DNA of 64,000 nt, taken from positions 1 through 64,000 of the IMG/VR virus record IMGVR_UViG_3300034073_003178; one strand, written 5' to 3'. The notes below the pieces were generated by a model. It ran no database searches, was not told where the DNA came from, and saw only the letters and a list, made by a program, of their open reading frames with translations. A program made the position numbers and the translations under genes. Origin of the DNA: a virus. Positions 1-64,000 of the stretch are shown here, piece after piece; position 1 is the stretch's first letter, and each line of letters opens with the position of its first letter.

Positions 1-318
1 ATCGTCAATTCTAACGAAATCGTTTTCAAATAGGTGAATACCTTTAGGCAGGTTCTCTTTAAGAACATCCCAAGTTCCTTCGTAATTATATCCGTATGCT
101 TCGTGATTTCCCGTAACATACAATACTTGGTCAAAGTTGTCGGCACACTTCGTTAGAAAGTCTTGATAGACCTTGCGGAGGGCACCATCTTTCTTGAAAT
201 GACGAGCACAGAGAATGTCCCCACCCAGAATGAGAACATCACCTTCTCCCAAGTCAGGAACTCCGTGCCCCTGTTCGCAACACTCAAGGTGTAGGTCTGA
301 TACTACTTTGACTTTCAT
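1..318 (-). CDS. Calcineurin-like metallophosphoesterase (5' part, cut by window edge)
   Basis: Partial gene: 106 codons are present and the frame is open at base 1, so the C-terminus lies outside. The N-terminus MKVKVVSDLHLE is the first metal-binding motif of calcineurin-like phosphoesterases (D-x-H). It is followed by GGDIL (GD motif, about residue 32) and GNHEAYG (GNH motif, about residue 75). These are the expected motifs in the expected order for a two-metal phosphodiesterase or phosphatase; the substrate cannot be told. The ATG at 316-318 has a weak AAGAG ribosome-binding sequence just upstream and overlaps the end of the preceding small gene by 35 bases. It belongs to the run of short non-structural genes. 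Confidence 0.85.
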   Translation of the reverse strand, partial: MKVKVVSDLHLECCEQGHGVPDLGEGDVLILGGDILCARHFKKDGALRKVYQDFLTKCADNFDQVLYVTGNHEAYGYNYEGTWDVLKENLPKGIHLFENDFVRIDD

Positions 319-454
319 TAATCTCTTTGATTTTTACAATCTTATTATACAGCAGCTTGGCGAAGATTTGGTGAGGTGGTGTGCCACTTTCTAGACTGGA
401 ATTCGTAGCAATATCCCACATTATATTCAGTTTTTCATCGTTTAAAACATTCAT
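284..454 (-). CDS. Small hypothetical protein (56 aa)
   Basis: Unrecognised 56-residue protein starting MNVLNDEKLNIMWDIATN. The start at 454 is preferred to an upstream ATG at 472 because it forms an ATGA overlap with the stop of the RlpA-like gene, indicating translational coupling. The middle (PPHQIFAKLLYNKIVKIKEI) looks like an amphipathic helix. No signal peptide or metal motif is seen. Its 3' end overlaps the phosphoesterase start by 35 bases, so both ends are embedded in an operon. Confidence 0.55.
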   Translation of the reverse strand: MNVLNDEKLNIMWDIATNSSLESGTPPHQIFAKLLYNKIVKIKEINESQSSIRPTP

Positions 455-765
455 CCGACCACTCGGTAGCAAACAGTAGTGCTTCCTCTACGAGTAGAAG
501 CAATATGTGCAAAGGCAGCATAAGAAAGATCAATGCTTGCGTGAGAATAAGGGCCCCTATCATTTACCCGAACAATTACCTGCTTTCCGTTTTCCTGATT
601 GGTCACACGAAGTTTGGTTCCCATTGGAAGAGTAGGATGAGCAGCAGTCCAGCGATAAGCATCAAATTGCTCACCATTTGCAGTGATTTGTCCATGAAGA
701 CCGTCACCAACTCCGTAGAAAGTAGCGACACCACAAGCAAGACCAGCAACAATCGTTTCAACCAT
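451..765 (-). CDS. RlpA-like double-psi beta-barrel protein (putative murein lytic transglycosylase)
   Basis: A 104-residue protein that is almost entirely an RlpA-type double-psi beta-barrel: VATFYG near the N-terminus, TANGEQFD, TAAHPTLPMGT, then VRVNDRGP and IDLSYAAF. The Glu, His and Asp in the TANGE, TAAH and NDRGP motifs match the conserved active-site residues of RlpA transglycosylases, which cleave glycan strands of peptidoglycan. There is no SPOR domain and no clear lipobox or charged signal sequence, so export would need another route such as a holin. A good AGGAGTGA ribosome-binding site lies at the end of the upstream gene. A role in lysis or cell-wall entry is inferred. Confidence 0.8.
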   Translation of the reverse strand: MVETIVAGLACGVATFYGVGDGLHGQITANGEQFDAYRWTAAHPTLPMGTKLRVTNQENGKQVIVRVNDRGPYSHASIDLSYAAFAHIASTRRGSTTVCYRVVG

Positions 766-771
766 TTTGAA

Positions 772-972
772 TCACTCCTGATATTCTTTCATTACATTTA
801 GACAAACTTTAAATTGTTCCCATTCCTTATCTGAGAAATTATCGCTCGCATAAGGAATGCCAACCATATCGGCACAGACCCTATTAATGTTAATTCGGTA
901 GATTTCTTGTGCTGATACTGGAGTTACACCCAGAGTAATGAGTGACAGTAAAATAAGATTTTTAAATTTCAT
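772..972 (-). CDS. Small secreted or periplasmic hypothetical protein (66 aa)
   Basis: The N-terminus has a textbook signal peptide: MKFKN, a hydrophobic stretch LILLSLITLGV, then PVSAQE with a probable signal peptidase I site after VSA. The mature part is about 45 residues with two cysteines (VCADM, KVCLN) that could form a disulfide after export. It has no recognised domain. It lies 6 bases upstream of the RlpA-like gene, and its last codons supply that gene's ribosome-binding site, so the two may act together in the periplasm. This pairing is inference from position. Confidence 0.6.
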   Translation of the reverse strand: MKFKNLILLSLITLGVTPVSAQEIYRININRVCADMVGIPYASDNFSDKEWEQFKVCLNVMKEYQE

Positions 973-974
973 AA

Positions 975-1190
975 TTAGTTTTCAACTTTCCAATGTTCGT
1001 TGCCATTTTTCTGAACCCAAAAAGAATACTCTTTGTTCAATGAAACAAGAAAGATCATGTTTCCTGTTTCTTTAATGACTTCGCAAGCATGAAACCGATT
1101 CATAAAATGAATGAATCTATCATTTGCGATTTTACTCAAGGGAGTAACATTTACGAATTTCTTTTTGGGTTTGATCATGTTTCGTTTCAT
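975..1190 (-). CDS. Small basic hypothetical protein (71 aa)
   Basis: Unrecognised 71-residue protein with a basic N-terminus (MKRNMIKPKKKF) and a C-terminal half (NMIFLVSLNKEYSFWVQKNG) that reads like a short beta-sheet. An alternative start is the ATG at 1178 (MIKPKKKF). It ends 2 bases before the ATG of the secreted-protein gene. A TATAAT box lies directly upstream, unusually close to the first ATG, which would favour the second start. Confidence 0.5.
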   Translation of the reverse strand: MKRNMIKPKKKFVNVTPLSKIANDRFIHFMNRFHACEVIKETGNMIFLVSLNKEYSFWVQKNGNEHWKVEN

Positions 1191-1198
1191 ACCTTTGT

Positions 1199-1227
1199 AT
1201 TATAGCAGGTCAAAGAAAATTATCCAA
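1199..1227 (-). promoter_or_regulatory. Possible sigma70-like promoter for the small-gene run
   Basis: On the minus strand TTGGAT (1222-1227), a 17-base spacer, then TATAAT (1199-1204). The -10 is perfect but only three of six -35 bases match. It lies just downstream of the preceding gene's stop and would drive the genes from 1190 leftward. The predicted start falls almost on the first ATG, which is a weakness. Confidence 0.3.
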
Positions 1228-1402
1228 GGAACTTTGTGACACCTTGCTGACTGTCCTCACGATGCTTTTTGATAAAAGTGTTTGCTTGGCGAACGGTGCT
1301 CACATCCTCTAGTTGCTTTCCATCAAAAATAATCACAAGTCTTTTTCCCCATGGAACAACCGCATATCCATCGGGAGTTTCAAATCCTTCAGTTTTGCTC
1401 AC
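1220..1402 (-). CDS. Small hypothetical protein (60 aa)
   Basis: Unrecognised 60-residue protein (MSKTEGFETPDGYAVVPWG at the N-terminus, VRQANTFIKKHRED towards the C-terminus). It looks like a compact beta-beta-alpha unit. It overlaps the 3' end of the 195-aa gene by 14 bases, implying co-transcription and probable translational coupling. No function can be proposed. Confidence 0.5.
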   Translation of the reverse strand: MSKTEGFETPDGYAVVPWGKRLVIIFDGKQLEDVSTVRQANTFIKKHREDSQQGVTKFLG

Positions 1403-1976
1403 AATAGTACTCCAAATCTTCTTTGTATCGCTTGAGAATCATTACACAGACTTCATTGAAGTATTCCATGTTTTCTTGCAGTTGTTCCTCAGAACTATCA
1501 AAATTATTGGTGAGTAGTTCAATGGTTCTTTGAGAAGGAATATCTGCAAAGAGTAGAGTCAGTCCAGCGACAATATAGGATGCAGTATGATGCCCAGGAG
1601 AAATATCTGGCATCGTAATAATCTCTTCAAATGGTTTCGGTTCAATCTCCTCATATCCAGGAAGATTATCGCCATACCAAGAGATTGCACCAAGTCCACA
1701 CATGTAAACGCAATCTTTGATCAGATAGTCCTGTGCCTCCATGGACATTCGGGCAACATCCTCCTTCTTGGGAAGTTCACCCTTTCGGAGTGCTTCAACA
1801 ACTTCATCTGGTGTCTCGTCAAATTCACAATCCTCATGGAGAATATTCGCTAGGTCGTGCCTCTTCAAAAGGCACTCCAGATACTCCATCGTAAATTCAG
1901 TGGTCTCTTCAGTTTCTTGTTTAATTTCGGCAATCCGAGACTGAAGTGCCTTAATGTCAAATTTGTCTTCCATCAT
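1389..1976 (-). CDS. Hypothetical protein (195 aa, acidic)
   Basis: An unrecognised acidic protein, mostly helical by composition, with a Glu-rich N-terminal third (IAEIKQETEETTEFTMEYLE) and a central Gly/Trp segment (MCGLGAISWYGDNLPGYEE). There are no membrane segments or catalytic motifs I can name. The ATG at 1976 overlaps the stop of the preceding gene as ATGA; a second ATG follows immediately at 1973. It is part of the run of unknown genes downstream of the UvsW helicase, typical of early or middle regions of T4-like phages. Confidence 0.6.
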   Translation of the reverse strand: MMEDKFDIKALQSRIAEIKQETEETTEFTMEYLECLLKRHDLANILHEDCEFDETPDEVVEALRKGELPKKEDVARMSMEAQDYLIKDCVYMCGLGAISWYGDNLPGYEEIEPKPFEEIITMPDISPGHHTASYIVAGLTLLFADIPSQRTIELLTNNFDSSEEQLQENMEYFNEVCVMILKRYKEDLEYYCEQN

Positions 1977-2542
1977 TCAGTAAGAAATTGTTTTTCGTAG
2001 TCTAAGAGTTCTTTTGGGGTTTGAAGGTAGTTGCTCACGGGGTCTGCTGGTTTCTGATGCCAGTTTCTTCCATAGTTTCGTTTTACCAACTGAATATCTA
2101 GGTGTTGGTATTTTTTATCAGTTGGTACATATATCTTGAAGTTTCCCTTTTGATTTGAAGTCAAAAGAGAAAGTGCCCGATTTTCTTCTGGAGTAATGTC
2201 AATGGTACTACAGGAAATATAAAAGAGTTTTTTGAACTTTTCATAGTCCTCCAGATAAATGTCAGCATGATCCATGATCATTCTACCAATAAACTGAGGA
2301 GAATAGCAATGATCTCTACATAAGATCCAATTACTATCCTTTTGTTTTTCTTGAAGGGCTTTGATTGTAATGTACCCTGTAGGAATGGAGAGTGAATGAA
2401 CTAGATCATAATAAGGTCTGGTGACACCACGAAGAACATCCTTGTCATTTGGTCTTGATCTCCATAAATCCAGATTTGCCTTCATGGAATTGAAGGCAAT
2501 CAGGCAATAAGTATCAATGCGATATTGAGTTGTAAGTTTCAT
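1973..2542 (-). CDS. Hypothetical protein (189 aa)
   Basis: Unrecognised protein beginning MKLTTQYRIDTYCLIAFNSM. It has no signal peptide, and its Cys and His residues (ILCRDHCYSPQF) are spaced too irregularly to call a zinc site. It starts 3 bases after the helicase stop and ends in an ATGA overlap with the next gene, so the three are probably on one message. Charged, moderately hydrophobic composition suggests a soluble globular protein. Confidence 0.6.
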   Translation of the reverse strand: MKLTTQYRIDTYCLIAFNSMKANLDLWRSRPNDKDVLRGVTRPYYDLVHSLSIPTGYITIKALQEKQKDSNWILCRDHCYSPQFIGRMIMDHADIYLEDYEKFKKLFYISCSTIDITPEENRALSLLTSNQKGNFKIYVPTDKKYQHLDIQLVKRNYGRNWHQKPADPVSNYLQTPKELLDYEKQFLTE

Positions 2543-2545
2543 AGA

Positions 2546-3781
2546 TTACTTTTTAATAACATCGGCAACAAAGTTACCCTTGACAAACACCTCGTCAATG
2601 ACATTCTGAACACGACGAGCAGTTGCAATGCCAACCTTGTTATTGTACACGGGAATGACCACTTTGCCAAATTGCTTTTGGTAATTGGCAAAGTCTCCAG
2701 GTTGAAGTTCGCCAGACTTCATGCGAGCAGTGTCCTCAGGATGAACCCGAATGCACCGACCAATGCTCTGAACAGTGGAAATGAAGTTCTGTTGGCGAAG
2801 GAAGATGCAGGACTGAATGCCAGGAACACTGATACCCTCGGTCAGAATGCCAATATGCAGAACGACAAACTTACGATCTGCATCAGCACCATAATTCGCA
2901 AGAGTATCCAGAAACTCACTACGAGAAACCCTACGCTGATTGATGAAAGCACCATACTTAGAAGTAATGTGCAGTACATCATAACCATTCTCGTTCATTT
3001 CTTCCATGAAGGAAGTTTGAGACAGCATGTTCATCATGACTTTGGTGTTGGGAGCAACCACCAAAACCTTGTCCATGTCATCTTCATTGAAAATAGTATC
3101 ACACAGAGTAAAGAAGTCACGCTCATGAGCATTCTCCTTGTCACGGGAAGAACCAACTTCCATCACAGAAGTCACAGGAGGAAGAATACTACCATTCTTC
3201 AGCAGTTCAGGTGCCTTGACATTGTGAATCTTAGAACCAAACACTTCCGAGTTGTTGTTACCGGGTTTGGAGATCACATTACTAAACTTAGGAGTAGCAG
3301 TCAAAGAATAGAAGTTCTTTGCAGTCTTGCTGATCTGCTCCACAGCATCAAAGAACTTTTTATTGACAGCATTGTGACACTCATCAAGATACACAGTATC
3401 TAGATCAAGTTCTGCCTTGACAATTTTATCCAGAGAATGATAGGTGCTGAAGATCAGTTTGTTACCCTGATGCTTCTCACACCAGTAAGAAAGTTCAAGA
3501 AAATCAGTGGTACGGAAATGATCCGTGTCACCACTATGCACATGGGCAATGGAAACATCACTGATGAACTTCTCAAACTCTTCGCTCAGTTGTTGAGCAA
3601 GAAGAATCTTAGGAGCAACCACAAGAATGGTCTTACTACTTTCACCTTCGGTGAAACGATGCTTCGCATCGGAAATCATCATGATGCTCTTGCCTGCACT
3701 CGTAGGAGCAACAGTCAGCATCCTGGAGTGCTGACGCATCAGGGAGAAAACTTCTTCTTGGTGGGGACGGAGTTGAATCAT
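2546..3781 (-). CDS. uvsW: UvsW-like superfamily 2 DNA/RNA helicase
   Basis: A 411-residue SF2 helicase. Visible motifs are LRPHQEEVF at the N-terminus, Walker A APTSAGKS (about residue 27), motif Ia VVAPKILLAQQ, DEAD-type box DECHN (about residue 133), motif III SLTATP, motif V ILTEGISVPG and motif VI QSIGRCIRVH. UvsW of T4 (503 aa) unwinds R-loops and branched DNA, drives the switch from origin- to recombination-dependent replication, and supports repair. This one is shorter and starts directly at the helicase core, lacking the T4 N-terminal domain. A GAGG ribosome-binding site lies 3 bases before the ATG. Upstream is a long leader with a strong hairpin and a consensus promoter. Confidence 0.88.
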   Translation of the reverse strand: MIQLRPHQEEVFSLMRQHSRMLTVAPTSAGKSIMMISDAKHRFTEGESSKTILVVAPKILLAQQLSEEFEKFISDVSIAHVHSGDTDHFRTTDFLELSYWCEKHQGNKLIFSTYHSLDKIVKAELDLDTVYLDECHNAVNKKFFDAVEQISKTAKNFYSLTATPKFSNVISKPGNNNSEVFGSKIHNVKAPELLKNGSILPPVTSVMEVGSSRDKENAHERDFFTLCDTIFNEDDMDKVLVVAPNTKVMMNMLSQTSFMEEMNENGYDVLHITSKYGAFINQRRVSRSEFLDTLANYGADADRKFVVLHIGILTEGISVPGIQSCIFLRQQNFISTVQSIGRCIRVHPEDTARMKSGELQPGDFANYQKQFGKVVIPVYNNKVGIATARRVQNVIDEVFVKGNFVADVIKK

Positions 3782-3820
3782 TGACCTCGTTGTGTATGGA
3801 AATATTATAGTGCATGAAAA

Positions 3821-3876
3821 GACCTCATGGAGATCTCAGTGGACAGTTCTGAAAGTGTCCTGATCTCTATGAGGCC
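3821..3876 (-). terminator. Long hairpin with U-run in the uvsW leader (terminator or attenuator)
   Basis: An imperfect inverted repeat pairs 3821-3836 with 3862-3876 (about 15 base pairs, two mismatches). A second 5-bp stem sits inside its loop (GGACA/TGTCC at 3841-3860). On the minus strand the stem ends in GAGGTC followed by TTTT, as in an intrinsic terminator. It lies after the SprT-like gene and before uvsW, but also about 20-80 bases downstream of the predicted start of a consensus promoter. It could end the upstream operon, attenuate uvsW, or define a short RNA. Confidence 0.6.
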
Positions 3877-3905
3877 TCAATCCCATCTTCAAAGGGGACA
3901 AACCT

Positions 3906-3935
3906 ATTATAGTCAGATTCTTATGGGTGTGTCAA
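3906..3935 (-). promoter_or_regulatory. Consensus sigma70-type promoter upstream of uvsW
   Basis: On the minus strand TTGACA (3930-3935), an 18-base spacer, and TATAAT (3906-3911): twelve of twelve consensus positions. The -35 overlaps the last codons and stop of the SprT-like gene. The predicted start near 3899 gives a leader of about 118 bases containing the 3821-3876 hairpin before the uvsW ATG. A second isolated TATAAT (3804-3809), without a good -35, lies nearer the gene. Confidence 0.75.
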
Positions 3936-4352
3936 GTTCTTATCTTTTAGATACTCCTGGTAAAGAATCTTTTCATTCCAATAAGCAAAGATCTCATGAG
4001 GTTGTTGCCAATACTCAAGATCTTCAATACATTCTCCTTTAAAGTATCTTTTAGAAGATTTGATTCTAAGTTCACCAGTAACAAATTGCAGAACATGATA
4101 CAGTTCATGAATCAAAGTTCTTACATAGGTTTTCTTATCCATATGAGTATGGAGTTCAATTAGAAAACATCGGGGATTATAGGTTTCTCCAATTATGTCA
4201 CACCAACCAAGAGCTTTTTCTCGTTTGAGACCACGATGAACAATCTCAAGGTCAAGTTTATACCGAGCAAGATGCTTAGATACAAACCAACAAACTACAT
4301 CTTCACATAGTTTCTTGGAATATCCATATCCAGTGGTTTCTAGAAGAATCAT
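3921..4352 (-). CDS. SprT-like zinc metalloprotease domain protein
   Basis: A 143-residue protein with a TLIHELYHVLQF helix holding the HExxH zinc motif of SprT/Spartan-like and related gluzincin-type metalloproteases. Further glutamates downstream (HEIFAYWNEKILYQEY) could provide the third ligand. SprT-like proteins in phages are often linked to DNA-protein crosslink repair or regulated proteolysis; the substrate here is unknown. Its ATG overlaps the stop of a 34-aa upstream peptide as ATGA, so it is translationally coupled to it. Its last codons contain the -35 box of the next promoter. Confidence 0.7.
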   Translation of the reverse strand: MILLETTGYGYSKKLCEDVVCWFVSKHLARYKLDLEIVHRGLKREKALGWCDIIGETYNPRCFLIELHTHMDKKTYVRTLIHELYHVLQFVTGELRIKSSKRYFKGECIEDLEYWQQPHEIFAYWNEKILYQEYLKDKNLTHP

Positions 4353-4453
4353 TGAAAGTAATTCAAAACGACATTGAAAAGACGAACACCCCAGTTCATA
4401 AGAACCATGAAAGATGCCATGAAAACCAGTTTATCAAGCGTTGAATAGGACAT
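4349..4453 (-). CDS. Tiny hydrophobic peptide (34 aa), coupled to the SprT-like gene
   Basis: A short reading frame: MSYSTLDKLVFMASFMV and on to VLNYFQ, then TGA. It is rich in Met, Phe, Val and Leu and could form one membrane helix (about residues 9-30) with a single Arg near the middle. The stop overlaps the SprT-like ATG as ATGA, the coupling seen throughout this region, and AAGAG lies upstream of its ATG. It may be a small membrane peptide or only a coupling leader. Confidence 0.45.
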   Translation of the reverse strand: MSYSTLDKLVFMASFMVLMNWGVRLFNVVLNYFQ

Positions 4454-4484
4454 GAATGCTCTTAGGGTACTCAGATACTATAAA

Positions 4485-4508
4485 ACCCTACAAGGGGTCT
4501 TGTAGGGT
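4485..4508 (-). terminator. Intrinsic terminator of the glycan cluster
   Basis: A perfect 10-bp stem (ACCCTACAAG paired with CTTGTAGGGT) with a GGGT tetraloop. On the minus strand it is followed by TTTT. It lies 28 bases after the stop of the 1031-aa glycosyltransferase gene, so it closes that operon. Confidence 0.8.
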
Positions 4509-4511
4509 CTT

Positions 4512-4534
4512 GTGGACGGTTCTCAGAGTGTCCT
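4512..4534 (-). repeat. 23-base element repeated at 3839-3861
   Basis: This 23-base stretch between the glycosyltransferase stop and its terminator is repeated at 3839-3861, inside the uvsW leader hairpin, with only three differences. Both copies keep GGAC near one end and GTCC at the other, so each can form a short stem. Both are next to intrinsic terminators. Function unknown; an RNA processing or protein-binding site is possible. Confidence 0.5.
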
Positions 4535-4535
4535 A

Positions 4536-7500
4536 TCAGTATCCATCTTCTGCCCAACACTCTCCATATCCATTCTTCTGATCATCATATGGATAGTTTA
4601 ACCAACCTTTTCTTGTCCACTCAAGATCAATTCCATATCTTGGGAAAGATTTAAATGCTCTTTTTATAACATTTTGACTGATCTGATGTGAGTGATTCCA
4701 TTCTGGACAATTATCATAGAGATATTTTTCTGGATCAAGAATCATGAGATTAATTCTCTCATCAAATTTACTACAATATCTTGAACCAATGTAAGTTTCA
4801 GTCCTTGCGAAGAATGGGTAATACTTATGAAGATTTTCTTTTGTAACCTTAATCTTATCAATAAGACCACCAAACTCAAGAGGAATATCAAACAATTCTT
4901 TCAGATCGCAAGTTCTTCCCCAGAAGATGTGATCTCTTGGATGGAACAGTAGATTTGGATAAATTCCTGCTACGAAAATTTGATCCTCATATTCTCTACG
5001 ATTCATCATGTAATCATACATCTTACACATGCTTTCAATAGAATATTTTTGATCAGTTCTCATTTTTGCAGAGTATTCTGTCTTTACGAAATTTAATCCG
5101 CTAAGAGAACCTACAATTTGTAGATTTCTATTATCAGTTCCTGGAGATGAAGGATATTCATTTCTTATGTATTTTACTCTAGTTGAATGATAAGAATTTG
5201 TCCTATCCATATTCCAACAAGAAACAATTACATTATTCACAAAAGGAATTTTCAAGTATTGATCAATAATTTCATTTGTATATTCATCATATCTTCCTTG
5301 AAGAACAATGTCCATCTTTCCAATTTCAGGAACAATTGTAAATGGTATATTATATTCTTCTTGAATTTTTTCTATAGAATCTAAACAATTTATTTCTTGA
5401 AGTTCTGAAGGTTGATTTTTATTTGAATCTAAAAGATCGGGAAAATATTTTTGAAGATTATCAAGAACTGAATTTTTATATTCTTCTGGCATTTGATAAT
5501 TTTCATATAAATCCTTAAGAAGTTTTCCAGACTCTTCATTTTTTCCCCACCACCATCCAGAAACTGCTTTTTCAAATAATAATCCAAAAGTTCCTGGGTA
5601 TCCTACATTAGTTCTTAATGGAGGAGAATTTAGATCTGCAAAATTTAATGCATTATCAGCATAAATGTAGCAGTCTTGCCAAGACTGTCTTTTTTCCGAA
5701 AAATTTGAAAGTAAAAAATATGCTTCTGGGCGAGTGGGAAGCAGACACAGCGCCTGCTGAAGTAGTCCTTTAGAAGATACATCTCTTGTTCCTTGCCTTT
5801 CATAGCAAATTGATCCGTGAATCAGTGCTTCATAGGCAAGAAGATCATCTGCTCTTTCTGCACATCTCAGAAAATAAGAAAGTGCTGGTGCTGTATGCCC
5901 TTCTCTTTCATACCAAAGACCAAGAGCAAAATTATACTCTGGATTTTCAGTATCTGCTGAGTATTGTGTAAGAAGATTTTCTAGTTCATTCTTTACTGTC
6001 ATTTCTTGCAATCCAAATAATTGATTTAATGAGGTATGTTGTGTTTTCCACCAATTAGATACGAAATCATAACTTTCCTTATGATATTCTTTATGACCAC
6101 CTTCAATTTGATTGAAGGTAGTTGATAAATGATTGTTTTCTACAAACAATTCTACTACATAAACTTTTCCAAGACCATAAAATAAAACATTTTCTGGCAT
6201 CGGGTAGAAATTTGTGCCAGGAATAGTCAAATCATATTCATCATCAAAAACATGCCTTTCTAAAACTTTTCTGGCATAATCCCGAGTCATTATATATGCA
6301 GTGACAGACCAATCATACATGGATCTTTCACGAAAATGAACTGATTCAAATGATGGACGAACAGTTGTTAACTGAACACATTCAGTATCATCTGGTAGTT
6401 TTTCAATAAATTGATTCCAAGTGAAATTCCAGTTTTCTACAGTCTCTAAACTTAGATCATCTTCACAAAAGAAAGCATAATCATCATCTTTCTTTTCATA
6501 CCATTTTTGAATTGCTTTTAGATGAGAAATTGTACATCCAATTGTTCCTCCGTCTAAAATATGTAACATTTCTCCTTTAACTTTATCATTACATTCAGCA
6601 AATCTTTTTGAAAGTATTGGAGTGATGTCATCTATTCCATACCTAGAGAATTGTTCATGTAATGATTTTTGCCTTTCCACACTTTCTTCTAAACTTACAT
6701 AATAAGAATATGGAAAATTTTCAAGATTATTTTTTATAGTATCTTCAATCATTGTACCTATAAAGTTTCTTTTCTTATCGCTTTTAATTATACTCCATTT
6801 AGTGCTATTATTTACATAATAATCTTTTACTTCACCAACCAATTCTTTATTAGCATTTGTATGAGATATTGCCATCACATAATCAGTTTGCCATTCAAGT
6901 TCAATGTTTTCATCAAACATTCCTGTTAGATTATTTTTAATAAGAACTCTATTTTCTTCGCTGTATCCTTCAAAGTTTTCTACTCTTTTTTGATCTTGGT
7001 GTGGTATATGAATTAAGAAATAGTCACAACTTATTTTTTTATGAGTTAGACCAAAAAGTTCCAATCTTTGATATAATTCATCATCTTCATATGAATAATG
7101 TTTTTTTAAATTTTCATTGTATCCACCAACCTTTATGAAATTTTCTTTTGTAATATACAAAAGACCAGTTAGATATTTGAAATATGGACTGTAAGAATTA
7201 CAATATTCTCTAATCTCATCAATATGCATTGTTGTAAAATCTAAAACATATGCATCTTGCTCTTCTGAATAGACTTCTGGACTTTGATAACTATTTTTTC
7301 CAGAAACAAAAGAATTATCATCTATAGTATACTTTTTAAAAAAATTATAATATGGATTGAGAATATAATCTGAATCAACTTTTAAGATATACTTATTTTT
7401 TGCAATACTTACTGCAAGATTTAAAGGTTGAGGTTGATTGAAATATTGTTGATTTTCTACTGTAATTACATTAATTCTTTCATCTAATTCTGTTAAATGA

Positions 7501-7631
7501 GAAATAGATTCATCAGATGACCAATCAACAATAATAATTTCAGATATTTCTTTAAAGGATAACCAAGAACTTAAGGATACGCGAAGTGCTTCATAGCGAT
7601 TTTTGCAAGCACAAATTAAAGATACACTCAT
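4536..7631 (-). CDS. Large multidomain glycosyltransferase (GT2 + GT25 + TPR-like + WavE-like)
   Basis: A 1031-residue protein that reads as four parts. Residues 1-230 are a GT2 family fold (SLICACKNR, IIIVDWSSD, and the metal motif DSD at 86-88). Residues about 305-505 resemble GT25 (YYVSLEESVERQ, GGTIGCTISHLKA, and FFCEDDLS near 392), the family of LPS galactosyltransferases and collagen galactosyltransferases. Residues about 545-690 look like TPR helices (YNFALGLWYEREG). Residues about 770-1000 resemble WavE-type LPS glycosyltransferases (MDIVLQGRYDEYTNE, KMRTDQKYS). It probably builds a linear glycan by successive transfers. It is the last gene of the cluster and is followed by a clear terminator. 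Acceptor unknown: host polysaccharide or the phage's own fibres. Confidence 0.75.
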   Translation of the reverse strand: MSVSLICACKNRYEALRVSLSSWLSFKEISEIIIVDWSSDESISHLTELDERINVITVENQQYFNQPQPLNLAVSIAKNKYILKVDSDYILNPYYNFFKKYTIDDNSFVSGKNSYQSPEVYSEEQDAYVLDFTTMHIDEIREYCNSYSPYFKYLTGLLYITKENFIKVGGYNENLKKHYSYEDDELYQRLELFGLTHKKISCDYFLIHIPHQDQKRVENFEGYSEENRVLIKNNLTGMFDENIELEWQTDYVMAISHTNANKELVGEVKDYYVNNSTKWSIIKSDKKRNFIGTMIEDTIKNNLENFPYSYYVSLEESVERQKSLHEQFSRYGIDDITPILSKRFAECNDKVKGEMLHILDGGTIGCTISHLKAIQKWYEKKDDDYAFFCEDDLSLETVENWNFTWNQFIEKLPDDTECVQLTTVRPSFESVHFRERSMYDWSVTAYIMTRDYARKVLERHVFDDEYDLTIPGTNFYPMPENVLFYGLGKVYVVELFVENNHLSTTFNQIEGGHKEYHKESYDFVSNWWKTQHTSLNQLFGLQEMTVKNELENLLTQYSADTENPEYNFALGLWYEREGHTAPALSYFLRCAERADDLLAYEALIHGSICYERQGTRDVSSKGLLQQALCLLPTRPEAYFLLSNFSEKRQSWQDCYIYADNALNFADLNSPPLRTNVGYPGTFGLLFEKAVSGWWWGKNEESGKLLKDLYENYQMPEEYKNSVLDNLQKYFPDLLDSNKNQPSELQEINCLDSIEKIQEEYNIPFTIVPEIGKMDIVLQGRYDEYTNEIIDQYLKIPFVNNVIVSCWNMDRTNSYHSTRVKYIRNEYPSSPGTDNRNLQIVGSLSGLNFVKTEYSAKMRTDQKYSIESMCKMYDYMMNRREYEDQIFVAGIYPNLLFHPRDHIFWGRTCDLKELFDIPLEFGGLIDKIKVTKENLHKYYPFFARTETYIGSRYCSKFDERINLMILDPEKYLYDNCPEWNHSHQISQNVIKRAFKSFPRYGIDLEWTRKGWLNYPYDDQKNGYGECWAEDGY

Positions 7632-7646
7632 AATGAATAATCTATT

Positions 7647-8276
7647 TTATTTTTTCCAGGCAAAACCAATTCCCCAATCTTCAGGGCAGTTGACCTCAAT
7701 ATTCCACTTTGTTTTATCTAAAGAATTTATAAAATTATAAGGCCCAGGATGGCATGAAACATCATGAAATCCTACTATGCCATCATCAGAAAGAAGGTTT
7801 GTATATTCCCAATCTCTTAGTACTTGGTTGATACTATGCCATCCATCAATAAAAATAAAATCAAATTTTTCTACACCCAATTCTTTAAACTTTAAAACAT
7901 TTTCTTGATAGTTTGAACTATCATTTACTATGGTGTAAATATTTTTTTCCGAATCATTTAAAAATGATCTATCTTCAACATCTAGACCAATGTAAAAAGT
8001 TTCTTGTTTTTTACTGTTGAAGAATACATATGCAAACGATTCCTCAGCATTTCTTCCTATACCAATTTCAAGAATAGATTTTGCATTTTCTCTAACTTTC
8101 ATAAACTGTTGCAAAAGAGCAAATCTATTGCAATAGGTAACTTCTTTTGGATAGATTGCTTCACCATATTCATTAAAAGTATGACCATATCCAAGAGGAT
8201 GTGGAACACCACCATCAGCATCATCAAAATCAGTTCCAGTTCTAATATCTCTAATTAAATCAGTTTCCCACTTCAT
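7647..8276 (-). CDS. Class I SAM-dependent methyltransferase (Methyltransf_24-like)
   Basis: A 209-residue protein with a Rossmann methyltransferase pattern: ILEIGIGR (SAM-binding motif I, about residue 68), YIGLDVEDR (acidic residue after strand 2), FDFIFIDGWHS and LSDDGIVGFHD. The IDGxH/GFHD pattern is typical of sugar O-methyltransferases of the CmcI/Methyltransf_24 type, which bind a metal through such Asp and His residues. A sugar hydroxyl is the most likely substrate given the neighbours. Its ribosome-binding GGAG is formed by the end of the GDPD-like gene. AT-rich like its neighbours. Confidence 0.7.
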   Translation of the reverse strand: MKWETDLIRDIRTGTDFDDADGGVPHPLGYGHTFNEYGEAIYPKEVTYCNRFALLQQFMKVRENAKSILEIGIGRNAEESFAYVFFNSKKQETFYIGLDVEDRSFLNDSEKNIYTIVNDSSNYQENVLKFKELGVEKFDFIFIDGWHSINQVLRDWEYTNLLSDDGIVGFHDVSCHPGPYNFINSLDKTKWNIEVNCPEDWGIGFAWKK

Positions 8277-8279
8277 TGT

Positions 8280-8750
8280 TCAACTCCAATTGTTCTTATA
8301 AAATAATGGTTTGTCTGTGCAGATGCCATAACTTCTTTCTATATATTCTGGATTTGAAAGGTATAAATCAGTATTTTCTGGTAAAACAATAACTGATTTA
8401 GAAAAGGGAATTTCCCCCACCAAAACCCATCCAATTCCTTTACTAGTCAAAGTATATTTGTCTACATCATGCCAAAAATAATGAAAATTTATTGGAGCAC
8501 TTGATAATTTTTCAAGTGCTTCTCTATTTTTACAATGAATCCAAAGTACATCTTTATACTTTCTTAACCATTCCATAGTGATAAAATATTGGGGACGATC
8601 ATGCCCAAGATAGCATTGATCATCCCCAATAACCCATAAATCAATTTCAACATCAAATCCTTCAGAGATTGCTTCTTCAATATACTCAGTACTATTTTCT
8701 CTGAGTGGATTTGGTTCAGTTAAATTTCCCCGATGTGCAATAATTTTCAT
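8280..8750 (-). CDS. Glycerophosphodiester phosphodiesterase-like protein
   Basis: A 156-residue protein with the hallmarks of GDPD/PLC-like phosphodiesterases: IAHRGN at residues 4-9, ENSTEYIEEAI, FDVEIDLW (metal-binding Glu and Asp) and YLGHDRPQ (second catalytic His). It is much shorter than cellular GDPDs (about 250 aa) and lacks an obvious full C-terminal barrel, but keeps both histidines. In a glycan operon it might hydrolyse a phosphodiester in a glycerol- or sugar-phosphate polymer, or act on a lipid carrier; this is inference. Only 3 bases separate its stop from the next ATG. Confidence 0.65.
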   Translation of the reverse strand: MKIIAHRGNLTEPNPLRENSTEYIEEAISEGFDVEIDLWVIGDDQCYLGHDRPQYFITMEWLRKYKDVLWIHCKNREALEKLSSAPINFHYFWHDVDKYTLTSKGIGWVLVGEIPFSKSVIVLPENTDLYLSNPEYIERSYGICTDKPLFYKNNWS

Positions 8751-8758
8751 TTAAATAA

Positions 8759-9526
8759 TCATCCAAATAAAACTCTTCTAAAATCTATGTTATTATTAAT
8801 TCTAACAACAAAATTAAATCTTTTTAAAGGGACATTTGTAACCTTAAGATATTCACTAAGCATGATTTCTGGTTGAAATGGGCAATCATGCAATTTTAGT
8901 AAATTATTATACAGGTTTGAATATATGTCCATTGAAAAAGAAGATCCTAATGCGAATTGATCATTTATTCCTCCACACCAATCCTCACCATCTGGAATGT
9001 AAAGAGCATCTGTCATTTCACTGACATCTAATGTTTTACCCTCAAAATCACTATCAAATCTCATTCTTATTACACAATCAAAAAGCATATTGTTTTCAGT
9101 TTCATATTGTCTTTTTAATTCATTCGCTTTAAATATAGAATAATGCATACTTAATGGCCCAATATCTTTTCTTGGGTATATTAATTCATGTGTATCTACA
9201 TTTTTATTGTACCATTTCCTAGTTATTAAAGATTTTGGAGGTAATCTATTGTAGATTAGTTCAAAATCACTCTTTTTTGTATCATAATTTTCTATCAATA
9301 TTTTTTCATAATCAAATAAATCTATAATATTTGGAGATGTTTCTATGATTTTATCTAATTCTTTATGTTGGTATCCAAAAACAGTATTTAAGAATCCATC
9401 AAAATTTTTTATTTTCCAAGTATGAATAAAAATTTTGATATCATCATTTGGTATAATATTTTCAATACTTTTAACTGCTATATGGGGATATCGCACACCA
9501 CCAGAAATACATAATGCTATTTTCAT
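8759..9526 (-). CDS. WavE-like putative glycosyltransferase, copy A
   Basis: A 255-residue protein clearly paralogous to the one at 13132-13845. Shared blocks include KIALCISGGVRYPHI, KIFIHTWKI, the IRMRFDSD motif (about residue 160) and DWCGGINDQFA. The MRxD motif and the overall plan also echo the WavE-like C-terminus of the 1031-aa protein (KMRTD), suggesting a related nucleotide-sugar transferase fold with the acidic residue binding metal. It has no membrane segment. The C-terminus continues with NNNIDFRRVLFG, beyond the end of copy B. Donor and acceptor are unknown. Confidence 0.6.
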   Translation of the reverse strand: MKIALCISGGVRYPHIAVKSIENIIPNDDIKIFIHTWKIKNFDGFLNTVFGYQHKELDKIIETSPNIIDLFDYEKILIENYDTKKSDFELIYNRLPPKSLITRKWYNKNVDTHELIYPRKDIGPLSMHYSIFKANELKRQYETENNMLFDCVIRMRFDSDFEGKTLDVSEMTDALYIPDGEDWCGGINDQFALGSSFSMDIYSNLYNNLLKLHDCPFQPEIMLSEYLKVTNVPLKRFNFVVRINNNIDFRRVLFG

Positions 9527-9596
9527 ATAATGCTTCTATAAAAAGGTTTTCTCATAACATTTAGTTCAGTTAAATTTCTCCAGATGTATAAGAATT

Positions 9597-10802
9597 TTAA
9601 TATTCATTTCTAGTTAATATTAATATCCAACTATTTGGATAAATTCCATTTCCCATGATATGATGAGTATTAATTTTTTTTATTGAATCATAAAACTTAT
9701 TATGCCCATATAGATTGATTTCTTCCATATAAGATTCAAAAGAATCCTCAGAAAGTAAACCTTCAATTATCAATATTCCACCGGGATTTAGATACTTATA
9801 AGCATTTCTAATAATTTTAATTCTAGACCAAAATGTATGATCAGAATCATCTATTAAGATATCAAATTTGGAATTGGATTTTTCAAATGCTTCACAAATT
9901 GATACTTCACTAGTTGCATCCATATAATCATATGAAGTATCTGGAAGATTATCTTCTTTTGCGCTTTGAAGTAAACTACTATCATTATCCCATCCATAAA
10001 GATGAGCATTAGAGAAGTATTCTCTCCAAATTTTCATTGATGAGTTTTTGTATATTCCAATTTCTCCAAAATTAATCTGTTTGTATTTGAATGGAGAAAA
10101 TAGAAGATTATAAAATGATGTGCAATAATTGGAATCTTTTTTAAATGAAAGTGTAGCGATGTATAGATTTACATTTTCCTGATAAAAACCTTGATGATGA
10201 GGTTGCTCGTATTCTTTTCTATACCTACTTGTTAACTTTAGTCCTGAAGATTCTACGATTTTAATTATATTTTCAGGTGAAATAAATTCACCAGGATCTG
10301 GAGATAAGGTGACATCAGTGGAAATAAGTAATCTTCCGTTTGGTTTTAAGACTCTATGAACTTCATCTGCAACATTTTTCCATCCCCAATTTTCAATACC
10401 ATCTCCCCATGTAGGATTGAAACAGTGTACTGAGCAAGAATCAATTATAACATCTACACTCTCCGGTTCCATTTGCTTTAGTTCATATAAAGCATCACCA
10501 AGAACCATTTTTGCTAATCCTTTTGGACACCAATGATCAACACTCATAAGATCTATTCCAGTCACATCATTGCCCCAACTTGCAATGATGTGAGGAATTA
10601 CTCCATTTGCAGATCCTAAGTCAATTACGGTTAAATTATTTTTTCCGATTGACTTGAATTCTTGTAATAATGACACCCATTTGACAATGGCTGCATCCTT
10701 GTCCCAAAATTCTCCCCGAAAACCTTTTTCAGGCCATTTTTCTTTTTTTAGTATATCCTTACAGATAGAAACATCCTTAGATGTAATTAACTTATTGTAC
10801 AT
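9597..10802 (-). CDS. Two-domain SAM-dependent methyltransferase
   Basis: A 401-residue protein that seems to join two class I methyltransferase domains. The N-terminal one has TVIDLGSANGVIPHI (motif I, about residue 60), VTGIDLMS and NVADEVHRVLKPNGRLLIS. The C-terminal one has LYGWDNDSSL, FDILIDDSDHTFWS (about residue 313) and LNPGGILIIEG. The second half resembles sugar O-methyltransferases with a DDxxH metal site. Together they suggest a bifunctional sugar methylase. It starts 11 bases after the RLP stop. Base composition is strongly AT-rich compared with the RLP gene. Confidence 0.68.
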   Translation of the reverse strand: MYNKLITSKDVSICKDILKKEKWPEKGFRGEFWDKDAAIVKWVSLLQEFKSIGKNNLTVIDLGSANGVIPHIIASWGNDVTGIDLMSVDHWCPKGLAKMVLGDALYELKQMEPESVDVIIDSCSVHCFNPTWGDGIENWGWKNVADEVHRVLKPNGRLLISTDVTLSPDPGEFISPENIIKIVESSGLKLTSRYRKEYEQPHHQGFYQENVNLYIATLSFKKDSNYCTSFYNLLFSPFKYKQINFGEIGIYKNSSMKIWREYFSNAHLYGWDNDSSLLQSAKEDNLPDTSYDYMDATSEVSICEAFEKSNSKFDILIDDSDHTFWSRIKIIRNAYKYLNPGGILIIEGLLSEDSFESYMEEINLYGHNKFYDSIKKINTHHIMGNGIYPNSWILILTRNEY

Positions 10803-10813
10803 TTTTTAATAGA

Positions 10814-12052
10814 TCAAAAATCAAGAACCCATTCAGGAAGAGAACCGCCGCCAGTTTCATATCCCCACTTATCTATGGCATCACGAAACTCTTTACCTGG
10901 AGTCTTATCAATTGCCTGACGCATTGCTAAAGCACCCGATAAAGTGCCTCCTGGATGACCATGAACCGCTCCACCACAATTAGCAAGAAAGTCAGTGCCA
11001 AACTTTTCTGCTGTAGTATTTACAATACCAGGATGCATACCACAACTTAGTGCGGGAAGCACATTTCTCTTATGTAGTGTTGCCATTGTCTGACGAAGTT
11101 CATCTTCATCATCACTTAAGTATCCACCCCACATTCCTGCATGAATTGTATCTACACCGCAAAGTCCTGCAAGATCACAGAGAACATCCCAATCAATACC
11201 AAATGCATGTCTCTTATCGGTAAGAATCTTATCACCACTCTTTTGATAATGAACAAATAAAGGTAGATCCATTTTTCTTACAGAATTATAAACTCCTAGA
11301 CCACTCCAGAAGTTAATATGAATACCATTACCACCATTTTCTGCAACAAACTTAGCACGATCAAGAATTGTATGATGATCTCCATTAATACAGAAGCAAT
11401 AGATCACTCCCCTTCCACAATTATTGACAATGTTGGAAATCAATTCTACACGATCCTCAAGACGGCAAAATGAAGGATTGGCAAGAATCTCATCTTCTTT
11501 AATGAAATCAACTCCACCATCCAGAAGTTCTTTGACCATTTCTGATAGAGTTTGTGGAGAAATGCCTGTTTTTGGTTTTACGATTGCCCCAGAAAGTGGT
11601 TTGTCATAGCGATTAACAAACTTACGAATTCCATCAATACCATTCTTAGGCCCTAGGAATTGTGCTTCCACATCGGCAGGAAATTCAAGTTTACGAAGAC
11701 GGCAAACTTTAAATACATCAATATCTAATTGACCTCCCATCAATTGACAAAGAAGATGTGAGATACCATCACCTTCCCAATCAGTATTTACTTTAGGAAA
11801 TCCAATTTTAACTTCCCCTTCAGTCAACTGAGAAAGTTCATTTTCATCAGCATAGATGACACAAGATGAAAGTTCAAAAAGTTCATCATTTTCCCAGCGA
11901 TTACGAACTTTTGGATTCCCTACACTTTGTCCAATTGCGAGATTCCAAGCCGCATCTTTTAATGTGCCAATATTTGAATATGATTCAATATAATAAGTTG
12001 CAATTACACAACGATTTTTTTCATATTCAGTTAGTTCTCTAAAGAATTTCAT
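10814..12052 (-). CDS. RuBisCO-like protein (RLP, type IV-like)
   Basis: A 412-residue protein with the RuBisCO large-subunit architecture. By hand alignment to plant RbcL it keeps K175 and K177 (GAIVKPKTGIS), the carbamylated lysine and metal ligands K201, D203, E204 (GGVDFIKEDE), H327 (TIHAGMWGG), S379 (LPALSCGMH) and the phosphate-binding Gly pair (CGGAVHGHPGG). The H294/R295 region reads VHYQKSGDK (Gln and Lys there) and the loop 6 lysine K334 is missing, so it is unlikely to fix CO2. Known RLPs act as enolases or isomerases of phosphorylated keto-sugars. Its ATG overlaps the cupin stop as ATGA. The gene is visibly less AT-rich than its neighbours. Reaction unknown. Confidence 0.85.
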   Translation of the reverse strand: MKFFRELTEYEKNRCVIATYYIESYSNIGTLKDAAWNLAIGQSVGNPKVRNRWENDELFELSSCVIYADENELSQLTEGEVKIGFPKVNTDWEGDGISHLLCQLMGGQLDIDVFKVCRLRKLEFPADVEAQFLGPKNGIDGIRKFVNRYDKPLSGAIVKPKTGISPQTLSEMVKELLDGGVDFIKEDEILANPSFCRLEDRVELISNIVNNCGRGVIYCFCINGDHHTILDRAKFVAENGGNGIHINFWSGLGVYNSVRKMDLPLFVHYQKSGDKILTDKRHAFGIDWDVLCDLAGLCGVDTIHAGMWGGYLSDDEDELRQTMATLHKRNVLPALSCGMHPGIVNTTAEKFGTDFLANCGGAVHGHPGGTLSGALAMRQAIDKTPGKEFRDAIDKWGYETGGGSLPEWVLDF

Positions 12053-12375
12053 GATTCAACCTCAAATTTATCAGATGGAATAGACGGAATTTTAACTACC
12101 ACTAAGGTACAATCTTCAAGAAAAATTGGATCAGCAACTTCTCCTTTTTCAAATACAAATACATCCCCACTATTTAACTCATTTCCCTGAATGATCATTT
12201 TACCGGAAATAAGAACATTATATTCTATACTTTCCTTATGATAGTGAGGAGACCAATATTCATCCTTTTTATGTTGTAGAATACCAACCTCAAAATCTTT
12301 GGTTTTAAACAGAGATGGTTCAAAATCTCCAATGAACCATCCACGAACATAATCAGTAATTTTTGTTATATTCAT
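12049..12375 (-). CDS. Small cupin-fold protein
   Basis: A 108-residue single cupin domain. The first cupin motif is SPHYHKESIEYNVLISG (two His and Glu) followed by NSGDVFVFEKGE; the usual second-motif His is replaced, so metal binding is uncertain. Small cupins in glycan clusters can act as sugar epimerases, isomerases or binding proteins. It overlaps the nucleotidyltransferase by 23 bases and the RLP by 4, so the three genes are tightly coupled and probably act on one pathway. Confidence 0.72.
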   Translation of the reverse strand: MNITKITDYVRGWFIGDFEPSLFKTKDFEVGILQHKKDEYWSPHYHKESIEYNVLISGKMIIQGNELNSGDVFVFEKGEVADPIFLEDCTLVVVKIPSIPSDKFEVES

Positions 12376-13087
12376 ATTTTTTTAAATAATAATTTAAATC
12401 TTCTGGGACACCGACAGGATTATGTTGCCAAGTTGGGATTTGATGTATTCCAACTTTTCGGCCAAAATGTTTAATCATATAATTGTATGTTGGTCCAACA
12501 TAGTATTCGCCATTAGGTGCTGTATCTTCAAACTGAATCATTTCTTGAGCACTTTCAACAAAGTAAAATCCTTTTCTCCAATAATGAATTCCGTTAAGAG
12601 ATATGTTGCTAATGACCTCCTTCTCTTTCACCTCCAATACTAACCCATCTCTATCAATTTTGCAATAGCTGTTTTTGGGCGTGTCCGTTTCATAGGTGAC
12701 TATGACTCCATCATACTTATAGTATCTTGCCGTTTGCAGAAATAATCCAGAATCCCACCACATTATTTGATCACAATTCGCAATAACCAATTCAGTATTA
12801 TTATTAATTTCAGTTTCAAATAATAATGCACTACATGCTGGTCCTTTTGTAGTCTCATCAACTGTGATTATCTTACAATCTGGAACTATTTTTTTAAGCA
12901 ATTCGTATATTTGAAAATAAAATGAATCTTGCCGAATTACAAAATGATATTTACCATCAAGATTCATAGATTCAATTGCACATTGAATCATTGGTTTACC
13001 TTCAATTTCAATCAGTGGTTTAGGTAGATGGTATTTGTCTCTTGGAAATCTAGTTCCTTCTCCAGCCATCGGTATGACAATGTTCAT
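12353..13087 (-). CDS. Sugar-phosphate nucleotidyltransferase
   Basis: A 244-residue NTP_transferase. The N-terminal IPMAGEGTRF is the nucleotide-binding signature (G-x-G-x-R) and is followed by HLPKPLIEIEGKPMI, the Lys-Pro motif of hexose-1-phosphate nucleotidyltransferases. ELVIANCDQIM supplies the metal-binding Asp. Members make NDP-sugars from NTP and sugar-1-phosphate. A GAGG ribosome-binding site precedes the ATG. It begins the nucleotidyltransferase-cupin-RLP overlap, suggesting that it activates the sugar phosphate made or altered by the other two. The nucleotide and sugar cannot be read from sequence. Confidence 0.8.
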   Translation of the reverse strand: MNIVIPMAGEGTRFPRDKYHLPKPLIEIEGKPMIQCAIESMNLDGKYHFVIRQDSFYFQIYELLKKIVPDCKIITVDETTKGPACSALLFETEINNNTELVIANCDQIMWWDSGLFLQTARYYKYDGVIVTYETDTPKNSYCKIDRDGLVLEVKEKEVISNISLNGIHYWRKGFYFVESAQEMIQFEDTAPNGEYYVGPTYNYMIKHFGRKVGIHQIPTWQHNPVGVPEDLNYYLKKYEYNKNY

Positions 13088-13131
13088 AAAACCTCATTTA
13101 TTTTGTGTAAAATTTAATATCTAATAAAGTC

Positions 13132-13845
13132 TCATCTATTATTAATAACAACTCTAAAATCAAATCTATTTACTGCTATGTTGTACATTTCAAAGTATTT
13201 GCGAAGCATAGTTTCTGGATGATATTGAACATCTCTAATTTTATCAATATGATTATATAAATTAGAATACAAATTCATTGCATCTGAAGATCCTACAGCA
13301 AACTGATCATTAATGCCACCACACCAATCTTCTCCTCTTGGAATATTGATTCCATTTGGAATGTTGTTTAGATGTAATTCATTTCCTCCAAAGTTACTAT
13401 CAAATCTCATTCTAATCACTTTATCAAATATCATATTATTTTCTTTTTCATAATCACATTTTAATTGATTGCTTTTATAAATTGAATAGTGCATACTAAT
13501 TGGTCCAACATCATGCCTTGGAACTATACATGCCCCTTGCTGAAATGGGAGAAGATTTATAGAATTATGAATTGCTTCAAATTCAGAATGCTTAGATTCA
13601 TCATAATCTTCTATTAAAAGTTTTTCGTAATTGTAATGTTCTAAAAAATTAAATTGAGTTTCAAAAATGTTATCTGGTTCTTTACTTTGTAATCCAAAAA
13701 TAGTTTTTAAAAAACTTTCTGTATCTACAATTTTCCAAGTATGAATAAAGATTTTGATACAATCATTAGGAACTATTTTTTTAATACTTTCTAGACCTAT
13801 ATGAGGATATCTTATATTTCCTGAAATGCAAATTGCTACTTTCAT
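13132..13845 (-). CDS. WavE-like putative glycosyltransferase, copy B
   Basis: A 237-residue paralogue of the 8759-9526 protein: KVAICISGNIRYPHI, KIFIHTWKI, IRMRFDSNFGG and GEDWCGGINDQFAVGSS align without difficulty. The second acidic residue of the DSD motif in copy A is Asn here (DSN), which may alter metal binding or donor use. Its ATG overlaps the upstream stop as ATGA. The two copies flank the nucleotidyltransferase-cupin-RLP-methyltransferase block, suggesting an old duplication followed by insertion between them. Confidence 0.6.
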   Translation of the reverse strand: MKVAICISGNIRYPHIGLESIKKIVPNDCIKIFIHTWKIVDTESFLKTIFGLQSKEPDNIFETQFNFLEHYNYEKLLIEDYDESKHSEFEAIHNSINLLPFQQGACIVPRHDVGPISMHYSIYKSNQLKCDYEKENNMIFDKVIRMRFDSNFGGNELHLNNIPNGINIPRGEDWCGGINDQFAVGSSDAMNLYSNLYNHIDKIRDVQYHPETMLRKYFEMYNIAVNRFDFRVVINNR

Positions 13846-14834
13846 TTAAAAATAAAATCTCTTATAAAATTTTTAGATGCTTTAACCAAATATGCGGCAT
13901 TATCTTGATATCCAAAGGTTATTAGATAATCATTTTTATATTCTGCCATTCCTACAGCAAATTCAATTTCTGCATTTATAAAAGAAAATTGTTTAGACAC
14001 TTTTACGATATTCCAATCTTTGTCCCATACAACAAAACGATGACGATAAACTCCATCTTTTCTACCTGCAGGACTTTTTGTAAGATATGTTTCATGAGTT
14101 AAGCAAAATCTATAATCATCTCCAAGAGGAATAATCTGAGAACCACCTCTTAAATCAATAGTTCCAAAATCTTTCCAATCTTTTTTTATAATACTGGTAG
14201 TAGTGTTACTTTCAATGTCATATTTTACGATTTCAGTTCCATTTGTCCATTTTACATAATGATATGGCATGTCAAGAATAGGCATCCAATTCTTATTGCA
14301 ATATTCTTCGTCTGGAGGTGGAGCAGGAATGCGATGTTGATTAATTTCTTTTACACCATTCTCCGTAATTTCTAGTTCGGAAAGTTCCATTCTTCCCGTT
14401 CCAATTGTATCTAAATCTCTTCTCACTCCAGTTATGTAAAGTTTGTCGTTCCAACGGACAATACGACAGTCTTCTAATCCAACAAAATCCCACAACTCTT
14501 TATCTGGGAACTTTGAAGTATCAATATAATGATATTTTTTAATTCTCATATCATCATCCATTTCGCACATAATATTCCATGTGCGGAGATGCATATCATT
14601 TTCTGGATGAATATAAACTAAAGGTCCCCAAGGGTGTTCAAATTTTTTCTTTTCTGAATGATATAGTGTATAATTGATATTTCTGAGATTTACTAAAATC
14701 TTATCTCCATCAATGTAAACCGAAGGATTTGTAAGTGCCGGCCCTTTTAGTTCATTTGATGGAATAATTAAAGGATAAATGCTTCCTCCATTTTGGAGAG
14801 CAATTTTGACGAAGTTCATTTCATCTGCTGTCAT
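13842..14834 (-). CDS. GH130-like beta-propeller glycoside phosphorylase or hydrolase-like protein
   Basis: A 330-residue protein with repeated short beta-rich units expected of a five-bladed propeller. FVGLEDCRIVRW (about residue 116) matches the GxEDPR motif of GH130 mannoside phosphorylases, whose Asp is the proton donor, with Pro changed to Cys. ALTNPSVY, NWMPI and RGGSQIIPL are other typical propeller positions. It may process or bind an oligosaccharide made by the cluster. An alternative start is the ATG at 14819 (MNFVKIAL). It is the first gene after a sigma70-like promoter and is coupled to copy B by ATGA. Confidence 0.62.
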   Translation of the reverse strand: MTADEMNFVKIALQNGGSIYPLIIPSNELKGPALTNPSVYIDGDKILVNLRNINYTLYHSEKKKFEHPWGPLVYIHPENDMHLRTWNIMCEMDDDMRIKKYHYIDTSKFPDKELWDFVGLEDCRIVRWNDKLYITGVRRDLDTIGTGRMELSELEITENGVKEINQHRIPAPPPDEEYCNKNWMPILDMPYHYVKWTNGTEIVKYDIESNTTTSIIKKDWKDFGTIDLRGGSQIIPLGDDYRFCLTHETYLTKSPAGRKDGVYRHRFVVWDKDWNIVKVSKQFSFINAEIEFAVGMAEYKNDYLITFGYQDNAAYLVKASKNFIRDFIFK

Positions 14835-14869
14835 AAAAAATATGAATAATTTTAGATATTTATTTTCCT

Positions 14870-14898
14870 ATTATAGCACGGTTTTAAAATAATGTAGA
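14870..14898 (-). promoter_or_regulatory. Sigma70-like promoter heading the glycan cluster
   Basis: On the minus strand TCTACA (14893-14898, four of six -35 bases), a 17-base spacer, and TATAAT (14870-14875, perfect). The predicted start near 14863 gives a leader of about 28 bases before the ATG at 14834. Its position exactly between the last fibre gene and the first glycan gene supports it. Host-type promoters in T4-like phages normally work early or middle, not late. Confidence 0.5.
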
Positions 14899-15618
14899 AA
14901 ATGAGTATCCAGCAGCAGGAGGCCTCGGGCCGCCAAAAGATGCAACAATCAAAGAATGACGAGCATTAATCGCAGAAGTCGTAGCGTCAAAACCACCAGT
15001 AGGATCTCCTAACACATTAGTTCTAGCAACGGCAATAGAACCGTCAGCACCTGAAGTAGATGTTTGCTCACCAATTTCAGTCATCGCAGTTGGACCAGTT
15101 GTATAATCCTGAGAACTCCAAGTAACTTCCTGACCACCAATACATAACATAATTTCCAAATAATCATCAGGAGTATCAGTTAAAAAACTCCTAGTATATC
15201 CACCAGTAGTCACATTTCCCGATGCACCAGTCGCAAGAGTGTTCACAGAACTTCCTGCTACAGGATTTATAAGGTCTTGTCCCGTGATTCTCACTACATA
15301 ACCAAAAGCAAGGTCGGGAAATTGTTCTCCAGTTACTGCGCCAAATATAAAACTTGGGTTTGTTGCACCCCTTTTAATCCACGCCATTAAACCAGAACCA
15401 ATTGCCTGGTTGTTTGTATTCTCATTTCCAGTTACAAGGGTCCTTTCTATAATCTGCCAATCAGCAGGAAGTGAAGGTGTTGTTGCTCCACGAAATGATA
15501 TACAAGCAACTAAAAGGTCATCAGTTGTTAATCCAGCAGGAGCATTAAGTGTTAGAGAACCATTAGTTGTGGTTGTCTTTGTTGCTACTGTAGATATTGC
15601 TTGATATGCGATTGCCAT
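14884..15618 (-). CDS. Virion structural / fibre-associated protein (244 aa)
   Basis: A Thr/Ser/Gly-rich beta protein. The N-terminus (TTNGSLTLNAPAGLTTDDLL) is typical of phage appendage proteins that share a short beta-sandwich, and the rest continues with IVASFGGPRPPAAG near the end. No enzyme motifs. It is the last gene of the fibre array, 4 bases after the preceding gene. Probably a fibre tip or decoration protein; this rests on composition and position. Confidence 0.55.
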   Translation of the reverse strand: MAIAYQAISTVATKTTTTNGSLTLNAPAGLTTDDLLVACISFRGATTPSLPADWQIIERTLVTGNENTNNQAIGSGLMAWIKRGATNPSFIFGAVTGEQFPDLAFGYVVRITGQDLINPVAGSSVNTLATGASGNVTTGGYTRSFLTDTPDDYLEIMLCIGGQEVTWSSQDYTTGPTAMTEIGEQTSTSGADGSIAVARTNVLGDPTGGFDATTSAINARHSLIVASFGGPRPPAAGYSFSTLF

Positions 15619-15622
15619 AATA

Positions 15623-17011
15623 TTATCTTGGTACTAAACGAAGTGCTACCGTAACTCTTGTAACTGTGGTTGCACTATCAACTTGAAATTCTAACACGTC
15701 TCTAGCAGAAAGTGTAGTCGTCCAAGAAGATAAAGTAAGGTCTTCTGCTTTTTGTGCTGAAGATAGTGTTGGAAGTTCTGTTCCTGCGATAGAAGCAGTT
15801 GTTGGGAAGTTTGTATAAGTTGCTCTGTTTACATCAACCACAATACTTCCTGATTGGTCGGCAATAATAGTCCAACCCGTAACTGTATAATCACCATCTA
15901 ATACAATATGTCCCTTAATACCTGTAGTAATTGCAGAACCACCACCATCAATTACAAAATTCAGAGTTCTTGTATTAGAAACAAATGAGGCATTTTGCGA
16001 AGCATCAAATTGTAAAACTTCATCAGCGGCACCATTTGCAGCAGGAAGAGTGATAGTGTAGTTTGATGTGATTGATGCCGGAGCAGTAATGGCAGCAAAG
16101 TTAGAATTATCTGCATCCATAAAATGTAATGGGGCATCATCAAGAATTCTTACAAATCCAGTTCCGTTTGGATTTAAATCAATATTTCCATTTGTGTTTG
16201 TAGATGAAACCTCGTTACCATTGATGTTAATGTTATCAACCTGTAAAGAACCTAAAGTTCCTACAGAAGTCAAGGAAGAATTGACAACTCCACTTCCTAA
16301 AGTTGTTGCAGTTAAAACTGGAGTACCATTAATTTCATAATCCCCTCCAGTTGCTACATTAACTCCACCCGTAACGGAAAGAATATCAGTAGTCTTATTA
16401 TAAGTTAATCCAGCATCACCACCAAATACTCCAGCATCATTAAACTGAACTTGAGTATCAGAACCACCAGGATTTCCACTAGTTCCTGAATTATCATCTG
16501 CCCAAGTTAAAGAAGCAGTATTTGCCGTTGGTGTTGGGGAAGAAGCAATTTTAAGAACCTGTCCTGCTGTTCCAACTGTATCGGGAAGAATATAAGAACG
16601 ATTGCCAGCAACGGTAGAAGATGCCGCAAACCCAACATAGTTAGAATTATCACTATCTCCAAATCTTAATGCTGCGGCAGAAGAAACATAAAGATTAGTT
16701 CCGTCAGTTGTTACGGCAGCACCAGCAAAAGCACCACCGTTATTATACTGAATTTGATTTGTAGAACCACCAGGAGAAGCAGAAACTGCTGCCCAACTTG
16801 TGGTTCCTGAACCATCAGTTTTTAAATAATAATCAGGTGTTCCATCATCTGCTGGTAGTGTGAATGTATAAGCAGTTCCTACAGTATCAGGAACCTTAAT
16901 ATCAATATGTGAATTCTCATCAGCATCTAATAATCTTATTTTTGCTCCTGTGTTTCCTACACCAAGAACTTCTGGATTTTTAAGTATTTGACCTCTTGAT
17001 AATTCCGCCAT
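15623..17011 (-). CDS. Tail fibre protein (462 aa)
   Basis: The ATG at 17009-17011 (MAELSRGQILKN) is chosen because it shares a base with the previous stop in a TAATG junction; a longer frame to 17032 exists but lies inside the upstream gene. The protein has repeated units typical of trimeric phage fibres (TFTLPADDGTPDYYL, then RSYILPDTVGTAGQVL and YTITLPAANGAADEVL) separated by Gly-rich linkers such as GGSTNQIQYNNGG. The C-terminus (TASIAGTELPTLSSAQKAED) forms a distinct beta domain. Likely a fibre shaft with a C-terminal head. Confidence 0.65.
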   Translation of the reverse strand: MAELSRGQILKNPEVLGVGNTGAKIRLLDADENSHIDIKVPDTVGTAYTFTLPADDGTPDYYLKTDGSGTTSWAAVSASPGGSTNQIQYNNGGAFAGAAVTTDGTNLYVSSAAALRFGDSDNSNYVGFAASSTVAGNRSYILPDTVGTAGQVLKIASSPTPTANTASLTWADDNSGTSGNPGGSDTQVQFNDAGVFGGDAGLTYNKTTDILSVTGGVNVATGGDYEINGTPVLTATTLGSGVVNSSLTSVGTLGSLQVDNININGNEVSSTNTNGNIDLNPNGTGFVRILDDAPLHFMDADNSNFAAITAPASITSNYTITLPAANGAADEVLQFDASQNASFVSNTRTLNFVIDGGGSAITTGIKGHIVLDGDYTVTGWTIIADQSGSIVVDVNRATYTNFPTTASIAGTELPTLSSAQKAEDLTLSSWTTTLSARDVLEFQVDSATTVTRVTVALRLVPR

Positions 17012-19893
17012 TATGCTTGTGCCTCCGTCCATCTAAGAACTAAATCAACTGATGCAGACTGTGAGTTATTGTTAGTTACATAAAAAACAATAACTTCAGG
17101 TCCATCTGGATAAGTATTATTTCCTCCAATAACTGAGTTTTGTACTTCTTTAATTGCACTTAAATCATATACTGTAGTTCCAGAAGAAGACAAATACCTA
17201 AACAGAACTTCCCCATCAACTGGTGCAGTTCCTCCAAGAATTGTTCCTCCTGAAGTTGCATATTGTGCAAAAGATGGTTGGAATACATTTGAAACACCTA
17301 CAGTTGTGGTGTTTGCATTCAACCAAGTTGCAGCACCTACATTACTTGGATTGAGAATAGCAGAAATTTCAAGGTTTCTAGCAGAGTTATTATTTAATCC
17401 AAGTTCTCTAAGAGTAATTTGAGAACGATTGATAACTTCTCTTTCTCCAAGAAGTCCTGGAATTGTATTTGAAACTGATGGTGCTGGACGGAAAAGGAGA
17501 ATTGCGGTAGAAGAGTTGCCAGCAACAGAGACATTCGTTCTTGATAGGTTAAATAGATATCCACTATCTTGGTCAAAACCACCATCCATAATGACCGCAG
17601 AACCCCAGTGTGAGATAGTAGGAGCACAAGTATTATTGAGTAGAATAACACTTGAACCTGCTGGATGATTATAGGAATTTGTTGAACCACTAAAAGTTCT
17701 GTTTGCCCCAGAAAGATATTGAATATAAGATGTTGCTGTTGTAACTCCAGTAAGAGTGTTACCCGATTTACCAGTATAAGACATCAGTTCATGATAAATT
17801 GTTCCTGATTGATTACTTGTTACCATTACAATATTAGAAGAAATTCCAACTGGAGGAACTGGGAATCTTGAAGCATCTGATAAAGTTAAAGATGTGGTTG
17901 TTATTCCTGTTGCCACTGCTAACTTATCAATTGCAGAAGTATTTGAAACCTCATAACGACAAGGGAGGTTTCCACTTCTCATGTATGCTTCATCATTAAT
18001 ATTGTTGTTCTTCATACGATGAGCAGTAATAAATTCACCAGCAGGCCCACGAAGCATAAAGTCAATAAATCCAGCACCATACCAAGAATATTGAATTCCA
18101 AGCATCTGCATTTTTGCTAAGTCAACATGATAACCTGATGGTGTATCAGTCCCATCAATACGATCTATATTGAATTGACTTTGTGGAACTCTGAGTTCTC
18201 TTACAATCGTTGGTTTAACTCCTGATGCAGTTGCTCCACGATTTTCTGGTGAAATTGAAAGTGAAGTATTACTTGTAATCGTTGAGACTAAGTATGTTTG
18301 CCCGCGAATTGTAATCAGGTCTCCTACCTTAAGTTGCTCTGTAAATCTTGTGTTTGTTCCTGTGACTGTTTGAGAACCATTAGTGACTGCAACAGTTCCC
18401 GCAAGTTGGAAAGTAGAAGACCTCCTTACAACGGCAAGTTCTTGTCCATCATACTCCCAGAACATTCCGTTTGAGTCATCAAAAAGCCCACAACGAATTG
18501 ATGCACCTACCCATTTAATTACAGCAATTCTTGGTTGCGCTTCTAATACTGCAGTGGCATCCGTTGGCGCTGGACTTCCCGCTGCTACAGTAAATGTAAA
18601 TTCATTTGTAATTGATTTTACCTCATACTCTCCATTATAATTTACCGAAGTAATACCATAAAGTCTTACAGTTGCACCTCTTTGAAGACCATGAGGAACC
18701 TGTGTTGTTACACTAATATCTGGAGCAGAATAAGTAACTGTTTGAATATCAAAAACTGGATTAAAAAGTGTTCCTGTAGAGAATAAGACTCCTTTACCAG
18801 ACTGATAACGGAAATATCTTTTTGACTGCCTCTTTGCTTCTAGTCCATGAATTGGTAGTGATGGTCCCATCAAAACTCCACCATCAAATGGACGATGAAT
18901 AAAGAAACTATCATTAATCGCATAAACAGAAACATTAGTTGTTGTAATAGAACCATTTGTTACTGTTTGCCCAGCATCATAAGAAATCTGTGTTCCATTT
19001 ATAACTGTATTGACGAAAAATCTACCTTCATGTGCTTGCGTTCCTGCAGTTGTATCGACGATATAAATTGGAGAACCAGGAACAAGACCATGAGGACTTC
19101 CAAAGGTAACAGTAACAATTCCTCCTGCACCATTACCACTCATGGTGGATAAATCCATCGGTGTTCCTGCATAAACACCACCTTCCTTAACAACTGTGTA
19201 AGGATTACTTAGACTTCCAGTAGCAATACTACCTTTTGCTAGATAATCAAAAGTTGTGGTTCCGTTGGTTGCAATTACAACAAACAAACCATCAGCAAGA
19301 GTATTCGTAGTTCCAGTTACGGCAAATGGAGTTCCAACAGGAAGTGCTTGTCCACTTTCCACAGTAACACGAACTGTTGAATAAGTTGCAGCACCTAGAG
19401 AAGAAACATCAGTAACTGTAAGTGCAGGACCAGGAAGTTCAAAGAATGATGGAATATTACGATTGAGACCTAATGACTGCCATTTAGTATTCTGTAATCC
19501 ATATTCAAAGTCAGCATCAATCAGTGATTGGGGTTGTGCAATTCTTATTCTTTCAATCGCATCAATGGCAAACTCGTAAGGACGAACTTTTAATCCGTGC
19601 TGTTCATCATCAATAAAAATTGAAAGTTCATCACTATCAGACATTCCAGTTGTATCATATTCTAATATGATATCAGTATATCCATCAGTAGAATTTTCAA
19701 AATCAGTATCAGTTGTTGGTAGAGGATAATAAGTCGCAGTAAATCCTTTACCTGGGTCTAGTTGACTTGCAATTACAATTCCATCAGTTGCATTCACAAT
19801 CAGTAAGATATCATTAACAGTATGTCTATCTGAAATTCTTATCTTCTTTTCAGAAGCATAAAAACGATATCTTTCTTCTCTTCTTCTTGCCAT
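17011..19893 (-). CDS. Large virion structural / fibre protein (960 aa)
   Basis: A 960-residue protein with a charged start (MARRREERYRFYASEKKIR) and a long Ser/Thr/Gly-rich beta body containing repeated modules of the type VTVTFGSPHGLVPGSPIYI and ISVTTQVPHGLQRGATVRL (at least three). The same 'HGL-G--V---G' module occurs in the beta-helix proteins at 29769-32657 and 39205-43194 (SAHNFSVGMGVSIVG, AENHNLNQNDAVKIVG). No enzyme motif is seen. Probably part of the tail fibre or baseplate periphery. Confidence 0.6.
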   Translation of the reverse strand: MARRREERYRFYASEKKIRISDRHTVNDILLIVNATDGIVIASQLDPGKGFTATYYPLPTTDTDFENSTDGYTDIILEYDTTGMSDSDELSIFIDDEQHGLKVRPYEFAIDAIERIRIAQPQSLIDADFEYGLQNTKWQSLGLNRNIPSFFELPGPALTVTDVSSLGAATYSTVRVTVESGQALPVGTPFAVTGTTNTLADGLFVVIATNGTTTFDYLAKGSIATGSLSNPYTVVKEGGVYAGTPMDLSTMSGNGAGGIVTVTFGSPHGLVPGSPIYIVDTTAGTQAHEGRFFVNTVINGTQISYDAGQTVTNGSITTTNVSVYAINDSFFIHRPFDGGVLMGPSLPIHGLEAKRQSKRYFRYQSGKGVLFSTGTLFNPVFDIQTVTYSAPDISVTTQVPHGLQRGATVRLYGITSVNYNGEYEVKSITNEFTFTVAAGSPAPTDATAVLEAQPRIAVIKWVGASIRCGLFDDSNGMFWEYDGQELAVVRRSSTFQLAGTVAVTNGSQTVTGTNTRFTEQLKVGDLITIRGQTYLVSTITSNTSLSISPENRGATASGVKPTIVRELRVPQSQFNIDRIDGTDTPSGYHVDLAKMQMLGIQYSWYGAGFIDFMLRGPAGEFITAHRMKNNNINDEAYMRSGNLPCRYEVSNTSAIDKLAVATGITTTSLTLSDASRFPVPPVGISSNIVMVTSNQSGTIYHELMSYTGKSGNTLTGVTTATSYIQYLSGANRTFSGSTNSYNHPAGSSVILLNNTCAPTISHWGSAVIMDGGFDQDSGYLFNLSRTNVSVAGNSSTAILLFRPAPSVSNTIPGLLGEREVINRSQITLRELGLNNNSARNLEISAILNPSNVGAATWLNANTTTVGVSNVFQPSFAQYATSGGTILGGTAPVDGEVLFRYLSSSGTTVYDLSAIKEVQNSVIGGNNTYPDGPEVIVFYVTNNNSQSASVDLVLRWTEAQA

Positions 19894-19899
19894 CTTTAG

Positions 19900-21918
19900 T
19901 TAAACTCCGAATACGATGCTGTATGAAATGGATTGTTCCGCTGTTACAAATGAAGTTGTTGGAGAACTGGTAGATTTAATTGCAACTCCAAAGAATACTT
20001 GTCCTGCTTTAGGTGCCTCAACAAAATTAATTTTGATTGGGTCAGTTGTTCTATTTGTACCACCACTAATATAAAAACCTGCAGTTTGTGATGGGTCTGG
20101 TTGTTGAACTATTCCTCCTACAGAAATAAGTAGTCGTGCTGCACTATCTATCTCACTATTTATGAAATTACCTGAATTATCGGAAATGATAAATTGAGTT
20201 GTTGAACCATTAAAGAGTGAAGAAATATCATTCAAAATTACGGATTGATCAGGAACAGATGCTGTTGACCCAACAGCACCTTGTAGACCTTGTAGACCCT
20301 GCGATCCTTGAAGACCTTGAACACTGCCAGCAAGACCTTGAACACCTTGATTTGCTAACCCTTGAAGACCTTGGAGACCTTGAGATCCTGATATACCTTG
20401 ATTGCTAAGACCTTGAACACCTTGAGAACCTTGTGATCCTGAAGTTCCCTGAGAACCTGAAGTACCTTGAGAACCAACACCTTGAGTTCCTTGTAATCCT
20501 TGAGATCCTTGAGATCCTTGAGATCCTGAAGTACCTTGAGAACCAACACCTTGAGTTCCTTGTAGTCCTTGAGAACCTTGAGAACCAGAAATACCTTGAT
20601 TACTTAAACCCTGAGTACCCTGTAATCCTTGAGAACCTTGAGATCCTGATGTTCCTTGAGAACCAGAAATACCTTGATTACTTAAACCTTGAGTTCCTTG
20701 TAGTCCCTGTGAACCCTGAGAACCTGAAGTACCTTGTGATCCAGAAGTTCCTTGATTACTTAAACCTTGCGTTCCTTGTCTACCCTGAAGTCCTTGAGCA
20801 CCTTGAGATCCAGATGTTCCTTGAGATCCAGAAGTTCCCTGAGAACCTGAAGTACCTTGAGAACCAACACCTTGAGTTCCTTGTAGTCCTTGAGAACCTT
20901 GAGAACCAGAAATACCTTGATTACTTAAACCTTGAGTTCCTTGCAGTCCTTGAGATCCTGATGTACCTTGAGAACCAGAAATGCCTTGATTACTTAGACC
21001 TTGTGTACCTTGTAGTCCCTGAGAACCTTGCGATCCAGAAGTACCTTGGGAACCAGATGTTCCTTGAGATCCTGCTATACCTTGATTACTTAAACCTTGA
21101 GTTCCTTGTCTACCCTGAAGACCTTGAGAACCTTGAGATCCTGATGTACCTTGAGAACCAGAAATACCTTGATTACTTAAACCCTGAGTTCCTTGTAGTC
21201 CCTGTGAACCCTGAGATCCTGATACACCTTGATTACTTAATCCTTGATTACCTTGAACACCTTGTCTACCCTGAAGACCTTGAGAACCTTGTGATCCTGA
21301 TGTTCCCTGAGATCCAGAAATACCTTGATTACTTAAACCTTGAATACCCTGTAATCCTTGAAAACCTTGAGATCCAGAAATACCTTGATTACTTAAACCT
21401 TGAGTACCTTGATTTCCTTGTAATCCCTGTGATCCCTGAGATCCTGATGTACCTTGGGAACCAGAAATACCTTGATTACTTAAACCTTGAGTTCCTTGTC
21501 TTCCCTGTAATCCTTGAAACCCTTGAGAACCTAAAGTACCTTGATTACCTTGTACTCCTTGACTTCCTGAAGAACCTTGAAGTCCTTGATCTCCACGAAT
21601 TTGTCCTACATTATCCCAGTCAGTTCCCGTATAAACCCACAAATCACCAGTATTTTCCTCAATAACACCATCACCTGCAAAGGGAGGATACCAAGAAAAT
21701 TGAGTATCGTCGTTAGTTAATGTAGTATGGGGTTCCGATGTAGTAACACTAGTAACAACACCAACAATAGTTACAGAAGTTCCATCAGTACCAGATTTTC
21801 CCTGAACACCTTGATTTGAAAAACCTTGGATTCCCTGTTCACCGATTATTCCTTGAACACCTTGAGCGCCTTGATCGCCTTTAAATGTTCCTCCAATAAT
21901 AGTACTTAGAAATGCCAC
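19900..21918 (-). CDS. Collagen-like tail fibre protein A (672 aa)
   Basis: The start is GTG (21916-21918), reading MAFLSTIIGGTFKGDQG. Apart from a short non-repeat insert (about residues 45-110), residues 10-560 are Gly-X-Y repeats in which Y is nearly always Gln (GTQGLQGSQG). They are interrupted repeatedly by GLSNQG, a five-residue spacing instead of three. The C-terminal 120 residues (SVILNDISSLFNGSTTQF onward) are a globular beta domain ending SYSIVFGV. Bacterial and phage collagen-like tracts form stable triple helices without hydroxyproline. Likely a thin trimeric fibre with a C-terminal trimerising head. A late-promoter-like box lies 23 bases upstream. Confidence 0.8.
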   Translation of the reverse strand: MAFLSTIIGGTFKGDQGAQGVQGIIGEQGIQGFSNQGVQGKSGTDGTSVTIVGVVTSVTTSEPHTTLTNDDTQFSWYPPFAGDGVIEENTGDLWVYTGTDWDNVGQIRGDQGLQGSSGSQGVQGNQGTLGSQGFQGLQGRQGTQGLSNQGISGSQGTSGSQGSQGLQGNQGTQGLSNQGISGSQGFQGLQGIQGLSNQGISGSQGTSGSQGSQGLQGRQGVQGNQGLSNQGVSGSQGSQGLQGTQGLSNQGISGSQGTSGSQGSQGLQGRQGTQGLSNQGIAGSQGTSGSQGTSGSQGSQGLQGTQGLSNQGISGSQGTSGSQGLQGTQGLSNQGISGSQGSQGLQGTQGVGSQGTSGSQGTSGSQGTSGSQGAQGLQGRQGTQGLSNQGTSGSQGTSGSQGSQGLQGTQGLSNQGISGSQGTSGSQGSQGLQGTQGLSNQGISGSQGSQGLQGTQGVGSQGTSGSQGSQGSQGLQGTQGVGSQGTSGSQGTSGSQGSQGVQGLSNQGISGSQGLQGLQGLANQGVQGLAGSVQGLQGSQGLQGLQGAVGSTASVPDQSVILNDISSLFNGSTTQFIISDNSGNFINSEIDSAARLLISVGGIVQQPDPSQTAGFYISGGTNRTTDPIKINFVEAPKAGQVFFGVAIKSTSSPTTSFVTAEQSISYSIVFGV
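20268..21590 (-). repeat. Collagen-like coding repeat tract (protein A)
   Basis: DNA encoding Gly-X-Gln triplets as near-identical 9-base units (plus strand: CCTTGAGTA/CCTTGAGAA and variants) with a longer composite unit containing the GLSNQG break (CCTTGATTACTTAAACC). Synonymous differences between copies show repeated duplication and conversion. Such tracts are prone to slippage and recombination with those in the other three collagen-like genes. Confidence 0.85.
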
Positions 21919-21940
21919 GGTTTATCTTTTTATTTTTTAT

Positions 21941-21948
21941 TATTTATT
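21941..21948 (-). promoter_or_regulatory. Late-promoter-like box upstream of collagen-like protein A
   Basis: AATAAATA on the minus strand, seven of eight bases of the T4 late promoter consensus TATAAATA, 23 bases before the GTG start. In an AT-rich context this is suggestive only; identical boxes precede other structural genes in the window. Confidence 0.4.
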
Positions 21949-21952
21949 TAAT

Positions 21953-21978
21953 AATTATAATAATGAATTATAATAATG
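21953..21978. repeat. Tandem 13-bp direct repeat, two copies
   Basis: AATTATAATAATG occurs twice head to tail in the short gap between two collagen-like genes. Each copy contains a TATAAT-like word on the minus strand (TTATAATT). May be a chance AT-rich duplication or an auxiliary promoter element. Confidence 0.5.
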
Positions 21979-21989
21979 TTGTTGTTCAG

Positions 21990-24146
21990 TCATCCTTTCA
22001 ATTCATTCAGTTGATTTTCAAGATTATTTATCTGCTTTTGTTGTTCTTTAATTGCTTCAATTAGAAGTGAAGTTAAGTTTCCGTAAGCAACTGACTTAAT
22101 ACCTGTGCTATCTTCCATAACAATTTCAGGAAGTACTTTTTCAACTTCTTGTGCAATTACACCAACATATCTTCTTTCTTTATCTTCTTGGTCATTTCTA
22201 TTAAATGTAACACCACGAATTTGAGAAACTTTATCTAATGCATTTGTAATGGTTTCAATATTTTCTTTGAGTTTGATATCAGAGTTTGCAGTGACTGTTC
22301 CAGATGCAGTTATATTTCCATTAGAACCTAAAGTAATAACTGCTGATCCACTTCTATTTCCACCATAAATTTGTGTTCCACTTGAAAATCTCATTGCACA
22401 ATAACCTGTATTCAGGTCTACAATATCACCATCATCTGCAAGAATAATTCCTCCACCAGTTGCATTACCAGTTGATACTGTTAAATTTCCCGATAAACTT
22501 ATATTAGAGGCATTGAAGTTTCCACCAATAGTAAGATCACTTGTACTTGGATTAAAACTAAATGCAGTTGTCGCCGTTCTTACTGATGGAGTTTGGTTAG
22601 TACCTGCAGCAGCGACAAATACTGGGAAAAACGATGCATTTGTGGTTACTGCTGTTGCATTTATTGCAGTAGAAGGGCCTGCAGTACCTACAGTTCCTTG
22701 AGCACCTGAAGTTCCTTGAGAACCAGATGTTCCTTGAGAACCTGATGTACCTTGATTACTTAAACCTTGAGTACCTTGTCTACCCTGAAGACCTTGAGCA
22801 CCTTGAGAACCTGCTGCACCTTGAGTACCTGATGTACCTTGAGCACCTGATGTACCTTGAGCACCTGATGTACCTTGGAAACCTGCTGTACCTTGAGCAC
22901 CTGAAGTTCCTTGAGAACCTGCTACACCTTGATTACTTAAACCCTGAGTACCTTGTCTACCCTGAAGTCCTTGAGCACCTTGAGATCCTGCTATACCTTG
23001 ATTACTTAAACCCTGAGTACCTTGTCTACCCTGAAGTCCTTGAGCACCTTGAGATCCTGCTATACCTTGATTGCTTAAACCTTGAACCCCTTGATTGCCT
23101 TGTAATCCTTGAGAACCTTGGGATCCTGATGTACCTTGAGAACCAGAAATACCTTGATTACTTAAACCTTGAGTTCCTTGTCTTCCCTGAAGTCCCTGAG
23201 CACCTTGAGAACCAGAAATACCTTGATTACTTAAACCTTGAGCACCTTGAGATCCTTGAGTACCTGATGCGCCTTGAGTACCTGATGTACCTTGAGAACC
23301 TGCTACACCTTGATTACTTAAACCTTGAGTACCTTGTCTACCCTGAAGACCTTGAGCACCTTGAGAACCTGCTGCACCTTGAGTACCTGATGTACCTTGA
23401 GCACCTGATGTACCTTGAGCACCTGATGTACCTTGGAAACCTGCTACACCTTGATTACTTAAACCTTGAGCACCTTGATTTCCCTGCAATCCTTGAGATC
23501 CTTGAGAACCTGCTATACCTTGATTACTTAAACCTTGAGTTCCTTGTCTTCCCTGGAGACCTTGAGCGCCTTGGGATCCAGAAATACCTTGATTGCTTAA
23601 ACCTTGAACCCCTTGATTGCCTTGTAATCCTTGAGAACCTTGGGATCCTGATGTACCTTGATTACTTAAACCTTGAACCCCTTGATTGCCTTGTAATCCT
23701 TGATTTCCCTGAGAACCTATTGTTCCCTGATTTCCCTGTAATCCTTGAGATCCTTGAGAACCTGCTATACCTTGATTACTTAAACCTTGAGTTCCTTGTC
23801 TACCCTGAAGACCTTGATTACCTTGAACACCTTGATTGCTTAAACCTTGAACACCTTGATTACCCTGAAGACCTTGAACACCCTGATTTGATAATCCCTG
23901 TAGACCTTGATTTCCTTGTAATCCCTGAGAACCTTGAGATCCAGAAATGCCTTGAGATCCTTGATTACTTAAACCTTGTGTTCCTTGAGTACCTTGAGTA
24001 CCTTGAAGACCTTGAGAACCAGAAGTGCCTTGAACACCTTCAGAAGGCATTAAATCCCATGCTTCTCCATTAAACTTCCAGGTTCTACCCCCAAGAGAAT
24101 ATGTGGTTACATTTGCAATAGGGTTAATTGGAAAATCTAAAGGCAT
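21990..24146 (-). CDS. Collagen-like tail fibre protein B with Peptidase_S74-type chaperone end (718 aa)
   Basis: The first ~35 residues (MPLDFPINPIANVTTYSLGG, then RTWKFNGEAWDLM) resemble a small attachment domain. Residues 36-490 are Gly-X-Gln/Ser/Ala repeats with many GLSNQG breaks. A beta domain follows, then SDIKLKENIETITNALDKV, VTFNRNDQ, RRYVGVIAQEVEKVLPEIV, the pattern of Peptidase_S74 intramolecular chaperones, and a coiled coil (EAIKEQQKQINNLENQLNEL). In S74 fibres this end drives trimerisation and then cuts itself off at a Ser just before the DxKxKENI motif. Here the sequence ANSDIKLKEN keeps that Ser. A mature fibre without the last ~110 residues is predicted. Confidence 0.85.
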   Translation of the reverse strand: MPLDFPINPIANVTTYSLGGRTWKFNGEAWDLMPSEGVQGTSGSQGLQGTQGTQGTQGLSNQGSQGISGSQGSQGLQGNQGLQGLSNQGVQGLQGNQGVQGLSNQGVQGNQGLQGRQGTQGLSNQGIAGSQGSQGLQGNQGTIGSQGNQGLQGNQGVQGLSNQGTSGSQGSQGLQGNQGVQGLSNQGISGSQGAQGLQGRQGTQGLSNQGIAGSQGSQGLQGNQGAQGLSNQGVAGFQGTSGAQGTSGAQGTSGTQGAAGSQGAQGLQGRQGTQGLSNQGVAGSQGTSGTQGASGTQGSQGAQGLSNQGISGSQGAQGLQGRQGTQGLSNQGISGSQGTSGSQGSQGLQGNQGVQGLSNQGIAGSQGAQGLQGRQGTQGLSNQGIAGSQGAQGLQGRQGTQGLSNQGVAGSQGTSGAQGTAGFQGTSGAQGTSGAQGTSGTQGAAGSQGAQGLQGRQGTQGLSNQGTSGSQGTSGSQGTSGAQGTVGTAGPSTAINATAVTTNASFFPVFVAAAGTNQTPSVRTATTAFSFNPSTSDLTIGGNFNASNISLSGNLTVSTGNATGGGIILADDGDIVDLNTGYCAMRFSSGTQIYGGNRSGSAVITLGSNGNITASGTVTANSDIKLKENIETITNALDKVSQIRGVTFNRNDQEDKERRYVGVIAQEVEKVLPEIVMEDSTGIKSVAYGNLTSLLIEAIKEQQKQINNLENQLNELKG
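22694..24036 (-). repeat. Collagen-like coding repeat tract (protein B)
   Basis: Same 9-base Gly-X-Gln coding units as in protein A, with additional Gly-Ala/Thr-Gln types (GTSGAQGTSG). Several blocks of about 100 bases are nearly identical within the tract (for example around 22740-22920 and 23310-23460), a sign of recent internal duplication. Confidence 0.85.
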
Positions 24147-24198
24147 TTATTTATATTGAATTACTAAATTCTTATTAAAAATATTTATTATCATAATC

Positions 24199-25035
24199 TT
24201 ATACATCTCCAGTATTTGTGCTTGGAAAAGACCTTCCTGGACCCCAAATAATTCTAAGTGCTCCAACATCACCATTACCACCGTTACCATTATCCATACC
24301 ACCTCCACCTCCACCATAATCTCCACCATCTCTTACTACACCAGAAGTTCCTCCAGAACCACCCCCACCTGGGTTAGCAGCACCACCAGTACCTCCAGTT
24401 CCACTAGAACCTTCGCCAAGTATTCCGGTTCCACCGCCACCGCCACCACCAGCGGCAGAAGAACCGCCACCACCGCCACCACCGCCATCACCATTTCCAC
24501 CAGCACCATTCGCAGTTCCTCCTACTCCACCATTTCCAGAATATCCACCAGCACCGCCACCACCACCATTTTGAGATGCAGTTTCTTCACCACCATTGCC
24601 ACCATCACCACCACCAATATCTCCACCAGTTGCCGTTCCTGTTCCACCAATACCTGCTGTGGTTGTAGTTCCTTCACCTCCCCCATCGGCTTGAAGTAAA
24701 ATAGTTCCTCCTCTAGAAATTGATGTATTTCCTCCAGGTTGTCCAGAAGTATTGTTAGAAGTTGCTCCAGTTCCACCAGCACCCACTGTGACTGTAAGTT
24801 CCTCAAAGGGAGTTACTGGAATATTATTATAATATCTCAATCCTCCTCCACCACCACCAGCAACTTCTGTGTTGTTTTGTCCACGAGCGCCGCCACCTCC
24901 ACCACCTATAGCGACAACTGAAATTTGAGTAATTCCAGCCGGAACTGTAAATGTAAAAGTTCCTGGAGTTGTATATGCTTCTTGACCTGGAGCAGATGGA
25001 TTGATAAATCCAAGTAAAATAGATGCTATTGTCAT
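24199..25035 (-). CDS. Glycine-rich adhesin-like protein (278 aa)
   Basis: After a short N-terminal region (MTIASILLGFINPSAPGQEA) comes FTFTVPAGITQISVVAIGGG, a domain common to phage and bacterial glycine-rich adhesins, then a long glycine-rich region with runs of up to nine Gly. T4-like phages such as S16 and T2 carry glycine-rich gp38 adhesins at the fibre tip, where polyglycine helices pack into a sandwich bearing receptor-binding loops. This protein is a candidate for an equivalent tip; the relationship is by composition only. It lies between two collagen-like fibre genes, 2 bases after the larger one. Confidence 0.65.
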   Translation of the reverse strand: MTIASILLGFINPSAPGQEAYTTPGTFTFTVPAGITQISVVAIGGGGGGARGQNNTEVAGGGGGGLRYYNNIPVTPFEELTVTVGAGGTGATSNNTSGQPGGNTSISRGGTILLQADGGGEGTTTTAGIGGTGTATGGDIGGGDGGNGGEETASQNGGGGGAGGYSGNGGVGGTANGAGGNGDGGGGGGGGSSAAGGGGGGGTGILGEGSSGTGGTGGAANPGGGGSGGTSGVVRDGGDYGGGGGGMDNGNGGNGDVGALRIIWGPGRSFPSTNTGDV

Positions 25036-25036
25036 A

Positions 25037-28000
25037 TTAAGTTAATCCTGCTCCCGAAATGATGAACACATCAGCATTATTTACATCAGCAACACAAAGA
25101 ACGGTACAAACACCATAAGCACCAAGAGTTCTATTTCCTGTTTGAGTTGTACCAGCATATCTTAAAGTCACATTAGAACCTTGAGTAATTGTTTGTGCAA
25201 CTGCAGAGTCATTATAAATCACCACATTTTCTCCTACTTGGAATACATTGACGGGAACTGTTACACCACCAGTAGTAATATCAATATGTTTTCCATTATC
25301 TGATGCTTGAAGAACATATGATGTTGTTTGAACATTTTGCGGAATTGTTGCAGGACCAAATGTTCCTTGGTTTCCTTGAAGTCCTTGTGTACTTTGAATA
25401 CCTTGAAGACCTTGAACACCCTGAACACCCTGATCTCCTTGTAATCCTTGAACCCCTTGATTGCCTTGTAATCCTTGATTTCCCTGAGAACCTATTGTTC
25501 CTTGATTTCCCTGTAGTCCTTGAGAACCTTGAGAACCAGAAATACCTTGATTACTTAAACCTTGAGTTCCTTGTCTACCCTGAAGACCTTGAGATCCTTG
25601 ATTACTTAAACCTTGAACCCCTTGATTTCCTTGTAATCCTTGAGAACCTTGAGATCCTATTGTTCCTTGATTTCCCTGTAGTCCTTGGGAACCTTGAGAA
25701 CCAGAAATACCTTGATTACTTAAACCTTGAGTTCCTTGTCTTCCCTGCAATCCTTGAGAACCTTGATTACTTAAACCTTGAACACCTTGATTGCCCTGAA
25801 GACCTGTTGGGCCTGTTGGTTCTGGTCCAAACTCAACCCATTGTTGACTATTTCCATCATTATAATAACGATATGTAACCCCGGTATTTTCATTAATCCA
25901 AATATCCCCAACAACTGAAGATATTCCTGCAGATGATGGTTGGATATAAGTTCTCGGTGCCCATCTAGTTGCTCCAGATGCTGTAGATACTATTATTGAA
26001 CCTGCAATTCCTACATTATTGAAACTATCATAAACAGAACCTCTAATTCTAATATTTCCATTTACATCCAAACTTTGTGTTGGAATAGAAGTTCCGATTC
26101 CTACAGAACCTAATCCACTTACTACAAGAGAAGGTGAAGCAAAAAGTGCTGTAGTCAGTCCAGAATTTACTGTTGAGAGACCTATGTAATAAGGTTTAGT
26201 TTCTACTGAAGAAATATTATAAAAAGTAGAAATACCTGATCCACCTTCACTAGCATTTCCTGCGGGGCCTTGAACACCTTGAACACCTTGATTTGATAAT
26301 CCTTGAGTACCTTGTCTACCTTGAAGACCTTGAGAACCTTGATTACTTAAACCTTGAACCCCTTGATTGCCTTGAAGACCTTGAGCACCTGAAGTTCCTT
26401 GAGAACCTGAAGTTCCTTGAGAACCTGAAGTTCCTTGAGAACCTGAAGTTCCTTGAGAACCTGAAGTTCCTTGATTACTTAAACCTTGAGTTCCTTGTCT
26501 GCCTTGGAGACCTTGAGCACCTTGAGAACCTGAAGTTCCTTGAGAACCTGAAGTTCCTTGAGAACCTGAAGTTCCTTGAGAACCTGAAGTTCCTTGATTA
26601 CTTAAACCTTGAGCACCTTGATTTCCCTGCAATCCCTGTGAACCTTGAGCACCTGAAGTTCCTTGAGATCCAGATGTTCCTTGAGCACCTGAAGTTCCTT
26701 GAGATCCAGATGTTCCTTGAGCGCCTGAAGTTCCCTGAGAACCAAATGTTCCTTGAGAACCTGCTATACCTTGATTACTTAAACCTTGAGTTCCTTGTCT
26801 TCCCTGGAGACCTTGAGCACCTTGAGATCCAGAAATACCTTGATTGCTTAAACCTTGATTACCTTGTAATCCCTGCGAACCTTGAGAACCAGAGATACCT
26901 TGATTACTTAATCCTTGAACTCCTTGATTTCCCTGAAGACCCTGAGCACCTTGATTTCCTTGTAACCCTTGAGAACCTTGAGATCCTAATGTACCTTGAG
27001 CACCTGAAGTTCCTTGAGATCCTATTGTTCCCTGCAAACCTTGAGTTCCTTGATTACCTTGTAATCCTTGAAGACCTTGAGTTCCTTGATTACCTTGTAA
27101 TCCTTGAAGACCTTGAGATCCTGAAGTACCTTGATTACCCTGAACACCTTGATTACTTAAACCTTGAGTTCCTTGTCTGCCTTGGAGACCTTGGGAACCT
27201 TGATTACTTAAACCCTGAACACCCTGCAATCCTTGAGAACCTTGAGATCCAGAAGTACCTTGTGAACCTGATATACCTTGAGAACCAGTATCTCCTTTAT
27301 CTCCTGTTCTAGCGAAAGTGATGATAATATCTTCGTTAGAACTAAATGAAGTTGCACTACCGGAAACATATGAACAATCAACTTCAAAATATCCAGTTTG
27401 TTCTATAATTCCGGAAATAGTGAAAAGTGCAAAATCAGAAGAATCAAACTTATTTGAAATTCTAAAATGACCTTTAATAGTTGATGTAGAATCATCAATT
27501 GTTCTTAGGAATGATTGGATATCAGTTGTTCCATCGTTTTGATCATCAATATAAAGTTTATTTGCAAGAGTTATATTAGAATTATTAAACTTAAGATTTC
27601 CAGTTCCTGGATCAATATTTGTAGTATCAGTATTAAAAGTATAATCAAAAGTAGCACCACCAAAGTTTCCATCTTTACCAGAAAGTCCTTGCAAACCTTG
27701 AGAACCAGAAGTACCCTGTGTTCCTTGATTACCTTGGACACCTTGATTGCTTAAACCTTGAACACCTTGATTTCCTTGTAGTCCCTGTGATCCCTGAGAT
27801 CCTGAAGTTCCTTGAGTTCCTTGTAGTCCCTGTGATCCTTGTGTTCCTTGATTACCTTGAACACCTTGATTGCTTAGACCTTGGACACCTTGAGAACCTT
27901 GAGATCCTGATGTACCCTGTAATCCTTGAGTTCCCTGATTACCTTGTAAACCTTGCAATCCTTGAATTCCTTGATTGCCTTGTAATCCTTGAAGACCTTG

Positions 28001-29425
28001 AGAACCTTGAGCGCCTGAAGTTCCCTGAGAACCAAATGTTCCTTGAGAACCTGCTACACCTTGATTACTTAAACCTTGAGTACCTTGATTTCCCTGAAGA
28101 CCTTGAGCACCTTGGGAACCTGAAGTGCCTTGAGAACCTGAAGTGCCTTGAAATCCAGATGAACCTTGAGTACCTTGATTTCCCTGAGCACCTTGATTAC
28201 TTAAACCTTGAACACCTTGATTTCCTTGAAATCCTGATGAACCTTGAGCGCCAGAAACACCTTGATTACTTAAACCCTGAATACCTTGACCCCCTTGAGC
28301 ACCTTCTGGGCCTACAGAAGCATAAACTTCCCAAGTAGTTCCATCATAAATTAAATCAACTTTTACTCCAGGAATATCAAGAATTAAATCCTCATCAAAT
28401 CCTTCAATTGTTGAACCGTTTCTTGCAACTGTTAAGTTATTTGTTTCCCAGTTATTACCATCTGCAATAGTTATAAAATTTCCATTTAAAGGAGTTGCTG
28501 GAAGTGTAATAGTAAAAGAACCACCAGAAGTATCGGCAATAATTTGTTCGCCATTTATTGCTGTATAATTTTCAGTTTTTCTAGTCCATAATCCACCAAA
28601 AGCACCTGATAAACCTTGAACACCTTGAATAGATTCTCCTTGCAATCCCTGCAAACCTTGAAGTCCTTGAGAACCTGTTCCTTGTGATCCTTGAGTTCCT
28701 TGAGTTCCTTGAGCACCTTGGCCTCCTTGTGATTCTAATAATTCCCAAGATGCACCATTCCAACCATAAAAACTACCAGACTCATACTTAATTTTATCTT
28801 CCGTTAGGGTTCCGGTAATATAACCAGAACCATTATTTTCATCAACACGAAATACAATTCCTAAAAATTGAATAAAAGTTCCACTAGCAGTGGGTGGAAC
28901 ATTGGTATATCCACCAGCAATACCAAGATATACTTTATCTCCTACATTAAACTGAGAAGTATCTACACCCTTAATCTCACCCAAGACCAACATTCGGCCT
29001 TCTGCTTCGTCTGCTATGGTTTCATCCATAACACCGATAGCAATCTTATTTGTATCATCTGCACGAGCAGGTGCTACAGTTATAGTATTTCCAGAAATTC
29101 CAACCTGATAAACAGGAGTTCCTTTAGGGATAGTTGAACCTGAAACATTCTTTGCAGTTTCATAGATGGTTTTTGCATTAACTCTATCAGTCCAATCTAC
29201 TCCAGTACCAGTAGATATAAGAATTTCATCAGGACTTCCTGGGTTATTATTACTATCATATAAAATACCACGAACTCTTATATCTCCAGCAATATCTAAA
29301 TCTGCAGTTGCATTTGTAGTTCCTATGCCAACTTTACCAGTAACCTCAAGTACTGTTTTATTTTCGGTATAAGAACTAATACCGACTTTAAGATTTTTTT
29401 GACGATTACTGAGATACTTTGCCAT
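25037..29425 (-). CDS. Giant collagen-like tail fibre protein C (1462 aa)
   Basis: Starts MAKYLSNRQKNLKVGISSYT, then a fibre-type module KVGIGTTNATADLDIAGDIR (residues 30-50) and a beta domain to about residue 225. Several collagen-like tracts follow, separated by globular inserts: a domain with YTAINGEQIIADTSGGSFTI (about 285-375), one with SDFALFTISGIIEQTGYFEV (about 620-710), and a second GIGT module (SVGIGTSIPTQSLDVNGNIR, about 1110). The C-terminal 80 residues (NVQTTSYVLQASDNGKHIDI onward) are a beta domain. The protein is therefore a beaded fibre of triple-helix rods joined by small domains. It is the third member of a duplicated cassette. Confidence 0.8.
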   Translation of the reverse strand: MAKYLSNRQKNLKVGISSYTENKTVLEVTGKVGIGTTNATADLDIAGDIRVRGILYDSNNNPGSPDEILISTGTGVDWTDRVNAKTIYETAKNVSGSTIPKGTPVYQVGISGNTITVAPARADDTNKIAIGVMDETIADEAEGRMLVLGEIKGVDTSQFNVGDKVYLGIAGGYTNVPPTASGTFIQFLGIVFRVDENNGSGYITGTLTEDKIKYESGSFYGWNGASWELLESQGGQGAQGTQGTQGSQGTGSQGLQGLQGLQGESIQGVQGLSGAFGGLWTRKTENYTAINGEQIIADTSGGSFTITLPATPLNGNFITIADGNNWETNNLTVARNGSTIEGFDEDLILDIPGVKVDLIYDGTTWEVYASVGPEGAQGGQGIQGLSNQGVSGAQGSSGFQGNQGVQGLSNQGAQGNQGTQGSSGFQGTSGSQGTSGSQGAQGLQGNQGTQGLSNQGVAGSQGTFGSQGTSGAQGSQGLQGLQGNQGIQGLQGLQGNQGTQGLQGTSGSQGSQGVQGLSNQGVQGNQGTQGSQGLQGTQGTSGSQGSQGLQGNQGVQGLSNQGVQGNQGTQGTSGSQGLQGLSGKDGNFGGATFDYTFNTDTTNIDPGTGNLKFNNSNITLANKLYIDDQNDGTTDIQSFLRTIDDSTSTIKGHFRISNKFDSSDFALFTISGIIEQTGYFEVDCSYVSGSATSFSSNEDIIITFARTGDKGDTGSQGISGSQGTSGSQGSQGLQGVQGLSNQGSQGLQGRQGTQGLSNQGVQGNQGTSGSQGLQGLQGNQGTQGLQGLQGNQGTQGLQGTIGSQGTSGAQGTLGSQGSQGLQGNQGAQGLQGNQGVQGLSNQGISGSQGSQGLQGNQGLSNQGISGSQGAQGLQGRQGTQGLSNQGIAGSQGTFGSQGTSGAQGTSGSQGTSGAQGTSGSQGTSGAQGSQGLQGNQGAQGLSNQGTSGSQGTSGSQGTSGSQGTSGSQGAQGLQGRQGTQGLSNQGTSGSQGTSGSQGTSGSQGTSGSQGTSGAQGLQGNQGVQGLSNQGSQGLQGRQGTQGLSNQGVQGVQGPAGNASEGGSGISTFYNISSVETKPYYIGLSTVNSGLTTALFASPSLVVSGLGSVGIGTSIPTQSLDVNGNIRIRGSVYDSFNNVGIAGSIIVSTASGATRWAPRTYIQPSSAGISSVVGDIWINENTGVTYRYYNDGNSQQWVEFGPEPTGPTGLQGNQGVQGLSNQGSQGLQGRQGTQGLSNQGISGSQGSQGLQGNQGTIGSQGSQGLQGNQGVQGLSNQGSQGLQGRQGTQGLSNQGISGSQGSQGLQGNQGTIGSQGNQGLQGNQGVQGLQGDQGVQGVQGLQGIQSTQGLQGNQGTFGPATIPQNVQTTSYVLQASDNGKHIDITTGGVTVPVNVFQVGENVVIYNDSAVAQTITQGSNVTLRYAGTTQTGNRTLGAYGVCTVLCVADVNNADVFIISGAGLT
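25366..28718 (-). repeat. Collagen-like coding repeat tracts (protein C)
   Basis: At least four separate Gly-X-Gln tracts (about 25366-25810, 26265-27290, 27680-28305, 28615-28725) within one gene. A run of GTSGSQ units at 26390-26600 is almost identical copy to copy. The GLSNQG break appears in the three longest tracts. Confidence 0.85.
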
Positions 29426-29434
29426 TTGAAGATA

Positions 29435-29764
29435 TTAATTGAGGGTTTCTAAGATGCTTGCGACAAATTTTAAATTGCTGGCATTACTACCTGATAATAC
29501 TAATTTATCTCCACTTTCAAGAACCAATTTTCCAGAAAGAAGATTCGCAGTATCATTTGCTGAAATTGGAAATTCTTTTAACATTTCAGTATCAGTTGAT
29601 GATCTGCGATGAGTTAGAGAAACATCTTCATTTGTTGATCCGATGTTTGCAACTTGCGCTAAAAGAACAACACCTGTATATCCAACAGGAGCAGTATAAA
29701 TTGAAGTTGCACTTGTGCCTACAACTGAAGTAACTGTTTTAAAAACATTAAGTGCTAATGCCAT
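29435..29764 (-). CDS. Small virion protein, cassette copy 1 (109 aa)
   Basis: A 109-residue beta-rich protein (VGTSATSIYTAPVGYTGVVL in the N-terminal half, then NIGSTNEDVSLTHRRSS). It is paralogous to the 119-residue protein at 38844-39203, with the same order of motifs and the same ending (SILETLN versus SVLETAKQ). Such small proteins resemble phage head-fibre or tail connector proteins. An AGGAGG ribosome-binding site lies at the end of the upstream beta-helix gene, which it follows by 4 bases. Confidence 0.6.
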   Translation of the reverse strand: MALALNVFKTVTSVVGTSATSIYTAPVGYTGVVLLAQVANIGSTNEDVSLTHRRSSTDTEMLKEFPISANDTANLLSGKLVLESGDKLVLSGSNASNLKFVASILETLN

Positions 29765-29768
29765 TGTA

Positions 29769-32657
29769 TTAATCTCCTCCTAATGCGAGTATGAATGGTG
29801 TCACTGTTGAGAATAAACTCTTAGAATAAAATGTTCCTGAAATAGTTCCAGTTTGCTGATTAATAACTACTCCATCGCCAATTCTGAAATTTCCAGATTG
29901 ATCAGTAGAAGTGAAAACGACCAGTCCTCCATTAAGAGCACTAGTTTCATTTTCTTGAATAGGAACACCTCCTACAGAAGGAAGGGCCGTATTAATGTTT
30001 GTTCCAGAACCAATATATTCAAGAGAATGTCCTGATGCTAATATTCTACTTTGCTTAAAGAATGGAACAGCAGTTCCTACTCCAACAGCATAAGGAACAT
30101 TATCACTTAAAGTTATTGTGCAAATTCCTGCAGATACTGGAGTTGATTTTTCAATTATATAATAAGTAGGAAATATATTTGCAGTACCAGTTGCAGTATT
30201 AATACCCACATTCGGAGAATCAAAAGTTACTTTTGGAGTGGTAGTATATCCTCTTCCATTAGAGATCATTTCAACTGAAACTATAGACCCATCTCTTACT
30301 TCTGCTACAGCAGTTGCAGGAATACCCCAAGAAGTTTCTGGATCTTCAATAGTAAGTTCTACAGTTCCAGTGTAACCACTTCCACCTGAAGTAATACTAA
30401 TACCATTTATACTATAAAAAAGTCTATCAAAATAAACCACTTGACCATCAAAAGGACGAACTACATTAATTTTTACAGTTCCTCCAGAATTATAAGTATG
30501 CGGTAAAGTAGATGTTCCAACATAAACACTAAATGTAGTACTAGCAGCAGAAACAGCAGGAAGAGCATTTGCACCGCTAATGTTACCAGCATTCAATCTT
30601 GAAGTAACAATTCCTACAAGATTATCAATAAATGATTGAACATCTGCACAAGAAGATGGATCTGTATTAGAATTAGTTAATGGATCTGCGGCAATTGTTA
30701 AATCTTTATTATTCAAATTATTTGTAATGGCAAGTTTCATCAATTCTCTTGCCGTAGTAAATCCAACAATTGTTTGAGGAATTTCACTTGAAATTCCAAC
30801 AATTAATGACGATCCATCATAACTGAAATAAGATCTAGTAGTTTCAATGATATTCTTAGAAGTAAAATCTCTTACATCTGTAGAAACAGCATCAACAATA
30901 TAACCAATATCTCTTAAACATTTTGATCCTCCTTCAGTCAAAGTTCCATAATTATCCTCACTTGAAATAGAACTTAACGAACCTTGAGAAATAACTGATG
31001 TTACAATTCCAACTAAGTTATCAATATTACTTTGAACATCTGCACAAGAATTTGGATCAGTATTACTACCAGTCAATGGATCTGCAGTAATTGTTAAATC
31101 AGTGTATACTGCACCAGAAAGAGTATTTGTAATCGCATCTTTCATCAATTCTTTTGCTTCCGAGAAAGCATAAATTGATTCTGTTTCTTCACCAACTAAT
31201 CCATTCGTAATTGGTACTCCAGCACCATCAAAATATTGCCTTACGAATTGTCTTGAATATCTATTGCCTCCAGTAAATACATCTGTGGCGATTGCATCTA
31301 CAAAATATCCAAGGTCTCTTTTACACTTGTTTATTGTAGTGGATATGCCAGGATAAGCATTACTAGTATTAGTCCATGCAGTATCAACAATAACACTCTT
31401 GTTTTTTATAATCAAACGATATGCATCATAATATCTTGATCTGGTATTTGTTTGACTATCACCTCTAAAATAAAAATCTGGATATTCTACTGCAATGGCT
31501 GCCAATGATTTATCTTGTATTTCTCTTCTATTTGCCTGAATTAAATTATAAGAATCTACATACCTACCTGGAGCAACCGTAACAGTTTGAAAAACATATC
31601 CTTTATTTCCTGAAGGATAAGTTACAATTCCTGGGCCAGAAGGACAAGTAAATGCCAATCCTACAATTGACACACCCATTCCAACTGAGAAATTATGAGC
31701 AGAGTCTGTAGTTGCAGTTAAAATACCAGTAGCATTATCATAAGTTGCTGATGTTATGTTTAAAGTTGGAGTGTTTAAATCTATGGCAAACTCAAATGCA
31801 TTTGCATCTTCTGCTTGTGCAACAGAACCTGTATATTTTAAAGGGCCTACTCCGTCAGAAACTAAAGCAAAATTGCCAAAAGAAGAGTTAGAATTAGTTA
31901 GATCACAAGCAGCTCCAGTTCCACAAAAAACTGCAATATCATTACAAATTGTAAACATGGATACCAATTGAGCATAACCTTCATTGGTAATTGAACAACC
32001 AATCCCACCTTGATTATATTGAGTATATGAATCAAGAACCATAGATTTAAGAGGCCCTATTGCTTTAGAACCATCAATTTTTAATCCAATTGAATTTGGA
32101 ATAAAGTTAGTGCAGTTCTGTATATAAGGTGATTGATTAAAATATCCAATTTGATTTGGATTAAAAGCAAAAATTGCCTTACCTGGATTTAAAGTTCCAG
32201 TATAAGACATTTCTGCCACATAATTTCCATTTGAAACATAAAATAAATCTTCATTTGCATTTTGTGGAGAAACTGATACTTCTCTTAAACTTTCTCCAAC
32301 AATAGATACCTGTTCGGGAATAACAAGAGGGTTATTTTCTACATAAGATCCAGCACTAACTTTAATAATTGTTCCTGTTCTTGCTTCTGTAAGTGCTGCT
32401 CCGATTGTTCTTTTTGCGTCTCCGAGTTTTTTTCCTGTGTTTGTGTCAGTTCCATCTTGAGTTACATAGAGAATATTAGTAACAGTTATACCTGCACCAA
32501 TGGAAACAATATCAGTTCCTATTCCCGCTCTTTCTCTTGCAATAAAAAGCTCGCCATCATTTGTATTTAAAGCTAACTCCCCCAAAGGCAACTGATCTAC
32601 CGTGGGTTTTTTTCCAGGAACTGATGACCGCTTTATGCGGATAATAGGTGCCGCCAT
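29769..32657 (-). CDS. Beta-helix tail fibre/spike protein, cassette copy 1 (962 aa)
   Basis: Begins with a fibre N-terminal region (IRIKRSSVPGKKPT, then LPLGELALNTNDGELFIARE) like that of tropism-determinant proteins. It continues with a pectate-lyase-like beta-helix start (ILYVTQDGTDTNTG, KRTIGAALTEARTGTIIKVS, GSYVENNPLVIPEQVSIVGE). The N- and C-terminal parts align with the 39205-43194 protein (SYTQYNQGGIGCSITNEGYA versus a near-identical stretch there). The C-terminus FTSTDQSGNFRIGDGVVINQ is also shared. Single-stranded beta-helices in phage tail spikes bind or cut polysaccharide; no catalytic residues can be assigned. Confidence 0.7.
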   Translation of the reverse strand: MAAPIIRIKRSSVPGKKPTVDQLPLGELALNTNDGELFIARERAGIGTDIVSIGAGITVTNILYVTQDGTDTNTGKKLGDAKRTIGAALTEARTGTIIKVSAGSYVENNPLVIPEQVSIVGESLREVSVSPQNANEDLFYVSNGNYVAEMSYTGTLNPGKAIFAFNPNQIGYFNQSPYIQNCTNFIPNSIGLKIDGSKAIGPLKSMVLDSYTQYNQGGIGCSITNEGYAQLVSMFTICNDIAVFCGTGAACDLTNSNSSFGNFALVSDGVGPLKYTGSVAQAEDANAFEFAIDLNTPTLNITSATYDNATGILTATTDSAHNFSVGMGVSIVGLAFTCPSGPGIVTYPSGNKGYVFQTVTVAPGRYVDSYNLIQANRREIQDKSLAAIAVEYPDFYFRGDSQTNTRSRYYDAYRLIIKNKSVIVDTAWTNTSNAYPGISTTINKCKRDLGYFVDAIATDVFTGGNRYSRQFVRQYFDGAGVPITNGLVGEETESIYAFSEAKELMKDAITNTLSGAVYTDLTITADPLTGSNTDPNSCADVQSNIDNLVGIVTSVISQGSLSSISSEDNYGTLTEGGSKCLRDIGYIVDAVSTDVRDFTSKNIIETTRSYFSYDGSSLIVGISSEIPQTIVGFTTARELMKLAITNNLNNKDLTIAADPLTNSNTDPSSCADVQSFIDNLVGIVTSRLNAGNISGANALPAVSAASTTFSVYVGTSTLPHTYNSGGTVKINVVRPFDGQVVYFDRLFYSINGISITSGGSGYTGTVELTIEDPETSWGIPATAVAEVRDGSIVSVEMISNGRGYTTTPKVTFDSPNVGINTATGTANIFPTYYIIEKSTPVSAGICTITLSDNVPYAVGVGTAVPFFKQSRILASGHSLEYIGSGTNINTALPSVGGVPIQENETSALNGGLVVFTSTDQSGNFRIGDGVVINQQTGTISGTFYSKSLFSTVTPFILALGGD

Positions 32658-32681
32658 ATTATCTTATTGGTATTTACCTTC

Positions 32682-32706
32682 AAAAAACTCTTATGTAAGA
32701 GTTTTT
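32682..32706 (-). terminator. Intrinsic terminator between structural genes
   Basis: A near-perfect palindrome with 11-bp arms at 32683-32693 and 32696-32706 (ACTCTTA/TAAGAGT core flanked by A and T runs) and a 2-base loop. It ends in six Ts on the minus strand and would work in either direction. It follows the coiled-coil gene. Confidence 0.65.
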
Positions 32707-32708
32707 AT

Positions 32709-32716
32709 TATTTATG
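32709..32716 (-). promoter_or_regulatory. Late-promoter-like box before the copy-1 beta-helix gene
   Basis: CATAAATA on the minus strand, seven of eight T4 late-consensus bases, about 52 bases before the ATG at 32657. It overlaps the stop of the coiled-coil gene and precedes the terminator hairpin, so a start here would place the hairpin in the 5' leader. Confidence 0.35.
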
Positions 32717-32954
32717 AAAAATCTTCTTCTATCTTTGATACCTTTTTAGACTTCTTCATTTTTTCAATTTCTTCATTTAAATCATTAATTTTTCTATTTA
32801 ATGCTTCAATTAGTTGATTTGAATTCATTAATCTTGCTTCAAGTGCAATTGTTTGTGCGGTTAAATCACTTACCTTTTGTTGGTATACTGAGAGAAGATT
32901 TTTAATTTCTTGTTCGTTCATTTCAATTAAAATTTCTATCCTATTTAGAGACAT
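32712..32954 (-). CDS. Small coiled-coil protein (80 aa)
   Basis: A heptad-rich helical protein (MNEQEIKNLLSVYQQKVSDL onward, then LIEALNRKINDLNEEIEKMK) ending KSKKVSKIEEDFS. Probably a trimeric or dimeric coiled coil linking fibre parts. The first ATG (32954) abuts the T-run of a terminator hairpin, so the internal start at 32921 (MNEQEIKN, 69 aa) is a real alternative. Neither start has a good ribosome-binding site. Confidence 0.55.
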   Translation of the reverse strand: MSLNRIEILIEMNEQEIKNLLSVYQQKVSDLTAQTIALEARLMNSNQLIEALNRKINDLNEEIEKMKKSKKVSKIEEDFS

Positions 32955-32980
32955 AAAAAAGAGGAGGATTTCTCCTCCTC
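32955..32980 (-). terminator. Intrinsic terminator after the 643-aa fibre gene
   Basis: GAGGAGGA (32961-32968) pairs with TCCTCCTC (32973-32980) around a 4-base loop, and six Ts follow on the minus strand. It lies 25 bases after the stop of the gene at 33005-34936. The stem itself contains GGAGG, but too far from the next ATG to serve as its ribosome-binding site. Confidence 0.8.
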
Positions 32981-33004
32981 GTATAAAGACTTAAATATTA
33001 ATTA

Positions 33005-34936
33005 TTAAAAAGTACCACCATCAATTATAGCATTAGTAATAGTAACTTCACTATTTACACAACCAATGACTTCTACTGGATTTGCACCACAACCAGCAAC
33101 ATAAAGTCCACCAATTTCAAGAGAACCATTAGTAACAGCAGTAAGAATACTACTTGCTTCAGTTACTTCACTAGCAACCTTGATTCTTCCAACACTATCA
33201 TCCCAATATACTGCTGCTTTTTTAGCAGAAGTATCAAAGTAGTGGAATATTAAACCAGCATCAATGTTAGCATCGCTTGATGGAGGAACAAGATTACCAC
33301 TGTTATCTACAAGACCTACTTCAATTAGAGAATCCTTGACAAGAAGGGTCTCTGTATTTACAGTAGTTGTAGCACCATTTACAAAAAGATCACCTTGAAC
33401 AGTAAGATTATTGGAAACAGTAAGATTGGTTGAAACACCTACATTGCTACTTGAATCAATAGTTATTGCATTAGATCCAGGAGATATTCCATCATAGTGA
33501 GCAATGGCGTCAACATATAAAGTACCAGTAACATATGAAGATCCATCTACATATGAATCATTGATAACAGTAAGATCATTTGCAAGAGTAACATCTCCAG
33601 TTGTATCAGTAAGAGTTATTGCAGAAGCTCCATCAGAAGCATAAATCTCATTTCCACCAACTGTTAATGTTCCAGCAACTGTCACATCAGTTGCAAGTCC
33701 AACAGTAACTGTTTGTCCTGATACTGAAGTTCTTATTTCATTTGCAGTACCTGCAATAGTAAGACTTTGGGTATCAAGATCAATTGTTCCTGTTCCACTA
33801 TCACCAGCAATACCTAGATCATCATCTTGATCTATAGCATTGATTTGTGTTGCAACATAATCAATAACTGCAGATGAAGTTGGAACTGAAGAAGTTGAAG
33901 TTCCTGTAGAAACTGATGCAGAAAATTGAGTAATACCTACTCCAGTTCCCACTGTAAGAGAAGTGCCATCAAAAGTTAGATTTGCACTATCTTCAAGTTC
34001 TCCACCAGTACCAGCAAGAACTACTCTGCCAGAAGTTAAATCACTAACAGTAGCACTTGCGAAAGTTGCAGCAACAGAAACATTAACAGTATCTAATTCT
34101 GCAAGTCCAGTAACATCTAAACCACCATCAGCATTAAGAAGACCGCCAATGGTGCCGATACCTGTTACATTAAGGGTATCAAAATCGTTAGGATCTAATG
34201 AAAGAAGATCTTCAAGAGTTGCTATTGTAGTAGCATCAACGGTTTGAATACCTGCAAGAGTAATTAAACCGCCATTGTCATAAAGAACTTGAGTTGTTCC
34301 AATATAAAGTTCGCCTACGGTAGAAATACCAGAGGTTGTTGAATTATCGTAAGCAAGTTCTGTGAAAGTACCTGCAGCAGCTGAAGAAGCACCAATTACA
34401 GTGCCATCAATATTACCACCGTTAATGTCGGCAGTAGCAATAGTGCCTACACCAGAAACATTGATATCATCAAATTCTGCATTTCCAGTAACATCAATAC
34501 CTCCATCGGCCTCAATAAGACCACTGAAGGTTGAAATGCCTGTAAAAGTGGAGTTACTGATTGTAACACTATCAAAAGATGCTCCACTGGTAACTGATGC
34601 CCACTCAAGAACACCAGCTGAACCTAATTTGAGGAAGTGTCCTGTAGTACCTCCACCCTGAGGAAGAGTATAAGTTACAGGAGTGGATACTGTTGCTGGA
34701 GCGCGAAGTGAAACTCCGCTAGTACCATCCTTATCTACAAGCTTAAATTGTGCTGCATCAGTTCCATTTTCACGAGTCCAATAACGAGCAGAACCGAAGA
34801 ATTGGTTTGTTTCTGTGGATGATGAAAGACCTACATAAAGGTCGTACTTGTCTGTTGTAAAACCTGGCTCTCCAGCACGAAGACCAGGAAGATTTACAAA
34901 CAGACCTCTCTTAAACTGAAGTGTTGGAGATGCCAT
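33005..34936 (-). CDS. Tail fibre protein with repeated beta units (643 aa)
   Basis: N-terminus MASPTLQFKRGLFVNLPGLR, then AGEPGFTTDKYDLYVG, matching the N-terminal domain of major-tropism-determinant-type phage proteins that anchors a fibre to the virion. The body is built of repeated 'LTVGGNE--ASDG' and 'GLIEADGGIDVTGNAEFDDI' units (at least four), as in trimeric beta-shaft fibres. The C-terminus includes LLVKDSLIEVGLVDNSGNLV, DAGLIFHYFD and YVAGCGANPVEVIGCVNSEV, with two Cys. Ends 25 bases before a clear terminator. Confidence 0.7.
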   Translation of the reverse strand: MASPTLQFKRGLFVNLPGLRAGEPGFTTDKYDLYVGLSSSTETNQFFGSARYWTRENGTDAAQFKLVDKDGTSGVSLRAPATVSTPVTYTLPQGGGTTGHFLKLGSAGVLEWASVTSGASFDSVTISNSTFTGISTFSGLIEADGGIDVTGNAEFDDINVSGVGTIATADINGGNIDGTVIGASSAAAGTFTELAYDNSTTSGISTVGELYIGTTQVLYDNGGLITLAGIQTVDATTIATLEDLLSLDPNDFDTLNVTGIGTIGGLLNADGGLDVTGLAELDTVNVSVAATFASATVSDLTSGRVVLAGTGGELEDSANLTFDGTSLTVGTGVGITQFSASVSTGTSTSSVPTSSAVIDYVATQINAIDQDDDLGIAGDSGTGTIDLDTQSLTIAGTANEIRTSVSGQTVTVGLATDVTVAGTLTVGGNEIYASDGASAITLTDTTGDVTLANDLTVINDSYVDGSSYVTGTLYVDAIAHYDGISPGSNAITIDSSSNVGVSTNLTVSNNLTVQGDLFVNGATTTVNTETLLVKDSLIEVGLVDNSGNLVPPSSDANIDAGLIFHYFDTSAKKAAVYWDDSVGRIKVASEVTEASSILTAVTNGSLEIGGLYVAGCGANPVEVIGCVNSEVTITNAIIDGGTF

Positions 34937-35024
34937 ATTTTCCTTTGATTGATAATTTGACTAGCTAGTACAAAAATTCACATCAAATTATTAATATGAG
35001 CAAATTAAAAAACATCATTACTAA

Positions 35025-35032
35025 TATTTATT
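35025..35032 (-). promoter_or_regulatory. Late-promoter-like box upstream of the 643-aa fibre gene
   Basis: AATAAATA on the minus strand in the 98-base gap between genes, giving a leader of about 80 bases before the ATG at 34936. Same seven-of-eight late-type word as at 21941 and 49799. Confidence 0.4.
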
Positions 35033-35034
35033 TC

Positions 35035-35340
35035 TTAAAATTCTCCAGCATCAACATCAATTTTATTATCTAAATCAATATCTAGTTGATTAGTAAAATT
35101 AGCAGGCAATCCTGGTTGAATCGGTTCACTTGTAGCTGCAGAAAGAACTTCATCTGGATTTACTAATTTATATAATCCAGTTGAGGAATCATACATAACA
35201 ACATACTTATCCTTCTTATCAGTTTCTGTAATGCCAACATCAATAAGATCTTGCAGTTTTGCAGGCACTTGAAGACCTCCTATAGTTGATACTACTTTAA
35301 AGGAATTTTGAGAACTTAATCTTACATTAAAATCGGTCAT
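35035..35340 (-). CDS. Small virion protein (101 aa)
   Basis: A 101-residue protein (MTDFNVRLSSQNSFKVVS near the start, then YVVMYDSSTGLYKLVNPDEV) ending in an acidic tail (QLDIDLDNKIDVDAGEF). The YKLVNPDE module is common in phage fibre connector proteins. It overlaps the preceding gene by ATGA and is probably assembled with it. No enzyme motif. Confidence 0.6.
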   Translation of the reverse strand: MTDFNVRLSSQNSFKVVSTIGGLQVPAKLQDLIDVGITETDKKDKYVVMYDSSTGLYKLVNPDEVLSAATSEPIQPGLPANFTNQLDIDLDNKIDVDAGEF

Positions 35341-35699
35341 AATGATGCGGTGTCAGAAACAATAATTGATCCTTCAACGACCTTTCTAGTTAAAAATGTA
35401 ACTCCAATTCCATTTGGATTTTGAGTTGGCCCAGTAACTAAAATATCAAAATAATTTCTTCCAGATTCTAATAGTTCTGTCGTAGTTTTTGCCATAGAAA
35501 TTACAACTTCTCCAGTGGCACCAATAATCTCAACTGTAAACTCTTGAAATTTTGGAGAAGATGGATATTTTCTTATCTTTGCTTTCCCAGAATAATACTG
35601 AGAAAAAACATAATTTGATGAATCCGACTGAAGAACTTTAAATTTTGCATCAAAGTCAGTTCCTTTTTCAAGTACTAAATTGACTACAGCAACTGCCAT
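35337..35699 (-). CDS. Small virion protein (120 aa), baseplate- or fibre-associated
   Basis: A 120-residue beta protein (LVLEKGTDFDAKFKVLQSDS, then GKAKIRKYPSSPKFQEFTVE and GRNYFDILVTGP). The pattern resembles phage baseplate-upper-protein-like Ig-type sandwiches that dock fibres. It lies 28 bases after collagen-like protein D and is coupled by ATGA to the 101-aa gene. Confidence 0.55.
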   Translation of the reverse strand: MAVAVVNLVLEKGTDFDAKFKVLQSDSSNYVFSQYYSGKAKIRKYPSSPKFQEFTVEIIGATGEVVISMAKTTTELLESGRNYFDILVTGPTQNPNGIGVTFLTRKVVEGSIIVSDTASL

Positions 35700-35727
35700 A
35701 AGAACCGGGATTTTTAATTATTTAGTA

Positions 35728-38700
35728 TTAGATCTTATTTTCTAAATTTTCAATTCTTACTTGCTGTTCTTTAATTGCTTCAATTAAAACTCCTACTAAG
35801 TTTCCATAAGAAACTGATCTTAATCCATTTGAATTCACTTGTACAACTTCTGGAATAACCTTTTCCAATTCTTGAGCAACAACACCAATTGAAGGTAAAT
35901 TATTATCTATCCAATTGTATCTAACTCCTCTTAATTGTTTTACAATGTCAATGGAATTTTCAATGGTTTTTATGTTTGTTTTCTGAGTTTCATCTGACAA
36001 TGAATTAAAGATAGTTGCGGATAGAGTGCCAGTTGAAGGATTGAAAAATAGTTTTGAAGATGATACATTTGCTTGAGTTATAACTCCAGAAGTAGCATCA
36101 TCAAAAATTAAATACCTTGATGCAGCAGTAGTAGTATCATCTGAAATTGTAAGACCTCCATTATTGGATCCTTGAACACCCTGATTTGCTATTCCTTGAA
36201 CACCTTGATTTCCTTGAGTACCTATTATTCCTTGAGAACCTTGAGTACCTTGAGAACCTTGAAATCCAAAAGATCCGACTACACCTTGATTTCCTTGAGT
36301 ACCAAAAGTTCCTTGAATACCTTGAGTGCCTTGAGAACCTTGAGAACCATTAGAACCTGATGTTCCGATTGTTCCTTGTGCTCCTGAGGTTCCTTGTGCT
36401 CCTGAGGTTCCTTGTCTTCCTTGAGTACCTTGAATACCTTGAGAACCTACTGCACCTTGAAGGCCTGTAGATCCTACAGATCCAGATAGTCCTTGATTTC
36501 CTTGAGTTCCTTGTGTTTGACCAGCTAATCCTTGAGATCCTTGATTACTCAAACCTTGAGTACCTTGTCTACCTTGAATTCCTATTGTTCCTTGAGAACC
36601 TTGAGTACCTTGACCACCAACTGCACCAAATAGACCTTGGATTCCTTGAGAACCTATTGTTCCTTGAGAACCTTGAGTACCTTGACCACCAACAGCACCA
36701 ACAGCACCAAATAAACCTTGTGTTCCCTGAGTACCTATTGTTCCTTGAACACCTTGAGTACCTTGACCGCCAACGGCACCAAATAAACCTTGAGTGCCTT
36801 GTCTACCTTGAATACCTATTGTTCCTTGAGAACCTTGAGTACCTTGACCACCAACAGCACCAAATAAACCTTGATTTCCTTGAGAACCAATTGTTCCCTG
36901 AACACCTTGAGCACCTTGACCACCAACGGCACCAAATAAACCTTGAGTGCCTTGTCTACCTTGAATACCTATTGTTCCTTGAGAACCTTGAGTACCTTGA
37001 CCGCCAACGGCACCAAATAGACCTTGATTTCCTTGAGTACCTTGATTACCCTGCAATCCTTGAGCACCTTGACCACCAACAGCACCAAATAAACCTTGAG
37101 TGCCTTGTCTACCTTGAGAACCAATTGTTCCTTGAACACCTTGATCTCCTTGACCACCAACTGCGCCAAATAGACCTTGATTTCCTTGAGTACCAATTGT
37201 TCCTTGAACACCTTGATTACTTAGTCCTTGAGAACCTTGATTTCCTAATAGGCCTTGAAGACCTTGATTGCCCTGATTACCTTGAATACCTTGAGCACCT
37301 TGCCCACCAACGGCACCAAATAAACCTTGCGTTCCCTGAGTACCTTGAGCACCTTGATTACTTAAACCTTGCGTTCCCTGAGTACCTTGAGCACCTTGAT
37401 TACTTAAACCTTGTGTTCCCTGAGTACCTTGAGATCCTTGAGTACCTTGTCCACCTACACCACCAAATAATCCTTGAGTACCTTGTAAACCTTGAGATCC
37501 TGATGTACCTTGATTACCTTGAACACCTTGATTACTTAAACCTTGAACACCTTGTCTACCTTGAGTTCCTTGTGTCCCTTGTCCTCCTTGCAATCCTTGT
37601 GTTCCCTGATCTCCCCGACTCCCTTGTAAACCTTGATTACCTTGAACACCTTGATTACCTTGTAATCCTTGAGTTCCTTGTAATCCTTGAGTTCCTTGTA
37701 AACCTTGATTTCCTTGAATACCTTGATTTGATAATCCCTGAACACCTTGAAAACCTTGAGAACCTATTGTCCCTTGAGATCCTGTTGTTCCTTGATTTGA
37801 TAATCCTTGAGTACCTTGAGTACCTTGTGATCCTTGAGTACCTTGAGTACCTTGAACACCTTGATTTGATAATCCTTGAGTACCTTGTCTCCCTTGCAAT
37901 CCTTGAGACCCTTGGGATCCTTGCAGACCTTGAGTACCTTGTAATCCTTGTGTACCCTGAGTTCCTTGTAATCCCTGAACACCTTGATTTGCTAAACCTT
38001 GTGTACCTTGAGTTCCTTGGGGGCCACTAATGTTTCCGACATTAATCCAAGTTCCACCACCACTATAAACCCAAAGTTCATTTAAAGCATCATCTAAAAC
38101 AGCATTTCCAATTTCTGCACTAGGAAATTCTGTATTTAATAATATTTGAGGGTCGTTTGGAGGATCAACATTCGCATCTTCAACATATCCTATAATTACT
38201 GTTGCTTGTCCTGCTGATCCTTGAATTCCTTGTCCAATAATCCCTTGAGTACCTTGAAGCCCTTGAGTACCTTGAACACCTTGATTACTTAAACCTTGTG
38301 TTCCCTGAGTGCCTTGTGTTCCCTGAGTACCTTGAGTACCTTGAGTACCTTGATTTGATAATCCTTGAGTACCTTGATTTCCCTGAAGACCTTGTGTTCC
38401 CTGAACACCTTGATTTGCTAAACCTTGTGTACCTTGAGTTCCTTGAGATCCCTGAACACCTTGATTTGCTAAACCTTGTGTACCTTGTAAACCTTGTGTT
38501 CCTTGTAATCCTTGTGTTCCTTGTAATCCTTGTGTTCCTTGAACACCTTGGAATCCTTGAAGACCTTGAGTTCCTTGAGTTCCTTGAATTCCCTGAGTCG
38601 TAATGTCTAATGAAGGAACCCAAAATCTTTCACCAGTATATCCTTCAGCTGCAATTAAAACATAATGTTCTACAGGAACAGGTTGTCCTGGGGTAAATGG

Positions 38701-38841
38701 ATTATTTCCTATAGAGGAAACTCCAACAAGAGGATCGCCTAAGTCTGGTTCTGCTTGTTCTAACCCAAGATATTCGTATCTATCAGTTGTTATTCCTGAT
38801 TGATCAAATCTTTTAACTCTTCCTGAAATGTACTTTGTCAT
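35728..38841 (-). CDS. Collagen-like tail fibre protein D with Peptidase_S74-type end (1037 aa)
   Basis: Starts MTKYISGRVKRFDQSGITTD, like protein C (MAKYLSNRQ), with a short beta domain. Two collagen-like tracts follow (about residues 80-210 and 275-895) around a small insert (ATVIIGYVEDANVDPPNDPQ). This protein uses GLFGAVGGQG blocks, which keep the three-residue rhythm, as well as GLSNQG breaks. The C-terminus has SDETQKTNIKTIENSIDIV, RGVRYNWIDN, SIGVVAQELEKVIPEVV and a coiled coil (EAIKEQQVRIENLENKI): a Peptidase_S74 self-cleaving chaperone. The conserved Ser before DETQKTN is present. Third gene of cassette copy 2. Confidence 0.82.
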   Translation of the reverse strand: MTKYISGRVKRFDQSGITTDRYEYLGLEQAEPDLGDPLVGVSSIGNNPFTPGQPVPVEHYVLIAAEGYTGERFWVPSLDITTQGIQGTQGTQGLQGFQGVQGTQGLQGTQGLQGTQGLQGTQGLANQGVQGSQGTQGTQGLANQGVQGTQGLQGNQGTQGLSNQGTQGTQGTQGTQGTQGTQGLSNQGVQGTQGLQGTQGIIGQGIQGSAGQATVIIGYVEDANVDPPNDPQILLNTEFPSAEIGNAVLDDALNELWVYSGGGTWINVGNISGPQGTQGTQGLANQGVQGLQGTQGTQGLQGTQGLQGSQGSQGLQGRQGTQGLSNQGVQGTQGTQGSQGTQGTQGLSNQGTTGSQGTIGSQGFQGVQGLSNQGIQGNQGLQGTQGLQGTQGLQGNQGVQGNQGLQGSRGDQGTQGLQGGQGTQGTQGRQGVQGLSNQGVQGNQGTSGSQGLQGTQGLFGGVGGQGTQGSQGTQGTQGLSNQGAQGTQGTQGLSNQGAQGTQGTQGLFGAVGGQGAQGIQGNQGNQGLQGLLGNQGSQGLSNQGVQGTIGTQGNQGLFGAVGGQGDQGVQGTIGSQGRQGTQGLFGAVGGQGAQGLQGNQGTQGNQGLFGAVGGQGTQGSQGTIGIQGRQGTQGLFGAVGGQGAQGVQGTIGSQGNQGLFGAVGGQGTQGSQGTIGIQGRQGTQGLFGAVGGQGTQGVQGTIGTQGTQGLFGAVGAVGGQGTQGSQGTIGSQGIQGLFGAVGGQGTQGSQGTIGIQGRQGTQGLSNQGSQGLAGQTQGTQGNQGLSGSVGSTGLQGAVGSQGIQGTQGRQGTSGAQGTSGAQGTIGTSGSNGSQGSQGTQGIQGTFGTQGNQGVVGSFGFQGSQGTQGSQGIIGTQGNQGVQGIANQGVQGSNNGGLTISDDTTTAASRYLIFDDATSGVITQANVSSSKLFFNPSTGTLSATIFNSLSDETQKTNIKTIENSIDIVKQLRGVRYNWIDNNLPSIGVVAQELEKVIPEVVQVNSNGLRSVSYGNLVGVLIEAIKEQQVRIENLENKI
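36165..38605 (-). repeat. Collagen-like coding repeat tracts (protein D)
   Basis: Two Gly-X-Gln tracts (about 36165-38030 and 38210-38605). The larger contains about ten copies of a composite block encoding GLFGAVGGQG followed by GTQG or GAQG units, nearly identical in DNA, which is unlike the composition of the other three collagen-like genes. Confidence 0.85.
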
Positions 38842-38843
38842 TT

Positions 38844-39203
38844 TTACTGCTTAGCTGTTTCTAAAACACTCAAAACTAGTTCTAATGTATTATTCTGATT
38901 TGCTTTTATTTTAATTACATCATTTGTTTCCAATGCTAATCTACCATCAGGAATGAGATTTATTCCATCATTTGGAGGAATTGAAATTTCATTTGCAAAT
39001 TTATAATCAGCAGGACTTTCAACTGATCTAGAATGAACTGCAGTTACTTTATAAGAACCTAGTGAAGCACCGGAAGAAACATTTGTAACTTGCGAGAGTA
39101 TCACAATAGATGCTACTCCAATAGGACAGGTATAGATTCCTACCATTTCGGTAGTTATTCCTACTCTTATTGTCCTAAATTTATTTAATGCAATTTTTGC
39201 CAT
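38844..39203 (-). CDS. Small virion protein, cassette copy 2 (119 aa)
   Basis: Paralogue of the 29435-29764 protein: ALNKFRTIRVGITTEMVGIY corresponds to ALNVFKTVTSVVGTSATSIY, then IVILSQVTNVSSG corresponds to VVLLAQVANIGST. It sits in the same place in its cassette, between a beta-helix protein and a collagen-like protein, 1 base after the former and 2 bases before the latter. Function unknown; probably connects or caps the fibres. Confidence 0.6.
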   Translation of the reverse strand: MAKIALNKFRTIRVGITTEMVGIYTCPIGVASIVILSQVTNVSSGASLGSYKVTAVHSRSVESPADYKFANEISIPPNDGINLIPDGRLALETNDVIKIKANQNNTLELVLSVLETAKQ

Positions 39204-39204
39204 T

Positions 39205-42200
39205 TTACTTACTTATTCCTAGGATTAATGGTGTTACTGTATTTAACAAACTTTGACTAAATGCTCTACCACTAATAGTTCCAGTAATCTGGTTAATAAC
39301 AATATCATCACCAATTTTAAAGTTACCTGCCTGATCAGTACTGGTATAAACAACTTCACCACCATTGAGTTTTACAACCTCATTTTCTGGAATTAATACA
39401 CCACCTAAAGCAGGTTTTGCGGTGTTGATATTATTTCCAGTTCCAACCCATTCAAATGAGTGAGAAGATGTGATTTGTAAACTTAAACGACTAAAGTAAA
39501 CTGTTGTTCCTGCACTTACTGTATTATTTAGATTTTGTTGAAGAACTACTGTAGAGACTCCCGCAGAAGGTAATGTGGCACTTTCAATTGTATAATATGT
39601 TGGATATACTGTAGCCTGAGCAGTTGCTTGAACTGCATTTGGTCCTGGTGGAGGTGGAGCAATTGTAATAGAAGGAGCAGTTCTATACTGACTTCCAGTA
39701 GCAATTACATCAATAGAAACTACCTTTCCATTTACAACATTAGGAGATGCTTCTGCACGAATTCCAAATGCATCAGGAGGAGGTGCATCTATTGTTACCA
39801 ATGGTGGATTTAAATCAGAATATCCTCCTCCTGGATTATCTACTTCAATTGTTTGAACAATATAGAATAATTCTCCAAAATAAAGTGCCTGACCATCATA
39901 AGGACGATAAGAACCTATTCCAGATATAATTACAGTATCTTGTTCAACAGCAGCATTTTGTTCTACTACACCAGTATATCTGTAAATTGATTTTGAAGTA
40001 TTATCACCAACACCATCAGCAACTAATCCAAGTCTTCCGAAAGATGAGTTGGAGTTTGTAATATCACACTGACCACCAGAACCAGTAAAGATTGCAATAT
40101 CATTACAGATGGTAAAAATTGAAACTAACTGGGAGTAAGCACCATTTGTAATAGAAACTCCAATACCACCTTGATTATACTGAGTATAAGAGTCAACACT
40201 CATAGAACCAGTAACACCAATATCAATTTGATCTCCAGGTTCTGCTTCAAATCCATTAACCTTCATTCCAATACTACCTGGAACAAAGTTAGTGCAGTTT
40301 CTTACATAAGGGCCTTGAGTAATTGGTCCAACTCCAGGTGAATAAGGTGGTTTTACATATCCTCCATCAACATAAGTATGAGGAATAGTAGAAGGCCCAA
40401 CTTTTACCACAAAAGTTGTTCCTGCACCTATAACATCAGTGACTCTGAATTTATAACCTTCATTTCCAGTTGGATATATTGTAGTTGTTCCAGCACCACT
40501 TGTGCAACTAAATTCCAGATCTCTCAAAGTAACTACATCACCAACTCTTACATATGCACCTGGAGCAGTAATTGTAGTAATTCCTGATGTGTGATCATAA
40601 ATTGCATTATCAACAGAAACTGAACGATTTACTACATACCCTGTTCCAGATACATATTGGCGAGCAATTGTTGATATTCCAATATTGATAACGATAGAAT
40701 TATCCTCGTTCATTCTATCAACATAATAATCATAACCAAGTTGATCAGTAGTATAGGATTTAATAACCGGAGTATCAAGTAAATAAGTATAAAGCAAATC
40801 TCTTACTTCAATTATATCACCTTTTTTAACATTTAATGGTGATGCTGGTATAATAGTTATTTCTCCAGTTTGTTCATCATAAGGAGCATCAGTAATTTGA
40901 ATCTTTCCAGTAAAACCGATTCCACTGTTTCCAGGATAAGAAGTTGTAATTCCAGATTCAGATCCAAGTCCAACAATCGTGGTAACAACTCCTACACAAG
41001 AACGAATTGCAGAAACTACATTTGAACATCCATTGATTGCATTGTTAAATCCTGTTTCAAAATCAGGTTGCATTCCCAAATCTTTTACTTGATAGAATTC
41101 ATTTTGGAAACTTGTGTACTTTTGTACAGTTCCTCCAGAAACATAAGTGTGAGGTAATGTTGATTGACCTACAACAACTTCAAAACTGTCAGAGTCTATT
41201 ACATCTAAAACATTAAATACATATCCATAAGCACCAGTTGGATAAGTTAAAGTAAGAACTCCTCCATCGGAAGGGCAAGTAAAACCTAATCCAACAATTT
41301 TTACTGCATCATTTTGATTAAGATTATGATTTTCTGCTGTAATTGTTGCAACTCCAGTAACATTATCATAATCAGCAAATATTACATCAGTAGCAACTCC
41401 TACAGGATAACCTCCCCAAGTGCAGTTATTAACTACTGAACGAGCAACATTGAAGGAATAGTCTAAAGTTGCAATAGTTTGCTCAACTTCTCCAGGATTC
41501 TTTAAAATTTGAGGTATTAAATTCCAATCCTCATCATAGTAAATTTCTCCTGCTCTCACACAACGAAAATTACCTCCTCTTGTAATGTCAAAACAGATTG
41601 CTCTCCAAATATCTTTTACATCATCTGCACAGTCTTGACTTTCAAGAGTAACACCAAATTCAATTGAAGGTGCCTGTTCAGTTCCTAATCCAACAATACT
41701 AGTAACAATTCCTGCAAGAGTTTCAATTCTTACAATTGTATCTCCACAACCACCAGGAACTAGAATTGGAGAATAACTACTAATATCTTGAGTTAAAGAA
41801 GTATATTGATCTGGATAAGACTCATTATTAATTACGAAGGTTACAATACCAACTGCATGTTCAATAGCATCTATAGTTGCCTGACGAACACTATAACCAT
41901 TTACATCAGTCCCTGTAATATGCTGAAGTGCTCCGGCATTATCATAGTAAGATAATCCAGCACCAACAGATTTCTTATTACTTCCTGCCTTTAAATCATA
42001 AGAAATTGAACGAAGAATATCTTTAATATCATCCTCACAATCTCCAGGAACAGTAGGTACTACAAATGCTGGAGACTTATAATCTGTAGAAGTGAGAAAT
42101 CCAATAGTTTCTGATGCAATATAATCTAGATTTAAGTCTATAAGTCTTGCAGCATCTTGTTCTCTATGATTTCCTGCAAATCCACTAAATCCACTTGTTA

Positions 42201-43194
42201 AAAATCCAACTGATTCTTTTGCAATATAATCAAGATTCAAACGAATCATTCTTGCACCATCAAAAAATCTATCTACTTGAACACCTTCAAGAGGTTCAAA
42301 TGAAACGATAGCAGATCCATTGGTCATTTCAGGCCCAATGAAACTCATGTCAGTAATATGACATCCATTATTTACATAGAATAAATCTAGATCTGGAAAT
42401 CTTGGAGTTACTACACAATTTCTTAATTCTGTTCCTTCAACAGAAACTGTCTTTTTCAAAACTATGGGGTTTTCTTCTACATAGACACCAGGATATACTT
42501 TAATAGTATCACCAAAGTTTGCTATTTGAGCTGCGGCTTTAATCGTTCTTTTTGAATGATTTTCAGACAATCCTGTATTAGTATCATCACCATTTTGAGT
42601 AACAAATATAGTTTTTCCAGTAGGTTTATATGCATCTACAGTAACTATTCCCTTTCCAGGATCTTGTGATGCATCAATTTGAACACCTATTCCAGGAACA
42701 ATCTGAGTTACAATTCCTGCTAAATTTATACCATCTCCAAAATATTCAAGAGCAGATACACTTCCGCCAAATAAACCTGTAGTAGAAACTTCAAGAGATC
42801 CTTCAACTACAGCATTATTTTGTACAAAAATATCACTTCCAACAGTAACACTATTTCCTACGGAAATATTACTTGCAACTGTAGCATCATTTGCTACAGT
42901 AAGATCATTTCCAATACTAGCAGATCCAGATGCATTTAAATTTCCATCTAGTCCTATACCACCACCAACTACTAAAGATCCAGTAGTTGTTGAAGTTGAT
43001 TGTTGAGTGTTAGAGAAATTTACTAATCCTTCAACATCTAAATCACCTTCAAATATACCATCACCCGCAACATCTAAAGTACTTTGGGGATTAGTGGTTC
43101 CTATACCAACTCTATCCGCAACCCCATCGGCATAAATTAGATTTTCGTCAACTTCAAGACCATTTTTTACGACAAAATTCTTGTTTATACCCAT
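39205..43194 (-). CDS. Beta-helix tail fibre/spike protein, cassette copy 2 (1329 aa)
   Basis: N-terminus MGINKNFVVKNGLEVDENLI with a GIGTTNPQSTLDVAGDG fibre module, then alternating 'SIGNDLTVANDATVASNISV' shaft repeats. A beta-helix begins with TIFVTQNGDDTNTGLSENHS, RTIKAAAQIANFGDTIKVYP and GVYVEENPIVLKKTVSVEGT. Later parts (SYTQYNQGGIGVSITNGAYS, ITNSNSSFGRLGLVADGVGD, FTSTD-equivalent YTSTDQAGNFKIGDDIVINQ) match the copy-1 protein closely. The insert between is longer, with several DDIKDILRSISYDL-type units. A candidate polysaccharide-binding spike; catalytic residues are not evident. Confidence 0.7.
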   Translation of the reverse strand: MGINKNFVVKNGLEVDENLIYADGVADRVGIGTTNPQSTLDVAGDGIFEGDLDVEGLVNFSNTQQSTSTTTGSLVVGGGIGLDGNLNASGSASIGNDLTVANDATVASNISVGNSVTVGSDIFVQNNAVVEGSLEVSTTGLFGGSVSALEYFGDGINLAGIVTQIVPGIGVQIDASQDPGKGIVTVDAYKPTGKTIFVTQNGDDTNTGLSENHSKRTIKAAAQIANFGDTIKVYPGVYVEENPIVLKKTVSVEGTELRNCVVTPRFPDLDLFYVNNGCHITDMSFIGPEMTNGSAIVSFEPLEGVQVDRFFDGARMIRLNLDYIAKESVGFLTSGFSGFAGNHREQDAARLIDLNLDYIASETIGFLTSTDYKSPAFVVPTVPGDCEDDIKDILRSISYDLKAGSNKKSVGAGLSYYDNAGALQHITGTDVNGYSVRQATIDAIEHAVGIVTFVINNESYPDQYTSLTQDISSYSPILVPGGCGDTIVRIETLAGIVTSIVGLGTEQAPSIEFGVTLESQDCADDVKDIWRAICFDITRGGNFRCVRAGEIYYDEDWNLIPQILKNPGEVEQTIATLDYSFNVARSVVNNCTWGGYPVGVATDVIFADYDNVTGVATITAENHNLNQNDAVKIVGLGFTCPSDGGVLTLTYPTGAYGYVFNVLDVIDSDSFEVVVGQSTLPHTYVSGGTVQKYTSFQNEFYQVKDLGMQPDFETGFNNAINGCSNVVSAIRSCVGVVTTIVGLGSESGITTSYPGNSGIGFTGKIQITDAPYDEQTGEITIIPASPLNVKKGDIIEVRDLLYTYLLDTPVIKSYTTDQLGYDYYVDRMNEDNSIVINIGISTIARQYVSGTGYVVNRSVSVDNAIYDHTSGITTITAPGAYVRVGDVVTLRDLEFSCTSGAGTTTIYPTGNEGYKFRVTDVIGAGTTFVVKVGPSTIPHTYVDGGYVKPPYSPGVGPITQGPYVRNCTNFVPGSIGMKVNGFEAEPGDQIDIGVTGSMSVDSYTQYNQGGIGVSITNGAYSQLVSIFTICNDIAIFTGSGGQCDITNSNSSFGRLGLVADGVGDNTSKSIYRYTGVVEQNAAVEQDTVIISGIGSYRPYDGQALYFGELFYIVQTIEVDNPGGGYSDLNPPLVTIDAPPPDAFGIRAEASPNVVNGKVVSIDVIATGSQYRTAPSITIAPPPPGPNAVQATAQATVYPTYYTIESATLPSAGVSTVVLQQNLNNTVSAGTTVYFSRLSLQITSSHSFEWVGTGNNINTAKPALGGVLIPENEVVKLNGGEVVYTSTDQAGNFKIGDDIVINQITGTISGRAFSQSLLNTVTPLILGISK

Positions 43195-43253
43195 TTTACT
43201 TAAGGTTCACTATCCCCTTTTTTATTATTTAGATGATTTTTATTTTTATATGA

Positions 43254-46200
43254 TTAACCACAATATAAAACTGCAGTGACTAAGAATGATCCATCATCAT
43301 ATACTCTTTGCGGAATAGTGCTAGTAACTTTACCAACTGTTTTTGATCTAATAATATCATCATCTTGAACTCTTCCACAACCATTACCATCAGATTCAAT
43401 AAGATCGCCAATTTCTAAAGTTTGTCCAGATGCAATACGAATAAAATAGTTACCAATAGCAGCACAATTCATATCATTCCAAGTATTAACCATTTTTTCA
43501 GGAATGTCATTATCATCCCATCCCAGAAATACACCAAAGACCTTCTTAGATGCTGGAGTGTCACTAATTTTTACACAAACATGTTTATTTAAATCATAAG
43601 GAATTTCTTCTTCATTTTTAATAATTGCATCATAAATATTTCCTTCATATCCAATTTGTATAGTATCTCCTGCTTTTAATGACCCCTCATATGCCGAGAT
43701 TTTTTCTTCTCCATTTACATTAAATACTGCAACTTTCCATTCAATCAACTTATTTACCGTTTCTAAAATAGTTCCCGGCAAAACATCAGGTTTACTTCCA
43801 TCTTCAAAACGACCCCAGTGAGTACCTAAGAAAGTTCCATAAGATATAGTTCCTCCTGCATTACTAATAGTACCCTCATTATTCCCATTTCTAAACCACC
43901 AAATTAAAGCTCCATTATTACTTCTACCAATACGAACTGGAACCTCATCAATTCGGTTAATAGAAAATACCCCATCTCCTAATCTTGATGCGTTGGTATT
44001 ACCTGCATTTGCAGCTGGATCACCAACATCTGTCCCTACAAATAAATCATTGACAGTTAGAATTCCATTGATACTCTGATCTCCTACTGTATAAACTCCA
44101 TTAGTAACAGAACCAGCATTACCAGTAATACTACCAGAAATTGTGCTAGTGAAAGTTTTAACTCCACCAATAGTTTGGGGTCCAGAATCTCTTACAACAG
44201 TTGAATCTACTTGAATAGAATCAGCATTAACAGTAATACCACTACCCTGACCAATATTCAAAGTTACATCTTGACCATTTAAAATTCCCCCACCAGTTAA
44301 TCCATTACCAGCAATTACTGATCTATTAAGATTAGTGGAAGTAGTTGATGTAGATGCATTTATTGCATTAGTTATTGTACCTTGAATTGTATTAGTAAAA
44401 GTTTTAATTCCACTAATACTTTGATTATCAGATCTTGTGACAACTACATCAGTATTAATACCAACAGTAGTACCACTCACAGTAATACCACTACCTTGAC
44501 CAACACTTAAAGTTACATTTTGATTATTTAAAATTCCTCCACCAGTTAATCCAACACCAGCGATTACTGATCTAGTAAGATTAATTGCAGTAGTTGCAGT
44601 AGTTGCATTTCCATTAACATCACCATTTAGTACACCTATAATTCCATTAGAAACTGTAAGTTGTCCAGATCCGCTCAAGGACATTAATTCAACTTGTCCT
44701 CCATACCATTTAAAGGAGAATCCACTTTCATTTTTTGGAATAGAATTCCATAGAATATTACTACCAATACCAACAGCATAATCAACATTATTAGTATCTA
44801 AAGAATCATAATATACTATTCTGGTTCCGTTACTTCTAGTAGTAAATGTTGGAGCATTTGTTCCTAAAGTGCTGGTTCCAAAATTAATAATATCAATTGG
44901 ATTTCGGAGAACAATAGTTCCAAATCCAACTGTTGGATCTATTTCAATATCAACATCAATACCAAATCCGTTAGGATCTCCAACAAATTTTAGTTTGTCT
45001 ACAACTCCTTCAAGAATGTTTGATCCATTTTCTACACCTGAATAAATTGATATTTGAGTTCCTAAATCTCCAACATATCCCCAAGTTTTCCAACGATCAT
45101 TTGTCGTATAAACCCAACCAATATTTTCGCCTTCATTTGGAGAAGCACGATAAATTATATCACCATAATTTCCTGAAATAGATGGTTCTTCATTAGAAAT
45201 AGAATATCTTCTAGAAATTTCTTGATCACCCTGTAAGAATATAGAAGGTACTTCAATTCCTTCAGGAGAATAAGAAGTTAATTTTTCATTCAGAACAATT
45301 GGGCCATTAAATTCTGATACCACATTGTTATTTTTTCCACCACCAACTCTAATAGATCTATCAATTACAACATCATTTGTTTTTACAATTTCATTTGTAG
45401 AACTTTCATCCCCGGCAAAAGTTTGAATTGGAGTATCAAAAACTTCTTCTTTTCCAGTTGCAGAAGTAGTTTTCTTATTTCCAGCATAAAAATCTCCAGA
45501 ATCATCTGTTCCAGAATAGTAAACAACACCACCATTATATTTTAAAGATTGTGATAATATTTTTTCAGTATCAGATAATTTTCTATCTTGTCTTTCGGGG
45601 AATGCAGTTGAATAATTACCAGGGCCAAATCCGACATATTCAAAGGTGTGCCCAGAAGCACGAATAATTGTATTTCTTCTAAATTCAATTGGAATAGGTT
45701 TAATTCTTTGAATTACAGATCCAGATGAGTGACTTGATCTAACAGTTCCAAATTGTGCTCTATAAACAGAAACATTACTATTGACAACTGGAGATTTTAC
45801 TCTTAATACTTCTTGATTAATCTTGAGGTAATCCCCTATTTTTAGTCCAGTATTTTGAGCATTTGTAATTGAAATTATATCAGAACTAGATGATACTAAA
45901 CTATTGTTTGTTAAAATAAGTTTATCATAGATATATCTACCTCTATCATTACCTCTTTGAGAAGTATTATAACCATATGGATGTACAATTCTAGTTCCAG
46001 TTGTTGCTGGAGTTGTAGTTGAAGTTCCAATTCCTACAATTTCAAATGATGTTGATGAGAGAATTTTACTGACTGATACATCTTTATTATAAAAAGATTG
46101 TGTAAATCCATCAAGTCTAATTTTTTGATTTAGATTTAAATCATGAGAAGATAAAGTCGTAACAGTTGCAATTCCAACTATTCTATCATAAGTAAAATTA

Positions 46201-49200
46201 GAAACTGTAAGTGCTATTCCAGTTACAACTGCTGTAGAATCACTTGATACTAAAGATGTACTAAAATTAGTAACTATTCCAGCAGATGAAACTACTATTC
46301 TATTATTTGCAGGAATAGATGTAATTCTATAAAGATTATTATATCCAGTATTAATTCCAGTGTATCCAGAAAGACTTACTACTTCATTAATATTATTACT
46401 AATAGAAGTTACAGATATCGTTGCTGGTACAAATCCTGTAGTTGTTCCAATACCAGATCTAGGAAGAATTGATAATGTATTACCAACTGCATAGCAACTT
46501 CCACCATCCATAATTTGAACGGAAGAAATATTTCCAGTTGAATTTACATCAATTGCTACTTTAGCACCAATTCCAGTAGCAGATCCCTGTAAATCCACAC
46601 CATAATAAGTTCCAGGAACATAACTTGATCCAGCACTTACTATGCTAAAGGAATTAATCTGTGAAAGACCATGATCTATAGTTGTGTAAATTGTATGAGA
46701 AGTTCCTACTGAATCTGAAACTATTGCAGTTACTCCAAATCCAACATTAAAGTCGCTAATGAATTTGGTTAAAGTTTCTTTTGTAATGCTATTTTCTGAA
46801 CTATCAAGAGTTACTTCACCAATAATATCCAACTTAGCAAATGAAACTGCTTCTTTTGGATCTGATGATGGATTATCTCTATCAGTTTGAGGATAAAGAT
46901 TTTTAATTGGTTGAGATAATTTAATATTATTGAAAGGTGATGCAATAGGAGAGACTGAATTATTTAAAATGATCAATTCATAAATTCCGTCTTGCTTTTC
47001 TGGAATATATTCTTGAATAGTTTCAATTGTATAGAGTTTGTAAGTATTTACAGTTTCTTTTGGTTGGAAATATGGAAGATTTAAATCTCTTGTTGTAGTA
47101 TTGTTAGAAAATAAACCAGGATTAATTATAATATCAACTACAAATTGCTTAGAATTAGTAATTCTCTTTACAGTGTAAGTTCCATTATATCCATCGGGAA
47201 CTACATTTTCTATTTTTACTTTTGATCCAACAAGCAGTTCATGATCTAATTCACTAGTTATTATCGCTTCACCCGCATTCCAAGTTGCATTTGAAATATA
47301 TTTTGGACTTCTTAAATCGTTTACATTCTGTAAAGATTCATCTCCAAAGTAAATATCAATTTCATTTTCTCCAAGTAGATTCTTATTACTTTTTTGTAAA
47401 ACATATCCATCAACAGGAGGTCTTGCTACAACAGAGGAATCTTTTGGAATAACATATTCAAATTTATAAATGGTATCTTCTATATTTCTTCTATCTGGAA
47501 TTCTTTCAATATAAGTTTTGTTGGTAGTTTCTACTCCAGTTTTAGATAAGAGATGAGTATATAAAGTACTATTTGGTGCAACTGTTATATACCAATTAGA
47601 CTTAATAGAATCCCACTGAACAGGATGACCTATTTCTCCAACATTTTTATCAGAAACTCTACTAACAACTCTTAGGTTTCCACCTTTTGTATTGAGATTT
47701 ACAAATACATTATTCAAAGCAGAATCAAATGTTTCTGCTAACCTAATTTGATTATTTCCTCCAGTAGTTACATCAATAGCATAATAAATTTTATCCTCAA
47801 TTCCATCAGGAAGATACCCATTATCAGAAACTACTCTTACTTTTTCCCCGGTTTGGAAAGTGTCAGTTTGAGTAAAGTTTATTATTCCTGAAGAGATACT
47901 ATTTTCAGTATTATTGTTGATTCTTGCAACATTAAATGATTTTTCATAAGAAGTAGTTGTATCTGGAATTACAACAGATGCTGTTGAATTTTCCAAATAA
48001 AGAGTTTCATTTTTGGCAGCGCCTACTCTATATCCATCTAATAATGTTCTTGGAGGATTGTTAAAGTCCTTCTCATCGTATAAGTATAATCTTGTAGTTG
48101 TAGCAGCTCCAGCCGCACTAGTTGTAGTTAATCCAACATCAATAGAATTAAACTCAACAGTTATTTTTTGGGACTCTATATCTCTAGGAGGAATTATTTT
48201 AGTGATAAATCCTACATCATCTCTAGGAAAAGCATCTCTACTAAATCCATCAGATACGAGTGCTTTAGATCCAAAGTTTGAGTTAGAGTTTGTGATTGAA
48301 TAGTCTCCACCACTTTCCGCAAGGAATTGGTTAGCAAATCCAATAGCAAAGATACTTACAAGTTGACAGAAACCACCTTCAGATACCTTGATGTGATAGT
48401 TTTCATATTCAGGTTTAAATCTTGCTCTTGAGTTTTTGTAGAGATTTGGAACTGCAACAGAATCTCTATATACCCCAGTATTTTTATCATATAAAACAAA
48501 AGCATTATCATCCTTTTGAATACCAATTCCAGTGAATTGGGCAACAACCATACTCTTAAATCCATCTGCCTTACTTCCATCAGCATGAAGTCCGCACATT
48601 CCATAAACGGATCTCAATGATACATTGAAGACATATGGAGAAGCAGAAGATACTGTATCGGTTACAATACTAATGTTTGCTCCAAATATTTCAGGGGAAG
48701 CAACTTGAGGTACAATACTTGACTTATACTGGAATTGATTTGTTCCTAATACTCTAAAAACAGTAAATTGTCCAGAATATCCAGACTCATTAATTCCAGA
48801 AACCTGGATTGAAGTATCAACACTGATTCCTTCAAGAGGTTCTGTAGTTGTTACTGTGATTATATTGGTTGGAGTGAATCCATTTCCTGCTCTTATCTCG
48901 GAGATTTGGAAATCTTTTCCTCTTGATCCTACAATTCTAAATTCATCTACAACTGGTTGAATATCTACTGCAGCGCCAGTTGAATATATTACATCATCAA
49001 TTGGTCTACCAGAAGAATCTCCATATACTAGAGATATTTTTTCATAGTACATTTCAAGATCAGTTCTTGATGTTGATATGGACTGATTAAAAATATCAGT
49101 GATAGCAACATCATTAACCCCATCAGCATATTCAAAACAAGTTAACTTGTGATGTGAAAATGTTGGTGTATGCTTTAATGTTGTATAATCTTTATATGCA

Positions 49201-49769
49201 AGTCCATTTGGATCTGCATCAAGAACTGAAAATCCATATAAAAATGATGCTCCAGTAAGTCTAAAAATAGCAGATCTTTCTATAGCATTATTAGTTGGAT
49301 CTGGAACATATAAGGGTCTGATTACAGTTTTTCTAAGATCCTTTGCTACAATACTTACACCACGAGGAAGAATCAAACCACCATGAACAGAATTTAATTT
49401 ATAAAGATCATTAGTTGCAGATGTTATATCATAAACAGTATCTAAAGACCATGGTGTTATTGTAGTATTTGCTCCACTTCTGAGTTTTATACTTCCAGTA
49501 TCATCTATGAATGCTCCAGGGCGATTATCAACAAGATGTTGTCCTGGATATATTAATATTGTTGTTCTACCAAATCTATCATTATCTAAACCTGCCTGAT
49601 ATGAGAATCTCGCTGCTTCTGCTAGTGCCCTGTTTAAAGTTTTAAACGGAACCATTTGACTGCTTCCGTCATTCTCAATGCTATCTGTAGAATCTAAAGC
49701 ATTTGGATCAACATGAAGTAGGTTGCCACGAACAGACTTCAAAAATGCTTCTAATCTGGAAAGACCCAT
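43254..49769 (-). CDS. Giant tail fibre protein with beta-helix and Peptidase_G2-like C-terminus (2171 aa)
   Basis: The largest gene here. The N-terminal 200 residues (LSRLEAFLKSVRGNLLHVDP, NRALAEAARFSYQAGLDNDR, RTTILIYPGQHLVDNRPGAF) start a pectate-lyase-like beta-helix related to the other two beta-helix proteins (ITNSNSNFGSKALVSDG is shared). A long beta body follows. Near the C-terminus are two copies of a fibre repeat (SVIAGVGLTGGGILNNQNVT and a variant). The last ~180 residues (KVFGVFLGWDDND, NCAAIGNYFIRIASGQTLEI, YDDGSFLVTAVLYCG) match self-cleaving Peptidase_G2-type fibre ends. Probably the main long fibre or proximal spike. Confidence 0.72.
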   Translation of the reverse strand: MGLSRLEAFLKSVRGNLLHVDPNALDSTDSIENDGSSQMVPFKTLNRALAEAARFSYQAGLDNDRFGRTTILIYPGQHLVDNRPGAFIDDTGSIKLRSGANTTITPWSLDTVYDITSATNDLYKLNSVHGGLILPRGVSIVAKDLRKTVIRPLYVPDPTNNAIERSAIFRLTGASFLYGFSVLDADPNGLAYKDYTTLKHTPTFSHHKLTCFEYADGVNDVAITDIFNQSISTSRTDLEMYYEKISLVYGDSSGRPIDDVIYSTGAAVDIQPVVDEFRIVGSRGKDFQISEIRAGNGFTPTNIITVTTTEPLEGISVDTSIQVSGINESGYSGQFTVFRVLGTNQFQYKSSIVPQVASPEIFGANISIVTDTVSSASPYVFNVSLRSVYGMCGLHADGSKADGFKSMVVAQFTGIGIQKDDNAFVLYDKNTGVYRDSVAVPNLYKNSRARFKPEYENYHIKVSEGGFCQLVSIFAIGFANQFLAESGGDYSITNSNSNFGSKALVSDGFSRDAFPRDDVGFITKIIPPRDIESQKITVEFNSIDVGLTTTSAAGAATTTRLYLYDEKDFNNPPRTLLDGYRVGAAKNETLYLENSTASVVIPDTTTSYEKSFNVARINNNTENSISSGIINFTQTDTFQTGEKVRVVSDNGYLPDGIEDKIYYAIDVTTGGNNQIRLAETFDSALNNVFVNLNTKGGNLRVVSRVSDKNVGEIGHPVQWDSIKSNWYITVAPNSTLYTHLLSKTGVETTNKTYIERIPDRRNIEDTIYKFEYVIPKDSSVVARPPVDGYVLQKSNKNLLGENEIDIYFGDESLQNVNDLRSPKYISNATWNAGEAIITSELDHELLVGSKVKIENVVPDGYNGTYTVKRITNSKQFVVDIIINPGLFSNNTTTRDLNLPYFQPKETVNTYKLYTIETIQEYIPEKQDGIYELIILNNSVSPIASPFNNIKLSQPIKNLYPQTDRDNPSSDPKEAVSFAKLDIIGEVTLDSSENSITKETLTKFISDFNVGFGVTAIVSDSVGTSHTIYTTIDHGLSQINSFSIVSAGSSYVPGTYYGVDLQGSATGIGAKVAIDVNSTGNISSVQIMDGGSCYAVGNTLSILPRSGIGTTTGFVPATISVTSISNNINEVVSLSGYTGINTGYNNLYRITSIPANNRIVVSSAGIVTNFSTSLVSSDSTAVVTGIALTVSNFTYDRIVGIATVTTLSSHDLNLNQKIRLDGFTQSFYNKDVSVSKILSSTSFEIVGIGTSTTTPATTGTRIVHPYGYNTSQRGNDRGRYIYDKLILTNNSLVSSSSDIISITNAQNTGLKIGDYLKINQEVLRVKSPVVNSNVSVYRAQFGTVRSSHSSGSVIQRIKPIPIEFRRNTIIRASGHTFEYVGFGPGNYSTAFPERQDRKLSDTEKILSQSLKYNGGVVYYSGTDDSGDFYAGNKKTTSATGKEEVFDTPIQTFAGDESSTNEIVKTNDVVIDRSIRVGGGKNNNVVSEFNGPIVLNEKLTSYSPEGIEVPSIFLQGDQEISRRYSISNEEPSISGNYGDIIYRASPNEGENIGWVYTTNDRWKTWGYVGDLGTQISIYSGVENGSNILEGVVDKLKFVGDPNGFGIDVDIEIDPTVGFGTIVLRNPIDIINFGTSTLGTNAPTFTTRSNGTRIVYYDSLDTNNVDYAVGIGSNILWNSIPKNESGFSFKWYGGQVELMSLSGSGQLTVSNGIIGVLNGDVNGNATTATTAINLTRSVIAGVGLTGGGILNNQNVTLSVGQGSGITVSGTTVGINTDVVVTRSDNQSISGIKTFTNTIQGTITNAINASTSTTSTNLNRSVIAGNGLTGGGILNGQDVTLNIGQGSGITVNADSIQVDSTVVRDSGPQTIGGVKTFTSTISGSITGNAGSVTNGVYTVGDQSINGILTVNDLFVGTDVGDPAANAGNTNASRLGDGVFSINRIDEVPVRIGRSNNGALIWWFRNGNNEGTISNAGGTISYGTFLGTHWGRFEDGSKPDVLPGTILETVNKLIEWKVAVFNVNGEEKISAYEGSLKAGDTIQIGYEGNIYDAIIKNEEEIPYDLNKHVCVKISDTPASKKVFGVFLGWDDNDIPEKMVNTWNDMNCAAIGNYFIRIASGQTLEIGDLIESDGNGCGRVQDDDIIRSKTVGKVTSTIPQRVYDDGSFLVTAVLYCG

Positions 49770-49798
49770 CTTTATTACACTATAAGTTCCTTATCATT

Positions 49799-49806
49799 TA
49801 TTTATT
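49799..49806 (-). promoter_or_regulatory. Late-promoter-like box upstream of the 2171-aa fibre gene
   Basis: AATAAATA on the minus strand, seven of eight T4 late-consensus bases, 30 bases before the ATG at 49769; a start near 49792 would leave a leader of about 23 bases. It is the best placed of the late-type boxes in the window. Confidence 0.45.
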
Positions 49807-49828
49807 CATAAGAAACTTCCCCTTCAAT

Positions 49829-49996
49829 TTATATTTTGTTCTGAATAAGATACTCTACAGTATTTGCAATATCATTCATAGCATCCCTCAGTTCAGGTCT
49901 TTGTCCAGATTCCTGTCGTATAATTGGTCTATGATCATCAGTCAATGTCCATCTCCACTGCTTCATAGACTCGCACCACCAGAGATTGATTTTCAT
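49829..49996 (-). CDS. Small Trp-rich hypothetical protein (55 aa)
   Basis: A 55-residue frame, MKINLWWCESMKQWRWTLTD at the start and ELRDAMNDIANTVEYLIQNK near the end. It has five Trp in the first 17 residues and an amphipathic C-terminal helix. It fills the gap between the giant fibre gene and tRNA-Thr in the only otherwise empty stretch here. The start has no strong ribosome-binding site. Sequence complexity looks coding rather than random; function unknown. Confidence 0.45.
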   Translation of the reverse strand: MKINLWWCESMKQWRWTLTDDHRPIIRQESGQRPELRDAMNDIANTVEYLIQNKI

Positions 49997-50014
49997 AATC
50001 TTTTTATGAACTTA

Positions 50015-50086
50015 AGCCACTTGTCAGATTTGAACTGACGACCGCTCGCTTACAAGGCGAGTGCTCTACCACTGAGCTAAAGGGGC
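50015..50086 (-). tRNA. tRNA-Thr (TGT)
   Basis: A 72-base cloverleaf on the minus strand. The acceptor GCCCCTT pairs with AAGTGGC with one mismatch. The anticodon stem CTCGC/GCGAG holds loop CTTGTAA (anticodon TGT), and the T-arm has GTTCAAATC. CCA is not encoded. TGT reads ACA/ACN codons, which are used heavily by this AT-rich genome. Confidence 0.9.
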
Positions 50087-50108
50087 GAATAAAATCATTA
50101 TAAGGTAT

Positions 50109-50387
50109 TTAGAGAATTTCGTCAAGCACTTCTGGATTCTCAAGTTCAACAGGAAATAAACATGGATGCACTTCTTCGTCTATAAGATAGAAAGATTTTT
50201 GATAAAAGATTTCAGGAGTCATTGTAAGTTGTTGATTTGCTTTTTCAATTATTTCAGGATCATTCTGAGCAATTTCAGGAATATCATCAAATGTAAAAGG
50301 AATGTTATTAATGTAGTATGTCTTTATAATATATTTTCCATCTTGAGTATTATACCAATTATAAGAAAAGGTGATTAGATACTTCAT
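50109..50387 (-). CDS. Hypothetical protein (92 aa)
   Basis: A 92-residue protein within the tRNA cluster (MKYLITFSYNWYNTQDGKYI at the start, acidic end PVELENPEVLDEIL). It starts with an aromatic beta-hairpin-like stretch and ends acidic. No domain recognised. A late-type AATAAATA box lies 21 bases upstream. It separates tRNA-Thr from the other three tRNAs. Confidence 0.55.
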   Translation of the reverse strand: MKYLITFSYNWYNTQDGKYIIKTYYINNIPFTFDDIPEIAQNDPEIIEKANQQLTMTPEIFYQKSFYLIDEEVHPCLFPVELENPEVLDEIL

Positions 50388-50407
50388 TAGAATTCATCAG
50401 TATCTTA

Positions 50408-50415
50408 TATTTATT
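50408..50415 (-). promoter_or_regulatory. Late-promoter-like box upstream of the 92-aa gene
   Basis: AATAAATA on the minus strand, 21 bases before the ATG at 50387. It matches seven of eight late-consensus bases. Confidence 0.35.
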
Positions 50416-50449
50416 TTTTATTTTTACCTCTAGAATTTTACCTTAAAAG

Positions 50450-50535
50450 TAGGCGAGGCGAGACTTGAACTCGCATGGGCACAATGCCCGTCAGATTTTA
50501 AGTCTGAGATGTCTAACCAATTCCATCACTCGCCC
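50450..50535 (-). tRNA. tRNA-Leu (TAA)
   Basis: An 86-base class II tRNA on the minus strand. The acceptor GGGCGAG pairs with CTCGCCT (last pair G-U). The anticodon stem TCAGA/TCTGA holds loop CTTAAAA (anticodon TAA). A long variable arm (GGGCAttgtGCCC type) is followed by T-arm GCGAG/CTCGC. Discriminator A; CCA not encoded. Confidence 0.92.
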
Positions 50536-50539
50536 AATA

Positions 50540-50555
50540 AGATCCTTAAGGATCT
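50540..50555. repeat. Perfect 16-bp palindrome between tRNAs
   Basis: AGATCCTTAAGGATCT is a perfect palindrome in the gap of 22 bases between tRNA-Ile and tRNA-Leu. As RNA it could form a stem that guides processing of the tRNA transcript; it could also be a site for a DNA-binding dimer. Confidence 0.6.
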
Positions 50556-50557
50556 AG

Positions 50558-50631
50558 TGGAAATGCTGGGGATTGAACCCAGAACCTCACGCTTATAAGG
50601 CGTGTGCTCTAACCAGTTGAGCTACATTTCC
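50558..50631 (-). tRNA. tRNA-Ile (TAT)
   Basis: A 74-base cloverleaf on the minus strand. The acceptor GGAAATG pairs perfectly with CATTTCC. The anticodon stem CACGC/GCGTG holds loop CTTATAA (anticodon TAT), and the T-arm CTGGG/CCCAG holds TTCAATC. Discriminator A; CCA not encoded. TAT reads the rare host codon ATA, common in AT-rich phage genes. Confidence 0.92.
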
Positions 50632-50642
50632 GAAGTGAGACA

Positions 50643-50671
50643 ATCATAAGGTATAAACCCCAGATTGTCAA
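50643..50671 (-). promoter_or_regulatory. Sigma70-type promoter before tRNA-Ile
   Basis: TTGACA (50666-50671), a 17-base spacer and TATGAT (50643-50648) on the minus strand: eleven of twelve consensus positions. The predicted start lies about 5 bases before the tRNA-Ile 5' end. It is part of an about 40-base sequence duplicated at 50758-50794. Confidence 0.75.
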
Positions 50672-50672
50672 G

Positions 50673-50754
50673 TGCCCCTAGTCAGATTTGAACTGACAAG
50701 CCTCGTAGGCGGTTGATTTTGAGTCAACTGTGTTTACCGTTTCACCACAGGGGC
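50673..50754 (-). tRNA. tRNA-Leu (CAA)
   Basis: An 82-base class II tRNA on the minus strand. The acceptor GCCCCTG pairs with TAGGGGC. The anticodon stem GTTGA/TCAAC holds loop CTCAAAA (anticodon CAA). The variable arm is GCCT/AGGC and the T-arm has GTTCAAATC. Discriminator A; CCA not encoded. Reads TTG. Confidence 0.9.
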
Positions 50755-50762
50755 ATGAGACA

Positions 50763-50791
50763 ATCATAAGACCTAAATCTCAGATTGTCAA
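50763..50791 (-). promoter_or_regulatory. Sigma70-type promoter before tRNA-Leu(CAA)
   Basis: TTGACA (50786-50791), a 17-base spacer and TATGAT (50763-50768) on the minus strand: a near-duplicate of the promoter before tRNA-Ile, with the -35, -10 and flanks identical and the spacer diverged. The start would be at or just before the tRNA 5' end. Confidence 0.75.
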
Positions 50792-50799
50792 GTGAGTCT

Positions 50800-51006
50800 T
50801 CAAGATTCGTATGTAGGAGGATTATACTTCAGATATTCAAAGAATGTCAACCTCATTTCCTTATGTGACATTCCGCAATGTTCGGCAGCTTGAGGTAAAT
50901 TCATCTTTGAATGAAACAAACCTTCATTCGCTTCTCTTACATTTTCTGGTGTTGTTTTTACTCGTTCTAGTTTCAAATCGTTGTATGTTATTTTGTATGG
51001 ATTCAT
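50800..51006 (-). CDS. Small hypothetical protein (68 aa), possible HTH
   Basis: A 68-residue basic protein (MNPYKITYNDLKLERVKTTP at the start). The segment LPQAAEHCGMSHKEMRLTFF has the spacing of a helix-turn-helix (A-A-x-x-C-G-M-S), so it may bind DNA. A TTGACA-N17-TAAGAT sequence lies upstream but too close to the ATG for a normal leader. Its 3' end contains the consensus promoter at 50821-50850. Confidence 0.5.
   Translation of the reverse strand: MNPYKITYNDLKLERVKTTPENVREANEGLFHSKMNLPQAAEHCGMSHKEMRLTFFEYLKYNPPTYES
50821..50850 (-). promoter_or_regulatory. Consensus sigma70-type promoter inside the 68-aa gene
   Basis: TTGACA (50845-50850), an 18-base spacer, TATAAT (50821-50826) on the minus strand: twelve of twelve consensus positions, with the same spacing as the uvsW promoter. 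It lies in the 3' coding end of the 68-aa gene and points to the tRNA cluster, making a second promoter in tandem with 50763-50791. Confidence 0.65.
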
Positions 51007-51034
51007 TGTATCTTAGCAAATTTTGTCTAAGGTG

Positions 51035-51331
51035 TCAAGACTGTAAACTTGTTTGAATTGCTCCGATTTCGGTTTGTAGTGCCCCAATAGCAGCATTTAA
51101 ATCTTCAATTGCTTGTAAGATATCCACCCCTTGAACAGTTAATATACCATCAATTGTAACATCATCATCAAACTTTGCTCTTTTTTTTACATCTAGTTTA
51201 CCACTTAAATCTAAATCAACAGTTCCATCCTCATTAAAAACGAATGGATCATTGCTTTCTGGCATTTCAGGTGGTTCCTGGGGAGTAAACTCAGGACCAA
51301 TAATTTCAGTTGTAGCTGCACCAACGGCCAT
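51035..51331 (-). CDS. Small virion protein with C-terminal coiled coil (98 aa)
   Basis: A 98-residue protein (MAVGAATTEIIGPEFTPQEP, a Pro/Glu-rich linker) leading to a short beta-repeat (GKLDVKKRAKFDDDVTIDGI, then LTVQGVDI) and a coiled coil (LQAIEDLNAAIGALQTEIGA). This is the layout of a small trimeric fibre or adaptor. It lies just after the 2OG oxygenase gene. Confidence 0.6.
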   Translation of the reverse strand: MAVGAATTEIIGPEFTPQEPPEMPESNDPFVFNEDGTVDLDLSGKLDVKKRAKFDDDVTIDGILTVQGVDILQAIEDLNAAIGALQTEIGAIQTSLQS

Positions 51332-51341
51332 TTTTAATCTC

Positions 51342-52010
51342 CTATAATGATAACCAAAGACTTGGATGAGGCATAGATTGATGATGTAGATTATATTCTG
51401 GTTTTAAACATAATTTAACATCACCAGCAATTACATATCTATCACTTAAATTTTCTTTTTTCAAAGTAGAGTGTGATAGATTACTTGGGAATATAACAAC
51501 TGTTCCTTCATGAGGTGTTATTGTATAATTCCCGCAATTATACTTATTAAACTTTTTAATCAAATTATATTTATTACTTGGTTCAAAAATATTTCCTGAT
51601 ACTTCATTTAGATTATTTGAACTATGAACGCAAAACTTATCTGAAGTATCATCAGAAGACAAATAATAGCAAAAAGAAATATCTGATCCATTATGTATGT
51701 GAGGTTGTAATTGGGGAATATCTTTATTATGATATCCAACCCACGATTTTATAAAGTTAATATTTAATTTATTATGGTCTATTTCTAATAAATCCAAGTA
51801 ATTACATATACTTTCTTTTAAAGATTTGAAAAGAATGTGATAATTAGAATTTAAATGTAAAGAACATCTTCCAGAATTTTCTGGAGTTTCATTCTCATAA
51901 CCATTAAACCATAAAGTTTTTAATTCGTCAAAGTATTGATCTTTAAATTCTTGATGTACTTTTACTGTATCTTGAGCAACTAATATTGGAAAGACCTCAT
52001 GAATTCTCAT
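51342..52010 (-). CDS. 2OG-Fe(II) oxygenase superfamily protein
   Basis: A 222-residue protein of the 2OG-FeII_Oxy_5 type common in cyanomyoviruses. The iron ligands are probably in QPHIHNGSDISFCYYL (His and Asp) and FPSNLSHSTL (His), with the 2-oxoglutarate-binding Arg in SDRYVIAGD. Members hydroxylate proteins, sugars or small molecules. It lies among baseplate genes, 1 base after a fibre-like gene, so a virion protein may be its target, but this is unproved. Collagen hydroxylases belong to the wider superfamily. Confidence 0.75.
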   Translation of the reverse strand: MRIHEVFPILVAQDTVKVHQEFKDQYFDELKTLWFNGYENETPENSGRCSLHLNSNYHILFKSLKESICNYLDLLEIDHNKLNINFIKSWVGYHNKDIPQLQPHIHNGSDISFCYYLSSDDTSDKFCVHSSNNLNEVSGNIFEPSNKYNLIKKFNKYNCGNYTITPHEGTVVIFPSNLSHSTLKKENLSDRYVIAGDVKLCLKPEYNLHHQSMPHPSLWLSL

Positions 52011-52011
52011 A

Positions 52012-52803
52012 TTATGTGTTTATGTTATACTCACTATTATCGCCTGGATAGTCGTCTGGTGTCAAGCCTTGATATTCTGGAATCAGATCTTCACCATCAG
52101 TTCTTGTTCCATAAACATGATAAAAACAATCAATGGGCATTCCACCTTTTGCTTGAAGGTGAATTTGAGTTTTATCAATTCTTTTTACAATTACATCCTG
52201 ATGAGCACCAACAGGAGTTAACGACACTGTAATTGATTGAGTATCTACAAATGTTTTCCAATATTCTGGAAGTTGAATGACAGTTTTATTTGTAACTCTT
52301 CCGCGAACATATACATCATTGGATGGAGATTCTGGACAGGTATGCCTCAATCTCCATCCTTCTTTTGTTGGGTGAGGAATATCAAAGTTCTTCTTTGCGG
52401 ATAATCTGTGAGCACCACAAAAAGCCCAAACATCTCCTTGAGATGCAACTAACACCCCTGCTCTTACGGAAAGACCAGCATTGACACTTAGATTAACATC
52501 TAAGTTATCAAAAATAGCTGCATCTCCTATTACCGCAAGAGAATATGGAGAATTATTTATAGGAATACATGTTTGAAGAATTCCAGGAATAAATGGAAGA
52601 GGAGACTCGCTATTTGTTAGAGGAGCAATCATACATGTTGCCCAAACATTTGGAAAAGTTACATGATTTCCAATAAGTGCTGGACCTTGTGTATATGAAG
52701 AACCTCGTATTCTTAATGGGCCTCTTCCCAAAATTTCAGGACCTACAGGATCTTTTACATTAAAAAATTGACCTTTTACATAAATGTTATCAAAACTTGC
52801 CAT
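52012..52803 (-). CDS. Virion structural protein with tail-fibre-type C-terminal domain (263 aa)
   Basis: Starts MASFDNIYVKGQFFNVKDPV with Gly-rich beta repeats (ALIGNHVTFPNVWATCMI; VNLSVNAGLSVRAGVLVASQ). The second half (KKNFDIPHPTKEGWRLRHTC, then SNDVYVRGRV, IQLPEYWKTFVD, SITVSLTPVGAHQD) is a domain widespread at the C-terminus of phage tail fibres and spikes, where it acts as a self-assembly domain. Probably a short fibre or baseplate spike. Confidence 0.68.
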   Translation of the reverse strand: MASFDNIYVKGQFFNVKDPVGPEILGRGPLRIRGSSYTQGPALIGNHVTFPNVWATCMIAPLTNSESPLPFIPGILQTCIPINNSPYSLAVIGDAAIFDNLDVNLSVNAGLSVRAGVLVASQGDVWAFCGAHRLSAKKNFDIPHPTKEGWRLRHTCPESPSNDVYVRGRVTNKTVIQLPEYWKTFVDTQSITVSLTPVGAHQDVIVKRIDKTQIHLQAKGGMPIDCFYHVYGTRTDGEDLIPEYQGLTPDDYPGDNSEYNINT

Positions 52804-52814
52804 AAATATTCTCT

Positions 52815-53408
52815 CTATGCGATTAAATTAAAGAAACCTAATAATGCTCTTTGCCAAAACTGCCCATTTCCAATATCAAAATCAATTGGAGGTTTAATTG
52901 CACTCATAGAAGTTACATTTTGCATCTCTCCAGCATACATTCTCATTATATTTGTAGCAGTCATTTGCATTGAACCATTTGTATACAAACTTGTGGATTG
53001 TTTTCCATTAAGTTCTATTTGTTTAGCCTCCATATTTAGTTCTTGGGAAGCAACTAAATTTATGTTACCATTATTATTATCAGGGCCATATGCAATTATA
53101 TCAATATTTTCTGCCTCCATTCGGATTCTACCACGAGTGGTAATTACTATATCACCACTTGCAGAATCTAACCAAAATGCAGGTTGACCTTTTTGAACAT
53201 TATCACCACATTTAATTTGATATCTTCCCCTACATCTATTTGTAATCCATCCAGGCCTTGGATCAGTTTGATCTATAGTAATATATTCAAGACCACCTTG
53301 CCCTTGAAGAAGAATTGATGATTTAACTTGATCTAAATGAATGTGACCAAATCTTAAGGCACCATCTTTAGTTCTTATATCTTTAGTTTCATAATTTTTT
53401 GATGTCAT
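52815..53408 (-). CDS. Needle-like beta-helix protein resembling the gp5 C-terminal domain (197 aa)
   Basis: The central part (GDIVITTRGRIRMEAENIDI, then NINLVASQELNMEAKQIELN) has the alternating eight-residue rhythm of the triple beta-helix at the end of T4 gp5 and VgrG needles. The gene begins with an AGGAGG ribosome-binding site made by the last codons of the gp5-like gene (C-R-R-stop). In T4 this helix is the C-terminal part of gp5; here it is a separate gene directly downstream. The C-terminus is hydrophobic (QRALLGFFNLIA). Confidence 0.65.
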   Translation of the reverse strand: MTSKNYETKDIRTKDGALRFGHIHLDQVKSSILLQGQGGLEYITIDQTDPRPGWITNRCRGRYQIKCGDNVQKGQPAFWLDSASGDIVITTRGRIRMEAENIDIIAYGPDNNNGNINLVASQELNMEAKQIELNGKQSTSLYTNGSMQMTATNIMRMYAGEMQNVTSMSAIKPPIDFDIGNGQFWQRALLGFFNLIA

Positions 53409-53417
53409 TTTTTATAA

Positions 53418-56345
53418 TTACCTCCTACATTTTATACAACCAGTACAATCAACTACATTAATAACCTTTGAATCCTTTGGAACATCAAATTCTCCATTTT
53501 CACATATTCTCTTAACTGTGATTATTGGTACAAGTAAAGCATTGAATCCAGTAGGAGAATTTGTTTTAATTTCCGGAATGTCGTCAAAACCGCAACCACC
53601 ACTTAAGACTTTAACTTCTGTAATTTGACCAAATTCATTAATTATTGGTTTTACTACCATACCATTACTAGGAGTAATAACAATCTCATCTTCAGGTCTA
53701 TATGCAAATCCTGTTTGAATAACTTGTATTTCTTCTACGCATAACACTGCTTTGTAACATAATCTTTCTTGATCTTGAATAGTTTGATCATTTTGTGCAT
53801 TTTGGTTTACTATAGCAAAATCATCAACAACAGGTATATTTATTGGATTTACTGGGAGAAGCGGAAGTTCTATAATTCGGGTATCCTCAGATTCTGGATC
53901 AGATAGATTTTCATTTGGAATAGTAGTACCAGAACCAGTAGTAGTTCCAATACCAGGGCCACCTGGAGTAGTAGTTCCGATACCAGCAGTAGTAGTGGTT
54001 CCAATACCAGCGGCAGCAGTGGTTCCAATTCCTGTTTGATTTATATCAAGAACTATAATTGTACCTTCAGCAATGTTTAAACCCTCAACTGAAGATCCAC
54101 CTTTTACAATATTATTTGGAATAGTATTTAAAGATAAAGTATCGTTATTAATAAATCCATAATATTTTCTAGATCTTCCTTGTGTGTTAGTTATAGTTAT
54201 TTTAGCAGGACAATTTTTTGATGATACATTTTGAGGTATATTTACTTTATATTTTGTGTATTTTACGGAAAGAGTTTCTGGTTTACCATTTGGGGGATAA
54301 TAAGTTTCTCCAGGATTTAGTTCTACTGGTTTATTGATTCTGACAACTTTAAATTCCCCATTGCAACTCCTAATATAACCCTCATCTGGTTCCTTCCAAA
54401 CAAATCCATCTCCTCCCATACTACCATTGGGTTTTTGTAAATAACCCGTACCAGGAGATTTTACCAAAATATTTTTTATTTTGAGTTTTCCAGGATTATT
54501 TTCATCAGGTTCCATTATAGCTTCAAATGCTCCACCAGATCCATTTCCACAAGGATCCTCAAGAGTAACGATTGGCGCAGATGTATACGATCCTGGATTT
54601 ACAATATCAAAACCAATAATTGATGAACTATTACTAACTATTGGATTTGCTTGTCCTCCAGAACCATTTCCCCCAAAGAAATTAACTTTAGGAGGACCAC
54701 AAAAAACAGGTTCAACATTACAATTAATTCTAGAACCACTTCCTGTTGTTCCTCCTCTATTTGCTTGATTAAGACTATTAAGAATTCCTGAAGAAAAATT
54801 TCCTATTGCTATTGCTGGTTTAGCTGGTCCTGCTAAATCTATCTGATCGTAACCTGGACATTGTTGCTGCTCATCACATTTGAAAAAATTCAAAATTCCA
54901 CTTAATAAAGAAAATGCACTTGCAACTAAACCTGCAATATTTCCAATAGTACCCAAAACTGATGATAGTGCAGAACTTATTTGTCCGAGAATAGGGTTTA
55001 AAAAGTCAGAGATAAGTTGCTGAACCGCACAAATTGGACCACTAACTAAATTTGCTAACAAGTCAGTAAGAAGTTTTACAAATGTTGGTACGAGAGCTTG
55101 CATTATATTTCTAAACAAGCAAGAAAGAATTTCAAGCGCCTCAGAAACTATATTATTATAAGTTGGAATTTCGCTAGGAAAAAGATTTGGTATTACCCTC
55201 TTTTGCAATTCTTCTGTTATTAAAATTTGCAATTCTTCTAATACACGAGTTAATATATTAATCATGTATGAAGATGCAAATTGAGCAGCTGTTTGAATTA
55301 AACTTGAAGTTTGAGATTGAATTGAACTTGCCGCTACAGATACTTCTCCTGCTATTTTTGCTATATTATTAGAATCTTTAATTAAATTATTAAGAACTTT
55401 TGCAATTCCTTGAACATCAGAATCAACTTTCTTACATGCATTTCTTAGAGGTCTTTGTACTCTTTTATCTTGATCCTGAATATCCCATGCTAATGTCTTT
55501 AAATGAAGTCCTTCTGTAATTTGAAGAGGAATATTATAAACATTTAAGTTATCTGGAACATATGCTGGCGCTTTATTTGAGTCACTAAAAGTGTCATTAA
55601 ATTGTTGATAACCTTGATTGCAGAGAAATGGAACTGGTGAAGATGCTCCAGGAAGTCTTGATGCTTTTACTGTAGCAATTAATACTTGTCTTTCAATTTC
55701 TGGTAAGGGAAGACCTTTTAATTTTGCTTCAGATCTTGCCTTTGAAGCTGCAGAAAATTCTTCTCTACTTGGAGTTCTTGCTGGATTGAGAAGTTTTTTT
55801 AATTGATCTGAACTTAATTGATCTACATTTGGTGGCAATGGTAAATTAGCCAGACTGCCTGGGCCAATAGATGGAGCAGGAGGATTTGAAAGTATAGGTC
55901 CAGATAAAGAAGGTGCTACTGCAGTTTGGTTTGGTGCAGCTGCTCCTCTTACCTTTGGTACATTATTATTTGAATTGCCAAGAACTCCTACAATATATCC
56001 TTCTTGACCCGCCATTCCATCCATGAAGAATCCAAATACTACGGATCCAGATTCTATAGATGGAGTTACTGATGCACCACCATGACCAGATCCTGCAGTA
56101 ACGGGCATAATGACTTGACAAAAAGCCATTTGATCTGGAGGAAGTGTAGCTAAATCTCCAGTATGCCAATTAAAAACTCTTACTTTATAGCGATACCCCC
56201 ACCCTTCAATTCCGGCAATATTAGTAAATGTTTGTGCTTCTATATTATCTTGCCAAGTCTCTTTAGATTCTACTCTCCCTAACCACCAGGGAGGACTCAT
56301 AAAAGTACCGGATTCAAACAATCCACCAGTTAATTGATCAGACAT
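53418..56345 (-). CDS. gp5-like baseplate hub protein with N-terminal OB fold (975 aa)
   Basis: Residues about 15-130 match the N-terminal OB fold of T4 gp5: PPWWLGRVESKETW, YRYKVRVFNWHTGD, MAFCQVIMPVTAGSGHGGAS, GSVVFGFFMDGMAGQEGYIV. The lysozyme domain of T4 gp5 is absent. Instead there is a Pro-rich linker, a long helical region (about 285-500), Gly-rich beta parts with repeated 'GFDIVNPGSYTSAPIVTL'-type units, and a low-complexity stretch of GIGTT repeats (about residues 765-800). A Cys pair CTGCIKCRR ends it. Murein-cutting activity must lie elsewhere, probably in the 60981-64000 protein. Confidence 0.78.
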   Translation of the reverse strand: MSDQLTGGLFESGTFMSPPWWLGRVESKETWQDNIEAQTFTNIAGIEGWGYRYKVRVFNWHTGDLATLPPDQMAFCQVIMPVTAGSGHGGASVTPSIESGSVVFGFFMDGMAGQEGYIVGVLGNSNNNVPKVRGAAAPNQTAVAPSLSGPILSNPPAPSIGPGSLANLPLPPNVDQLSSDQLKKLLNPARTPSREEFSAASKARSEAKLKGLPLPEIERQVLIATVKASRLPGASSPVPFLCNQGYQQFNDTFSDSNKAPAYVPDNLNVYNIPLQITEGLHLKTLAWDIQDQDKRVQRPLRNACKKVDSDVQGIAKVLNNLIKDSNNIAKIAGEVSVAASSIQSQTSSLIQTAAQFASSYMINILTRVLEELQILITEELQKRVIPNLFPSEIPTYNNIVSEALEILSCLFRNIMQALVPTFVKLLTDLLANLVSGPICAVQQLISDFLNPILGQISSALSSVLGTIGNIAGLVASAFSLLSGILNFFKCDEQQQCPGYDQIDLAGPAKPAIAIGNFSSGILNSLNQANRGGTTGSGSRINCNVEPVFCGPPKVNFFGGNGSGGQANPIVSNSSSIIGFDIVNPGSYTSAPIVTLEDPCGNGSGGAFEAIMEPDENNPGKLKIKNILVKSPGTGYLQKPNGSMGGDGFVWKEPDEGYIRSCNGEFKVVRINKPVELNPGETYYPPNGKPETLSVKYTKYKVNIPQNVSSKNCPAKITITNTQGRSRKYYGFINNDTLSLNTIPNNIVKGGSSVEGLNIAEGTIIVLDINQTGIGTTAAAGIGTTTTAGIGTTTPGGPGIGTTTGSGTTIPNENLSDPESEDTRIIELPLLPVNPINIPVVDDFAIVNQNAQNDQTIQDQERLCYKAVLCVEEIQVIQTGFAYRPEDEIVITPSNGMVVKPIINEFGQITEVKVLSGGCGFDDIPEIKTNSPTGFNALLVPIITVKRICENGEFDVPKDSKVINVVDCTGCIKCRR

Positions 56346-56347
56346 AA

Positions 56348-56563
56348 TTAATCATCATACATTCTACACTCTAGGGCATCTGGATGTGAATCACAGTAAA
56401 GTTCCAAAGCAGTTGGATCATGATTATCATTTGGATGATTTTCCTGATATCTTTCAAGATCATGCAATTCACCTTCCAAGTGACGACGACGCTGACCACT
56501 GATAGTAGGACTATCTAATTCATTATAATCATCATTAATATGTTGTTGAAGTGTCCTGTCCAT
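56348..56563 (-). CDS. Small acidic hypothetical protein (71 aa)
   Basis: An acidic, His-rich 71-residue protein (LQQHINDDYNELDSPTISGQ, then RRRHLEGELHDLERYQENHP, ending CDSHPDALECRMYDD). Two Cys near the end. It lies 2 bases upstream of the gp5-like gene and after the gp27-like hub gene, so it may be a baseplate assembly factor. Unrecognised otherwise. Confidence 0.55.
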   Translation of the reverse strand: MDRTLQQHINDDYNELDSPTISGQRRRHLEGELHDLERYQENHPNDNHDPTALELYCDSHPDALECRMYDD

Positions 56564-56585
56564 ATACGAACAAAAATATTGTTAA

Positions 56586-57887
56586 TTATTTAGGTTTTCT
56601 TCCGTAAGAATCTCTTACAAGTTCTAAAGAAGTAATAGTTTCTTTAGGATCTCTATTTATATGATGACATAAAGCTGAAATCATATATAATCCACTTAAT
56701 CTAGTATTTGGTATTGGTGTTTTCTTTGAAGATATTTCTTGAAAATCGCAATAAATTAAGTCTCCAGCCTGTAATGAAAAATCTCCAGCGATTTTAATTT
56801 TTAATGTGACTTTAAAAACTTGATTGTATCTTGAATTTGATTGCGCTGTTATTTTTTCTTTTTCTATTACAGGTTCTTTTGATTGACCAATAGGAAACAT
56901 ACTTCCAATATTCATGTTAGTCTGAAAAATTCTAGTATATGGAACATTGGTAAACATTTGATTAATGTCACTTCCATAATCTACACCTAAAGACTTAACT
57001 ACACCAGCTTGATCAAACCAACTTAAATTATTACAAATATAAGAACTTTCAAATGGATTAAAAAGATCTGTAGTTGAACTATATGCACCTATCTTAAGTT
57101 GCTCCTTTAAATCTCCATTATCAGTATCATCATATTCTAAAATTTTTCCATCATATCCAACAGGAATTTCTATAGACGCTGTATTATTATAAATTAATCT
57201 TTTATATAATTTGCTATCAAATAAGGTATCTATAGACTTATACTTAAATCCTGTTCTGGTTTCAAAAAAGAAATATCCTGCAGTTTTTCCATAAGCACCT
57301 CCAATATTAGGAACAGATTGTTTTGCCAACCAAGTAATTACCCAAAATGGTTTTTTGTTTGTTCCTATGAATGAAAAAAGATTTTGTGTAGGTTCAACAT
57401 CTATTGCTTTTTTAGTTTTTAATACAGTTTGAAATATCGCTGATACTGAGTCTGATATTGGGCCATCATATCTTTGAAGCACTCTTGATGATTCATTTGT
57501 CAAATATTCTTCAGAAACTAAGTCCATAATATATGGAGCAGCCTTTGCAGTTTCTGGTAATTTATAGTTATGATTCAATCTCAAACATCTATCATCTGAT
57601 GCAAAAGATATTTTTTGTTCTAATCCATCTTCAAATTCAAAAAAAACTTTTTCTCCTGCTCCAGATTTTATCTTATCTGCAAAATTGATTTTTGCTCCAG
57701 CACCATCATCAGCATCAAATCCAGTTGTTACGACTGCAATTTGAACATTAATTGTTGGAGACAAAACATTTTCATAATAATAGATTTCAGTTATACCTCT
57801 GAGCAATGAAATGGATTCGCCTCCATCATTTGGAAATATATCAAGTTTTGTAATATTATTATTACTTCTTTTAATTCTTTCTAACAT
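56586..57887 (-). CDS. gp27-like baseplate hub protein (433 aa)
   Basis: A 433-residue protein with MLERIKRSNNNITKLDIFPN, then SLLRGITEIYYYENVLSPTI, a pattern that starts many T4-like hub proteins; T4 gp27 is 391 aa. The rest is beta-rich (KKPFWVITWLAKQSVPNIGG; QAGDLIYCDFQEIS), as in the gp27 tube domains. In T4 gp27 forms a trimer with gp5; here it lies just upstream of the gp5-like gene, supporting the assignment. It starts 3 bases after the tape-measure-like gene. Confidence 0.55.
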   Translation of the reverse strand: MLERIKRSNNNITKLDIFPNDGGESISLLRGITEIYYYENVLSPTINVQIAVVTTGFDADDGAGAKINFADKIKSGAGEKVFFEFEDGLEQKISFASDDRCLRLNHNYKLPETAKAAPYIMDLVSEEYLTNESSRVLQRYDGPISDSVSAIFQTVLKTKKAIDVEPTQNLFSFIGTNKKPFWVITWLAKQSVPNIGGAYGKTAGYFFFETRTGFKYKSIDTLFDSKLYKRLIYNNTASIEIPVGYDGKILEYDDTDNGDLKEQLKIGAYSSTTDLFNPFESSYICNNLSWFDQAGVVKSLGVDYGSDINQMFTNVPYTRIFQTNMNIGSMFPIGQSKEPVIEKEKITAQSNSRYNQVFKVTLKIKIAGDFSLQAGDLIYCDFQEISSKKTPIPNTRLSGLYMISALCHHINRDPKETITSLELVRDSYGRKPK

Positions 57888-57890
57888 TTT

Positions 57891-60800
57891 TTAAACATAG
57901 TCCCAAATGTAAGATAATCCATCTTCTTTGGAAGAAGACATTAAAATAGTTTCTTTATTTACTATGTATGTATTATTTGTAGATGGTTCATCAACAAATA
58001 CATTCACAAAAGTTGTACGAGGTCTTTGATCTTCATAATCAAGCATACTCATAATTGTATCTATATTACTTTTTAGTTGACTTTTACTTTCTATTTGATT
58101 GATCAATTTTATAAATTCAAACCCAAAAGCATCAACTGAATCTTTATCAATTACATATTCTCCATCGTGAGTTTTAATGAGTTGTGATTCATTTTCGGTA
58201 ATATATCTTCCATGGAATGCATAAAAATCAGGAGCACCTGAATTCAATACTAATTTTTGTTGTGGAGCAAGAGTTCCATCCGGTTTATATCTACCATGCC
58301 CGACAAAAGCATTTGTTCCAACAATATCAGCAGATACACCATATCCATCTGTTGCGCTATATTTCATATTTTTAAGAGCCAAAGGAAAAGCAACTTTATT
58401 TCCAGCACCAGTTCCGCCAATTTGAAGATCTAGTTCTGTTTGTCTATGTGCTGCTTGACCTCTTGCAATATATCCTTTTATTTGTTGATCATTTGCTCCT
58501 GTAGGGATAGTTTCTCCAGATCTACCAACATAAATTGACTTTTTTCCTAAGAAATGTTTAACTACATTTAATCCTGCAGTTGCAACACCAGAACCATCTC
58601 CAGGATTGTTTGTACCAATATGAAAATGAACACCTCCAGATCTTCCAGAATTACCTTGAATAAATTTACCATCTCCAGGTGAAATTGCTCCTTCAGAAAC
58701 TTTAGTTGATTCTAATCTTTCTTTAAGTTCTCCATATCCAGCAGGAGAACCTTGAAGACCTAATTCTTTATCTCCACTTGCATCATGTCCTCCATAAAAA
58801 TAAGCACCATATTGACCTGCAAGTTGTTGAAGTTTTGAATTAACTTGACCTCCACCTTTACTAAAATCCCACTGCTTTCCTACACCAAGTAATCTAACTC
58901 TTGCCCCCATTGATTGAAGATACTTTAATTGCTCTTCAACTGTTGACCAATCATCTTTTGAATGTGCAATACCAGTTGATAAATCAACCAGTTTTCCTTT
59001 AAGAGCATCACCTTTTGATTTAAGAATTGCTAAGACTTCTGCGGGTTTTCTTCCTTTCTTAGTGTCACCAGTATCAGAACCATCTCCAGTTCTTCCTGCA
59101 AATCCATGAGCGATATTATCACCAATTACAAAATCTGCTTGACCTTGGAACTGTGCATTTGGATCAGTTTGTTGTGTTGCACCTCCTCCCCCAGGAGGAG
59201 CTGGACTTGGGCCACCACTACCAGAAACTGGTTTTAATAATAATTGTTTCATTAAATCATTAATAATTTGATTAATTCTTGGATTAACTGTATTTTGAAT
59301 ATTAATTGCTAACCAATTTCTTAAATCTTGATTTGTAGATTCATCTGTTACTAAACCACCATTTGCATATCCAAAGGTCAATTTATCCAAAATATAATTA
59401 ATCCAGGAATTTAATCCAGCAGAAACATTCATGTAATCAATTGGAGATGGTTTATCCCCAAAAATAGTTTTAGTAACTAAACCAAACAAAGAACCAAGAT
59501 AAGAAATTTTACTTAAAGTTTGATGTGACGATTTTAAATAACTGTATGGTTTAACTTCATTCTTACCAGTATTATTTGGATAATAAGTTTCAATTAATGT
59601 TTTTGATGGATCAGATTCAGATTTAATGTTTCCAGATACACTTCTTCCAGGTTGTAATGAAGTTGGTTGTGGGGTTATAGTTCTTGTTACCTTTTTTACC
59701 TTTAGTTTTCTTTCGGGTTCAGATGAAATATATTTTCCACCTCTAGTTGTTGCTCCACCTCCTGCATATTTTTCAATTTTTTCAGATGATTGAGTTGGTG
59801 TTTTACTAGATTTATTTTCAAAAAACAAATCATATAATGCTCCACCAGCCCAATCTCCAAGTGCAGCTCCTGCTATTCCTCCAATGATATTTCCAGCAAC
59901 TGGTATTACAGAACCAACAGCAGTTCCAATTGCACCAAGAAGACCAGCACCAATTGCCTTAAATGCGGCCCTACCAATAGATTCTCCAAGAGCAATTGAC
60001 AATCCAAAGTCAAGTAATGCTCCAATAATTGGAAGTCGTTTTGTAAAAGGACGAACAAATTTAAGAACTTGCTTTGCTCCACCTTTTCCTAGAACTCCAG
60101 TAAATGCACTACGAGCACCTCTTTGAAGTGCTCCTCTTTGCATTCCTCCTGGTAATCTCTTTAAACCTTCTTGACCAAATCTTTGAACAAATGCATCTCT
60201 TCCATATCTTTGGAAGTATCGTTTTAATACATCATTTTGTGGTTTTTTTATTCCCTTATCTAATCCTCCTTTTCTTAAATCAATATCTGGTTTACCTTTA
60301 CCAAAACCACCTATAATACTATCACCAGTGTCAGCAATTAACATTGCTGCGATTAATGAATAGTTGATTATATCATTAAACTTATTTGAAAAATCATCAA
60401 ATGCCTTTGCACCACTTTCACCAAAAACATTAGATACAAATGTTCTACTTGCATCTACTGCTTTATATCCCCAATCAATAAAAGTAACTAATCCATCTAA
60501 AAGTTTTCCTCCCCAATCAATAATAAAATCCATTACTCCATTGATTATTGGAATCAACTTAGCAAGTTGAGGAAGTTGATCTATCAATCTAACAGCAATA
60601 AACCCTAATATTACATTTGATATAAAATTTTTAATCCAATCAAACAATCCTAATTTAGGTGTGGGTAATTTTGGCAGTTTAACTCCAGATGGTTTTTTGA
60701 CTTTTTTCTCTAACTCATTTTCTTTATCTTCACGAGTCTTTTTTTCTTGATTCCTTGATCTTATTTTAAATTTATTTCTTTCAATTAAAAGAAAGTCTTT

Positions 60801-60974
60801 TAATAATTTGTCAATTGTAATAACTTTTTTTTCAATAGTAATTAAACGATTGTCAATTTTAACTTTATTTGGATTGTTTAGTTTTTCTTTTGGGGATTCA
60901 AATATTTTACTGACAGTAAGAGAAGATGATCTAGATGGAGGTAATGCTAGAAGTTTGCTGCTATTAATTGCCAT
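57891..60974 (-). CDS. Tape-measure/hub-associated protein with degenerate hydrolase motifs (1027 aa)
   Basis: After a charged, coiled-coil-like N-terminus (about 110 residues), hydrophobic segments (NFISNVILGFIAVRLIDQLP, LPIIGALLDFGLSIALG, GAIGTAVGSVIPVAG) suggest membrane insertion, as in tape measures. Residues about 612-740 look like a GDSL/SGNH hydrolase, but the nucleophile block reads IGDNIAHG (Asn for Ser). At about 781 GRSGGVHFHIG resembles the last M23 peptidase motif without the rest. It ends with DGEYVIDKDSVDAFG, typical of tape-measure ends. It is paralogous at both ends to the next gene. Confidence 0.6.
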   Translation of the reverse strand: MAINSSKLLALPPSRSSSLTVSKIFESPKEKLNNPNKVKIDNRLITIEKKVITIDKLLKDFLLIERNKFKIRSRNQEKKTREDKENELEKKVKKPSGVKLPKLPTPKLGLFDWIKNFISNVILGFIAVRLIDQLPQLAKLIPIINGVMDFIIDWGGKLLDGLVTFIDWGYKAVDASRTFVSNVFGESGAKAFDDFSNKFNDIINYSLIAAMLIADTGDSIIGGFGKGKPDIDLRKGGLDKGIKKPQNDVLKRYFQRYGRDAFVQRFGQEGLKRLPGGMQRGALQRGARSAFTGVLGKGGAKQVLKFVRPFTKRLPIIGALLDFGLSIALGESIGRAAFKAIGAGLLGAIGTAVGSVIPVAGNIIGGIAGAALGDWAGGALYDLFFENKSSKTPTQSSEKIEKYAGGGATTRGGKYISSEPERKLKVKKVTRTITPQPTSLQPGRSVSGNIKSESDPSKTLIETYYPNNTGKNEVKPYSYLKSSHQTLSKISYLGSLFGLVTKTIFGDKPSPIDYMNVSAGLNSWINYILDKLTFGYANGGLVTDESTNQDLRNWLAINIQNTVNPRINQIINDLMKQLLLKPVSGSGGPSPAPPGGGGATQQTDPNAQFQGQADFVIGDNIAHGFAGRTGDGSDTGDTKKGRKPAEVLAILKSKGDALKGKLVDLSTGIAHSKDDWSTVEEQLKYLQSMGARVRLLGVGKQWDFSKGGGQVNSKLQQLAGQYGAYFYGGHDASGDKELGLQGSPAGYGELKERLESTKVSEGAISPGDGKFIQGNSGRSGGVHFHIGTNNPGDGSGVATAGLNVVKHFLGKKSIYVGRSGETIPTGANDQQIKGYIARGQAAHRQTELDLQIGGTGAGNKVAFPLALKNMKYSATDGYGVSADIVGTNAFVGHGRYKPDGTLAPQQKLVLNSGAPDFYAFHGRYITENESQLIKTHDGEYVIDKDSVDAFGFEFIKLINQIESKSQLKSNIDTIMSMLDYEDQRPRTTFVNVFVDEPSTNNTYIVNKETILMSSSKEDGLSYIWDYV

Positions 60975-60980
60975 TTTCTT

Positions 60981-63900
60981 TTACCCCACAGACAATAAAT
61001 CTATAACCGGATTACCGTAAGATTTTTTAGAAGGCATATTAATTATACTCGTAGATTTTTGAACAACATTCATTCCACCTGAAGAAGGTCTAGGAATATA
61101 ATTGTAAACTACTTTATCAGGAGCATTTTCAGAATATTCAGGTACAATTTCTTCCAGTATTTTAATTAATGATTGTTTTGCATTTGACAACTGAGACTTG
61201 TTTTCCACTTCATTGATAATATCCATAAAATTTATTCCAAAAGTGTCTACAGAGTCTTTATCAATTATAAATTCTCCTGGATGTACTTTTGTTAGTCCTT
61301 CATTAACTGGACCTCCACCAAACTTACCAGCAGATCCCATTTTTTGTTTAATCATATTACGCATTTTATCACCACCACTTCCAGGTGAATCACCTTGTCT
61401 TAACTTAAATAAATCCCATCTAGATCCATCGCCACCCCAAGCAACAGGTCCGTGATTATCAGGATCTGACTTAGCACCTTGAGACCATAATGCTGGACTA
61501 TTTTTTATTCCATCTTTCATTGAACCCACTTCAGCATGAGTTGCAACATTTCTAACATTAACCATTGATGGCGACCATCCCCAGGCTTTTGCAAGATTAG
61601 CAGCTTCTTGTGCCATTGCTTCATATTGCCTTTGAGTTGGAGTCTGTGATCCATAATTATTGAGATCAACACCCGCGCCTCCCATTCCTGCTACAGCCAA
61701 TCCAACTCCTAAACTATTCCTATATGCAGTGTGTCCTTCTGGTGTATTAAATTGACTATATGGTGTTCTTTGATATTTTTTTCCATCCTCAGTAAAAATA
61801 GCATGATATTTTCTTTCATATCCATATGGATTATTTCTAGCCGCAGCATTCCAGTGTAAATAGATTTTACCTTTTTTACCAACGGGACCTAATGCTTCTG
61901 GATTTGTTGGAGTGTTTATTCCATTAGGATCCGGAATATTATCATCATCACAAGAACAATCAGATACACTTCCTGCGGGAGAGGATGATGCTAAAGTTGT
62001 TGGAGATGCATTAGAAGGACTTGACGATGCTCCAAAATTAGGAACTGGAGCAACCTTAGTTCCTTTATAATTATAATGCCATCCAAAAACATTTGATCTA
62101 GAACTTCTGCTAATTCCAGAAACTCCTTGACCTTGCGCCTTAAAATCTGTTCTTCCTTGAATAAAACTTCTAGCACTAGCTTGTCTAGATGGATTTAACA
62201 ATGTAGCAGCGACACTTTTCATAGTTTCTACCGATAACCCAGATGCAGCAGCTGCAGAAGCAGCATCTGTAATTGTAAACCACTGTCTATTTGGTCTACC
62301 TCTAGAACCCATACTCGGATATCGCCATGTTGGTTCATATTGCCATGCTGCAGTAATTAAATCCTTTATAGTTCTTCCCGAGTATGCCCCAGAAGCAACA
62401 CGATTATAAATTGACTGTGCAACATCAGCAGATCCTTGTGGATCTGCATCTTCCCTTGAAGCAACAGCAACAAGTGTCCAAAAATCTGCACTGCCTCCTT
62501 GAATATTTGCAGATCCTCCAGTGTCCTCGGGACAAATACAATCATCACCCTCAGTTTTTGTACTACCACCAGTAGATTTTATTTTTTCCAACATCAACTG
62601 TTGCATAAGATCTGATCTGATCTTAGACATTTCTTTTGTCGTAAGTTCTTCAACAGATTTTGAAACTATTTTTTCAATGTCAAATTTTTCTATCTTAAAG
62701 TCATCAGAAAATGCACCTTCATCATAAGCTTTATTTAAAAATGAATCAAATCCTTGACCAATACTTTTATAATAACCATAATCTACAGTATCACCCATCA
62801 TTACTTTCAATGGCATTGCCAATAATGGACCAATGAAAGGAACACTCGCAAAACGATAGTAACTATGAGACAAAAATCCAAAAGAATTCATTGTCTCTTC
62901 TTTTTTCTGTGGTCCAGTTCCTTCAGGAGATCTTATGTCTGATGGTTCTGGAAAAACTTTTTTAATTTGTTTAGTACCTCCAGTAATACTTCCCTGCCTT
63001 AATTTTGCAGGTTTTGGTATTACTCTTCTTTTTGGTTTTTTAATTTTTAGTTCTCTTTTTGGTATCTCACTTTGATATTGACCCCCACGAGTTGTTCCAC
63101 CACTTACATAACCTCTAATTACTCCTCCACTATTCCATCCAAATAAACCTTTAGATTTATTTTGAGAAGAACTTTTTGTTCCTTTATTTTTAAATAGAGC
63201 ATCATATAATGCGCCACCGGCTTGATCTCCTAACCAACCACCGGCAAATCCAGTTAATAGTGCAAAAGGTCCTCCCAATGCTGCACCAACTGCACCTAAT
63301 AGTGTAGCACCTATTGCCTTAAATGCCGCTCTACCTGGATCTTCACCTAAAGCAACAGAGAGTCCAAAGTCCAATAAACCACCAATAATTGGAAGTTTCT
63401 TAGTAAATGGTTTTAAAAACTTAAGAGTTGTTTTTGCTCCACCTTTTCCCGCAAGACCAACAAATGCATTTCTTGCTAAATTAGTAGCACCAGATCTTGC
63501 ATACTTACCACCTAAAGAACGAACTCCTTCTCTACCAAATCTTTTTATTGCAGCATCTTTTCCAAATCTTTGAGCATATCTTCTTGCTGCTTGATTAGAT
63601 GTACTAGGTACACCACTTGGTTTTCCTTTAATGCCTTGAGGAATATCAGTATCATAACCTCCCACACCACCACTTAATGCAAGATCAGCGAACAACATAC
63701 CCGCAATAAGGGTATATTGTATCATATCTTGGAATTTACCCATAAAATCTTCAAACTTTTTGGCAGTATCTTTACCACCAATTTTTTCAAAGACTTTTAC
63801 AGTATTATCGTATGCTGAATATCCCCAATCAATAAAAGTAACTAATCCATCTAAGAGTTTTCCACCCCAATCAATAATACCATCCATTACTCCATTGATT

Positions 63901-64000
63901 ATTGGAATCAACTTAGCAAGTGTTGGTAAGTTATCAATTAGACGAACAAAAATAAATCCAAGAACAACATTAGTAATGAAATTAGTCAACCATCCAAATA
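60981..64000 (-). CDS. Tape-measure/hub-associated protein with SleB-like and amidase domains (start beyond window)
   Basis: The frame is open to base 64000, so the N-terminus is missing. The apparent TTG start at 63989 is internal, since FGWLTNFITNVVLGFIFVRL continues the match with its paralogue (FDWIKNFISNVILGFIAVRL). Counting from 63989, residues about 500-610 look SleB-like (VAVASREDADPQGSADVAQ, AAWQYEPTW, FGWHYNY). Residues about 710-862 resemble an amidase_2 domain: IYLHWNAAA (zinc His), YHAIFTEDGKKYQ, GVGLAVAGMGG, NVATHAEVG (His), RWDLFKL. The end GEFIIDKDSVDTFGINFM matches the paralogue. Probably the tail-borne cell-wall hydrolase used in DNA entry. Confidence 0.75.
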   Translation of the reverse strand, partial: FGWLTNFITNVVLGFIFVRLIDNLPTLAKLIPIINGVMDGIIDWGGKLLDGLVTFIDWGYSAYDNTVKVFEKIGGKDTAKKFEDFMGKFQDMIQYTLIAGMLFADLALSGGVGGYDTDIPQGIKGKPSGVPSTSNQAARRYAQRFGKDAAIKRFGREGVRSLGGKYARSGATNLARNAFVGLAGKGGAKTTLKFLKPFTKKLPIIGGLLDFGLSVALGEDPGRAAFKAIGATLLGAVGAALGGPFALLTGFAGGWLGDQAGGALYDALFKNKGTKSSSQNKSKGLFGWNSGGVIRGYVSGGTTRGGQYQSEIPKRELKIKKPKRRVIPKPAKLRQGSITGGTKQIKKVFPEPSDIRSPEGTGPQKKEETMNSFGFLSHSYYRFASVPFIGPLLAMPLKVMMGDTVDYGYYKSIGQGFDSFLNKAYDEGAFSDDFKIEKFDIEKIVSKSVEELTTKEMSKIRSDLMQQLMLEKIKSTGGSTKTEGDDCICPEDTGGSANIQGGSADFWTLVAVASREDADPQGSADVAQSIYNRVASGAYSGRTIKDLITAAWQYEPTWRYPSMGSRGRPNRQWFTITDAASAAAASGLSVETMKSVAATLLNPSRQASARSFIQGRTDFKAQGQGVSGISRSSRSNVFGWHYNYKGTKVAPVPNFGASSSPSNASPTTLASSSPAGSVSDCSCDDDNIPDPNGINTPTNPEALGPVGKKGKIYLHWNAAARNNPYGYERKYHAIFTEDGKKYQRTPYSQFNTPEGHTAYRNSLGVGLAVAGMGGAGVDLNNYGSQTPTQRQYEAMAQEAANLAKAWGWSPSMVNVRNVATHAEVGSMKDGIKNSPALWSQGAKSDPDNHGPVAWGGDGSRWDLFKLRQGDSPGSGGDKMRNMIKQKMGSAGKFGGGPVNEGLTKVHPGEFIIDKDSVDTFGINFMDIINEVENKSQLSNAKQSLIKILEEIVPEYSENAPDKVVYNYIPRPSSGGMNVVQKSTSIINMPSKKSYGNPVIDLLSVG

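Follow-up and report, generated by a model that had tools for sequence, protein, structure and literature searches.

RuBisCO genes of viruses (rbcL) have been reported as carbon-fixation genes (PMC8506154, PMC12615777), and the phage locus described here raises the question of whether its RuBisCO homologue could fix carbon and, if not, which reaction it may serve. The locus lies in a stretch of 64 kb (hereafter the window) of a 72,347-base IMG/VR virus record. The window belongs to a T4-like phage: it encodes proteins of the baseplate, the tail, and collagen-like fibres, and among named phages their closest relatives are mostly T4-like cyanophages. Four tRNA genes (Thr, Leu, Ile, Leu) are located at 50015-50754. 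The gene in question is as follows:

10814..12052, minus strand: RuBisCO-like protein (RLP), 412 aa, with an unbroken open reading frame (Pfam, alignment, predicted model, and fold search)

A Pfam search with this protein matched RuBisCO_large over the full catalytic domain (1.8e-42). AlphaFold, run on 48 relatives, modelled it with a pLDDT of 93.6, and the best PDB folds for the model were form III RuBisCOs (TM 0.85, 26-27% identity). Domain, fold, and a KxDE carbamyl-lysine/metal motif place the protein in the RuBisCO superfamily, so that both the RuBisCO-like protein and the RLP fold expected by the original prediction were recovered. In pairs of close viral relatives, dN was 0.05-0.10 versus a dS of 0.9-1.5, indicating strong purifying selection on the gene.

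Residue placement was checked by HMM and profile-profile alignment, solved structures, and the predicted model. The following active-site segments were located by alignment (RLP numbering for the segments, RuBisCO numbering for the equivalent residues):

11912..11932, minus strand: GQSVGNP (residues 41-47), replacing E60, T65, and W66
11564..11578, minus strand: KPKTG (159-163), K175 and K177 kept
11486..11506, minus strand: FIKEDEI (183-189), carbamyl-lysine and metal ligands kept
11234..11245, minus strand: QKSG (270-273), at the H294-R295 position
11120..11143, minus strand: H304 to Y311, H327 kept and loop-6 Lys334 replaced by Tyr311
11039..11047, minus strand: SCG (336-338), S379 and G381 kept
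10970..10975, minus strand: G360-G361, G403/G404 kept

The residues kept comprise K175 and K177 (K159 and K161 in the RLP), K201, D203, and E204 (within K185-E186-D187-E188, equivalent to K201-D202-D203-E204), H327 (H304), S379 (S336), G381 (G338), and G403/G404 (G360/G361). The D202 position, which is no metal ligand, is occupied by Glu, as is already visible in the motif read by hand. Replacements affect H294 (Q270), R295 (K271), and K334 (Y311), as well as E60 (G41), T65 (N46), W66 (P47), N123 (G107), and G380 (C337). Alignment and model agree with the kept residues that had been read by hand from the sequence (GGVDFIKEDE, VKPKTG, H327, S379, and the Gly-Gly loop). The earlier reading that loop 6 (HAGMWGGYL) has no lysine also stands, with Y311 at the K334 position, but the loop keeps its spacing and the lysine is the sole loss there; moreover, the losses listed at that time, H294/R295 and the loop-6 lysine, omitted E60, T65, W66, and N123.

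The hand-aligned Gln-Lys pair at H294/R295 was confirmed as well. Alignment to form III RuBisCO puts Q270/K271 at these two positions, and the model strand 266-270 terminates at Q270. When hhalign was run against the MtnW profile alone, H268 was shifted onto H294. This placement was discarded in favour of Q270 because Gln270 and Ser272-Gly273 are invariant across the family alignment and the strand stops at Q270, whereas H268 varies in deeper family members: at its position (H292), viruses have His, and half of the cellular members carry Phe or Met.

The same pattern extends to the whole family. In all 148 members aligned, K334, E60, N123, and H294 are replaced by Y, G, G, and Q, and the losses of T65 and W66 are likewise fixed. 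The metal site, K175, K177, S379, and G381 are kept in 148/148, and G403/G404 in nearly all (a gap or few changes). Variation is mainly confined to the residues of the distal (P2) phosphate, namely R295 (Lys, Ser, or Arg), H298 (mostly Asp or Ala), and H327 (His, with Gln instead in 58 viral members). E60, N123, H294, and K334 are carboxylation residues in established RuBisCO biochemistry, and the residue pattern of carboxylating RuBisCOs (forms I-III) is therefore absent from every member; carboxylation is not expected in this clade. Assuming that the P1/P2 and acid/base roles established for RuBisCO carry over to the window RLP, we infer that the substrate is a P1-bound monophosphate with a variable distal end, which would be enolised and not carboxylated.

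A genuine RuBisCO boosting host carbon fixation is thus extremely improbable here. Such a role is the customary annotation of viral rbcL genes and is how the two studies cited above read viral rbcL homologues, and the best family model for the window RLP was indeed form III RuBisCO; nevertheless, the 194 bits obtained are far under the cut-off of 497, no member retains any of the four carboxylation residues, and those recurrent neighbours to which an identity could be assigned are genes of a glycan-related cassette, with no Calvin-cycle genes. A carbon-fixation AMG was ruled out on residues and context.

Comparison with known relatives delimits the family further. Form III RuBisCOs (8dht, 3a12, 2cwx) share with the window RLP the fold, K175, K177, the carbamyl-lysine, the metal ligands, H327, S379, and the loop glycines, but E60, T65, W66, N123, H294, R295, and K334 are replaced in the phage protein. 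Among RLPs with a known reaction, MtnW is an enolase and OiaX a decarboxylase. The MtnW/YkrW DK-MTP-1-P enolase (2oek, 2zvi) and 4nas are RLPs that also keep the metal site and have R295 and K334 replaced; in contrast with the window RLP, MtnW retains H294, is without K177, and forms a separate clade. Scores with the MtnW models (TIGR03332, NF007095) were 126 bits against a cut-off of 514 and 168 against 409. OiaX, the 3-oxo-isoapionate-4-phosphate decarboxylase, is another RLP, acting on a sugar-acid phosphate, and its model (NF042437) gave 151 bits against a cut-off of 700.

Trees took in forms I, II, II/III, and III, the 3nwr and IV-Photo classes, the MtnW/4nas types, and the 3qfw type, with class labels of genome loci assigned by us and anchored on PDB entries. 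In the broad tree, the RLP family was recovered as one clade (SH-aLRT 100, stem 0.84); in a careful tree with the longest branches removed, bootstrap/SH-aLRT support for the clade was 100/99, as was its separation from forms I, II, II/III, and III. The window RLP was placed outside the IV-Photo (1tel, 2qyg) and 3nwr-type clades, classes without K177. The R. rubrum 5-methylthioribulose-1-phosphate isomerase was represented by its possible relatives 4nas and locus L225, which fell in another clade. Nesting inside a known RLP class, which would have undermined the original prediction, was found for none of the classes testable. On these trees, the family is separate from forms I-III and from each of the RLP classes compared, the GOS groups being compared by description only. 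These unnamed GOS RuBisCO homologue groups, called IV-GOS in later reviews, may include the window RLP clade. The 2007 GOS paper describes 65 RuBisCO homologues outside all then-known forms, which are marine and have N123 and H327 among their non-conserved sites; its passages on these groups give no viral link, context, or function (PMC1821046).

A first viral scan of IMG/VR returned 222 stretches with RLP relatives and a second one 50; the two scans share at least 7 contigs, and the 129 RLP loci counted correspond to about 120 contigs. Family members are present in more than 100 IMG/VR viruses, and, as far as residues can tell, an RLP without the parts needed for CO2 fixation is carried by a large family of viruses that infect aquatic bacteria. 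Cellular relatives were found in SAR11, Legionella, Azospirillum oleiclasticum, Elusimicrobia, Verrucomicrobia, Bacteroidota, Patescibacteria, and DPANN archaea, although some of them, on short single-cell or metagenome contigs, could be viral. RuBisCO-family genes occurred in 4/140 Legionella-family genomes. Family-profile scores were bimodal (at least 290 bits versus at most 189). As bacteria and archaea also have it on their chromosomes, the family is not viral only, and its cellular members in several phyla rule out a phage-only invention. The RLP tree, unrooted for transfer, contains several virus/cell mixings and does not give their direction. An INPHARED search with the window RLP produced no match, and plasmid tblastn matches were rejected as clade members, those listed having identities of about 31% or less and being annotated as other RLPs or RuBisCOs.

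Gene context provided further evidence on the reaction. The neighbours of the RLP gene are:

12049..12375, minus strand: small cupin, 108 aa, HxHx4E motif (Cupin_7 5e-4, below the Pfam cut-off; family alignment)
12353..13087, minus strand: sugar nucleotidyltransferase (NTase), 244 aa (NTP_transf_3 9.9e-6, just under the Pfam cut-off)
8280..8750, minus strand: short GDPD-like protein, 156 aa (motifs HRG, EN, ExD, GHD, and HxK kept; fold)
9597..10802, minus strand: two-domain SAM methyltransferase, nearby and no core member (Pfam; in 2 loci only)

The cupin gene overlaps the RLP start by 4 nt and the NTase gene by 23 nt, and the GDPD-like gene lies 2 kb downstream of the RLP. A relative of the cupin (locus L135) also matches Cupin_2 (1.1e-5), and the best solved relative of the NTase is 4evw, a nucleoside-diphosphate-sugar pyrophosphorylase (2e-33). 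The GDPD-like model (pLDDT 96.9) has as its closest folds glycerophosphodiester phosphodiesterases, truncated and with modest scores (TM about 0.6); the window copy has no Pfam or NCBIfam match, and a single-protein viral scan with it found nothing. This family of about 150 aa, with the catalytic motifs and about half the usual barrel, is widespread in phage glycan islands. Another family, of 330 aa (13842-14834), adjoins the cassette in 14 viral loci; it has no Pfam match and by eye resembles beta-propeller glycosidases/phosphorylases.

The linkage of NTase, cupin, a further enzyme, and GDPD seen in the window recurs among the viral RLP loci, where the NTase was present in 122/129, the GDPD-like gene in 104/129, the cupin in 100/129, and all three in 78/129. 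Conversely, a search with the window NTase, which covers its close relatives only and largely the same contigs again, found the RLP in 35 of 37 newly fetched loci, the other two ending at a contig edge. Cells carry comparable arrangements. Azospirillum oleiclasticum has a complete GDPD-RLP-cupin-NTase set beside sulfate-activation genes and a GT41 protein, and in Legionella an RLP-NTase pair lies near LicD and a weak Wzy_C-like (O-antigen ligase) gene. The SAR11 arrangement, GDPD-NTase-RLP-NTase, recurs in several genomes (L138-L145), and in L138 it looks chromosomal because it is located between thyX and hflK-like genes; a paper on the SAR11 O-chain does not mention RuBisCO.

An RLP gene overlapping a cupin gene could also be read as a methionine-salvage enolase with its acireductone dioxygenase, since MtnW is an RLP and that dioxygenase a cupin. 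We consider this very unlikely, given the low MtnW scores reported above and a cupin that matches Cupin_7/Cupin_2-type models and not the dioxygenase family. The same cupin, moreover, occurs in RLP-free cassettes with RpiB or a phosphomannomutase-like protein (PMM), and methionine salvage was discarded on these grounds.

In phages free of RLP, both known and uncultured, NTase, cupin, and GDPD genes of the same families accompany a different sugar-phosphate enzyme. In 11 loci, NTase, cupin, PMM, and GDPD genes stand in one row, the PMM-like protein replacing the RLP. In the Bellamy cyanophage cassette (PfkB, NTase-RpiB, cupin), homologous NTase, cupin, and GDPD-like genes are present and RpiB replaces the RLP; 26 of 30 Bellamy-type loci have the NTase fused to RpiB together with cupin and GDPD, and genes for a PfkB kinase and a HAD protein lie upstream. 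The Bellamy gene concerned (L293:7992-9149) is annotated as "phosphatase" but encodes a fusion of a nucleotidyltransferase with an RpiB-type isomerase. HAD-NTase fusions were detected in S-CAM9 and B23. In S-SKS1-type phages the NTase is fused to RibB (DHBP_synthase 5.4e-65), in loci without cupin or GDPD; the S-SKS1 gene itself (L290:6001-7428), annotated as DHBP synthase, is such a nucleotidyltransferase-RibB fusion. These exchanges suggest that the step taken by the RLP is the conversion of a sugar phosphate, ahead of its activation with a nucleotide. As the slot enzymes differ in chemistry (mutase, isomerase, C4-forming synthase), the slot fixes the position in the pathway better than the reaction. 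In the NTase tree, the NTases that go with PMM and RibB fall into subclades of their own, which, together with the RibB loci devoid of cupin and GDPD, indicates that the products may differ.

The main rival is accordingly one of chemistry within the same nucleotide-sugar pathway, in which the RLP would act as an enolase, dehydratase, decarboxylase, or RibB-like carbon-losing enzyme, yielding a short or deoxy keto-phosphate for activation by the NTase. The RibB-fused NTases, which group with two RLP-cassette NTases (support 99), and the enolase and decarboxylase among known RLPs speak for it, whereas the commoner replacements, PMM-like proteins and RpiB, preserve the carbon skeleton; we regard it as rather unlikely.

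Since the carboxylation residues are lost and its slot is filled elsewhere by sugar-phosphate enzymes, the RLP is probably a non-carboxylating sugar-phosphate enzyme, most likely an isomerase or epimerase, feeding a nucleotide-sugar pathway for phage glycans. In the proposed mechanism, Mg2+ on carbamylated K185, D187, and E188 would allow a 2-keto sugar monophosphate, bound by its phosphate in the conserved loop-7/8 (P1) site, to be enolised. With K159 as putative acid/base, and Q270 and Y311 at the positions of H294 and K334, the enol would be reprotonated elsewhere, giving an isomerised or epimerised sugar phosphate. The adjacent NTase would convert this product into an NDP-sugar or NDP-ketose, and phage glycosyltransferases would transfer the sugar to a phage glycan, for instance on collagen-like tail fibres, or to the host surface; the cupin and GDPD-like protein may act in the same pathway. 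The original prediction of a sugar-phosphate reaction in a viral glycan pathway rather than carbon fixation is supported by residue losses, cassette, and slot swap, with the provisos that the family is also chromosomal and that the reaction itself is deduced.

Possible users and acceptors of the sugar are encoded on either side of the cassette:

4536..7631, minus strand: multi-domain glycosyltransferase, 1031 aa, with GT2-like, GT25-like, and WavE-like domains (Pfam), a candidate user of the activated sugar
19900..24146, minus strand: two collagen-like (Gly-X-Y) tail fibre proteins (sequence repeats), possible glycan acceptors

GT25 is the family of collagen galactosyltransferases, and a GT25-like domain with collagen-like fibres nearby suggests collagen-type glycosylation of phage fibres. 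Three fibre-like, largely Gly-X-Y proteins are encoded near the cassette (19900-21918, 21990-24146, and 25037-29425), and a 2OG-Fe(II) oxygenase at 51342-52010 is a possible hydroxylase for collagen-like fibres. With the same RLP chemistry, and without excluding the preferred reading, the sugar might instead decorate the infected host surface (superinfection exclusion or masking) and not the virion. Cellular relatives do adjoin LPS-type genes (LicD and the weak O-antigen ligase match in Legionella), but the window cassette adjoins tail fibre genes, with fibres and GT25-containing glycosyltransferase flanking it; a host-surface destination is conceivable, if less probable than the virion.

The RLP is a member of a class without known function, defined by its fold, active-site make-up, clade, cassette, and exchange with other enzymes. 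On balance, we favour a new functional class, which would be the first in the RuBisCO superfamily to serve specifically in making nucleotide sugars, with a Gln-Lys/Tyr active site, supplying activated sugar for phage and bacterial glycans and exchangeable with a phosphosugar mutase or isomerase. A phrase search of papers for phage-encoded RuBisCO found none. Among published viral homologues, one rbcL was assayed as active with rbcS (PMC12615777), and in another study a gene from a landfill virus grouped with "RbcL-like" proteins (PMC12607003). Published viral rbcL counts (PMC8506154, PMC12607003, PMC12615777), which may include genes of this clade, need re-checking because the RLP clade is not expected to carboxylate and lies in glycan cassettes. 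With 222 matching IMG/VR stretches in a single scan, genes of this clade do not belong in tallies of viral carbon fixation; they probably catalyse a new sugar-phosphate reaction, and they offer an RLP class with a narrow, testable substrate prediction and with a place in the pathway that is indicated by the enzymes naturally swapped for it.
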